Shown in pieces: positions 1 through 41,471 of a stretch of DNA of 41,471 bases. Under the pieces are notes generated by a model. It searched no databases. It was not told the origin of the DNA and saw only the letters and a program-made list of their open reading frames with translations. The position numbers and the translations under genes were made by a program. How positions within the stretch are numbered: position 1 is the first letter of the stretch; every line of letters starts with the position of its first letter. The DNA comes from Candidatus Parcubacteria bacterium (GTDB lineage Bacteria > Patescibacteriota > Minisyncoccia > JAHIHE01 > JAGLIN01): contig JAGLXN010000042.1 in the NCBI GenBank assembly GCA_023132875.1, positions 1 to 41,471 of the forward strand, written 5' to 3'.

Positions 1-24
1 AGCTTTTTAGCTTTTTAGCTTCTT
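1..24. repeat. Octamer tandem microrepeat
   Basis: Three consecutive 8-base units, agcttttt, agcttttt and agcttctt. The same octamers recur at 17766-17804 after the PEP synthase gene. No coding capacity is evident. Confidence 0.7.
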
Positions 25-41
25 AGAATTTCGTTATATTC

Positions 42-84
42 TGTCATTGCGAGGAGTCCTGCAAAACGACATGGCAATCCCGAA
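42..84. repeat. Fragment of a TGTCATT-type inverted-repeat element
   Basis: The sequence starts tgtcattgcgaggag and ends cgacatggcaatcccg, so its two ends are imperfectly complementary. It resembles the termini of the longer elements at 1842-2026, 13240-13358, 21055-21160, 26073-26192 and 30006-30132, but lacks a long centre. Confidence 0.45.
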
Positions 85-135
85 TTTAGTTTCACATAAT
101 TATTAGCTTAGGATATTTTTTTTGAAATCACAAAA

Positions 136-158
136 GGCTCCACACGGAGTATGGAGCC
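136..158. repeat. Palindromic repeat, ggctcc/ggagcc family
   Basis: A 23-base element running from ggctccacac to tatggagcc. It is preceded by tttgaaatcacaa, the same flank found before the copy at 456-500. It differs by one base from the copy inside the coding sequence at 32165-32187. Confidence 0.75.
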
Positions 159-177
159 AATGGATGCGAACAAATTT

Positions 178-201
178 AACAATATAACAATTTAACAATG
201 T
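178..201. repeat. Octamer tandem microrepeat
   Basis: Units aacaatat, aacaattt and aacaatgt lie just before the first gene. Similar short repeats lie just upstream of groEL and lemA, so they mark gene borders in this genome. Confidence 0.55.
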
Positions 202-207
202 AGTTTT

Positions 208-1266
208 ATGTCAATCCCAACCATTCTCGAAAAACAAATCCTTGCGACGATTGTTTATTATGATATTTTAGATTATCCTCTAACCGGTTTTGAGGTTTTT
301 TTGTATTTGGTAAATAAGAATCAAGAATCAAGAATCAAGAATCAAGAATCAAGTGATGTTTGTGATTTATTAAATACCAGCGAATATTTAAAAAAGTATA
401 TTAGCCGGAAGCTGGGATTTTATTTTTTGAAAAATCAGGTTTTGAAATCACAAGAGGCTCCAGTCAGGCCCGCCTGCCGGACGGGCAGGAGACTGGAGCC
501 AACGGATATAATCCAGCAGCGCCTGGACCGTAAAAAACTAGCTGATCAAAAATGGAAGAAGATAAAAAAAATATTTTGGATTATGCAGATCATACCGTTT
601 ATGAAAATGGTTTTAGTCTCAGGATCCCTCGCGCTTGGAAACAGCAGAAAAGAATCTGATGTGGATTTGATAATAACGGCAAAAAAAGGAAGGATTTGGA
701 TGGCCAGAACTCTTGTTACTCTGTTAACTTCTGTTTTGGGCGTGCGGCGATATAGAAATAAAACAGAGGATAAAATTTGCCTGAATCATTATGTTACGGA
801 TAAGTCTTTGAAAATTCCATTCGAGAGTTTGTATAATGCCCAAAGCTATTTGCATCTAATAAATGTTTATGATAGCGAGAAAGATAAAAAATTATTCAGA
901 GAATTTCAGGAAGAAAACAAATGGATAGGGGATTACGTTCAGAATTATGAATATTCAGAATTAGGAAGTTTCAGAAGTATAAAAAGAAACAAAATATTAA
1001 ATTCCATTTCTAAATTTTCCGAATTTGCTTTAGCGGGAAGAATGGGGGATTATTTAGAAAATGCGTTGTCTAAAATACAAAGTAATAAAATTAAAAAAGA
1101 CCAGCTTTATAAAAAAAGCGGTGGACGGATTACGATAAATAATGATCAACTGGAATTTCATCCCGATTCGCACGAGGCAAATATAATTCCGGAGTTTAAT
1201 AGGCGAATGGAGAAGTTGGGATTGTTCGAATTCGGTGGACAGAAAGATTCAGGGCTAAACGTATAA
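208..1266 (+). CDS. Nucleotidyltransferase-fold protein (NTP_transf_2-like)
   Basis: A 352-residue protein with the nucleotidyltransferase signature 'SGSLALGNSRKESDVDL'. The glycine-serine pair is near residue 139 and the metal-binding D-V-D is at 151-153. This is the minimal catalytic core of the polymerase-beta superfamily; substrate and partner cannot be read from the sequence, and an antitoxin-like, tRNA-modifying or degenerate role are all open. Residues around 36-48 are coded by a heptamer microrepeat (316-350), and residues about 83-98 by a palindromic repeat (456-500); both look like insertions in a non-essential N-terminal stretch. The stop codon falls inside another heptamer repeat. 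No transmembrane segment or signal peptide is evident. The ATG start follows a microrepeat, with no clear ribosome binding site. Confidence 0.7.
   Translation: MSIPTILEKQILATIVYYDILDYPLTGFEVFLYLVNKNQESRIKNQESSDVCDLLNTSEYLKKYISRKLGFYFLKNQVLKSQEAPVRPACRTGRRLEPTDIIQQRLDRKKLADQKWKKIKKIFWIMQIIPFMKMVLVSGSLALGNSRKESDVDLIITAKKGRIWMARTLVTLLTSVLGVRRYRNKTEDKICLNHYVTDKSLKIPFESLYNAQSYLHLINVYDSEKDKKLFREFQEENKWIGDYVQNYEYSELGSFRSIKRNKILNSISKFSEFALAGRMGDYLENALSKIQSNKIKKDQLYKKSGGRITINNDQLEFHPDSHEANIIPEFNRRMEKLGLFEFGGQKDSGLNV
316..350. repeat. Heptamer tandem repeat inside a coding sequence
   Basis: Five perfect copies of aagaatc, read through by the nucleotidyltransferase-like gene as 'NQESRIKNQESS'. The same heptamer at 33994-34014 gives the peptide RIKNQES in an unrelated protein. 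Confidence 0.85.
456..500. repeat. In-frame palindromic repeat with nested GC-rich palindrome
   Basis: The outer stem is ggctccagtc at the left and gactggagcc at the right, with a nested GC-rich palindrome (gcccgcctgccggacgggc) between. The left flank tttgaaatcacaag matches the flank of the intergenic copy at 136-158. The outer stem is the same as that of the intergenic copy at 15159-15182. The 45 bases are a multiple of three and keep the frame open ('EAPVRPACRTGRRLEP'). Confidence 0.8.
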
Positions 1267-1355
1267 CGCAAAACGTATAACGTGTAACGTATGATATATA
1301 ATTCGCAGTATAGAAATTTTTGTTTATGTTTTGCGTTACACGTTACACGTTATAT
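1261..1355. repeat. Heptamer repeats in inverted arrangement
   Basis: Direct heptamers gtataac, gcaaaac, gtataac, gtgtaac at 1261-1288 face complementary heptamers gttacac, gttacac, gttatat at 1335-1355. The upstream gene's stop codon lies in the first unit. The two arms could pair and end transcription before the groE promoter, but no T-run follows. Confidence 0.6.
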
Positions 1356-1365
1356 GAATACCTTC

Positions 1366-1393
1366 TTGACATATCTTATAGATCAAATATAAT
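1366..1393 (+). promoter_or_regulatory. groESL promoter, sigma-70 type
   Basis: Consensus -35 TTGACA at 1366-1371 and -10 TATAAT at 1388-1393, separated by 16 bases. The predicted start of transcription falls at about 1400, inside the CIRCE operator. Confidence 0.85.
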
Positions 1394-1397
1394 ACCA

Positions 1398-1424
1398 TTA
1401 GCACTCAATAGGCTAGAGTGCTAA
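1398..1424. promoter_or_regulatory. CIRCE operator (HrcA-binding site)
   Basis: A perfect CIRCE: TTAGCACTC (1398-1406), a nine-base spacer, and GAGTGCTAA (1416-1424), matching the known consensus exactly. It overlaps the expected transcription start and lies about 80 bases before groES, so HrcA repression relieved by heat or misfolded protein is expected. hrcA itself is not in the window. Confidence 0.95.
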
Positions 1425-1503
1425 AAAATTCATTATTTAATAAATTTAATAATTTACTTGTTTTATGTTTATATAAAGCAAGCAAAAAGAAAGGGTAAGT
1501 TCT

Positions 1504-1794
1504 ATGAAGCTAAAACCTCTTGGGAACAAAGTTATTTTAGAGTCTGTTTCCGCGGAAGAAAAAACAAAAAGCGGGATTATTATTCCGGACACTGTTGATA
1601 AAGAGAAGCCGGAACAAGGAAAAGTTTTGGCAGTAGGTCCGGGAAAAGTTTTGGAAAACGGGCAAAGAAGTAAAATAGACGTTGAAGTCGGCGACACTGT
1701 TTTATTTTCGAAATACAGTCCGACGGAAATCAAACTTGATGGGAAGGAATATTTAGTTGTGTCGGATGAAGATATAATGGCAGTAGTGGGATAG
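1504..1794 (+). CDS. groES: Co-chaperonin GroES
   Basis: A 96-residue protein of normal GroES length. It begins 'MKLKPLGNKVILESV', has a mobile-loop region ('SGIIIPDTVDKEKPEQGKV', about residues 23-41), and continues with a 'LAVGPGKVLENG' roof segment. It forms the heptameric lid that closes the GroEL folding chamber in the cytoplasm. A purine-rich ribosome binding site (aaagaaaggg) lies about nine bases before the ATG. It is the first gene behind the CIRCE-controlled promoter, followed after 265 bases by groEL. That gap is unusually wide for a groESL operon and is filled by repeats, so co-transcription is likely but not certain. Confidence 0.97.
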   Translation: MKLKPLGNKVILESVSAEEKTKSGIIIPDTVDKEKPEQGKVLAVGPGKVLENGQRSKIDVEVGDTVLFSKYSPTEIKLDGKEYLVVSDEDIMAVVG

Positions 1795-1803
1795 AAGTGA
1801 ATT

Positions 1804-1831
1804 AAGAATCATGAATTATGAATTATGAATC
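1804..1831. repeat. Heptamer microrepeat after groES
   Basis: Four 7-base units, aagaatc, atgaatt, atgaatt and atgaatc, start a few bases after the groES stop. The first unit is identical to the heptamer at 316-350. Confidence 0.65.
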
Positions 1832-1841
1832 ATAAATAAAT

Positions 1842-2026
1842 TTGTCATTCTGAATTTATTTCAGAATCTATCGTATATTATGCTAAACTTAATCCATAAA
1901 TTATCTAACATAGTCTACATTGCATACAAAAGATTAGTGTTAAATGGTAGAGGTCAAGCCCAGTCATACAAAAGATCCTGAAACAATCCTTCGGCTATGC
2001 TCAGGATGACATTGTTCAGGATGACA
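1842..2026. repeat. TGTCATT-type inverted-repeat element between groES and groEL
   Basis: It begins tgtcattctgaatttatttcag and ends with ctcaggatgaca followed by a second ttcaggatgaca, so the ends are complementary (tgtcat..ctga / tcag..atgaca). The internal gatcctgaaaca also occurs in the related element at 21055-21160. It is non-coding and fills most of the groES-groEL gap. Confidence 0.7.
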
Positions 2027-2047
2027 ATCTAATAATTAACAATTTAA

Positions 2048-3739
<1,692 letters not shown>

Positions 3740-3741
3740 AC

Positions 3742-3769
3742 GTATAACGTATAACGTATAACCTGTAAC
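3742..3769. repeat. Heptamer tandem repeat after groEL
   Basis: Three copies of gtataac and one of ctgtaac begin two bases after the groEL stop. The same heptamer occurs at 1261-1288. Confidence 0.75.
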
Positions 3770-3778
3770 GCCTTTGTT

Positions 3779-3802
3779 AGCTCCACTCTCCCGAGTGGAG
3801 CT
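3779..3802 (+). terminator. Palindromic repeat acting as likely groEL terminator
   Basis: A 24-base hairpin (agctccactc / gagtggagct) followed by tttttg. In reverse complement it matches the element at 15263-15286 with one mismatch, and its flank (tgtgatttca) is the complement of the flank tgaaatcaca at 136-158 and 456-500. It is therefore a repeat-family member in inverted orientation that may also terminate groEL. Confidence 0.65.
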
Positions 3803-3832
3803 TTTTGTGATTTCAGAAGATTATCGTAGAAG

Positions 3833-3847
3833 CGGGTTTGTAACCCG
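3833..3847. repeat. Small inverted repeat
   Basis: cgggtt, spacer tgt, aacccg. It is followed by gttc, like the neighbouring inverted repeat at 3900-3918. Confidence 0.45.
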
Positions 3848-3899
3848 TTCCTTATGTTTTGAAATATCATATAGTTTTACTTGTTTGGGAAACATTGAA

Positions 3900-3918
3900 A
3901 ACTGGTTGCAAACCAGTT
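3900..3918. repeat. Small inverted repeat
   Basis: aactggtt, spacer gca, aaccagtt. It has the same layout as 3833-3847 and may belong to a second palindrome family. Confidence 0.45.
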
Positions 3919-3966
3919 CTCGCGTCGGGGGACAATGGAGCTAGCGATGAATTATATATAGTATGA

Positions 3967-3990
3967 CAATTTAGCAATTTAGCAATTTAG
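3967..3990. repeat. Octamer tandem microrepeat
   Basis: Three perfect copies of caatttag in the region upstream of lemA. Confidence 0.65.
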
Positions 3991-4223
3991 ATGTAATTTT
4001 CTTGTATTAAAATATAATTATGTTAAAATATAACTGATGAGAAAAATTAATTAACTAAATAACTTTGGATCATGAAATTCTACTTTTTTTAGTTATCTTT
4101 ATGTAAGTATTAGTTTTATTAGTGTCTTTTATAGTAAACGCTGATTTAAACTAATATTCACACTAAACGAACAAATTAATAAGGGTTTTGTAATTCAAAT
4201 AACTTAAAGAAAGGAACAAAAAT

Positions 4224-4781
4224 ATGGAAACTTACCTATTGCTAATTCTCGCAGTTTTAATTGTCCTCGGATTATGGGTTGTAATGATCTATAACGGGCT
4301 AATTAGGCTAAAGGTGCGGACTAATGAAGCTTGGAGCGACATTGATGTTCAGCTTAAAAGGCGATATGATCTTATTCCAAATTTAATAAATACCGTTAAG
4401 GGATACGCGACGCATGAAAGAGAACTTTTTGAAAAAGTTACTAAAGCGAGAGCAAACGCGATGAACGCTCAAAATCCAGAAGCAAAAGCGGAAGCAGAAA
4501 ATATGCTTTCAGGAGCTTTGAAAAGTTTATTCGCGGTTTCTGAAAATTATCCTGATTTAAAAGCGAATGAAAACTTTCTTGAGCTTCAGAGAGAGTTATC
4601 CGACACGGAAAATAAAATCCAGGCGTCAAGAAGATTCTACAACGGCAATGTCCGCGATCTGAATACAAAAATTCAAGTTTTCCCGGATAGTATTGTCGCT
4701 AATACGCTGAAAATCGGGAAAAGGGAATTTTTTGAAATTGAAGACGTAAAAGAAAAAGAAACTCCGAAAGTAGAGTTTTAG
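4224..4781 (+). CDS. lemA: LemA family protein
   Basis: A 185-residue protein with an N-terminal membrane helix (about residues 4-25) and the LemA core: 'NEAWSDIDVQLKRRYDLIPN', 'TVKGYATHERELFEKVTKAR', 'LQRELSDTENKIQASRRFYN' and 'FPDSIVA'. LemA proteins form a short helical bundle outside the membrane and are often encoded next to the membrane protease HtpX. Biochemical role is poorly defined. Here the nearest htpX gene is about 5.8 kb downstream, separated by three genes for secreted or membrane proteins, so the usual lemA-htpX pair has been split. A ribosome binding site (aaagaaagga) precedes the ATG at good spacing. Confidence 0.93.
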   Translation: METYLLLILAVLIVLGLWVVMIYNGLIRLKVRTNEAWSDIDVQLKRRYDLIPNLINTVKGYATHERELFEKVTKARANAMNAQNPEAKAEAENMLSGALKSLFAVSENYPDLKANENFLELQRELSDTENKIQASRRFYNGNVRDLNTKIQVFPDSIVANTLKIGKREFFEIEDVKEKETPKVEF

Positions 4782-4896
4782 GAATAAGCTTTTGTTACGC
4801 ATGAGTTTGTAATTTAACGCTATCAAGAACGGCGAGGTTTTTTGTGAGAAAGATAAATATAAAAATGATAGATAATTAAAAATTAAAATAAAAATT

Positions 4897-7713
4897 ATGG
4901 TAAAAAAATATGTAAAAGTTGTTTTTAGTGTCTTAAGTAAGATAAATAAAAAGACATTTTCATTCGTTTTTTTCGCGGTAATTTTTTCTTTATCTGTTTT
5001 TTTTCAAAGCGCGGAAGAAATGACATCGATCACTCAGGCCTTTTCCTTTCAAAGCGCGGAAGAAATAACATTATTTGCTCAAGCTCCTCCAGGACCACCG
5101 CCTTGCGTTCCTCATTGTGGTAGTTGTGCTTGTTGTTATTGTAATTATCCGCCTTGTTGCGATTGCTCATGTGCTGGACCTTCATCTCAGACGGATGCAG
5201 TTGGATATGTTCAAAATCGTGATTGTATCAAAAACATAAATTGTGGATGTTGCTCTTGCACTGCTACTTGTACATGGAGCTGTTGGTATGATATGGAGTG
5301 GTGCGGAGATGAAATCAACAATGATACTGAAGATTGCGACGGAGCTAACGCTCCATATCCATCTTCATGTACTGTTCCTAATTCTGACTATCCAGCCGGC
5401 CTACCTAATGATGGGCTTTCAGATACTTTGCCGTACGACGGGCTGATCTTGTGTGATATGTGCGATTGGCAGTATGACGGTGTAGATGGCGGCGCTACTG
5501 ATAATCAGGATTGCTTAAATTCTACGTCTTGTGATAAAGCAAGAACTCAGTGTGATTGTTCTCCGAGTGACAGGACATGTACATGGGAAGCTGATTGCAC
5601 CCCGATTGATTGGTGCGGAGATGGAAATATAAACGGACCGGAACTATATTGTGACATACATCAGACTTCTGGAACAGTGGATTTTGGAGGACAGACTTGC
5701 GCGACTAAAATTTGCGGAGATATTGATCCTACGGATACTGAAGATAAAAGTTTACACTCAAAAAATCCTGGTTGTCTTGCAGAAATGGCAGCTTATGGCG
5801 GGAATTTAACTTGCGTCAATACTTGCAGGCACATTTATACGGTTCCCGCGTGCGAATTTCCATTAAATGCTACCGGAGTTGATCTTTCCGATGACGGACT
5901 ATATGTTTTTGTGACAGATTCGTCTTTGTGGAGCCTTCAGGAATTTACTGTTGCCGATCCAACAAAAGTAGTCACGATTCATTATTTTGATACAGAGCCT
6001 TTGAGCATTGATGTTGTCGGAAATTACGCGTATGTTGGCACTAAAGGAGAGTTTGCGATTGTTAATACTAATCAGCTTAATCAGCCAGACGCTTTTCCTG
6101 ATCCCGGGGACCTATATGTTTTTCCTCCTTTTCAGCCGAAAGATCTACCCCTTCCTTTTCAAGAGGAACAACCTCTTCCAATAGTAAGTATTCCAGCTTT
6201 AGGACATGTTAATGATGTTCATATTTCCGGCAATTATGCTTATCTGGCTATCGGAACCGCGGGTGCTGTCGGTCCGGCGGCTTTTGAAATCATTGATATT
6301 TCTAATCCAGCCGCTCCCGTTTCTGTCGCTGATCATCAATATCCCAACACATTGACTGGCGTCCAAGGCGTTGATATTTCCGGAAATTATGCCTATGTGT
6401 CTTATGTTGACGGTTCCGCGGGCGAAGGATATTTTGATGTCATTGATATTTCTAATCTTGCTATAAATCCTCTGCCTTTGTTAAAAAGCATTAATGTTGA
6501 TTATTCAACCAGCAGTGTTCATATCTCCGGCAATTATGCTTACATAGATGGTTTTTCTATTTTTTCTCCTATTGATATTTCTACTCCGGCCGCTCTTCCG
6601 ACAGTGCAAGCGGTTGATAATATTAATTTAGGGTTTGAGACTTTTGCTTTCTCTATTTCTGGAAATGATGCTTATGTTAGCGTTAAAGGTGTAGGCCTTA
6701 GGGCGGTTGATATCACTGATCCGGGAGATATTCTCTTGGGTGAAATTTTTACTGTTCCAAACAGCGCTGCTAATGAAATTATGGTGGATCTTGTTATTGA
6801 TGCTGCCGGCAATTTCGCTTATGCGGCCGCTGGAGAAGCGGGACTTAGAGTTATTGACCTATCAGTTCTTTGCGGCGATGGTATTTTGAACGGGCTTGAA
6901 ATTTGTGACGGATTGGATTTAGGAGGAGAAACTTGCGCCACTGTTGGTTTCGCGGAAGGGGTTTTATCGTGTAATCCTTTTTGTACCGCCTTTGATACAA
7001 GCGCTTGCATCGCTTGCGGGCCTATTGACGGGATTTGTCCCGCGGGATGTACGAATCCTCCCGATCCGGATTGCCCGTCTTGCGTAGGTGTCGTGTGCAA
7101 TACTCCCGGTCACTGTGAAATAGGGCCTGGAGTTTGTAAGAACATAGATAATAGCGCTGTTTGTGTTTATCCAGATGATCCTAACGCATGCAATACTCCC
7201 GGTTTTTGCCAAGTAGGGCCTGGAAGATGCGACAAGTTGGATGGCAGCTGTCATTATCCTGATGATCCAAGCTTTTGTGATGCGGGAGACGGCGATATTT
7301 GCACGGGCGACAGATGCGTATCAACAGACGGCGGGCTTAGCAGCAATTGCGTGGCAGGATCTAATATCTGTGGCGGTATTATACCTTGCGACAGGATGGT
7401 TAATGATCCAAATACTCCGTGGGACGATACAGATAAGTGTGAATTTTGTCATGGTATTATGCTTTTAAATCAGGGAATGAATTTTTTGATGAAAATGGCG
7501 GCTATGGCGGCTATTCTAGTTATTATAATAACAGGATTTTTGTTTATAACTTCCGCTGGAGATCCGGAAAGAAAAAATAACGCGAAAACCGCGCTTAAAT
7601 GGGTTATTGTCGGATTTTTGATATTGTCTTTGTCGTGGTTAATTGTTGACTTTTTGCTTAGCGCGTGGGGATATTTAGATCCGCTTGGAGGAGAATGGAA
7701 TGTTGTTTGTTAG
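4897..7713 (+). CDS. Secreted Cys-rich LVIVD beta-propeller protein with C-terminal T4SS-pilin-like membrane module
   Basis: 938 residues. An N-terminal export helix (about 20-40) is followed by a very Cys-rich segment (about 65-310) and LVIVD-type propeller repeats (about 320-660), for example 'HISGNYAYLAIG' with 'FEIIDISNPAAPV'. Then come 'CGDGILNGLEICDG' and paired Cys repeats ('CNTPGHCEIGPGVC', 'CNTPGFCQVGPGRC'). Residues 829-938 hold 'IPCDRMVNDPNTPWDDT', C848xxC851-H852 and two membrane helices joined by 'TSAGDPERKNNAK'. This last module resembles the type IV secretion pilin-like family of CPR bacteria as I recall it (Pfam T4SS_pilin). It aligns without gaps over 103 residues with the end of the 8587-10563 product. 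I infer a membrane-anchored surface protein displaying a propeller, perhaps for adhesion. The function is unknown. Confidence 0.75.
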   Translation: MVKKYVKVVFSVLSKINKKTFSFVFFAVIFSLSVFFQSAEEMTSITQAFSFQSAEEITLFAQAPPGPPPCVPHCGSCACCYCNYPPCCDCSCAGPSSQTDAVGYVQNRDCIKNINCGCCSCTATCTWSCWYDMEWCGDEINNDTEDCDGANAPYPSSCTVPNSDYPAGLPNDGLSDTLPYDGLILCDMCDWQYDGVDGGATDNQDCLNSTSCDKARTQCDCSPSDRTCTWEADCTPIDWCGDGNINGPELYCDIHQTSGTVDFGGQTCATKICGDIDPTDTEDKSLHSKNPGCLAEMAAYGGNLTCVNTCRHIYTVPACEFPLNATGVDLSDDGLYVFVTDSSLWSLQEFTVADPTKVVTIHYFDTEPLSIDVVGNYAYVGTKGEFAIVNTNQLNQPDAFPDPGDLYVFPPFQPKDLPLPFQEEQPLPIVSIPALGHVNDVHISGNYAYLAIGTAGAVGPAAFEIIDISNPAAPVSVADHQYPNTLTGVQGVDISGNYAYVSYVDGSAGEGYFDVIDISNLAINPLPLLKSINVDYSTSSVHISGNYAYIDGFSIFSPIDISTPAALPTVQAVDNINLGFETFAFSISGNDAYVSVKGVGLRAVDITDPGDILLGEIFTVPNSAANEIMVDLVIDAAGNFAYAAAGEAGLRVIDLSVLCGDGILNGLEICDGLDLGGETCATVGFAEGVLSCNPFCTAFDTSACIACGPIDGICPAGCTNPPDPDCPSCVGVVCNTPGHCEIGPGVCKNIDNSAVCVYPDDPNACNTPGFCQVGPGRCDKLDGSCHYPDDPSFCDAGDGDICTGDRCVSTDGGLSSNCVAGSNICGGIIPCDRMVNDPNTPWDDTDKCEFCHGIMLLNQGMNFLMKMAAMAAILVIIITGFLFITSAGDPERKNNAKTALKWVIVGFLILSLSWLIVDFLLSAWGYLDPLGGEWNVVC
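5002..5066. repeat. Direct repeat in the export-signal region
   Basis: The 20-base string tttcaaagcgcggaagaaat occurs at 5002-5021 and again at 5047-5066, duplicating the peptide FQSAEEIT/FQSAEEMT. The 45-base offset keeps the frame. Confidence 0.85.
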
Positions 7714-7774
7714 TTGAATTGGGTTTATACGCAATTCAATCCCATCCTTAAATAGCAGTGATAATGAAACTTCC

Positions 7775-7789
7775 AGAGACTAAGTCTCT
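7775..7789 (+). terminator. Possible weak hairpin
   Basis: agagac, loop taa, gtctct, followed by ttgattt. It sits between the 938-residue gene and the next. The stem is only six pairs and the T-run is short, so termination would be partial at best. Confidence 0.3.
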
Positions 7790-7820
7790 TTGATTTGTAA
7801 TGTTAAAATATCATACGCAC

Positions 7821-8459
7821 ATGTCAAGTAATTTAAAGAAAATTATTATTATTGCCGCTGTAATTTTTTCTATCTTGCTTTCTTTTTTGACAGGTATAGT
7901 TTTTTTTCTAAAAAAAGAAAATAAAGATATTCCAAGCCAAAACAACGAACAAGAAGAACAGCGATCAAAAAATTCTGAAAAAACGGAATTAACGAAAAAA
8001 GAGGAATTAACAGAAAAAGAAAAAACAAAAATATTCGCGGAAAATTTTGCTATGATTTACTATTCTTATACTTGGGGAAATTTTTCAAACATTGAATCAC
8101 AATATCATTCCATGGCTGAGGAAATGAAGAATAAAGAAAAAAACAGAGTAGAACAAATGAAAAAAGAAATAGAAGATCAACCGCGAAAATATTTTTCCGC
8201 AAAGGCAAGATTAACAGACTCTACATTTTTATTATACAATGGAAATAGAGCGGAGATGATTATAAATCTAAACATTGATAATTTTGCCGGAGCGATCATT
8301 CAAAGGGAAACTATAATTTGGGTAGATGAAAAAGGAGATCCTTATATAGGAGATGTAAATAATTTAATTACAAGTTCAAAAAATAAAAAGATTAAAATTG
8401 ATTTTATCAAGATCAATGATGAATGGAAAATAAGCGGAATAGAAAATATTGATGAATAA
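7821..8459 (+). CDS. Membrane-anchored protein with possible NTF2/VirB8-like extracytoplasmic domain
   Basis: Not recognised with certainty. From the ATG at 7821 it is 212 residues: 'MSSNLKKIIIIAAVIFSILL' forms an N-terminal anchor helix, then a Lys/Glu-rich linker (about 35-75), then a globular domain ending 'IDFIKINDEWKISGIENI'. That ending, with a preceding helical 'AENFAMIYYSYTWGNF', resembles small NTF2-like domains of membrane-anchored CPR proteins. A VirB8-like role beside pilin-like genes is possible but unproven. An in-frame ATG at 7800 adds seven residues. I prefer 7821 because 'MSSNLKK' also starts the gene at 36826 and puts the charged residues directly before the helix. It lies between the two propeller/pilin-like genes on the same strand. 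Confidence 0.6.
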   Translation: MSSNLKKIIIIAAVIFSILLSFLTGIVFFLKKENKDIPSQNNEQEEQRSKNSEKTELTKKEELTEKEKTKIFAENFAMIYYSYTWGNFSNIESQYHSMAEEMKNKEKNRVEQMKKEIEDQPRKYFSAKARLTDSTFLLYNGNRAEMIINLNIDNFAGAIIQRETIIWVDEKGDPYIGDVNNLITSSKNKKIKIDFIKINDEWKISGIENIDE

Positions 8460-8462
8460 GTT

Positions 8463-8491
8463 TTGATTTTGTTTGGTAATTTATCTATAAA
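8463..8491 (+). promoter_or_regulatory. Possible promoter for the 8587 gene
   Basis: ttgatt at 8463-8468 and tataaa at 8486-8491 with a 17-base spacer, directly after the preceding stop codon. Chance matches are frequent in such AT-rich DNA. Confidence 0.3.
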
Positions 8492-8512
8492 GAATTAAAA
8501 TATAAGCATTCT

Positions 8513-8548
8513 AGGAGTCCGACTCCGAAGCTTCGGAGTCGGACTCCT
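8513..8548. repeat. Perfect 36-base palindrome, agtccgact family
   Basis: Left arm aggagtccgactccgaag, right arm its exact complement, with one-mismatch extension to 8507-8555. It shares agtccgact/agtcggact with the palindrome inside the REP transposase gene (19259-19292). It lies in the leader of the 8587 gene and could also fold as a hairpin in RNA. Confidence 0.85.
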
Positions 8549-8586
8549 AAAATGCGTGAAGCTCAATATATTTATTAAATAGGGTT

Positions 8587-10563
8587 ATGAGAAAAATAAA
8601 ATCTTTAGCATATTTTGCGGCTTTGTTAATATTATTTTCTATAGCAGGCAGCAGAATTATAAATGCTTATAGCCTTATACCTATGTGCCAGCCGGCGCTT
8701 AGGGAATTTTCAAATGGCGATCCGATGTCTGGAGATCGAACTTTTAGTTTTGCTGTTCCTCCCGGAGGAGGAACAACTTGTGATACGATTACAGATTGTC
8801 CTAAAATTTCTCTTCCTTTTGGGTCAACTGTTTTTAGTGTTAAGGCGGATATGGTGCTGACTGATCCAGACGTAGAAATTAAAACACCTTATATTTGGAT
8901 ACCTGTTACATATCTTCCTGATGGTGTCACTGAGAATAATGAAATAAAACAGATAAGCATAAATGATTGCAGTATAATTGAGACATATAATGTTATTTCT
9001 GCTCCTTCGCGCACATATGTTATTCCTGGAGGAGATGTATGGGTGGCAAGTAGAACAGGAACAGATGTTTCAAAATTATCGCCACTTACGGGAAATGCTC
9101 CTCCTGGGGGAGATTGTGGCGATTCATTGTGCGGAACCGATGAAACAGTGTATTTTTGTCCCGCAGATTGTTCTGGAAATAAATGTGGAACTGGCGGAAA
9201 TGAGCCTTGCATAAAGTATAAAGTAATTGGTAATTTTTCTCCTGCTGCTATCGGTGGAGTAAAAGGAATAACGGGCGATTTTGATGGAAATATTTGGACA
9301 GCTAATTGCGGGGACCTTGATGCTTCAAAATTAGATAAGACAAATTGGCCAACTTCCAAATTAGCCCCTGATGTCAACACTGGCGGATGTCCGTTTGGAG
9401 CAATAGGAGATTTTTTTGGTCATATCTGGATCTCTAATAGAGGAGGAGGTTCTTTGCAATGTATAGATGTTTTAACCGGCGCGCTTTCAAGCGTAGATCT
9501 AATAAACTTGCCTTATGGCATTAGCGTGGACAAAGACAGTAATATCTATGTATCTTGCCATGAGGACGGAACGGTTCATAAATATGATTTTGTAATTGGA
9601 AATTGTCCCGGCGCGTTTCCTCCAGCTATAATTTATGAAACTAAAGTGTTCTCAGGAACCAATGGAGTGGCTGTTGATAGGAAAGGGTATGTTTGGACTG
9701 CTAATTCGCATGATGATGAGTTTTATGTATTTATTAATCCTTCTACTTGGTTCAATGTTCATCCCGGTACGGGGGATTTAAGAGGGGTTGCAATCGATTT
9801 TGACGGTTACGGCTGGGTGGTAAGTTATGATGCCGGAATAGCTTATAAATATGAGTTTGATGATGTTTTTAATTCATTTAATTTGCAATGCCAAACACCG
9901 AATCTAGGAGGAAAATCTCATAGCTATTCAGATATGACAGGCCTAAGGATGTTCCCGAAGGTTGGTTCATCCCAAGGCACGCCGGAGACTCTTCTTTCTC
10001 CTACAAAAACTTTTACATTCTGTTCAGACGGAACTGGAACTTGTACGAATGGAGCGAATTGCGCGGCAATTACCGCCTTTTTGTCATCCTGTGTTCCAGA
10101 TGAAACTGGTAATTGTGAAATTTCACTCGAAATTTTTTCCATACAAGCTGGCAACTATACATTAAAAAATTTAGAAGTAATATACAGTGATAATGTTCTC
10201 GTAACGACTGGAGGCCTTATTCCGTGTGATAGAAAATGGGACGATCCAGCAACTGCGTGGGACGATACAAAGCCTTGTAATTTGTGCCACATTATTATTC
10301 TCGCGAATTCAATAATAAATTTTCTAATGAAATTGGTTGTTTTGATTACTGTATTGGCGTTAGTTGTTGGGGGATTAATTTATGTAAAAACTTCTGGAGA
10401 CGCAAGTTTGATCTTATCAGCAAAACAAAATGTTAATAAAATTTTGTATGGTTTCGTAATAATTTTTATTGTCTGGGTTATTGTAAATTTAATTATGGTT
10501 TTATTCGGCTTTGTAGATCCTTTAGGAGATGGAAACTGGGCGGTATTTAGCTGTGATTTATAA
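8587..10563 (+). CDS. Secreted NHL/lyase-type beta-propeller protein with C-terminal T4SS-pilin-like membrane module
   Basis: 658 residues. An N-terminal signal helix ('SLAYFAALLILFSIAGS') is followed by repeats of the NHL/streptogramin-lyase propeller kind at about 215-425: 'GDFDGNIWTANCG', 'GISVDKDSNIYVSC', 'GVAVDRKGYVWTAN', 'GVAIDFDGYGWVVS'. Residues 545-658 carry the same terminal module as the 4897 gene product: 'IPCDRKWDDPATAWDDT', C564xxC567-H568, and two membrane helices joined by 'KTSGDASLILSAK', then 'GFVDPLG'. My hand count over the first 103 aligned positions gives about 40 identities, no gaps. The propeller parts belong to different families, so the module has been combined with different displayed domains. 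Ligand and role are unknown; surface display is inferred. Confidence 0.75.
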   Translation: MRKIKSLAYFAALLILFSIAGSRIINAYSLIPMCQPALREFSNGDPMSGDRTFSFAVPPGGGTTCDTITDCPKISLPFGSTVFSVKADMVLTDPDVEIKTPYIWIPVTYLPDGVTENNEIKQISINDCSIIETYNVISAPSRTYVIPGGDVWVASRTGTDVSKLSPLTGNAPPGGDCGDSLCGTDETVYFCPADCSGNKCGTGGNEPCIKYKVIGNFSPAAIGGVKGITGDFDGNIWTANCGDLDASKLDKTNWPTSKLAPDVNTGGCPFGAIGDFFGHIWISNRGGGSLQCIDVLTGALSSVDLINLPYGISVDKDSNIYVSCHEDGTVHKYDFVIGNCPGAFPPAIIYETKVFSGTNGVAVDRKGYVWTANSHDDEFYVFINPSTWFNVHPGTGDLRGVAIDFDGYGWVVSYDAGIAYKYEFDDVFNSFNLQCQTPNLGGKSHSYSDMTGLRMFPKVGSSQGTPETLLSPTKTFTFCSDGTGTCTNGANCAAITAFLSSCVPDETGNCEISLEIFSIQAGNYTLKNLEVIYSDNVLVTTGGLIPCDRKWDDPATAWDDTKPCNLCHIIILANSIINFLMKLVVLITVLALVVGGLIYVKTSGDASLILSAKQNVNKILYGFVIIFIVWVIVNLIMVLFGFVDPLGDGNWAVFSCDL

Positions 10564-10590
10564 TGATGGAAAATTTTTAACTTAGAAACT

Positions 10591-11484
10591 ATGCCAACAC
10601 TATATACACAATCAGATAAAAATACACGCAACACTTACATTCTGATGTCAGTGTTTTTGGTATTTGTAATTGCAATAGGATGGGTTTTTTCGGAGGTGAT
10701 GGGATCAAGTTTCATTCTTTGGTTCGCGGTGATTTTTAGTATTTTGATGAGTGTGGGAAGCTATTGGTATTCTGATAAAATAGTTCTTAAAATGAGCAAA
10801 GCTAAACTGGTTGAATTTGAAGATAATAAAGAATTATATCGGCTAGTGGAAAATCTTTGCATTACTGCCGGACTTCCTTTGCCGAAAATATATATTATAA
10901 ATGATTCTGCTCCGAATGCTTTCGCAACGGGACGAGATCCAGAACATGCTGTGGTAGCGGTGACGAGCGGGCTTTTACAGAAATTAAACAGAAGTGAACT
11001 GGAAGGTGTTATTGCCCACGAGCTTTCGCATATTGGGAATAGGGACATTTTATTAGCGACTGTTGTTGTTGTTTTGGTCGGAGTAGTGGCGCTTTTAGCT
11101 GACTTTTTCAGGCATTGGGTTTGGTTTGGAGGAAGCGGAAGAAGCAGAGATAGGGGCGGAAGCGGATATTTAATCATAATTGCAATTATTTTATCCATTT
11201 TAGCTCCTGTCTTCGCGATGCTTATCCAGCTTGCGATTTCCCGTAAAAGAGAATTTTTAGCCGACGCAGACGGCGCGCTGTTAACTCGCTATCCTGAAGG
11301 ATTGGCAAGCGCTTTAAGAAAAATTTCAGCTGATTCTGAAAAGCTTGAAGTTGCCAATCGCGCCACGGCGCATTTATATTTTGCCAATCCTTTTAAAGGA
11401 AAAAAGGTCAGCAAATGGTTTATGACCCATCCGCCGGTTGGAGAAAGAATTGCGGCATTGAAAGGAGTGGATATAAAAAATTAG
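10591..11484 (+). CDS. htpX: Membrane zinc protease HtpX (peptidase M48B)
   Basis: 297 residues. Two N-terminal membrane helices (about 14-55) precede the zinc motif H143-E-L-S-H147 in 'VIAHELSHIGNRD'. Two further helices follow, then 'SRKREFLADADGALLTRYP' with the third zinc ligand expected at E221. The C-terminal 'HLYFANPF' and 'WFMTHPPVGERIAAL' are typical of HtpX. The family degrades damaged membrane proteins at the cytoplasmic face. It begins 27 bases after the preceding stop and is followed by a diverged paralog. Confidence 0.95.
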   Translation: MPTLYTQSDKNTRNTYILMSVFLVFVIAIGWVFSEVMGSSFILWFAVIFSILMSVGSYWYSDKIVLKMSKAKLVEFEDNKELYRLVENLCITAGLPLPKIYIINDSAPNAFATGRDPEHAVVAVTSGLLQKLNRSELEGVIAHELSHIGNRDILLATVVVVLVGVVALLADFFRHWVWFGGSGRSRDRGGSGYLIIIAIILSILAPVFAMLIQLAISRKREFLADADGALLTRYPEGLASALRKISADSEKLEVANRATAHLYFANPFKGKKVSKWFMTHPPVGERIAALKGVDIKN

Positions 11485-11571
11485 TTTTGTAATTAATATG
11501 AATAAGAAATAAAAAAGAAGATATTTTTACTAATATGTTCTTTTGTTTTTATATTTGATAAAAATATTTAT

Positions 11572-12540
11572 ATGTCAACAACTTATAATAGAATTGATGA
11601 AAATACAAATCAGACAATTATATTTGTTGCTGTTTTTATCGTTTTTCTTTTTATAGTTGCTTACATTGTGGATCTTTTATTGCTTAAAAATCATTTTAAT
11701 ACATTTGTTATTCTTATGATATTTTTATTTCTAAGTTTTAGCGATTATATTTTTTCGAATAAGCTTATTTTAAAAGAAAACAAAGCAATTCCAATAAAAA
11801 GAGAAAAAAACAAACAACTTTACAATATGACTGAAAATTTATGTAGAATCGCGGGCGTGCCTGTTCCAAAAATATATAAAACGCCTGATATGTCAATCAA
11901 CGCTTTTACAATTGGAAAAACCCCCAAAAAAGCCTATCTTGTTTTGACAGAAGGTTCTCTTCAAAGATTGAATAATCTTGAGCTTGAAGGCGTAATTGCC
12001 CATGAAATCGCGCATATTCAAAATAATGATGTGATGCTTGCGACTACACTGGTTTTCCTGCTCGGATTTATACGAAAAATAGTTGATTCAGCTGTCAAAA
12101 TTGTAAATTCATTCGTAGGAATAATAAGATCCGGTGATATGACAGAATCTCTTATAAAGGCCGCGCTTGTTAGTATTTTTTATGTTATTGTTTTGATGGG
12201 AATGTTTCTGGTGCTTCTTCTATCATGCGTGCCGTTAATTGAGGAACTGGTTTTTTACAAAATTTCAAGAAAGAGAGAGTTTTTAGCTGACGCGGAAGGA
12301 GTGCTTTTTACTCGTTATCCAAAAGGATTGGCAGACGCGCTAAAAAAAATTTCTTTAGATGAATTTTCTCTTGAAACAATGAATTCTTCAACTGCTCATC
12401 TTTATATTGCAAGTCCTTGTAAAGATAACTTAAGAAGTTATTGGAAGAGGCTTTTTCATAGTCATCCGTCGATTGAAAAAAGAATAAATATTTTAAAAAA
12501 GATGGATGAATATGGAAAAATAAGTTATAATTCTAAATAG
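11572..12540 (+). CDS. Second HtpX-like M48 membrane protease (paralog)
   Basis: 322 residues, colinear with the HtpX just upstream: N-terminal helices, H144-E-I-A-H148 in 'VIAHEIAHIQNND', a longer middle membrane region, 'SRKREFLADAEGVLFTRYP' with the expected third ligand E236, and 'HLYIASPCKDN' with 'HSHPSIEKRINIL' at the end. All catalytic residues are kept, so it should be active. It is more diverged from the usual sequence than its neighbour and has an insertion between the zinc motif and the third ligand (about 15 residues longer spacing). A tandem duplication followed by divergence is the simplest reading. Confidence 0.9.
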   Translation: MSTTYNRIDENTNQTIIFVAVFIVFLFIVAYIVDLLLLKNHFNTFVILMIFLFLSFSDYIFSNKLILKENKAIPIKREKNKQLYNMTENLCRIAGVPVPKIYKTPDMSINAFTIGKTPKKAYLVLTEGSLQRLNNLELEGVIAHEIAHIQNNDVMLATTLVFLLGFIRKIVDSAVKIVNSFVGIIRSGDMTESLIKAALVSIFYVIVLMGMFLVLLLSCVPLIEELVFYKISRKREFLADAEGVLFTRYPKGLADALKKISLDEFSLETMNSSTAHLYIASPCKDNLRSYWKRLFHSHPSIEKRINILKKMDEYGKISYNSK

Positions 12541-12565
12541 ACTTTTATTGTTTATATTCAAACAA

Positions 12566-12937
12566 ATGAAAAACAACAAAAAAGCAGTTATTTTAGCGTT
12601 ATTATTGATTACTGTTCTTTCTTTTTCCGGATGCTCAATTAAAAAAGCTGAGGATGAATTGGAAAATAAGGAACCAGAAGTAAAAAAGCAAAAAGAAGTT
12701 AAAATTATTGATACAGATGGAGACGGACTGAAAGATGAGGAAGAAAAAGTTTTAGGAACTGACATTAATAAATTTGATACAGACAGCGACGGATTGAATG
12801 ATTTTGAAGAAGTAAAAAAATGGGGAACGAATCCGCTTATTCCTGATACGGATGGAGATGGTTATCTTGATGGAGAAGAGGTAAACGCCGGATATGATCC
12901 ATCTGGTTCCGGACGGTTGGATTCTGATAATGATTGA
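12566..12937 (+). CDS. Lipoprotein with thrombospondin type 3-like calcium-binding repeats (truncated)
   Basis: From the ATG at 12566 it is 123 residues. A signal helix ends in a lipobox-like 'LSFSGC', followed by a charged linker and Asp-rich repeats: 'DTDGDGLKDEEEKVLGTD', 'DTDSDGLNDFEEVKKWGT', 'DTDGDGYLDGEEVNAGYD'. Such repeats bind calcium and are common in exported proteins. It should be anchored by lipid on the outside of the membrane. A TTG six codons upstream is a less likely start. The reading frame stops in 'DSDND', but the DNA just beyond codes for a further repeat in another frame (see 12938-12987), so the gene looks shortened by a frameshift. It follows the second htpX by 25 bases. 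Confidence 0.75.
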   Translation: MKNNKKAVILALLLITVLSFSGCSIKKAEDELENKEPEVKKQKEVKIIDTDGDGLKDEEEKVLGTDINKFDTDSDGLNDFEEVKKWGTNPLIPDTDGDGYLDGEEVNAGYDPSGSGRLDSDND

Positions 12938-12987
12938 CTTAGGAGAAAAAAATCGGAACTGATCCGAATAAATTTGACACATTTTAA
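12938..12987 (+). pseudogene. Decayed continuation of the calcium-binding-repeat lipoprotein
   Basis: In a different frame from the upstream gene, 12955-12987 reads 'GTDPNKFDTF' and then stops. This is the expected continuation of the repeats (compare 'GTDINKFDTDSDG' upstream). An indel near 12935-12950 would restore a reading such as DNDGLTxEEKKIGTDPNKFDT. Confidence 0.65.
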
Positions 12988-13001
12988 AATAATGGTAGAC
13001 T
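12974..13001 (+). promoter_or_regulatory. Possible promoter upstream of the ABC-F gene
   Basis: TTGACA at 12974-12979 and TAGACT at 12996-13001, spacer 16. Use of this promoter would give a leader of about 460 bases containing the hairpin at 13100-13196. The -35 overlaps the decayed coding remnant, so chance is a real alternative. Confidence 0.3.
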
Positions 13002-13099
13002 AGGGCTATATTAATTGCATATATGAATAAATTTATCCCAAAATCAAATAATATTTACGCAAGCCGGATTATGGGTTGTGTTATTATGTATATTCGGAC

Positions 13100-13196
13100 A
13101 AAGCCTGTTAAATAGGTGGATTGTTTTTTGTCGCGCTATTTCGCAAAATAATTTGCGCAAGATAGCAAATAAAACAAGATACTATTTAGCAGGTTT
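13100..13196. repeat. Long imperfect hairpin (about 97 bases)
   Basis: The left arm (aaagcctgttaaatagg ... ctatttcgcaaa) is complementary to the right arm (tttgcgcaagatag ... ctatttagcaggtttt) over most of its length, with a short ataa loop. It may be a small non-autonomous mobile element or a structured leader of the ABC-F mRNA. Confidence 0.6.
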
Positions 13197-13239
13197 TTTG
13201 GTTGGGGGGAATGTTATTTATTTTCATCTTATAAAAATT

Positions 13240-13358
13240 TGTCATCTCGAAGGAGGAACGATTGAGAGATCTGTAAACTATAGATATTTCATCTAAACCT
13301 ATTATTTCTGGCATAGTAATATTTATAGATTTCTCACCCTATCAGGTTCGAAATGACA
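13240..13358. repeat. TGTCATC-type inverted-repeat element
   Basis: It begins tgtcatctcgaagg and ends caggttcgaaatgaca, with complementary ends. Internal agatctgtaaactatagat and atttatagatttctcac also pair imperfectly. Related in layout to the elements at 30006-30132, 26073-26192, 21055-21160 and 1842-2026. Confidence 0.6.
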
Positions 13359-13469
13359 ATCATATATTACTGTCATTGAAAATTTATAAAACATACCTCT
13401 ATGCTTTTCTTTCTGTGGTAAGTATAACAAGCAAGGAAGGATTTACATAAATTAAAATAATTCAAACAT

Positions 13470-15125
13470 ATGTTAAAAAATAATATCATAATTAAAAGCA
13501 AGCCGATCGAGGGATCGCTAATAGCTTTGAGCAAGGTGTCAAAGAAATTTGGAACACAAAAGGTTTTTTCCGGTGTGGATATGGTTGTAAATAAGAGCGA
13601 TCGCATCGCGATCATTGGTCCGAACGGGACTGGAAAAAGCATTCTTGTAAAAATAATTATAGGGCTTTTTAAAAGCGATGGCGGTGATGTTCAGAGAAAT
13701 AAAGCTCTTAGTATCGGATATTTGCCTCAAGAAACGCATTGGAATTCTCTTGATAATTCTATACTGGAAGAAATGATGTCGGCTGATAAATTAATCTATA
13801 ACTTGATCGTTAAAAAAAGAGAATACGAAAATTCAATGGCTGATGCAAATGGGAAGAATTTGGAGGAAAAAATAATTGAATATGGAGAAGTGGTTTCTGA
13901 TTATGAAGCGAATAATGGATATGAATATGAAGAGTTGGCGGAAGAAGTTTTGGAGAAATTTAATTTTTTGGAAAGCGAATGGAGTAGAAAAATTGAATCT
14001 CTCAGTGGCGGAGAAAAAACGAGATTGGCTCTTGCGAAAATCGCTCTTCAAAAACCAAACTTGCTTGTTCTTGACGAACCGACAAACCATTTGGATTTGG
14101 AAACAATAAACTGGCTGGAAAATTTTCTTGCCGATTGGGATGGAGCGATTATCGCCGTTTCTCATGATAAGCGGTTTCTTGATCTGGTTTGCGATAAAAC
14201 ATTTGAACTCCAGAGCGGCGGTTTGGAAAAATACTATTGCAATTATTCCGGCTATCTGGAAGAAAGGCAGGAACGGGAGCAAAGAAAAAAAGAGGAATAT
14301 AAACGACAGGAAAAGTATCTGGGAAAACAGAATGAATTCATTGAGCGATTTCGATATAAGGCGACAAAAGCCAAAGCGGTGCAGAGCAGAATTAAAATGC
14401 TGGACAAACTTGAAAAAGTTCAGGAACCGAAAGAAAACAGAAAGAAAGTCAAAATTAAATTCAATATTTCAAAAAGACTGCCTCAGAAAGTATTGGAATT
14501 TAAAGACCTTTTTATTGGCGGAAAAGAATTTCCTTTGGCGGTATTTGAGGGCGATTGGACTGTGGAGAAGGGCAGTAAGATAGGAATTATCGGTCCGAAT
14601 GGAGCCGGTAAATCAACATTTCTGAAAACTCTTGTTGGTAAAAACGATTCAATTGAGGGGAAAATAAAATTTTCTTCCGAAATAAAGATCGGCTATTACG
14701 CGCAGGCTCACGAAGAACTTGATCCGAAAAAAAATATCTTGGAAGAAGTGGAATCAAAAGTCAGAGAAGGGCAGGAAAAAATAAGAACTGTTTTAGGAGC
14801 TTTGCTTTTTTCAGGAGAAGATGTTTTCAAAAGCATTTCCGATTTAAGCGGAGGAGAACGAGCGAGAGTGGCAATCGCCGAATTGATCTTGAGCGGTTCA
14901 AATATGCTTTTATTAGACGAACCAACGAATCATCTTGATCTTGAAAGCAAAGGCGCCATGATTGAAGTTCTTAAGAGTTTCAGTGGTCCGATTATGATAG
15001 TCTCGCACGACAGATCCGTCCTTTCTGAAGTCTGTAATGTAATTTGGGAAATAAAAAATAATGAAGTGAAAGAATATCTGGGAAATTATGATGATTATGA
15101 AGAAAAAAATAGTTGTGTGTTGTAA
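13470..15125 (+). CDS. ABC-F family ATPase (ribosome-associated type)
   Basis: 551 residues with two ABC domains in one chain and no membrane segment. Domain 1 has Walker A 'GPNGTGKS' (about 50-57), signature 'LSGGEKTRLALAK' and Walker B 'LLVLDEPTNHLD'. Domain 2 has 'GPNGAGKS' (about 375-382), 'LSGGERARVAIAE' and 'MLLLDEPTNHLD'. The charged linker between them ('EYKRQEKYLGKQNEFIERFR', then 'KATKAKAVQSRIKMLDKLEK') is the tRNA-contacting region of ABC-F proteins. The family acts on the ribosome in translation; the exact subfamily (EttA, Uup, YbiT or resistance type) cannot be decided by eye. Both ATP sites keep the catalytic Glu. The long repeat-rich leader might carry regulation. A hairpin directly follows the stop. 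Confidence 0.93.
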   Translation: MLKNNIIIKSKPIEGSLIALSKVSKKFGTQKVFSGVDMVVNKSDRIAIIGPNGTGKSILVKIIIGLFKSDGGDVQRNKALSIGYLPQETHWNSLDNSILEEMMSADKLIYNLIVKKREYENSMADANGKNLEEKIIEYGEVVSDYEANNGYEYEELAEEVLEKFNFLESEWSRKIESLSGGEKTRLALAKIALQKPNLLVLDEPTNHLDLETINWLENFLADWDGAIIAVSHDKRFLDLVCDKTFELQSGGLEKYYCNYSGYLEERQEREQRKKEEYKRQEKYLGKQNEFIERFRYKATKAKAVQSRIKMLDKLEKVQEPKENRKKVKIKFNISKRLPQKVLEFKDLFIGGKEFPLAVFEGDWTVEKGSKIGIIGPNGAGKSTFLKTLVGKNDSIEGKIKFSSEIKIGYYAQAHEELDPKKNILEEVESKVREGQEKIRTVLGALLFSGEDVFKSISDLSGGERARVAIAELILSGSNMLLLDEPTNHLDLESKGAMIEVLKSFSGPIMIVSHDRSVLSEVCNVIWEIKNNEVKEYLGNYDDYEEKNSCVL

Positions 15126-15126
15126 A

Positions 15127-15151
15127 TTCCGAATCTTTAAAAGATTCGGAA
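15127..15151 (+). terminator. Hairpin after the ABC-F gene
   Basis: ttccgaatcttt pairs with aaagattcggaa, with flanking aatt extending the stem, starting two bases after the stop. No long T-run follows, so termination strength is uncertain. Confidence 0.5.
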
Positions 15152-15158
15152 ATTCGTT

Positions 15159-15182
15159 GGCTCCAGTCTCCTGACTGGAGCC
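15159..15182. repeat. Palindromic repeat, ggctcc/ggagcc family
   Basis: ggctccagtc, four-base centre tcct, gactggagcc. The stem is identical to the outer stem of the in-gene copy at 456-500. Confidence 0.8.
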
Positions 15183-15262
15183 TGTTGTTAAATTGCGTAG
15201 AATAATCCTATTAACAGTCAATTAACAATCTGGCATAGGCGCGGTTTATTGTTCGGACAAAA

Positions 15263-15286
15263 AGCTCCACTCAGGAGAGTGGAGCT
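15263..15286. repeat. Palindromic repeat, agctcc/ggagct subfamily
   Basis: agctccactc, centre agga, gagtggagct. One mismatch in 24 bases to the reverse complement of 3779-3802. Confidence 0.8.
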
Positions 15287-15373
15287 AACGAAGCTTGATG
15301 TTTTATTCAAAACAATTTTATGTTATAATGAAATCATAATAAATCAATTTTAAAACATTAACAAAAACCAAAA

Positions 15374-17767
15374 ATGAAAAACAGAACACAAAAAAATATC
15401 CTCTGGTTTGATGAGGTGACTAATAAAGATGTCGGCCTTGTCGGCGGTAAGAACGCGTCTCTTGGGGAAATGTATCAAAAATTAACTAAGAAAAAAGTGA
15501 ACATTCCAAATGGGTTTGCTTTGACGGCTTATGCCTATCGCCAGTTTATGAAAGAGTCGGGGTTAATGGACGAGATAAAAAATATTCTAAGAGATCTTGA
15601 TACGCATAATATTAGAAATCTTTCAGAAAGAGGAGAAAGAGTTAGGCATGCCATAATGGCCGCTAAGTTCCCTGAGCATTTAGGCGATGAAATTGCCAAG
15701 GCTTATGAAAAAATGGAGAAGGTGTATGGAAAAAATGTTGATATGGCGGTTAGAAGTAGCGCGACGGCGGAAGATTTGCCGGACGCTTCTTTCGCGGGAC
15801 AACAAGATACATATCTAAATATTAAAGGAATTCATAATATTTTATATGCCACTCATCAATGCATTGCCTCGCTTTTTACGAATCGCGCTATTTCATATCG
15901 AGAAGATAAAGGATTTGATCATTTCACAATCGCGCTTTCGGTTGGAATTCAAAAAATGGTTCGTTCTGATCGTGCGATAAGCGGGGTTATGTTTTCAATT
16001 GATACCGAATCTGGGTTTCGCGACGCAGTCCTTATAAATGCCGCTTACGGTCTTGGAGAAAATATTGTTCAGGGAAAAATTACTCCGGACGAATTTTATG
16101 TTTTTCAACCAACGCTCAAAAAAGGGTTTAAGCCGATAGTAGAAAAAAGTCTTGGATCAAAAGCGTTGAAGCTTATTTACAGCGCGGAAGGAAAATCTTC
16201 AACAAAGAATGTCGCGGTTCCAAAGGAAGACCGAAAGAAATTTTGCATCAAAGAAGAAGAGATCCTAAAGCTTGCGGAGTGGGCGACGATCATTGAAGAG
16301 CATTACAAAAGACCGATGGATATGGAATGGGCGAAAGACGGAGTGACGGGAAAATTATTTATCGTTCAGGCGCGTCCTGAAACGGCGCAAAGCGTCCGTG
16401 ATGTAAATGTTTTGGAAGAATATATAATTGGCAAGAAAAGTAGAATTCTTTGTTCCGGCGCGAGTGTTGGATATAAGATCGGCAAAGGAAAAGTTAATCT
16501 TATTAAAGATGTGAGTGGTATTGAAAATTTTAAAAAGGGAGAAGTTTTAGTGACGGAAATGACCGATCCGGACTGGGAGCCGATTATGAAAATCGCTTCC
16601 GCGATCGTGACGAATTCGGGTGGAAGAACTTGCCATGCGGCGATTGTATCCCGTGAACTCGGAATCCCGTGCGTCGTAGGAACAAGAATTTGCACGGAAG
16701 TTATTAAAAACGGAAAAGATGTGACAGTAAGCTGCGCGGAGGGAGAAGAGGGATATGTCTATGAAGGATTGTTAAATTTTGAAGTCAAGAAAACAAATAT
16801 TGGAAAGATTAAAAAGCCGAAAGTGAAAATGATGATGAATCTTGCCGAACCGGATCAGGCGTTTACTCAATCTTTTATTCCGAATGACGGAGTCGGTCTG
16901 GCAAGAGAAGAATTTATCATCAACAACACGATCAAGGTTCATCCGTTGGCATTAATGGCCTTGGATAAAAAAGTTAAAAGCGTTGTAATCGACAGGCAGA
17001 CAGTAAACAAAATACATAAGATCACTAACGGCTATAAAAGCAAATCCGAATTTTTTATTGACAAGCTGGCGCAGGGAATTGGAAAATTAGGCGCCGCTTT
17101 TTATCCAAAAGACGTAATTGTGCGATTTTCAGATTTTAAAAGCAATGAATACGCTAACTTGATTGGCGGAAAATATTTTGAACCAAGCGAGCAAAATCCA
17201 ATGCTTGGCTGGCGCGGCGCTTCAAGATATTACGATGATAAATATAGAGAAGCGTTTAAATTGGAATGCGAAGCGATTAAAAAAGTTCGCGAGGAATTCG
17301 GTCTGACAAATGTGATCGTGATGGTTCCGTTCTGCCGAACGGTAGAAGAGGGCAAGAAAGTTTTAGAAGTGATGAAAGAAGCCGGTCTTGAGCGAGGCAA
17401 GAATGGCTTGCGAGTTTATGTGATGGCGGAAATTCCGGCAAATATTCTTTTGGTTGACGAGTTTGCCAAAATCTTTGACGGGTTCTCAATCGGCAGCAAT
17501 GATCTAACCCAGCTTACTTTGGGGATAGATCGTGATAATGGAAATTTGTCTCATATTGCCAACGAGAAAAACGAAGCGGTAAAAATTCTCATCAGGCAAT
17601 TGATCAAAGGCGCTCACAAGCGAAAAAGAAAAGTCGGCATTTGCGGACAAGCTCCATCCGACTTTTCCGACTTCGCGCAATTTGTGGTTAAAGAGGGGAT
17701 TGATAGTATTTCACTCACGCCAGATACGGTTTTGAAGACGATGATTTATTTGGGAAAGAAGAAATAG
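15374..17767 (+). CDS. ppsA: Phosphoenolpyruvate synthase (pyruvate, water dikinase)
   Basis: 797 residues, close to the 792 of the E. coli enzyme. The N-terminal ATP-grasp half begins 'LVGGKNASLGEMYQ' and contains 'VRSSATAEDLPDASFAGQQD'. The swivelling phosphohistidine domain has 'SGGRTCHAAIVSRELGIPC' with the catalytic His at residue 421. The C-terminal PEP/pyruvate barrel has 'GVGLAREEF' and 'FSIGSNDLTQLTLGIDRD', and ends with 'GICGQAPSD', where Cys757 is the expected acid-base residue. It converts pyruvate, ATP and water to PEP, AMP and phosphate in the cytoplasm, feeding gluconeogenesis, or runs toward pyruvate in fermentative CPR cells. A TATAAT at 15324-15329 may be its -10 box, without a good -35. 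Confidence 0.97.
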   Translation: MKNRTQKNILWFDEVTNKDVGLVGGKNASLGEMYQKLTKKKVNIPNGFALTAYAYRQFMKESGLMDEIKNILRDLDTHNIRNLSERGERVRHAIMAAKFPEHLGDEIAKAYEKMEKVYGKNVDMAVRSSATAEDLPDASFAGQQDTYLNIKGIHNILYATHQCIASLFTNRAISYREDKGFDHFTIALSVGIQKMVRSDRAISGVMFSIDTESGFRDAVLINAAYGLGENIVQGKITPDEFYVFQPTLKKGFKPIVEKSLGSKALKLIYSAEGKSSTKNVAVPKEDRKKFCIKEEEILKLAEWATIIEEHYKRPMDMEWAKDGVTGKLFIVQARPETAQSVRDVNVLEEYIIGKKSRILCSGASVGYKIGKGKVNLIKDVSGIENFKKGEVLVTEMTDPDWEPIMKIASAIVTNSGGRTCHAAIVSRELGIPCVVGTRICTEVIKNGKDVTVSCAEGEEGYVYEGLLNFEVKKTNIGKIKKPKVKMMMNLAEPDQAFTQSFIPNDGVGLAREEFIINNTIKVHPLALMALDKKVKSVVIDRQTVNKIHKITNGYKSKSEFFIDKLAQGIGKLGAAFYPKDVIVRFSDFKSNEYANLIGGKYFEPSEQNPMLGWRGASRYYDDKYREAFKLECEAIKKVREEFGLTNVIVMVPFCRTVEEGKKVLEVMKEAGLERGKNGLRVYVMAEIPANILLVDEFAKIFDGFSIGSNDLTQLTLGIDRDNGNLSHIANEKNEAVKILIRQLIKGAHKRKRKVGICGQAPSDFSDFAQFVVKEGIDSISLTPDTVLKTMIYLGKKK

Positions 17768-17804
17768 GTTTTTAGGTTGTAGCTTCTTAGCTTTTTAGGT
17801 TATT
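17766..17804. repeat. Octamer microrepeats after ppsA
   Basis: aggttttt, aggttgt, agcttctt, agcttttt and aggttatt in a row. Two of the units are identical to those at 1-24. Confidence 0.6.
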
Positions 17805-17813
17805 AGAACTGTT

Positions 17814-17844
17814 GGCTCCATAGTCCCGATAGGGCTGTGGAGCC
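17814..17844. repeat. Palindromic repeat, ggctcc/ggagcc family
   Basis: ggctccatagtccc / gggctgtggagcc around a short loop. Its reverse complement is nearly identical to 36749-36778. It lies between ppsA and the next gene and could act as a terminator in RNA. Confidence 0.75.
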
Positions 17845-17905
17845 GTTATGCAAGAATATCAATTCAATATCAAATGACAAAAACATTAACAATTAATCAA
17901 CTGCT

Positions 17906-18340
17906 ATGGAAAATCAGATAAACAATCAATTACCAGTGAAACCGCCGAATGAAAAACTTCTTTGGGCGTCGTTTTTGGGCGCGATTTTTATTTATAGTGT
18001 TGTGGCGGTAATGATAGCGCAAACAGGAGAAGGATTTGAAGAAGGAAAAGGATTTATTGAGTTGGAAAGTGAAATGTTTTCTGTCCTGTTCTACGCATTT
18101 TTATTTCTTGCTATAATCCAGCTTATCGTTTTATTCAGATGGAATTCTAAAACAGAGCATAAGCTGATGGAATCATTGTCTGAAAATAAAAGAAATCTAT
18201 TTATGATAAAATACGCTTTGGCGGACGCGATTGCCGTTTATGGATTAACACTTTTTCTGATAAATGGGAATTTTAATCATCTAATTTTATTTAGCGGTCT
18301 GGCGATAATTGGAATGCTTTTGTCTTACCCTAAAAAATAG
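17906..18340 (+). CDS. Small four-helix membrane protein, unknown function
   Basis: Not recognised. 144 residues with four hydrophobic stretches: 'LLWASFLGAIFIYSVVAV' (about 19-40), 'MFSVLFYAFLFLAIIQLIVL' (about 58-80), 'ALADAIAVYGLTLFLI' (about 105-122) and 'LILFSGLAIIGMLLSYP' (about 125-142). The first loop is acidic ('GEGFEEGKGFIELESE'), and a Lys/Glu-rich turn separates helices two and three. No catalytic motif is visible. It starts what looks like a tightly packed run of genes through rarA, but without an obvious functional link to DNA or nucleotide repair. Confidence 0.65.
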   Translation: MENQINNQLPVKPPNEKLLWASFLGAIFIYSVVAVMIAQTGEGFEEGKGFIELESEMFSVLFYAFLFLAIIQLIVLFRWNSKTEHKLMESLSENKRNLFMIKYALADAIAVYGLTLFLINGNFNHLILFSGLAIIGMLLSYPKK

Positions 18341-18363
18341 TTAATAAATTTAATTTGAAAAAT

Positions 18364-18600
18364 ATGATTATTAACTTTTTCAAAAAGTTTTTTAAACCGG
18401 ATAGAAAACGGATTTTACTAACTTTGGTTCTTTTTATTCCTATTTTCACGATACAAAATTTAATGTTTTGGACATCAAATAAATTCGAACAATTACCATT
18501 GTTTGATTTGGGATTTATTATTACCGACCTTTTTCTTTTTTATTTATGGTCTTGTATTCTAATTTATATTTGGAATAAAAATAGAAGAAAAAATAAATAA
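18364..18600 (+). CDS. Small two-helix membrane protein, unknown function
   Basis: Not recognised. 78 residues from the ATG at 18364, with a basic N-terminus ('FFKKFFKPDRKR'), two hydrophobic stretches ('ILLTLVLFIPIFTIQNLMFW' and 'FIITDLFLFYLWSCILIYIW') and a basic tail ('NKNRRKNK'). The topology is probably both ends inside. A TTG three codons upstream is the alternative start. It lies 23 bases after the preceding stop and four bases before the Nudix gene, so it is probably co-transcribed with both. Confidence 0.55.
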   Translation: MIINFFKKFFKPDRKRILLTLVLFIPIFTIQNLMFWTSNKFEQLPLFDLGFIITDLFLFYLWSCILIYIWNKNRRKNK

Positions 18601-18604
18601 TATA

Positions 18605-19063
18605 ATGAAAAAAATCCTAACATTATGCATCATCCACCAACATCCAAAAATTTTGCTTGGAATGAAAAAACGCGGGCATGGAGAAGGAAAGTGGAACGGG
18701 TTTGGCGGAAAAGTTGAACAAGGAGAAACGATTGAAGAAGCGGCAAAAAGAGAAATGAGAGAAGAGTCTGGAATTGGGATTAAAGAAATGAATAAATTAG
18801 GAATTGTTGAATTTGAATATCAAGACGGTTCAGGAAATATGGAAGTTCATATTTTTTATGTAAAAGAATTTAAAGGAAGTCCCGCAGAAAGCGAAGAAAT
18901 GAAACCGAGATGGTTTGATATAAATGAGATACCTTATGACCTAATGTGGCCTGATGATAAATATTGGCTGCCGATGTTTTTAAAAGAAAAAAGATTTAAA
19001 GGAAAGTTTTTGTTTAATGAGGTTAATGAAATTATAGACTACACTCTTTTAGAAATAAAATAG
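18605..19063 (+). CDS. Nudix hydrolase, MTH1/NUDT1-like (oxidised purine nucleotide sanitation)
   Basis: 152 residues with a complete Nudix box, 'GGKVEQGETIEEAAKREMRE' continuing ESGI (about residues 37-60). Outside the box it resembles eukaryotic MTH1: 'GKWNGFGGKV' before the box and 'MWPDDKYWLPMFLKEKRFKG' near the C-terminus, where MTH1 has a Trp-Pro-Asp-Asp purine-recognition motif. The likely activity is hydrolysis of 8-oxo-dGTP or similar oxidised purine nucleotides to monophosphates. The family is known in bacteria as well as animals, so a eukaryotic origin need not be assumed. It starts four bases after the preceding gene. Confidence 0.9.
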   Translation: MKKILTLCIIHQHPKILLGMKKRGHGEGKWNGFGGKVEQGETIEEAAKREMREESGIGIKEMNKLGIVEFEYQDGSGNMEVHIFYVKEFKGSPAESEEMKPRWFDINEIPYDLMWPDDKYWLPMFLKEKRFKGKFLFNEVNEIIDYTLLEIK

Positions 19064-19076
19064 AAAATCTTTATGT

Positions 19077-19733
19077 ATGAGAAAGACAAAATTCGCCAAT
19101 AATGAATATTATCATATTTACAATCGCGGAGTTGATAAGCGAGAAATTTTCTGCGAGGAGAAGGATTATTTGAGGTTTTTGAAAAGTATTAGAGAGTTTA
19201 ATGATAATACAGGATATTTCCAAAGAGATTATGAAAAAAGAACGAAATTAACGGGACAGAAGTCCGACTTCAGGTACCTGAAGTCGGACTTCGAGCAGCT
19301 GGTGGAAATTATCTGCTACTGCCTAAATCCCAATCATTATCACTTTATTTTAAAACAATTAGCTGAAAATGGAATAACTTTATTTATGAGAAAATTAGGA
19401 ACGGGATATACAAACTATTTTAATAAAAAATATAATCGTTCCGGATCTTTATTTCAGGGAAAGTTCAAAAGTGTCCATATTGATTCAAATGAGTATTTAC
19501 TTTGGTTGTCAGGGTATGTAAACGGAAATGCTGAAATTCACAAAATTTCAAAGGATAAAAATGATAAATGGTGCAGTTATCAAGATTACTTGAGCTTGAA
19601 AAATGAAACTTTTTGTAATAAAGAAATTATTTTGTCGCAGTTTAAAAATATAGGGGAATATGAGAAATATGTTGATATGGTGATTAAAAAATCAGAAAAG
19701 CGAAAAGATCTAGAAAAATATTTTATTGAATAA
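19077..19733 (+). CDS. REP-associated HUH transposase (TnpA_REP / RAYT, Y1 type)
   Basis: 218 residues with the Y1 transposase fold: 'NNEYYHIYNRGVDKREIF' at residues 8-25, the HUH motif H87-Y-H89 in 'CLNPNHYHFILKQ', and the catalytic region 'LGTGYTNYFNKKYNRSGSLF' with candidate nucleophile tyrosines, followed by 'QGKFKSVHID'. Such single-copy enzymes nick single-stranded DNA at REP palindromes and are thought to spread them. No IS200/IS605-type ends or accessory gene flank it. Residues about 61-72 ('QKSDFRYLKSDF') are coded by a perfect 34-base palindrome, and another palindrome sits directly after the gene. It lies 13 bases after the Nudix stop, inside an apparent operon. Confidence 0.9.
   Translation: MRKTKFANNEYYHIYNRGVDKREIFCEEKDYLRFLKSIREFNDNTGYFQRDYEKRTKLTGQKSDFRYLKSDFEQLVEIICYCLNPNHYHFILKQLAENGITLFMRKLGTGYTNYFNKKYNRSGSLFQGKFKSVHIDSNEYLLWLSGYVNGNAEIHKISKDKNDKWCSYQDYLSLKNETFCNKEIILSQFKNIGEYEKYVDMVIKKSEKRKDLEKYFIE
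19259..19292. repeat. Perfect palindrome inside the REP transposase gene
   Basis: Left arm gaagtccgacttcaggt, right arm its exact complement, 17 pairs with no loop. It shares agtccgact/agtcggact with 8513-8548. The frame is kept open. Confidence 0.9.
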
Positions 19734-19754
19734 ATAGTTTATAAATATAGATAC

Positions 19755-19781
19755 ATCTGTAGGTGCTAAGCACCTACAGAT
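19755..19781. repeat. Perfect hairpin between transposase and rarA
   Basis: atctgtaggtgct, a single central base, agcacctacagat: 13 pairs. It starts 22 bases after the transposase stop and ends eight bases before the rarA start. It is a candidate REP target of the adjacent enzyme and could also affect rarA translation. Confidence 0.8.
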
Positions 19782-19789
19782 ATAAAAAA

Positions 19790-21007
19790 ATGAAAGAGAT
19801 GACATCACAAACTCACAAAATCCCGCTTGCTGATAGAATGCGCCCGAAGGCACTGGGGGATTTTATTGGACAGGAAAAGCTTTTTGGGGAGGGAAAAATA
19901 TTGAAAAAAGCGATTGAAACTGATAATATTCCCTCCATAATATTTTGGGGTCCGCCGGGATCAGGAAAAACAACTTTGGCGTCAATAATCGCAAAAATTA
20001 CAAAAGGCGGATTTGTAAAATTAAGCGCTACAACGAGCGGTGTGAAAGAGTTAAGGAACGAAATAAAAAAAGCAGAGGAGCTGAAAATGAAAAACATAAA
20101 AACGATTTTGTTTATTGATGAAATTCATCGTTTTAACAAATCTCAGCAGGATACGCTTCTGCCTTTTGTTGAAAACGGGACCATAATTTTAATAGGCGCG
20201 ACGACTGAAAATCCGAGCTTTGAAGTCAATAACGCTTTGCTTTCGCGATGCCGAGTTTTTGTTTTGGAAAAATTGGAATCCGTTCATATTATAGAAATCT
20301 TAAAAAAAGCGCTTGATAATAAAAGTATCGGTTTAGGCAAATCAAAAATTGAAATAAGCAATAAAGACTTGAAATTTCTCGCTGAAATGTCGGACGGCGA
20401 TGCTAGAGTTGCTTTGAATGCTCTTGAATTCGCAAGCGATATAAGCAAAAAAATAGACAAAAGAATAATTGAAGAAGCTCTCCAAAAATCACTCGCTTAC
20501 GATAAAAACGGTGAGGAGCATTATAATATAATTTCAGCTCTTCATAAATCAATGCGGGGAGGGGACGCGGACGCGGCGCTTTATTGGCTGGCAAGAATGC
20601 TGAAAGGCGGTGAAAATCCTCTTTATATCGCGCGCCGTTTGATAAGATTCGCTTCGGAAGATATTGGAATCGCGAACTCATTGGCGCTTAATCAGGCAGT
20701 TTCTGCTTACCAAGCCTGTCATTATATCGGAATGCCAGAGTGTTCCGTTAATCTCGCGCAAGCTGTTGTCTATATGGCAAAAAGTAAGAAGAGCAATAAG
20801 CTTTATAAGGCTTATAATAAAGCCGTTTCAGATATAAAAAAATATGGAAATTTGCCAGTTCCCTTTCATATTAGAAACGCGCCGACTAAACTGATGAAAG
20901 ATTTAGATTACGGAAAAGAATATAAATACTCTCCGGATTTTGATTACAAAGAAAAGCAGGAATATTTTCCGGAAAAATTAAAGAAAAGAAAATATTTGGA
21001 TTTTTGA
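19790..21007 (+). CDS. rarA: Replication-associated recombination protein RarA/MgsA (AAA+ ATPase)
   Basis: 405 residues from the ATG at 19790; a second in-frame ATG at 19799 is also possible, and the upstream GTG frame extension falls in a palindrome and is unlikely. Motifs: '[20 protein letters not shown]', Walker A '[11 protein letters not shown]', Walker B '[16 protein letters not shown]', sensor 1 '[14 protein letters not shown]' and arginine-finger region 'LLSRCRVF'. The C-terminal half has '[20 protein letters not shown]', '[17 protein letters not shown]' and '[13 protein letters not shown]', as in the tetrameric RarA/WRNIP1 family. It acts in the cytoplasm at stalled replication forks and gaps. 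It is the last gene in the run beginning at 17906. Confidence 0.95.
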
Positions 21008-21054
21008 TAAAATGGTAGTATACTATAATAGTATTACTTTAAATTTAACCAATT

Positions 21055-21160
21055 TGTCATTCTGAATTTAGTTCAGAATCTTCGTGTAACAAAGGTTATG
21101 TTTGCTTATTTCAAGCTAAATGTAGCAATCAAAAGATCCTGAAACAAGTTCAGGACGACA
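21055..21160. repeat. TGTCATT-type inverted-repeat element
   Basis: tgtcattctgaatttagttc at the left and gaaacaagttcaggacgaca at the right, imperfectly complementary. The left end matches the start of 1842-2026 over tgtcattctgaattta, and both contain aaaagatcctgaaaca. It lies in the leader of the zinc-ribbon gene. Confidence 0.7.
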
Positions 21161-21224
21161 GGATAATTTAAAATAGTACTGCTAAATTACTGTATTGAAA
21201 ACCTAATTTTTTAACTTAAAATCT

Positions 21225-21758
21225 ATGAAATGTCCAAAATGTAAATTAGAAGATCTAAAAGAAATTAAAATTAATGGTATCAAAATTGACAGATGCGAAC
21301 ATTGTGGCGGGTTGTGGTTTGACAAAGACGAGTTGAAAATAACCCGCGATCATCGTGATAAGAATTTAAGCTGGCTGGAATTTGATTTATGGGAAGATGA
21401 AAGAAAATTGATGGTTAGCGGAAAGTCAGTTGACTGTCCAAGAGACGGAAAGCCTCTTTTCAAAATAAAATATGGAAACACGGATGTTATGGTTGATATT
21501 TGTCTTGATTGCCATGGAATCTGGCTTGACAGGGAGGAACTTGATAAAATTATTTCAGAATTGAAAGAAAAGGTTAATTCTGAAACTATTCCGGAATATA
21601 TAAATGATTTAGGAAAAGAAATTTCTGAACTTCTGACTCATCCTGGAAAAGCTGATGTTGAGCTCAAACACATATCAATTGTTATGAAGCTTTTAGAATA
21701 CAGATTTCTCGCACAGCATCCAAAGATCTCGGAAATAATTTCCGCTTTGCCGGATTAG
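21225..21758 (+). CDS. Double zinc-ribbon protein (zf-TFIIB type)
   Basis: 177 residues. The first ribbon is 'MKCPKC' plus 'CEHCGGLWFDKDELK', all four cysteines present. The second is 'CPRDGKPL' plus 'CLDCHGIWLDREELDKI', in which the second position of the first knuckle is Asp rather than Cys. The Cys-Gly-Gly-x-Trp-x-Asp-x-x-Glu-Leu pattern is typical of the zf-TFIIB family. The remaining 80 residues are helical and charged with no known domain. The role is unknown, and these proteins are not shown to be transcription factors in bacteria. No signal peptide. A T-tailed hairpin follows the stop, so it is probably a single-gene unit. Confidence 0.85.
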   Translation: MKCPKCKLEDLKEIKINGIKIDRCEHCGGLWFDKDELKITRDHRDKNLSWLEFDLWEDERKLMVSGKSVDCPRDGKPLFKIKYGNTDVMVDICLDCHGIWLDREELDKIISELKEKVNSETIPEYINDLGKEISELLTHPGKADVELKHISIVMKLLEYRFLAQHPKISEIISALPD

Positions 21759-21781
21759 AAATAAACTTTTCTGATTATATA

Positions 21782-21815
21782 AAAAAACTGGCTTTAAATA
21801 TTAAAACCAGTTTTT
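21782..21815 (+). terminator. Rho-independent terminator of the zinc-ribbon gene
   Basis: aaaaactggcttt and aaaaccagttttt form a stem around aaatatt, with the T-run continuing into tattttttaaa. It begins 24 bases after the stop. Confidence 0.8.
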
Positions 21816-21950
21816 ATTTTTTAAAAAATAGGTTTAATAGTAAATTTTAGAGAATAGTTTAATTATTATTTTCCTAATATTTTACAAATAACTTTATGTT
21901 TTCTTCTGTTTCTGGATGCTTAAATATATAAAACAAGCATAATAAAAAAT

Positions 21951-21986
21951 ATAGACACTTTCTCACGACCGTGAGAAAGTGCCTAT
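21951..21986 (-). terminator. Strong hairpin, likely terminator of the minus-strand cluster
   Basis: atagacactttctcac / gtgagaaagtgcctat with loop gacc; one mismatch in 16 pairs. On the minus strand it is followed by atattttttatt, the form of an intrinsic terminator, about 220 bases after the last gene of the cluster. It may equally be a member of a palindromic repeat family. Confidence 0.6.
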
Positions 21987-22204
21987 ATTTCTTATTTCTT
22001 GTTTTTTTATATGAGATATTTAAAATTTAGGATTAATTATAAATTTGATTAATTTTTTGTCTAAAGTATACCCTAAATTAAGATTTTCGCGCTCTAGAAT
22101 TTGCTATTAAGAAAAAATAGAGCGATCATCCCAAAATTAATTCATTGTGTAGAATTTAATATTTGCCTATAGAAATTTTGATTAGAATCTTCCGCGCGCG
22201 AAGG

Positions 22205-23479
22205 CTATTTTATTTCGCGCTTAATATCTCTAATTTCTTTCTCTACGATTTTTTCAGAATCTCTTAAAATTTTAAACACACTATCCCTTATTTTTCTTTC
22301 TCCAACGCTTAAACCAGGTTTGGAATCAAAGTACTCAATTTTCTTTTCTAAATCATTGCGCAGCTCCTTAAAAGTTTTTTTCAAGCTTAACTCAGCCTCT
22401 TTTGTTTCTTTCCAGATTTTCTCTCTTTCTTTTCTCATTTTACAGCAAACACAAACTGTTACAGACAAAAATATTATAACCAGTAAGGCCAGAATTAAGA
22501 TTAAGCTTCCATAATCAATTAACAAAGATCCAATGGTAATTCCATTTAAAGACACCTCTACTTCATATTCTTTAGACAAATCACTTACCGCTCCTCTTGA
22601 ATCTTCAGTTGTCGCGGAAATCGCATAAATGCCGTTTGGGAAAAGCTCATCAGAATAAAACGACCATGAACCTTCCTCATCGCTTGTGGTTTCCCATATC
22701 TTTATTAAATTATTATCTTGCCTAAAGGAAATAACAATAATAGAATTTGGCAAAGCCTTTCCTCCAATGTATAAAATTTCATCTCCGGCATTATATATTC
22801 CAGGATGAACTGAAATTTCGGGAGACGGAATTGATTTAATATTTACGTCAGCAGAAGCTTCTTTTTTGTTTCCAGCTTTATCTACGGCTAAAATCGTTAT
22901 TTTATGCGATCCGAAAGACTGAAGAGGCATTACAAATGGATTTATTTCTCCAGGAACAACCAAAGAGGTTTCTTTATTGTCAATTTTTATTCTATAATGG
23001 CTTATACCCGACAAGTCATCTTCTGCTTCAAAATACAATAGCGGTTTTGGCGATGTCGGATCACCTTCGTTATCAACTTTTATATTAAAATTATCAGGAA
23101 CTTTTCTGTCAATTTGAATTTTAAAATGTGAAACACTGCTCCATCCAGACTTATTTTGCGTTCTCAAATGGAAATACCATATCCCGCTTCCTATATACTC
23201 ATAACTTTTTGAGTAAAAAACTCCTTCTGAAATAAAATCAGGAGTAGTTGTTGGATTATTGTTAAATTCAACGCTTGCTCCGATAATTTCGGTTGAATTT
23301 TTCCAGCTAAAAATCGCGCTTTGATTACTATACCAATCATTCTGATTTGGATTTGTCGGAGAGGATATTTCAGCCGTAGCTGTGATATCTTCACTTTTAG
23401 CAAAAACGCCATAAATCTGAACCTTTTCAAAGGTTATAAGCAGTAATGCGGTTATAATTATAAATAAAATTTTTCTCAT
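22205..23479 (-). CDS. Membrane-anchored surface protein, Ig-like domains, no cohesin, long cytoplasmic tail
   Basis: 424 residues. A signal helix is followed by a segment also present in the two cohesin neighbours ('SPTNPNQNDWYSNQSAIFSW', 'GIWYFHLRTQNKSGWSSVSH', about 38-115), then Ig-like domains ('PLLYFEAEDDLSGISHYRIK', 'KITILAVDKAGNKKEASADV'). A third domain ('YIGGKALPNSIIVISF') resembles repeats in the dockerin protein. A membrane helix at about 322-346 leads to a 78-residue basic/acidic tail predicted as helical ('TKEAELSLKKTFKELRNDLE'), which would lie in the cytoplasm. It has the layout of its neighbours but lacks the cohesin. It is the last gene of the cluster, 24 bases after the previous one. 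It could link the surface assembly to something inside the cell, but that is speculation. Confidence 0.7.
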   Translation of the reverse strand: MRKILFIIITALLLITFEKVQIYGVFAKSEDITATAEISSPTNPNQNDWYSNQSAIFSWKNSTEIIGASVEFNNNPTTTPDFISEGVFYSKSYEYIGSGIWYFHLRTQNKSGWSSVSHFKIQIDRKVPDNFNIKVDNEGDPTSPKPLLYFEAEDDLSGISHYRIKIDNKETSLVVPGEINPFVMPLQSFGSHKITILAVDKAGNKKEASADVNIKSIPSPEISVHPGIYNAGDEILYIGGKALPNSIIVISFRQDNNLIKIWETTSDEEGSWSFYSDELFPNGIYAISATTEDSRGAVSDLSKEYEVEVSLNGITIGSLLIDYGSLILILALLVIIFLSVTVCVCCKMRKEREKIWKETKEAELSLKKTFKELRNDLEKKIEYFDSKPGLSVGERKIRDSVFKILRDSEKIVEKEIRDIKREIK

Positions 23480-23503
23480 ACCGAAAATAAATTAATTTTA
23501 TAT

Positions 23504-24784
23504 TTATTGTCTCCTTGATTTCTCAAGATTTCTTCTTATAATTTGTTCTCTTTCTCTTAATTTGCTCGCAAACTGTATTTTGCACTCTCTTTCTCTTTGC
23601 CATAAAATTATTAATATTGAAAGGACTGAAATTATCAAAATGAGAAACGCCAGAAGAATAGGCCACCATGATAAAAAAACGCCTTCCAGCCATACGCCTC
23701 TTTCCGTAATTAATATTTTCTCTGGAGCGATTTCAATTTCTATAGATTCTTTTTGCCAATTTCCAGCATTGTCATACGCTCTTACAATTACAAGATATTT
23801 GCCGATTCCAAGAATGGGGAGTTGATATGGGCTAGCGGTTTCAATAAAAAAAGCCTCCCTTTTATTCTTATGTTCAGCGGTTATATCAACAGTCTTTACT
23901 TCATAATGGTCTATTTTAGAAAAAGCATCAGTTGTGATAAAAGAAACAATTGGCTGCGAAAAGCTTGTTTTTGTTGAAGGACTAACTTCTATTTTAAAAG
24001 ACGCGGGACTATCATTGTCAATTCTAGCCAAATAATGGCTTATTCCTCCCCAGTTATTTTCTTTTTTCGCTTTTATATGAAAATACCAAATTCCGTCTTT
24101 CAAATTTGAAAAAGAAACAGAAGATTTATTTCCTTTAGATTCATTATCCGGAATTCCCTGAGGATTAGTATCTAAAACATAACTAAAATCTGAAACTGTG
24201 TCTTCTTTATTCCATGAAAAAGCAACATTATTATTTTTGTACCATTTATTTTGGTCAGGGTGGGTAGAAGATGAAACAATTGGTCCTTCAGGAAGAGGAA
24301 GAGAAATGATATATTTTCCACTTCCCGTGAAATTTAGGATCTCGGTGGCTTTTCCGTCATCAAGAAGAACTTTTGAAGTGTCAAGAAAGTAAAGCGTAGT
24401 TTCTCCAGGTTCTATAGCCCTAAAGGTTATGGTTAAAGCTGAACCGGAGGATGTATTTACTCCTGGAGAAGGAATACCCCCTCTAAAAGATATTTTTCCT
24501 TCTAAATTTGAATAAGAAGGAGAAGTAACCCAAATAGAAATAAATGATTTTCCTGTTACAGGACTTACAACTTGTATTTTTTTTGGATCAAATTTCAAAT
24601 CTGCGCTTATGGCGTTAACATTATTTCCCCCGGTATTAAGAATTATTGAAACATCGAAAGTGCTTCCAGCATAAAAAGTTCCGCTATTTGGAGATAAATA
24701 CAAAGAAGCTCCCGATGCTTTTGCTATCGGTGTTGTTAAAAAAAATAATATTAGAAATATGAAAACAAAACCCCCTTTTTTCAT
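23504..24784 (-). CDS. Membrane-anchored cohesin-domain surface protein
   Basis: 426 residues. A signal peptide ends near 'TTPIAKASG'. Residues about 27-160 form a cohesin-type domain: 'SLYLSPNSGTFYAGSTFDV', 'AISADLKFDPKKIQVVSPVT', 'GKISFRGGIPSPGVNTSSGS' and 'LTITFRAIEPGETTLYFLD'. Next comes the shared 'HPDQNKWYKNNNVAFSW' to 'GIWYFHIKAKKENNWGGISH' segment and Ig-like domains ending 'IVRAYDNAGNWQKES'. A membrane helix (about 373-395) and a 31-residue basic tail follow. Cohesins bind dockerins, and the only dockerin visible is two genes upstream in the same cluster. The protein should sit in the membrane with the cohesin outside. Binding is inferred and untested. Confidence 0.82.
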   Translation of the reverse strand: MKKGGFVFIFLILFFLTTPIAKASGASLYLSPNSGTFYAGSTFDVSIILNTGGNNVNAISADLKFDPKKIQVVSPVTGKSFISIWVTSPSYSNLEGKISFRGGIPSPGVNTSSGSALTITFRAIEPGETTLYFLDTSKVLLDDGKATEILNFTGSGKYIISLPLPEGPIVSSSTHPDQNKWYKNNNVAFSWNKEDTVSDFSYVLDTNPQGIPDNESKGNKSSVSFSNLKDGIWYFHIKAKKENNWGGISHYLARIDNDSPASFKIEVSPSTKTSFSQPIVSFITTDAFSKIDHYEVKTVDITAEHKNKREAFFIETASPYQLPILGIGKYLVIVRAYDNAGNWQKESIEIEIAPEKILITERGVWLEGVFLSWWPILLAFLILIISVLSILIILWQRERECKIQFASKLREREQIIRRNLEKSRRQ

Positions 24785-24794
24785 TTTTTTGTTT

Positions 24795-25970
24795 TTATTT
24801 TTTATGATTTTCTTCTTTGTCGCGAGATTTTCTCCAAAAAATTATCCAGATTATTAAAATTATAACCGTTGTTCCGATTAAGATCCAAAAAGTTATTTGA
24901 CTTGGAAAAAATTTTGGTTTGGAGGGTAAAATAACTTCAGATAATCTTTCATTGCCGGCTTTATCATTAGCTTTTACTTTTATAATACTTTTTAAACTCT
25001 GGTCTTTAAGCAGATAAGGACTTTTTGCAATCTCCCATTTTGTTTCTTGCTTTGGTTTGATATTTCCAAGCCAGTTTAAACCGGTTTCTGACACTTTATA
25101 ATAGTCTATACCTGAAGCTGCGTCTGTGGTAGCAAAAACTAAATATTTCATTCCCTCAATATCTATAATTTGAGGCGTGAATTCTTTCGGACTTGTAGTA
25201 TCTACCATTGTTCTGACTGTAATTTTAGGAGACCATTTTTCGTCAGGCAATTTTTGTTTTAAATGGAAATAATAAATGTCGTCTTTCAGTTCTTCATAGC
25301 TCATACTGCCCATCCAAACAAGTTCTCCTTTCGGCCTATCCGGGATTTCATCCGGCTCTGCTAAAGGGTCTTTGCTTAGAATATAGCTATAATCTGCTTC
25401 ATCAACTAAATCCCAGTGCAGGCTGAAAGTGTCATTATTACTCCACTTATTTTCGTCTGGATTGGATTTAGATTCAATTTTTATAAAACTATCTGATTTT
25501 TCCACTATATTGTAGCTGTTGTCTAAAATGCTTATTTCGTCTTCTGTCGCCATGCCGTCATTGAGCAGTGTTTTTGTATCAGACAAGCTTAGTTTACAGC
25601 TACCCGTTTTTTTTGCTTTGAAAATTATTTTTAAAATTATGCCATTTCCGCTGTAGCCGCCCGGGATTCCTCCTGTAAATTCAATACTTCCATTTTTATT
25701 TGAAATAACAGGTTCGCCCATCCAAAGTTCTATTACAGAGTCTCCCGTAATTACATCAATTACTTCTAAAGCATTCTGATCAAAATTTATTTTTGCCTCA
25801 AGTGTGTTTATTTTTTGGTCTTTAGTGTCTATATGTAAACTTTTGATAAATGTATCTGATTCTTGGTACTCCGCGCTTTGAGGCATAAAAAACAAAGTAG
25901 AAGCGTTGCTCGTAAAAGGAGCTGCTGTAAAAAAGAAAAGAAACATCGCAATGAAAGATATTTTTCTCAT
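24795..25970 (-). CDS. Second membrane-anchored cohesin-domain surface protein
   Basis: 391 residues, with the same plan as its downstream neighbour. After a signal peptide, residues about 25-155 form a diverged cohesin-like domain: 'LFFMPQSAEYQESDTF', 'NTLEAKINFDQNALEVIDVI', 'NGSIEFTGGIPGGYSGNG' and 'IILKIIFKAKKTGSCKLSLS'. The shared segment reads 'NPDENKWSNNDTFSLHWDL' and 'DDIYYFHLKQKLPDEKWSP'. An Ig-like part with 'VKANDKAGNERLSEV', a membrane helix (about 358-378) and a short charged tail end the protein. The ten-base gap to the next gene indicates co-transcription. The divergence of the two cohesins suggests different dockerin partners or affinities. The cohesin call is by motif and less certain than for the neighbour. 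Confidence 0.78.
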   Translation of the reverse strand: MRKISFIAMFLFFFTAAPFTSNASTLFFMPQSAEYQESDTFIKSLHIDTKDQKINTLEAKINFDQNALEVIDVITGDSVIELWMGEPVISNKNGSIEFTGGIPGGYSGNGIILKIIFKAKKTGSCKLSLSDTKTLLNDGMATEDEISILDNSYNIVEKSDSFIKIESKSNPDENKWSNNDTFSLHWDLVDEADYSYILSKDPLAEPDEIPDRPKGELVWMGSMSYEELKDDIYYFHLKQKLPDEKWSPKITVRTMVDTTSPKEFTPQIIDIEGMKYLVFATTDAASGIDYYKVSETGLNWLGNIKPKQETKWEIAKSPYLLKDQSLKSIIKVKANDKAGNERLSEVILPSKPKFFPSQITFWILIGTTVIILIIWIIFWRKSRDKEENHKK

Positions 25971-26072
25971 TGTTTTACCGTTAATAATTTTGTGTTCTTG
26001 TTTATATTATACAAAGCTTAGTTGTTTTTTACAAGTTTTTTTTATTGTATAGGAATTGAATATTTGTTCTTC

Positions 26073-26192
26073 TGTCATTCTGGAGTGATAGCGGTAGAAT
26101 CTCGAAACTACGCGCATAGAATTGTTCTATTACACTATGCGAAACTAAAATTGAGATCCTATCGTTCCGTTTCACTGTACTCCAGGATGACA
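26073..26192. repeat. TGTCATT-type inverted-repeat element within the surface cluster
   Basis: tgtcattctggagtgatagcg at the left and actccaggatgaca at the right are complementary over tgtcattctggagt / actccaggatgaca with one mismatch. It also contains ctacgcgcatag and ctatgcgaaact arms. It lies in the 293-base gap between the dockerin gene and the first cohesin gene. Confidence 0.75.
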
Positions 26193-26263
26193 ATCCAATA
26201 TGTGCTAAATACTACCATACTAGACACTATTCAAGAATAAAAACTTTAGTGTATTTTAGACCG

Positions 26264-27658
26264 CTAATCTGTCCAATAATACATCATAATACTGAAATCA
26301 TAGATATCAACAATTCCATCCTGATTTATGTCGGCGCAGCGGTTAGACGGATTTTTTGATTTCCAATAATGCATAAGAATACTGAAATCTAAAATATCAA
26401 CCTTTGAATCATTATTCAGATCAACTCCGTTGCATTCTCCCGGCGGAACGGGCGGGTCCGGAGGTTTTGGAATAATCGGTTTTTTAGTAATGTCGAAACT
26501 TAATTCCATGCTATATTCGCTTTGCTCTCCTCCTATAAAAATGGTTTTTGCTTTTGTGAAATATTCTCCCGCGGCGTAATCCGTGCTGTTAAAAAAATAT
26601 GCCCAATGCCCGTTTTCGTCAGAATTTAAACTCGTTGCCTTGAAAGACGGTGATATGAAATTAACTATCAAGCTGTCGGGATAAGAGCTTCCGTGTATTT
26701 TCAGAGAATCTCCCCGGCGAATCGTGTTTGACGATAAAGCTATGGTTGGAGGAATGTATATATTATTAATTTCCGTTATCTGATTAGCATTGATGCTTAA
26801 ATTATAATTAAGAGTAGGGGATAACAATCCAAGATCGTCCTGCGCGAAAATACCGAAGCTATAAATTTTATTGGATGGTATGCTCTTTATGGTCATTTCG
26901 AAATTCCCGCTATTATCAGCTGTTTGCGTACCTGCGGCTTGTCCGTCTTTTAAAATAGTCATAAACGCGTTCGGATAAGCTTTTCCGGTCATTTTTAAAT
27001 TTCCTGTTCGCGGGATTATTATTCCGCTACCGCCACCTCCTCCGGGAGAAGTGCTTCCTATTGTTATTGACACGGACGTTCCTGATGAGGGCAGCGTTAT
27101 AATAACTGTTCTTCCCGTATCTCCAAAAGTACCGGCTATGTCTATAAAATAACTGTTTCCAGCAGAGGGGTTCCTAATTTGATTTGCTCCCAATCCTCCA
27201 AAGACCGCGTTTGTTCCGATCTCAATCCTGATATCCGAGTTTACCGCGATAGTGTTTCCGGCGCAGGCCGTAAATGTAATTTCATCTTCAATGTCATTTA
27301 CGCTTACTGTCAGGTCGTCATTATCTACACAAACGCCAACTATATCATAATCTATTCCATCTGCCGAGAGATCATAATCCGTAATACTGACAGGGTTAAG
27401 CTGTGATAGATCAAACGCGTTCCCGGTATCATCAAATTTTATTACAACGGTATCAGTCGGATCTATTGAACTGACGGTCCGAAAAGCAATTAAGTGGTTT
27501 GCGGAAATGCCGGATCTTGAATCAGAAATCGTATCGCTTATATTGGAAACGGGAGCAGCTTTTATATTTTTACTATCAAAAAAAGGGACTGAACATTGCC
27601 CCGCTAACGCGACTATTATAAATATAAAAAAAGCTTTTGCTAATTTACCATTTTTCAT
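26264..27658 (-). CDS. Secreted dockerin-bearing surface protein
   Basis: 464 residues with a signal peptide and no C-terminal membrane helix. The N-terminal domain starts 'ISDSRSGISANHLIAFRT', a motif shared with the 28715-29830 product. A Gly-rich hinge ('SPGGGGGSGIIIP') separates it from two Ig-like repeats ('GKAYPNAFMTILKDGQAAGT', 'IHGSSYPDSLIVNF'), followed by a Pro-rich linker ('PIIPKPPDPPVPPG'). Residues about 409-464 are a type I-like dockerin: two calcium-loop repeats, 'DLNNDSKVDILDFSILMHYW' and 'DINQDGIVDIYDFSIMMYYW', each with the Asp/Asn positions of the F-hand loop. It should be exported and held at the surface by the anchored cohesins encoded downstream. No catalytic domain is visible, so it is not a cellulosome enzyme. 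It may be a structural or adhesive subunit. Confidence 0.87.
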   Translation of the reverse strand: MKNGKLAKAFFIFIIVALAGQCSVPFFDSKNIKAAPVSNISDTISDSRSGISANHLIAFRTVSSIDPTDTVVIKFDDTGNAFDLSQLNPVSITDYDLSADGIDYDIVGVCVDNDDLTVSVNDIEDEITFTACAGNTIAVNSDIRIEIGTNAVFGGLGANQIRNPSAGNSYFIDIAGTFGDTGRTVIITLPSSGTSVSITIGSTSPGGGGGSGIIIPRTGNLKMTGKAYPNAFMTILKDGQAAGTQTADNSGNFEMTIKSIPSNKIYSFGIFAQDDLGLLSPTLNYNLSINANQITEINNIYIPPTIALSSNTIRRGDSLKIHGSSYPDSLIVNFISPSFKATSLNSDENGHWAYFFNSTDYAAGEYFTKAKTIFIGGEQSEYSMELSFDITKKPIIPKPPDPPVPPGECNGVDLNNDSKVDILDFSILMHYWKSKNPSNRCADINQDGIVDIYDFSIMMYYWTD

Positions 27659-27706
27659 TGTTACAAATATAAAATTACGTGATTTTTGATTATTTTTAAA
27701 CTTTTT

Positions 27707-28675
27707 TTAAGAGTCTTTTCTCGTCGCATGATGTTCGCCCTTAAGTAAAATCTTTGCAGCCATTCTCAGTCGTTTTCTACTTAAGAATAATATTATCAAA
27801 ATTATCGCCAAAACAATAAAAACCGCAAGCATTAGTTTCCACGGCAAAACCCAAAACTCAATTGTCATTGGATTTATGGGAATATTCGATGTGCCATATC
27901 CGCCGACAATTGTAGCAGTATATTTTCCAAAAAGCCATTTTGTATCCCAGTTTGTTTCAATTTTTCTAACAGCTCCTGGCATAACATTATTTAAAGGTAA
28001 TTCCAAGTCAATTTCTTTTTTATTTCCCCAGCTAGATATTGATATAAATCCCCTTGGTTTAACATGAATAGATCCTTTATTTTCAAATTTTATTTCAAAG
28101 GGTACCGGTCCATATTCTAAAAAAGATGGTGTTGAAAAACTTTTAATTTCAAGATTCTCTTTTACTTCGCCAGATACTACTAACAAAACCAAAGACCCTA
28201 CTTGTTGAACCACGCTTGTTCCCATGCCTCCAGTTGCATTTTCTCCGCCTATACTTGCCAGGATTGAGCCATATTTTCCTCCCGGCTCAGCGTTTAAAGG
28301 AACTTCTATCATAAAATCAACAACTTTTTGTTCATTTGGTCCCAATATAAACTCATTTGCTTCTGCCTTCATCCAATTTTTTAAAGAATAAATCATTTCT
28401 TCTTCTACTGGCGCGATTATTACTTGTCCAATCTCCCCAACTGCCTTAAAATTTTCAATATTTATTGTTACGGGAGTGACATTATCAGACATATTAATAA
28501 TTCTAAGCTTATTCTTCAGGACATCACCCGGGTTTGCGGTCAAATCAAAAGTCAAAGGAGATATCATAATTCCTCTTTTTTGCTCTTGAGCACTGCTAGC
28601 AGGAGCCAAAACCAACCCGGCTCCCGCTAAAATTGCGAAAGATATAACAAACGCAAGATATTTATTTTTTTTCAT
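27707..28675 (-). CDS. DUF916/WxLIP-like membrane-anchored surface protein
   Basis: 322 residues. The signal peptide ends near 'LAPASSAQ'. Residues about 33-145 resemble the DUF916 (WxL-interacting protein, N-terminal) fold: 'GIMISPLTFDLTANPGDV', 'LRIINMSDNVTPVTINIENF', 'FILGPNEQKVVDFMIEVP' and 'EPGGKYGSILAS'. A second beta domain follows ('EIKFENKGSIHVKPRGFISI'), then a C-terminal membrane helix after 'EFWVLPWKLML' and a basic tail. In Firmicutes such proteins anchor WxL-domain surface proteins. Here a paralog lies at 30202-31293 with a small secreted protein in between. I infer an anchoring or assembly role for this surface cluster, without direct evidence. Confidence 0.75.
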   Translation of the reverse strand: MKKNKYLAFVISFAILAGAGLVLAPASSAQEQKRGIMISPLTFDLTANPGDVLKNKLRIINMSDNVTPVTINIENFKAVGEIGQVIIAPVEEEMIYSLKNWMKAEANEFILGPNEQKVVDFMIEVPLNAEPGGKYGSILASIGGENATGGMGTSVVQQVGSLVLLVVSGEVKENLEIKSFSTPSFLEYGPVPFEIKFENKGSIHVKPRGFISISSWGNKKEIDLELPLNNVMPGAVRKIETNWDTKWLFGKYTATIVGGYGTSNIPINPMTIEFWVLPWKLMLAVFIVLAIILIILFLSRKRLRMAAKILLKGEHHATRKDS

Positions 28676-28714
28676 TTATTTTAAGTAATTCAAATACAAC
28701 TATTTTCACGAATG

Positions 28715-29830
28715 TTAATAAGTCGGGGTAACAACATAAACTATCTGGCCAGTATATGTTCCGGCGGGTTGAGATGCGGAAACGCTAATTTTATACTGTA
28801 TCCTGCTAACGTTACCATCAACCTCTGCGGCGTCTGTCATTATAGTTTGAGGAGTTTCGGCTCCACTACTGACATCACATTGAGCGTCTGTTCCCGTGCA
28901 AGCGTATTGTCTATATTCAGTATTGGCAGTAAATACACAATCATCACCAGTGATATCTACACACCCATATGCGACACCATTCTTAGTAGAGTCTGCCCAT
29001 GTATCAGTAGTTGATTCTGTCATTTGAGGGGTATCGCCAGTGGAATCGTCAATTGTGTCAGTACTGTACATCAGGTTAGTTGTTTCTTGCGCGGTAACGA
29101 AGTACCCATTTGTAGCATTTGTCCCCACCGTTAAGTCTTGGCAAGCATGATAGAAGGTATCAGGAACAATTGTATCTATAAAAGTTATTGCGGTAGCAGA
29201 GCTATCCGGACCGTCTAAAGTGGAGAAAGAAGCATCACAGGCAGCATTAGTAACGCCGTCAATAGCAAAGCTAAGCGTTTCGTCTACGGTTACGGTAACA
29301 GTTACATCAGAAATTATATAGAAAGCGGTTACTGCCGTAGAAATTTCGCTAGAGCAATCGTTTACTGCATAAGTAGTAATCCGCCCAAAGTATACGCCTA
29401 CTCCCGATGGATTTGTAACGGCCCCAAAAACCACTGAATCGTCAGTGCCTGTCGGCGATGCGGTAGTAGCATGAGTAAGTTTTGCCGTATTGGCGTCAAC
29501 GGAAGCTTCTGTCCAGTCGTTATAAACGAGACCCGCCCAATCAGCGCTTTCGCCCTTGTCCAAACCAACCGTAGTCAGTCCAGCAGGAGCATTGCAGGTT
29601 CCACTTGCAGTAGTGCAATATTTAATTTGAATGCATCCGGTTGCCGAAGCATCCAAATCTGCTTCAAGGTCATGATCAGCGGTTTGAGAAGCTCGGGAGT
29701 CAGAAAGCTTGAGTTCTTCTTCTGATATAGCAGCATTTGTTTTTGTAGTCACTGAGTAGGAAAACACCAGCGTGATCATACAGACAAATGCTATAATCTT
29801 CTTACTTATCTTTTTTATTTTTTGTGCCAT
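28715..29830 (-). CDS. Small secreted Thr/Asp-rich surface protein
   Basis: Not assigned to a named family. 371 residues with a signal peptide ('IIAFVCMITLVFSYSVTTKT') and no membrane anchor. It begins with 'LSDSRASQTADHDLEADL', which matches the N-terminal motif of the dockerin protein. The body is rich in Thr, Asp and Ala with scattered Cys pairs ('KYCTTASGTCNAP', 'ACTGTDAQCDVSSG'), and it ends in a strand-like 'SASQPAGTYTGQIVYVVTP' as in secreted beta-sandwich subunits. Its place between two DUF916-like anchored proteins parallels WxL protein/WxL-interacting protein loci, but no Trp-x-Leu motif is present. It is probably an abundant surface or fibre subunit. Start and length are well supported. 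Confidence 0.7.
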   Translation of the reverse strand: MAQKIKKISKKIIAFVCMITLVFSYSVTTKTNAAISEEELKLSDSRASQTADHDLEADLDASATGCIQIKYCTTASGTCNAPAGLTTVGLDKGESADWAGLVYNDWTEASVDANTAKLTHATTASPTGTDDSVVFGAVTNPSGVGVYFGRITTYAVNDCSSEISTAVTAFYIISDVTVTVTVDETLSFAIDGVTNAACDASFSTLDGPDSSATAITFIDTIVPDTFYHACQDLTVGTNATNGYFVTAQETTNLMYSTDTIDDSTGDTPQMTESTTDTWADSTKNGVAYGCVDITGDDCVFTANTEYRQYACTGTDAQCDVSSGAETPQTIMTDAAEVDGNVSRIQYKISVSASQPAGTYTGQIVYVVTPTY

Positions 29831-30201
29831 AGTTTTATGTTAGTTTATAAATTTTAAATAAATATATATAAAAAAAGTTAATAATTTTTAATTTATGATA
29901 TTTTTTTAATTTCTAGCTTTATTTATATTTGTAATTAATTTTTATTCGACCTTTTTATGTTTTATGAATCAAAGATTAAATTATGAGATGCCATTTTTCG
30001 CTTCTTGTCATTTCGAACGAAGAGATGTCTTTTGTCATTTCGAATCCCGATAGGGTGAGAAATCTAAGTGCGTAGAAGCAACTCAAATTTATAGATCTCT
30101 AAACCAGATCACAAATGATTCCAGAATAACAATCCTTAAACATATTTTAACACATTTTGGAATAAATAACAACAATATTACGCTTGTGGATAACTTTTTG
30201 C
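29831..30201. other. Intergenic region within the surface cluster
   Basis: No gene in 371 bases. A very AT-rich stretch (29831-29990) upstream of the 29830 start probably holds a minus-strand promoter. It is followed by a TGTCATT-type element (30006-30132). The gap suggests that the 30202-31293 gene and the rest may be separate transcripts. Confidence 0.6.
30006..30132. repeat. TGTCATT-type repeat element, degenerate
   Basis: It starts tgtcatttcgaacga and has a second tgtcatttcgaatcc 27 bases later (30033 onward); the right end is a degraded attccagaataaca. Internal agggtgagaaatct is the complement of agatttctcaccct in the element at 13240-13358. Confidence 0.6.
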
Positions 30202-31293
30202 TTATTTTTTTCTAATCAAAACCATTATCGCTTTTTTTATTCTTTTTCTCATAAGAATTATAACAATCATTATAAGAACAATTATAAGGAAGAATTTCCA
30301 TGGAAATACCCAAAATTCAATTTCTTCTTGCGTAGCTATGCCATCCGCATTAAGCATCAGACTGGCGTGATATTTTCCAAAGAATAAGTTTTTTGAGATA
30401 AAATCTGACAGGGGATCCGGCAGTTTTTGGACCGCTTCTGGAATTTCCGGATTGAATTCAACCGGAATCTTACGGCTTTTCCCCGGCAAAATTGTTGTTC
30501 TTGGAATTTCTGTTTCTCCTATTGTTTTATTATTGCCTGAATGAATCGCCAGTTTTCCGGACGGCTTGATATGATAGATATCATTATTTTTTATTAACAG
30601 ATTAAATTGAAGCTGGCTTGTTTCCACAATAGAAAACTGCTTTTCTTTTTTAGCCCGCGCGGAAGGAATTAATCCCATAATGTTTTTCAAAGAATCCTCA
30701 ATCTTTTTAAGATGGAACTTTTCCGGGATGTTGAATTCAGCGATTGCCATAGGTTCTGAACTTCTGTCAAGCCCGTCAATTTCTACCGAGAACAAAAATA
30801 TTGCTCCGATCTTTGGAATTGCTTTTGGCTGGCCTTTTTTAAAATAAGTAGGCGGCAATTGCGGTTCAAAGATAATTGTCGCGTAATATCCTCCGGGATT
30901 AATATCCTCCGGGATCTTTATGGAGAAATTAACTGCTTCAGTTTCTCCCGCGCTTAGTATAAAGTTCGGTTTTTCTATTTTTATCCAATTTTGCGGCTCG
31001 GAAGAAGAATCTTTCCCATGGTCATAAAAAAGCATATTCCCCGTTTCTTCTTCAGCTCCAAAGTTGATCGGCTTTGCTATTATTGGAATTGGAAAACTGC
31101 TCTGATTCAGGATGCGTATCTTTTCATTTATTATCTCGCCGCGTTTGACTTTCAGTTCCAGTGTGTGCGGCGCGATTTTAAGGCTTGGATTGATGATCTG
31201 CTGGGCGTTTGCCGAGGCAAATAAAATCAACAGCAATAAAAAAAACGGAAACATTTTTTTGCGATCAAATATTTTTTTAATGTTGTTTGCCAT
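30202..31293 (-). CDS. DUF916/WxLIP-like membrane-anchored surface protein, paralog
   Basis: 363 residues. The signal helix ('MFPFFLLLLILFASANAQ') is followed by the same fold as the 27707-28675 product: 'SLKIAPHTLELKVKRGEI', 'IRILNQSSFPIPIIAKPINF', 'FILSAGETEAVNFSIKIPED' and 'NPGGYYATIIFEP'. A second beta domain is interrupted by a longer basic loop near 'LIPSARAKKEKQF'. It ends 'EFWVFPWKFFLIIVLIMIV' plus a strongly basic tail ('RKRIKKAIMVLIRKK'). The matching EFWVxPWK motif before the membrane helix shows that the two are paralogs. It is the first gene of the minus-strand cluster and is divergent from the gene at 31607. Confidence 0.75.
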   Translation of the reverse strand: MANNIKKIFDRKKMFPFFLLLLILFASANAQQIINPSLKIAPHTLELKVKRGEIINEKIRILNQSSFPIPIIAKPINFGAEEETGNMLFYDHGKDSSSEPQNWIKIEKPNFILSAGETEAVNFSIKIPEDINPGGYYATIIFEPQLPPTYFKKGQPKAIPKIGAIFLFSVEIDGLDRSSEPMAIAEFNIPEKFHLKKIEDSLKNIMGLIPSARAKKEKQFSIVETSQLQFNLLIKNNDIYHIKPSGKLAIHSGNNKTIGETEIPRTTILPGKSRKIPVEFNPEIPEAVQKLPDPLSDFISKNLFFGKYHASLMLNADGIATQEEIEFWVFPWKFFLIIVLIMIVIILMRKRIKKAIMVLIRKK

Positions 31294-31606
31294 ATAATAA
31301 TTAAGCTGGTTTTATTTTAGTCCCTATTGAAATAGTACTGGGGGTAGGTTAAAGCTCTCGCTTTAATCTGTTATAATAAGCCGCTTTTATTGCGAGCGAG
31401 GGTTCGCACCTACCCAGATTATACGCTATTTCAACAGGAACTATTTATTGATCTTAAAATATTCTTCTAATAAAAAAGACAACATAATTATAACATAAAT
31501 AAATATTTTAGAAAAACAACAACATTAGTCTTTTTTTAAGAATTGTATTATAATATTAAAGAACAAGTTGAGCTATTCATACCGTTTTTATATTTTATAA
31601 ACAGCG
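31294..31606. other. Divergent intergenic region with inverted-repeat element
   Basis: These 313 bases must hold promoters for both the minus-strand surface cluster and the plus-strand gene at 31607. They are occupied by a 126-base inverted-repeat element (31318-31443). A TATAAT at 31549-31554 may serve the plus-strand gene, with no good -35. Confidence 0.6.
31318..31443. repeat. MITE-like element with long terminal inverted repeats
   Basis: The left end (tagtccctattgaaatag ... gggtaggt) and the reverse complement of the right end (tagttcctgttgaaatag ... gggtaggt) agree over about 35 bases with few mismatches and a short indel. The centre carries no open frame. The T-loop-like gggttcgcacc inside is part of the repeat, not a tRNA. 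Confidence 0.75.
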
Positions 31607-34198
31607 ATGAAAAGAAACAAAAAAACAGAAAAAAAAACGAGGATAATATATGACATTATACCGTCACGTCTTATGAAGGATATTGTTCTCGTTGAGAAAA
31701 AGATTTCTAGAACAACAAAGGCCTTTTATCTTTTCTTAAAAACCTCAAAATATGGTTCTGTTATTTTAGTTTTAGCCGTGGCCATTTTTGGAGGAGCAAT
31801 AATTATGGGATTTTCTCCTAAGACTGAAATAACAGAAATATATCCCGCGCAATATGAGGGAGATTGGCAGAATATGGAAAAGGCTTTAAATAGAGAACTC
31901 TCAGACAAGGCGGATATTTTAGAATTTAATTTTGATAATTCTGCAGGCGTTTTTAAGATTGAAGAAGAAGTTCTTTCTTTGCCAGAGGGGGAGACGGAAA
32001 AGGTGGAAGATATTGAATTAATAGAAGATATGGAAGAAGGGGTTCAGGCCGGAGACACTGAACCAATGGTCAGAGACATTGAACCGACAGATGATATAGA
32101 TCAAATAGAGGATAATCAAACCCCTCCCAATCTCCCCTTGTCAGGAGAGGAACCGGCGCAAGAGGGCTCCACACAGAGTATGGAGCCAGCAACAGGGCAG
32201 GATATGGAGCCAATGGAAGATATCAGTTTTTTTAAAAAAACAAAGGGACTGTTCTCTGTGCTTGAAGCTAGGGCGGAAGAAAGTATTGGCGATGAAAGCC
32301 AGATTAAAACAGAAAAAGCTGATAATGAAGAACTCGCTAATGACGGAGTGCCTGCGCAAAATGAAGATGTTGCAATTGAAGAAGTTCAAGATAATCAAGA
32401 TAGCGAAAAAGATTTGGATAAGAAAGAAATTGCGGATGATGATATAGATAGGAATAGTGAAAGCAAAGGAAACGGTAAAGAATCTTATAGTAATGATAGT
32501 TCCCCTAACGGGACTATGGAACCGTCAAAACAAGAAGGCTCCACGCAGAGTATGGAGCAAACAGATAAAGACGAAGAAACAGACAATGATATAGACGAAA
32601 ACGAACAGGACAAGAAAAAAAACGGGGAAGATAAAGAAGAAAAGTTTGAAGACTATGCAGGAATGATAATTATTCCTGATGTTGATGGAAATTTGCTTTT
32701 TGAAACCGAAGAAGATAAAAAGGAAGAAAAAGCTCAAACCATTTTTACCAAAGAATTAAACGCCGTTTATTCCGATTTTTCTATTCTGGAAGAAAAAGGA
32801 GAACTTAAGAAAATAAAGATTGGCTTTTCTTTTGCCAGTTTAGAAAAAGAAAACGAAAATGATGAAATTATTGTTTCATGGTCTTTGAACGGTGAAGACT
32901 GGAATAGCGCGTCAGAGTTTGTTCTGGATAAAAATTATTCCAACAAAGATAACGGCGGATATTTTTATACAGATATATTTGATTTGTCTGATTCTGATAA
33001 CGATACAATTTTACAGCGGGAAGATGTTGAAAATATCAAAGTAAAGTTTTCATATCTAACCAATAACAATGAAGAAAATTATGTCCCATTCTTTCTTGAC
33101 GCGGTCTGGCTGGAAACAGAGTCGGAAAAATTAGATGAAGAATCTGATGAGAAAGAAAAAATAGAAGTTTTATCGCATAAAAAAGATTTTAAAATTAACG
33201 AAGAGCCGGAGTTTAAATTTAAATATAAGAAAGAAAAGGAAGGGTTTTTAGTTTCAATCGGAGAAGCAATTGGAATTATTGATTATTGGAATGATATAAA
33301 TTTAACCGCTGAAATTATAGAACCGAATGGAGAAACTTTTAAAATTCCGTCTGAGGAATTCAGCAATTTTTCTGGAATTTTTACTTTGGGTGAAAACGGT
33401 GAGATTTTAATGAAGCTGAAAAAAGATAAAAAATTCAAACCCGGTCTTTATAAAATTATTTTAAAAATTGAAGAGAATGGAAATATTCAAACATTAGAAC
33501 AGGATTTTACTTGGGGAGTTTTGGCAATCAATGTAAACAAATCAATTTATTTGCCCGGCGAAGAAGCATATTTACAAATGGCAGTATTAAGAGATGACGG
33601 ACATACGATATGCAACGCGAGATTAGAATTAAGAATTTGGAATTTGGAATTTGGAATAGAAACTTTATTATCAACTGAGGACGAGACAATTCAGTATAGC
33701 GGGCAGTGCAGTGGAGATAATGTGACGGATGTTCCGGACTATTTTGCTTATTACACAACTAGCGAAGCGGGAGTTTATGAAATGACGCTTACTAATTTAG
33801 ATAACGGTTATGAAATAACGGATGACTTTGAAGTTCGCGATTTCGTTCCATTTGAAATTGAAAGAATCGGTCCAAGCAGAATTTATCCGCCAGCGGATTA
33901 TGAAATGGTTTTGAAGATTAAAGTGAATGAAGAATTTGTCGGATTTATTCAGGAGAAAACGCCAGCTTCATTTATAATTATTAAACAAGAATTACGAATC
34001 AAGAATCAAGAATCAGGAGAATTTGAAATTTATAATGGACAATTTATTACCCAAAACGAAAACGATAATATTAAATTGCTAAGATGGCATGACCTTAATT
34101 TGAAACAAAACGACGAACTTGAAATAAGATATGTGTTTGACGCGCCGGATGTCAGTCCTGATCTGCATTTGCTGGGACCGTTGGGATTTTATGAATAG
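31607..34198 (+). CDS. Membrane-anchored acidic surface protein, apparently truncated
   Basis: 863 residues. A basic N-terminus and one membrane helix (about 48-69) give an outside-facing C-terminus. An acidic low-complexity region (about 120-370, e.g. 'DKDEETDNDIDENEQDKKK') precedes beta-rich domains, including an MG2-like segment ('VNKSIYLPGEEAYLQMAVLR'). It ends 'LHLLGPLGFYE'. In related CPR proteins, as I recall, this point continues into 'EARQWQIASDA', and that string opens the gene product at 36826. The 3' part therefore seems lost or exchanged. Palindromic repeats at 32165-32187, 32499-32522 and 32537-32559 are read in frame (twice as 'GSTQSME'), and heptamer repeats give 'RIWNLEFGIE' and 'RIKNQES'. 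Function is unknown; an adhesin or surface-layer role is a guess. Confidence 0.7.
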   Translation: MKRNKKTEKKTRIIYDIIPSRLMKDIVLVEKKISRTTKAFYLFLKTSKYGSVILVLAVAIFGGAIIMGFSPKTEITEIYPAQYEGDWQNMEKALNRELSDKADILEFNFDNSAGVFKIEEEVLSLPEGETEKVEDIELIEDMEEGVQAGDTEPMVRDIEPTDDIDQIEDNQTPPNLPLSGEEPAQEGSTQSMEPATGQDMEPMEDISFFKKTKGLFSVLEARAEESIGDESQIKTEKADNEELANDGVPAQNEDVAIEEVQDNQDSEKDLDKKEIADDDIDRNSESKGNGKESYSNDSSPNGTMEPSKQEGSTQSMEQTDKDEETDNDIDENEQDKKKNGEDKEEKFEDYAGMIIIPDVDGNLLFETEEDKKEEKAQTIFTKELNAVYSDFSILEEKGELKKIKIGFSFASLEKENENDEIIVSWSLNGEDWNSASEFVLDKNYSNKDNGGYFYTDIFDLSDSDNDTILQREDVENIKVKFSYLTNNNEENYVPFFLDAVWLETESEKLDEESDEKEKIEVLSHKKDFKINEEPEFKFKYKKEKEGFLVSIGEAIGIIDYWNDINLTAEIIEPNGETFKIPSEEFSNFSGIFTLGENGEILMKLKKDKKFKPGLYKIILKIEENGNIQTLEQDFTWGVLAINVNKSIYLPGEEAYLQMAVLRDDGHTICNARLELRIWNLEFGIETLLSTEDETIQYSGQCSGDNVTDVPDYFAYYTTSEAGVYEMTLTNLDNGYEITDDFEVRDFVPFEIERIGPSRIYPPADYEMVLKIKVNEEFVGFIQEKTPASFIIIKQELRIKNQESGEFEIYNGQFITQNENDNIKLLRWHDLNLKQNDELEIRYVFDAPDVSPDLHLLGPLGFYE
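32165..32187. repeat. In-frame palindromic repeat
   Basis: It runs from ggctccacac to tatggagcc and differs from the intergenic copy at 136-158 at a single base of 23. It is read as 'GSTQSMEP'. Confidence 0.85.
32499..32559. repeat. Two further in-frame palindromic repeats
   Basis: gttcccctaacgggactatgg, completed by aac (32499-32522), is a variant of the stem type at 17814-17844. It is followed by a copy at 32537-32559 (ggctccacgc to tatggagca) with two differences from 32165-32187. The second is read as 'GSTQSMEQ' in the same frame as the first copy. Confidence 0.8.
33634..33654. repeat. Heptamer tandem repeat inside a coding sequence
   Basis: Three perfect copies of aatttgg, read as part of 'RIWNLEFGIE'. 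Confidence 0.8.
33994..34014. repeat. Heptamer tandem repeat inside a coding sequence
   Basis: acgaatc followed by two copies of aagaatc, read as 'RIKNQES'. The same peptide arises from the repeat at 316-350. Confidence 0.8.
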
Positions 34199-34246
34199 AA
34201 AGGGAAATTTCAAAATCCAAATTATTCCAAATGAAATCCAAAAAAG

Positions 34247-34621
34247 ATGATGGCAAATAATAACAAGAAAATTTACAATTTAGAAGAAAGAACGGCTTTG
34301 TTTGGCGAAAATATTATTGAATTTTGTAAAAGCATTAAGCAAAATAATATTAATAAATCAATACTCAATCAACTTATAAGATCGGGAACAAGTGTTGGAG
34401 CAAATTATTGTGAAGCTGGTGGAGCGAAATCTGGCAAAGACTTTAGACATAAAATAGCTATTTGTAAAAAGGAGGCTAAAGAAACAAAACACTGGTTAAG
34501 AATGCTAACAAAAACAAATCCAGAAAAATTAAGCGAGTGCCGAATATTATGGCAGGAAGAGCAAGAGCTAACATTAATTTTTTCATCTATTTTATTGCCT
34601 AAAAGTAAAAACAAGAAATAA
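34247..34621 (+). CDS. Four-helix-bundle protein (23S rRNA intervening-sequence protein family)
   Basis: 124 residues with the family pattern: 'LEERTALFGENIIEFCKSI', 'LNQLIRSGTSVGANYCEA' and 'SGKDFRHKIAICKKEAKET' followed by 'KHWLRML'. The protein is all helical, soluble and usually about 120 residues, as here. Members were first noticed in rRNA intervening sequences and are common free-standing genes in CPR genomes; one branch (Avd) serves diversity-generating retroelements, but no reverse transcriptase or template repeat is seen here. It sits between the truncated 31607 gene and the DUF2341 gene, behind a microrepeat-rich spacer, so it may have arrived with the rearrangement that cut the upstream gene. 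Molecular function is uncertain. Confidence 0.88.
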   Translation: MMANNNKKIYNLEERTALFGENIIEFCKSIKQNNINKSILNQLIRSGTSVGANYCEAGGAKSGKDFRHKIAICKKEAKETKHWLRMLTKTNPEKLSECRILWQEEQELTLIFSSILLPKSKNKK

Positions 34622-34839
34622 TTTTGACATTTGAATTTTAGATTTGATTTGGAACAATTTGAGCTTTGAACTTTGAAATCTAACCAAGCAGATTCAGGGA
34701 TAGATAGATTTTCAGAGATAGATAGATTGCTAATTTATCGTCCAAAACAATTTATATGATATTTAAATGTTTATTATTTTCTCAAAATATACAAAGGTCG
34801 ATTCGAGAAAATAAATATTAATTAATTAACAAAAAATTT

Positions 34840-36663
34840 ATGAAAAACAAAACAATGATAATAAAAACAATGATGTTTTTATTATTAATCTTAGGGGGAT
34901 CGGGACTATGTTTGTCGGATAATAAAGCGCGAGCCGCTGATTGGTACAGTCCGGATTGGGAATATAGAAAAGTGATCACTGTTGATAATACATCCAGCGC
35001 TGACGCTTTGACTGATTATCAAGTTTTAGTAACTCTAAACGCTGATAATTTTGATTATACTAAAGCAAACGCGAATGGATCTGATTTGAGATTTACCGAT
35101 TCGGACAAACTAACGGAAATTTCTTATTGGATTAAGGAGTGGAATACGGAAGGAGATTCAAAAATTTGGGTTAAAGTTCCGTCTATTCCAGCTGAAAGCA
35201 CAGCTACTATTTATCTTTATTACGGAAACGCGAGCGCGACTACTTCACTTAGTAGTTTTGACGACACGATGCAAAAACTGGAAGCGGACGCTGACACTGC
35301 CGGGCTTTGGCATTTTGATGAGGGAGAGGGAACAACACTTGGAGATTCTTCCATCAATGCAAATGATGGTGTGTTGAATAACTTCGCCGCGGATGGCATT
35401 GATTGGGTTGCGGATTCAGCTTCCGAGTACGATGGATCGGGCGGGGCTTTGAATTTTGACGGAGTTGATAATTATATTGAAGTGCTTGACAGCCCGAGTT
35501 TAAATTTTGTGGATGAAGATTTTTCAATTGAGGCCTGGATATATTCTAATTACAGAAACGGGACAGTTATTGCCAAATACATTACTGGCAGAGGTTATGT
35601 TCTTGACATTAACGATTGGCAAACTAATCTCGGCTTGGAAACTTCCGATGGAGAAGATTTTTTAGATAGTTACAGCAATCTCATTCAGTCCGGACAATGG
35701 CAGCATATCGCGGTAGTAAGAGATAATATAGATTTGATAAAATTTTATATCAACGGCGAGGAGAAAACCTTTTCAATTGAAATTAATGGAAATGTAAATG
35801 ATTTATATAACGAAGGTGTCAACTTAAAAATTGGAATGGGAGGATATACCCTTCCATTTAATGGTTTAATTGACGAATTAAGAATTTCCAGACGGGCTTT
35901 GAGCGCGGAAGAAATCAAAGCGAATTATGAAAGAAGGCAATATGCCGCGATAGAACCGATTAGTAGTTTAGGAGCTGAAGAAACTGATCCTTATGACGCT
36001 TCTGAAACTGTTGTTGCCGCGAACGGAGGAACAGTAACTAACACGGCTGATACAGCTGAAGTAACAATTCCGGCTAATGCTTTATCCGGCGATACAAATA
36101 TTACTATTGAGACTAATGAAGAAACCGGAAGCTTTCAAGTTCAGGGCGCGGAGCCGGTAGATTATATTTATAATTTTGGGCCGGAAGGAACTGAATTTTC
36201 CTCTCCGGTAACTTTAACTTTTAATTATGACGATACCGGGATGACTTTGGAGGAAGAAAATAGTTTGGATATCTATTATTACAATACAGGAACATCTTTA
36301 TGGGAATCGCAAGGAGCGACTGTGAATACGAACATTAATACGCTGAGTATCTCCGTGGATCATTTTTCAAGTTTTGTGATCGCTAAAGACTTAGTGTTGT
36401 TGGGAAAATTAAGCAAAATCAGTAAACTTTTGTTTTCAATTAATGATTATTCCGAAGGAGGACAAATTGAAAATTCCGGTTACTTCTTAATCGCGCATTT
36501 AAAAAGGGTGCAGAGACTGATAGCGGGTGGAGATAAAGAAAAAGCTATAACTGTCTTGGGAAAGTTTATTGAGAAAGTAGAAAGATTTACTCCAAGCAAA
36601 ATTAATGTAGATGCCTCAGCAGTGATTATTGATGAAACAGTTGAGATTATTGATTTGTTGTGA
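34840..36663 (+). CDS. Secreted DUF2341 + LamG + FIMAH-like surface protein
   Basis: 607 residues. A signal peptide precedes a DUF2341 domain (about 33-145: 'WEYRKVITVDNT', 'DYQVLVTLNADNFDY', 'IWVKVPSIPAESTATIYLYY'). A LamG/concanavalin-like domain follows at about 155-370 ('AGLWHFDEGEGTTLGDSS', 'LNFDGVDNYIEVLDSPSLNF', 'GQWQHIAVVRD', 'GLIDELRISRRALSAEEI'), then a ZU5-like sandwich ('GGTVTNTADTAEVTIPANAL'). The last 80 or so residues ('LIAHLKRVQRLIAGGDKEKA', 'FIEKVERFTPSKI') resemble the helical FIMAH domain of other surface proteins. No membrane anchor is seen. LamG and DUF2341 are often found on glycan- or protein-binding exported proteins, so adhesion is the likely role. It uses TGA as stop. 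Confidence 0.8.
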   Translation: MKNKTMIIKTMMFLLLILGGSGLCLSDNKARAADWYSPDWEYRKVITVDNTSSADALTDYQVLVTLNADNFDYTKANANGSDLRFTDSDKLTEISYWIKEWNTEGDSKIWVKVPSIPAESTATIYLYYGNASATTSLSSFDDTMQKLEADADTAGLWHFDEGEGTTLGDSSINANDGVLNNFAADGIDWVADSASEYDGSGGALNFDGVDNYIEVLDSPSLNFVDEDFSIEAWIYSNYRNGTVIAKYITGRGYVLDINDWQTNLGLETSDGEDFLDSYSNLIQSGQWQHIAVVRDNIDLIKFYINGEEKTFSIEINGNVNDLYNEGVNLKIGMGGYTLPFNGLIDELRISRRALSAEEIKANYERRQYAAIEPISSLGAEETDPYDASETVVAANGGTVTNTADTAEVTIPANALSGDTNITIETNEETGSFQVQGAEPVDYIYNFGPEGTEFSSPVTLTFNYDDTGMTLEEENSLDIYYYNTGTSLWESQGATVNTNINTLSISVDHFSSFVIAKDLVLLGKLSKISKLLFSINDYSEGGQIENSGYFLIAHLKRVQRLIAGGDKEKAITVLGKFIEKVERFTPSKINVDASAVIIDETVEIIDLL

Positions 36664-36674
36664 TAGTAATGTTT

Positions 36675-36702
36675 TCTCAGGATTTTTATAAAAGTCCTGA
36701 GA
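36675..36702 (+). terminator. Possible hairpin after the DUF2341/LamG gene
   Basis: tctcaggattttt pairs with aaaagtcctgaga with one mismatch, 12 bases after the stop. It is not followed by a clear T-run. Confidence 0.4.
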
Positions 36703-36745
36703 GGCAAGTTTCTAAAATTTTTGGAAATTTGCTTTTTGAAAGAAA

Positions 36746-36781
36746 GTTGGCTCCACAGCCCTTCGGGACTGTGGAGCCAAC
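36746..36781. repeat. Palindromic repeat, ggctcc/ggagcc family
   Basis: gttggctccacag and ctgtggagccaac form a 13-pair stem around cccttcggga. Nearly identical to the reverse complement of 17814-17844. It lies 45 bases before the giant gene. Confidence 0.85.
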
Positions 36782-36825
36782 AATTAACAGTCCACGACTT
36801 AATATAAAATTTGTAAATTATAACA

Positions 36826-39800
36826 ATGTCCTCTAATCTCAAAAAACTCATTATATCCCTCTCCATTTTGGCTTTCGCCGGCGGTTTTGTGTTGGCGGTG
36901 AATAGGTATAATACAAATTTGACAAGAGGAAATCAACCAAGATTGGTTTTTGAAGAAGCGCGCCAGTGGCAGATTGCGTCGGACGCGGTGGTTGACAAGG
37001 GCATTTTAGCTTACGCGGATACGGATAATGATGGCGTGCCGAAATTTCAGGAATACGAGAACAACATGTTTATCGGACAGGGAGGCGAAGTTTCCGGCCC
37101 TGCCAGCACCGCCAGCCCTATTCGTTTTTCTCGCATTGTCGCCGCTCCCACTCGGGACGAAAAAATGATCGGACATTTAAAAGACACTGGCCGTTTGGAT
37201 ATTGTCAAGTGCAGCGCTGTGGGTACTGGGGACACAACTAGTTGCAATGATATGACGACCGACAATGAAGACTTTGTCAACCAGTGGAACGTTACGGCTA
37301 TCGGAGCGATGGATTGCGATTCTTCGCCGACTCTTTGCGCTCAAGCTTTTGACATCGCTTATGAGCAGTTTAATGGGCGGGCGATGGTCGTTTACGCCAA
37401 TAATGTCGCCCAAAAGGTTTATTATTGCTATTATGATGGCTCCTCTTGGGGACCGGTTTCCAACTGCGCTCCCACCGATGGAACGAACAGTATAGATATG
37501 GGAACTATTGATGGCACGCCAAAATGGATTTCTCTCAAAGCCAGAGGCGCTCTTCTTACCGACACAAGAACAGACCAGCTCCTATTGACTGTTACCGCTG
37601 TTGATTCAAGTGATTATGTCGAAATGTATAATGCCATTTGGGACGGGAGCTCTTGGGGAAATAGCAGGGAAACGACTAGTGGACATACCGATAATTGTTC
37701 TGGCTACCGTTGCAGTGACGGAGCGTGGGAAGAAGTTTCAGGAAACGCTAGAATGGATTCTCTTGCTGGCAATCAAAAATACATTGCCGGCACTGGCTGG
37801 AGTTATTCTAATGGACCCGGAGAGCAGTGGATGAGGCTTGTTTCTTCTCCAATCAGCAATAGAATTGCCATGGATTGTACTAATGATGCCGATGATTTTC
37901 TTTCTTACATTTGGAAAGCGGATGGTTCAACCGCAGAATGGACAACGGGCGACAGCGACCCAGCAATTGAGGCTAAGGAAACTCAGAACAGCGATGTTGG
38001 CTGGGAAAGGTTTAATGACAACGCTGTGTTTTTGATGGGTGATTCTTCCAATACCTTTGATCCCCAGTATTCCAAGGCGACCTGCACCGGCTCCGGCTGC
38101 AATTTTGGCATAACAGTTATTACTACTCCACATACTACTAATGATGACGATTACAATGGTCCCACCGTCGCTGTTACGTCTCCCAACGCCAATAAAATAA
38201 TATATCTGCTGTCTGATATTGATTCCTACCTTCACGCTTATCGCTGGGATGGTTCAACTTGGACCTTGCCCGGAGATGGTGAGGAAACAGCGCTTCCTTT
38301 TGTGTCCCAAGGCAGTTCTACCGGCTCTGACAACATCCCCTTTGATTTTGCTTATACCCCTTATTCCCCGTGGTCGCGCAACTGGCGGTTTTATGACGAT
38401 GAAACATCAAATAATCCCACAATCGGCTTAAACAGCGCGGCGGAAAATGGAACACCGACAAATGTTGACCCGGAAGAACTTATTCGCTTGCGTATGCAAT
38501 TTACGGAATTGGGGGGTCAAGCGCAAACCGACGCTCGAAAAAAATTGCAATACACTTCCGGGTGCAATCCCAACACCTCGGAAACCGCTTGTACTTGGAC
38601 AGATGTGGGAGATGTTACCGAAACCAGCGCGGTTTGGCGCTTTGCTTCGCAGGCAAACGGCGATTCTGTTTGCGCAAACTGCAACGACAATACCGCTATC
38701 ACTTACGGGCTTACCGGCTCTACCCAGAACGGAACCTACATAACAGACAAAGACGCGGCGGCGGGCGCCAATATGGATCATAACGCTCTTGCTATAGCGG
38801 AATACGACTATCCCATTAAGGCGGAGAATGTGGCTGGAAACACTACTTATTATTTCCGGGCTTACGATGTTAGCCAGCAAAGCTCGGTTTTTCGCCGCCA
38901 AGACAGCGGCACAACCGATTGTTTAAGCTCCGCTTGCGCTTATCCGAGTTTGACAACGGCCCCCTTCATCACCGTCTCCGGCAATGTCTATATGGACGAA
39001 GGGTCAACCGCTTATGATTGTTCCGCTGACAACTTGACAATCGGCGTTTCGGTAAATGGCGGAACAACCGCGACTGGAACTTGCACTTTGAACACAGGCG
39101 CGTTTTCAGTTATGGTTTCCAGCAGTCCTTCGGCAGCCGGCGATCCGGTGGTCGTTTTTATAGACAGCGGGGAAACCCCCCGAGGCACGACTGTTACCCT
39201 TGCCGCCGATACCACTTCTAATATTACCGGTTTAAAAATCTATCAAGATCGGGTTATCGTTAGCAGTGAAAACGCCACCGCGGTAACCAACGCCAAAATG
39301 TCTACGGGGGATAACGCTGATGCCGGTATTCGTTACAATGTCGCGACTGGCGCGCTGACCACGGAAACTAATATGGAACTCCATGTTTTTACCGGTAAAA
39401 CCTATACTCCCGGCGGAACGGTAACTACTCAAGGAGCGGGAGGAAACTTGCATCTTGATGACAGCTCTACTGTCAACTTTGAAAGCAACGCGGGAACTAT
39501 TTCTGGAGATGTCGCTATTGACGCCAGCGCCACTCTCACCACGCCTTCTTCCGGCGCTTTCAATGTCGGCGGGTCATGGACTAACGCGGGAACTTTCACC
39601 CACAACTCCGGGACAACGACTTTTGGTTCGGGCTGGAGCTATAAAAAATCTCATGTCATTACAAATAATATCGCTTCGGAACTTACTGATTATCAAGTTA
39701 AGATTGTTGTTGATCCCGATACGGGCGATGATTCCGGAGCTACGGTTTATTGCGACGGCAAGTGCCAGACGGATTATGATGATATTAGGTTTACCGATTC

Positions 39801-41424
39801 TAACGGAGTGTCTCTTGATTATTGGATAGAAGACGCCGCCACCGCTAATCCCGCTAATATCTGGGTGAAGGTTCCAATCATTCCCGCTTCCTCCACAGCA
39901 ACGATATATATGCTCTATGGGAATGACGCGGCGAGTACGACGAGTGATGAGGATGATACGTTTGAGCTTTTTGATAATTTTGAAGATGGCAACTTGGCTC
40001 CATGGGAACAGAATAACCTATCTTGTACTGCGGTTATATCAACTGACTGGAGCAGTGGCTCTGATAATTACTCGGTGAAGATAGCTCAGACGGGTGAGTG
40101 CGACTGTGGAATTAAAAGGGAAATGTCAGTAACTAATGTAAAAGCAATAATAGATTACAATATTACCACAATGAACGAAGGTTCATTAGAGATGGCACCA
40201 CCTGATCAAACGATCAGCCAAGCTGTTGAAACTGTTTACAATTGGGAAAGCAGCGCTATAACTACGTCAACCCCTTATAATCTTTCTTTCTTCGCTGCAG
40301 ATCAAGGAATGGGTATAGATATAATAGCATATGTTGACCGAATCCGCGTCTGCAAATGCGCCTCCACCGAACCGTCCCATACCAGCTGGGGGACGGAAAC
40401 AAAAAGAACTATCACTTCTGGCGGATCATCATTTAATAATGTTACTTTTAATGATTCTTACACAAGTATAACAGGCGAATGGACCTTCGCCGCCAACTCT
40501 GCCACCGTCGCCAACGATTTCACCATTACCGCGGGAACAGTCACCGCGCCTTCTTCTACGACCTTGACTATAGGAGGAAGTTATTCTAATTCTGGAACAT
40601 TTACGCATAACAGTGGAGAAGTAATTTTTGATGATACCGCTGGAAGCAAAACTTTGTCTGGAACTATGATAACCACAAGCAGTTTTAATAAGTTGACATT
40701 TAATGGCGTTAGTGGAGGATGGACATTTGGAAACAACTCCGCCACAGTTGCCAGTGATTTCACGATTACTAATGGTGCCGTTACTGCTCCTGGATCTGGG
40801 TACACGCTTGCTATCGGAGGAAGTTATTCTAATACCGGAACTTTTACGCATAACTCTGGAACGGTAACTTTTAATAAAAGTTCAGCAACCCAAACCTTGA
40901 ATTCAGGCGGAACCGGAACAGGATATTTATTTAATAACCTCACCCATTCTGGAGCTGGAACATTACAGCTTCTCACAAATGCAATAGATATTGACGGAAA
41001 CTTTTCACAAACAGCAGGGATATTTGATGCGAACAGTTTAAATCAAAATTATGCCGGTCACTTCTCCTTATCAAGTGGCACAACATTTACCAAAGGGGGG
41101 ACGCTTACTTTTGACGGCACGACAACTTATACCGATACCACTGGCGCGCAAGATATCGGAGCGGTTACTATTGGCCCATCTACTGCAAATACTACTGTTA
41201 CTACAGCCACTAATATGAAAGTTACCAGTCTTATTATCGGCGCTGATGATACTCTAAATATTTCTGATGACACTTTAACTATTACTGGAGACGGAACGCC
41301 CTTTGTAATTACGACAAATGGAACATTTACTATTGCTAATTCCACCGTTAAATACACTTCTTCTTCAGATACATATATTACAGAAACTGATTATTATAAT
41401 CTTAAACTCGGCCCGGGGTTGTGA
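36826..41424 (+). CDS. Giant secreted repeat protein with DUF2341 domain
   Basis: 1532 residues. An N-terminal signal or anchor helix ('LIISLSILAFAGGFVLAV') is followed by 'FEEARQWQIASDAVVD', a motif seen near the middle of large CPR exported proteins. Residues about 90-700 are a large beta-rich region without a recognised family, and the start of the following part resembles a carboxypeptidase-like fold ('SGNVYMDEGSTAYDC'). Repeats follow: 'GGSWTNAGTFTHNSGTTTF', a DUF2341 domain (about 943-1065, 'WSYKKSHVITNNIASELTDY'), then 'GGSYSNSGTFTHNSGEVIF' and 'GGSYSNTGTFTHNSGTVTF' of a likely beta-helix. It ends abruptly at 'YYNLKLGPGL', in the middle of a repeat. No C-terminal anchor or sorting signal. 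A surface fibre or adhesin is likely; the end may be truncated. Confidence 0.75.
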   Translation: MSSNLKKLIISLSILAFAGGFVLAVNRYNTNLTRGNQPRLVFEEARQWQIASDAVVDKGILAYADTDNDGVPKFQEYENNMFIGQGGEVSGPASTASPIRFSRIVAAPTRDEKMIGHLKDTGRLDIVKCSAVGTGDTTSCNDMTTDNEDFVNQWNVTAIGAMDCDSSPTLCAQAFDIAYEQFNGRAMVVYANNVAQKVYYCYYDGSSWGPVSNCAPTDGTNSIDMGTIDGTPKWISLKARGALLTDTRTDQLLLTVTAVDSSDYVEMYNAIWDGSSWGNSRETTSGHTDNCSGYRCSDGAWEEVSGNARMDSLAGNQKYIAGTGWSYSNGPGEQWMRLVSSPISNRIAMDCTNDADDFLSYIWKADGSTAEWTTGDSDPAIEAKETQNSDVGWERFNDNAVFLMGDSSNTFDPQYSKATCTGSGCNFGITVITTPHTTNDDDYNGPTVAVTSPNANKIIYLLSDIDSYLHAYRWDGSTWTLPGDGEETALPFVSQGSSTGSDNIPFDFAYTPYSPWSRNWRFYDDETSNNPTIGLNSAAENGTPTNVDPEELIRLRMQFTELGGQAQTDARKKLQYTSGCNPNTSETACTWTDVGDVTETSAVWRFASQANGDSVCANCNDNTAITYGLTGSTQNGTYITDKDAAAGANMDHNALAIAEYDYPIKAENVAGNTTYYFRAYDVSQQSSVFRRQDSGTTDCLSSACAYPSLTTAPFITVSGNVYMDEGSTAYDCSADNLTIGVSVNGGTTATGTCTLNTGAFSVMVSSSPSAAGDPVVVFIDSGETPRGTTVTLAADTTSNITGLKIYQDRVIVSSENATAVTNAKMSTGDNADAGIRYNVATGALTTETNMELHVFTGKTYTPGGTVTTQGAGGNLHLDDSSTVNFESNAGTISGDVAIDASATLTTPSSGAFNVGGSWTNAGTFTHNSGTTTFGSGWSYKKSHVITNNIASELTDYQVKIVVDPDTGDDSGATVYCDGKCQTDYDDIRFTDSNGVSLDYWIEDAATANPANIWVKVPIIPASSTATIYMLYGNDAASTTSDEDDTFELFDNFEDGNLAPWEQNNLSCTAVISTDWSSGSDNYSVKIAQTGECDCGIKREMSVTNVKAIIDYNITTMNEGSLEMAPPDQTISQAVETVYNWESSAITTSTPYNLSFFAADQGMGIDIIAYVDRIRVCKCASTEPSHTSWGTETKRTITSGGSSFNNVTFNDSYTSITGEWTFAANSATVANDFTITAGTVTAPSSTTLTIGGSYSNSGTFTHNSGEVIFDDTAGSKTLSGTMITTSSFNKLTFNGVSGGWTFGNNSATVASDFTITNGAVTAPGSGYTLAIGGSYSNTGTFTHNSGTVTFNKSSATQTLNSGGTGTGYLFNNLTHSGAGTLQLLTNAIDIDGNFSQTAGIFDANSLNQNYAGHFSLSSGTTFTKGGTLTFDGTTTYTDTTGAQDIGAVTIGPSTANTTVTTATNMKVTSLIIGADDTLNISDDTLTITGDGTPFVITTNGTFTIANSTVKYTSSSDTYITETDYYNLKLGPGL

Positions 41425-41471
41425 TGATATTTAGTAAAACAGACAGATGAAAAAAACAATTTTTTACAATT
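41425..41471. other. Window end
   Basis: These 47 AT-rich bases after the giant gene show no feature. No frame continues the interrupted repeat for more than a few codons. Confidence 0.5.

Follow-up and report, generated by a model that had tools for sequence, protein, structure and literature searches.

A conserved cohesin-dockerin operon of Patescibacteria that resembles a pilus- or WxL-type surface locus

Little is known of the ways in which Patescibacteria assemble and attach the surface structures that serve them on other cells, and contact with other cells is something that CPR cells require. What, then, is the role of a cluster of exported proteins in such a cell that includes both cohesins and a dockerin? 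The window considered here is the whole 41,471-nucleotide stretch of DNA that was analysed, from a genome of 1.13 Mb with an estimated completeness of 100%. An earlier note on this DNA had suggested a system dedicated to surface assembly or attachment, and this proposal is supported by the identity of the cohesin and dockerin domains, by a conserved gene order and by the co-occurrence of the two domains across the phylum; a host cell may be its target. To us the locus looks like a pilus- or WxL-type locus that has been fitted with a cohesin-dockerin anchor.

Positions 22205-31293 are filled by seven open reading frames on the minus strand, running from g7 to g1 (Table 1) and separated, in that order, by 371, 39, 48, 293, 10 and 24 nt. 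All seven products begin with a hydrophobic export segment as judged by hydropathy (for g3, the signal helix is visible only in the AlphaFold2 model). A C-terminal transmembrane helix is present in g1, g2, g3, g5 and g7 and absent from g4 and g6, and Pfam and NCBIfam searches found no enzyme or carbohydrate-binding module families among the seven proteins. The earlier description of seven adjacent minus-strand genes for exported proteins, lacking any glycoside hydrolase or carbohydrate-binding module, is thus borne out. The gap between g4 and g3 (25971-26263) contains a repeat that recurs, as partial copies, at five further sites of the genome.

Table 1. Features of the locus and its surroundings, with positions in the window
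Feature	Positions	Strand	Description
g1	22205..23479	-	Exported, with C-terminal TM helix; Y-type and Ig-like domains; charged cytoplasmic tail of ~74 residues; no cohesin
g2	23504..24784	-	Membrane-anchored by a C-terminal TM helix; cohesin at about 24332-24673
g3	24795..25970	-	Membrane-anchored by a C-terminal TM helix; cohesin at about 25530-25832
g4	26264..27658	-	Secreted; pilin-type N-domain (27050-27646), then a Gly-rich linker, a pair of Ig-like domains and, at the C-terminus, the dockerin (26279-26422)
g5	27707..28675	-	WxLIP-like (DUF916-type), membrane-anchored
g6	28715..29830	-	Pam-type pilin-like, 371 aa; N-domain and C-domain (PILC about 28718-29173)
g7	30202..31293	-	Second WxLIP-like membrane-anchored protein
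Probable terminator	21945..21992	-	20-pair stem-loop and T tail, ~213 nt beyond the g1 stop
863-aa protein	31607..34198	+	One N-terminal membrane segment (by inspection); 61% identity to L078:9398-11983
607-aa exported protein	34840..36663	+	DUF2341 and LamG (Laminin_G_3); homologue in the G001 run
Giant surface protein, N-terminal part	36826..41424	+	DUF2341; G001 homologue 2164 aa

The boundaries proposed earlier (22205-31293) do not hold, since the system extends into the plus-strand genes at 31607-41424, whose homologues form a single run with the operon in a relative, G001. There, one strand encodes in succession proteins of 861 aa and 634 aa, a giant protein of 2164 aa, and then g7, g6, g5, g4, g3, g2 and g1; the giant protein lies directly upstream of g7 and ends in a pilin C-domain. 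The window's homologues of the first three genes (61%, 56% and 73% identity, the last figure referring to the N-terminus of the giant protein) are on the opposite strand, so that the block of seven genes has the reverse orientation to that in G001. The giant gene of the window stops near the contig end without a pilin domain, and another contig of the same genome, C15, starts inside an open reading frame that matches the C-terminal part of the giant protein, pilin domain included; these are probably two parts of one gene. A small and a giant protein with a common C-terminal domain are found whole in G001 and in other relatives. The giant, pilin-tailed protein of one further locus (L085:1257-5636) carries a Fib_succ_major (FISUMP) domain, which indicates that the exposed domains differ among the giant adhesins. 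Elsewhere in the window, 4897-7713 and 8587-10563 encode large exported proteins in which beta-propeller-like repeats (LVIVD repeats in the former) are followed at the end by a T4SS_pilin-type membrane domain, an unusual fusion; the T4SS_pilin family PF18895 scores 41.9 bits in the former and 19.6 bits, below cut-off, in the latter.

The cohesin assignments proved sound. Both g2 and g3, which the earlier note had described as cohesin-type proteins with a C-terminal membrane anchor, exceed the Pfam cut-off of 24.1 bits for cohesin PF00963 (35.3 and 30.4 bits, respectively) and possess the expected transmembrane helix. Profiles were less informative when compared with PDB chains, the whole-protein cohesin profile giving no match at 1e-3 and the domain-only profile giving weak cohesin matches (best E 3e-4), and a structure model of g3 was therefore used instead. 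This AlphaFold2 model (mean pLDDT 91.7, alignment of 40 relatives) finds solved cohesins as its leading matches in Foldseek (6kge_A; E 1e-8, TM 0.77 on target, rmsd 2.5), in agreement with a cohesin fold. The description of g1 as a cohesin-less relative is also correct, but its cytoplasmic tail, at only about 74 residues, is not the long one that had been claimed. In relatives, the gene that closes the operon usually carries a cohesin, so that loss of this domain from g1 is likely.

The dockerin of g4 is equally clear, and the expectation that this protein ends in a two-repeat dockerin is upheld by sequence. It scores 34.2 bits against Dockerin_1 PF00404 (cut-off 22.9), the family profile has the dockerin 2y3n_B as its best PDB match (E 6e-10), and calcium-loop positions 1, 3, 5, 9 and 12 are nearly invariant among 48 relatives; the Pfam score and the conserved ligand positions together identify two calcium-binding loops. 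No other dockerin was found in the genome, which holds two cohesins, one per protein, so that dockerin and cohesins are each other's only visible partners. These counts bear directly on the idea of a cellulosome-like assembly, in which cohesins would recruit dockerin-tagged hydrolases. The domain types are indeed those of the cellulosome; however, the genome's sole dockerin sits on a non-catalytic protein, no multi-cohesin scaffoldin was found in the genome and none of the seven proteins has an enzyme domain. We consider this idea extremely improbable and rejected it on the strength of that single dockerin, carried by a non-enzyme.

At its other end, g4 resembles a pilin. The profile of the g6 family matches its N-terminal domain (E 7e-24), which leads to the domain layout given in Table 1. 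In other lineages the core of two Ig domains and dockerin is kept, and the N-domain is changed or missing, most of these lineages having other spacers where it would be; a role as fibre subunit would accordingly not be general. Both g4 and g6 have a VSxSAxV strand before the linker, which under a strict definition occurs in 13/80 g4 proteins, 19/41 g6 proteins and 1/698 background open reading frames. A donor-strand mechanism is not claimed here, the strand being missing from most g4 proteins.

That the gene order is a local accident can be ruled out from its conservation in relatives, which answers the call for a search of CPR genomes for the same order. In four genomes of the same family (G001, G002, G005 and G007) the order g6-g5-g4-g3-(g2)-(g1) is kept as far as the contigs reach, and it is likewise kept in other families of the same class. 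An alignment of g4, used as the only query and with neighbour genes not part of it, retrieved 264 relatives from the GTDB species genomes, of which the best 80 were used; the names on the records of these 80 are those of Patescibacteria lineages or just uncultured 'bacterium'. Among the loci of these best 80 of 264, a cohesin gene lies immediately downstream of the dockerin gene in 66/77 and no more than six genes away in 74/77, most often as two cohesins, while a WxLIP-like gene is immediately upstream in 59/78 and a pilin-type gene within four genes upstream in 41/78, all of these counts being slightly inflated by a few loci that come from one genome or repeat loci fetched earlier. The same figures help to weigh a display system without any fibre, in which g4 would be a stand-alone adhesin held on its own cohesins, and the pilin and WxLIP-like proteins would form a WxL-like platform of their own that shares the operon with g4. 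A g4 N-terminus that is highly variable between species, as in an exposed adhesin or spacer, fits such a system, as do the 37/78 loci without a pilin gene within four upstream. The tight adjacency of WxLIP-like and dockerin genes and the pilin N-domain of g4 in its own family speak against it, and we think it rather unlikely.

Cohesin and dockerin also associate in the phylum at large. In 380 genomes taken evenly across Patescibacteria, cohesin was detected in 113 and dockerin in 152, and 77 genomes have both where 45 would be expected (odds ratio 5.5, p 5e-13, a value that is not that of independent events given the common ancestry of the surveyed genomes). The co-occurrence looked for in related genomes is therefore present, and among the strong matches listed the two domains lie within 10 kb of each other in 21/31 of the genomes having both. 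One genome (G191) has at least 15 dockerin matches, spread over several contigs, and no detected cohesin. Across 52 loci, dockerin distances track those of the adjacent cohesins (rho 0.48), compared with control correlations of 0.39 for the dockerin protein's own Ig domains and 0.22 for WxLIP; once both controls are accounted for, a partial dockerin-cohesin correlation of 0.35 remains (Mantel p 0.001). This co-variation fits a binding pair but is no proof of one. An alternative is that the cohesins bridge cells, capturing dockerin proteins that belong to a neighbouring cell or to the host. The need of CPR cells for contact with others would suit such bridging, as would the 36/113 cohesin-positive genomes in which no dockerin was detected, but the partner is encoded nearby in nearly all of the retrieved loci and the dockerin co-varies with the cohesin next to it. 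Bridging of this kind is improbable in our view.

The remaining genes connect the operon to a wider system. The earlier claim of two anchored DUF916-like proteins can be retained, although g5 and g7 are singly below the Pfam DUF916/WxLIP_PGBD cut-off of 27.3 bits (21.4 and 14.7 bits): the profile of g5-like proteins (60 members) matches the solved WxLIP of Enterococcus faecium (EfmWxLIP1; 9i25, 9i1y) over positions 38-263 with E 9e-7. This family profile, together with the transmembrane helix, agrees with the defining WxLIP architecture of DUF916, a second Ig domain and a transmembrane segment. The g5-like proteins occur in 169/380 Patescibacteria genomes and are only mildly associated with cohesin or dockerin, which makes the WxLIP-like part the wider of the two, with the cohesin-dockerin pair as an addition to it.

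The nature of g6 is less straightforward. It had been called a small secreted protein, and it is exported and has no transmembrane anchor, but at 371 aa and with its resemblance to CPR_Pam_pilin_C it is not merely small. Its own score against this NCBIfam model (NF058581) is 25.7 bits, below the cut-off of 55; in the g6-like family 37/45 members match the model and 12 match PamT, and at least one relative within a cohesin operon is above the cut-off (the giant protein of L130, 74.5 bits). The AlphaFold2 model of g6 has two beta-sandwich domains, for which the fold search returned no specific structural match, only generic beta-sandwich proteins at low TM. Assignment to the WxL family, as defined by a domain with dual Trp-x-Leu motifs, was rejected for the 45 g6-like proteins, none of which matches the WxL Pfam family; g6 itself has no Trp-x-Leu motif by inspection. 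These results also inform a third alternative, a WxL-type wall platform with no pilus, in which the C-domain of g6 and the giant protein would bind peptidoglycan, the WxLIP-like proteins would stabilise it and the cohesin-dockerin pair would tether the layer to the membrane. The match of the g5-like profile to a WxLIP structure and a layout of small, large and WxLIP proteins as in WxL clusters (PMC10599100) are in its favour, against which stand the missing WxL family and motif and the predominance of Pam pilin matches in the g6 family. This too appears fairly unlikely.

The reading that we favour, and to which we would give an even chance, is that of a surface adhesin system, pilus-like or WxL-like in kind, which is anchored in the membrane through cohesin and dockerin. 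The exposed part would consist of g6, as a small Pam-type pilin, and the giant adhesin with the same C-terminal domain, both held or assembled by the WxLIP-like membrane proteins g5 and g7. Secreted g4, carrying a pilin N-domain in its own branch, would act as adaptor, its calcium-loaded dockerin plugging into the membrane-anchored cohesins of g3 and g2 and so attaching the assembly to the cell with no sortase involved. Binding of g4 to the cohesins, its entry into a putative fibre and the use of that fibre for contact with another cell would all be features of such a system. In support are the identity of the two domains and their status as sole partners, the gene order, co-occurrence and co-variation, as well as the pilin N-domain of g4, the adjacency of pilin and g5-like genes in one relative (G337) and the lack of any sortase match in the own genome. 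Arguing against it are the sub-threshold pilin score and generic fold matches of g6, the absence of a PamR match from the own genome, and the 35/77 genomes with both cohesin and dockerin in which a g5-like match is missing. A more specific version is possible, though we would sooner bet against it: a reversible, calcium-dependent joint would replace the sortase linkage at the base of a pilus-type fibre, with a pilin-like subunit whose C-domain has been swapped for Ig-Ig-dockerin plugging into cohesin sockets.

A conserved operon with a defined lock-and-key pair offers a testable anchoring mechanism, which calcium chelation should disrupt. Such an anchor would add a sortase-free mode of fixing proteins to the cell surface, and cohesin-dockerin pairs gain a conserved non-enzymatic setting across a phylum.

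The component parts of the locus are known, and no published description of their combination was found; likewise, our search, in which preprints and most subscription journals were not covered, found no account of Pam pili or of CPR cohesin-dockerin operons. The cohesin and dockerin folds are the same as in the cellulosome, which differs in having dockerins on enzymes and a scaffoldin. Modules of both kinds beyond cellulose degradation are also found in the glycoside hydrolases of C. perfringens (e.g. PDB 2w1n). Dockerins are carried by giant proteins of Omnitrophota (PMC10066038), and ANME archaea have non-cellulosomal cohesin and dockerin proteins that were proposed to form surface complexes (PMC9012536, where the review of non-cellulosomal pairs by Peer et al. 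2009 is cited). The ANME sets are described as variable and include scaffoldin-like proteins (PMC9012536), whereas the Patescibacteria locus has one dockerin and at least two membrane-anchored cohesins in a fixed operon that also includes pilin-like and WxLIP-like genes. Sortase-anchored pili differ in the sortase itself, which was not detected in this genome. Firmicutes WxL clusters, made up of small WxL, large WxL and WxLIP proteins (PMC10599100), share with the locus the membrane WxLIP homologues and the small and giant proteins with a common C-terminal domain; they differ in the WxL domain that g6 lacks and in having no counterpart of the additional dockerin and cohesins. The CPR Pam system (NCBIfam NF058578 PamR, NF058579 PamT and the pilin model) is similar in that the g6 family matches its pilin, but full membership is ruled out for the window locus by the low g6 score and missing PamR, and cohesins and dockerin have been added. 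Neither cohesin nor dockerin genes are present at two further Pam-type loci (L074:7600-13500 and L075:7400-11700), which have pilin genes, then a WxLIP-like gene and, directly or one gene on, a PamR or PamR-like gene. In G337, whose Pam pilins and PamR score above their cut-offs, the pilin genes have g5-like genes directly after them, an arrangement that ties the WxL-cluster and Pam descriptions together.
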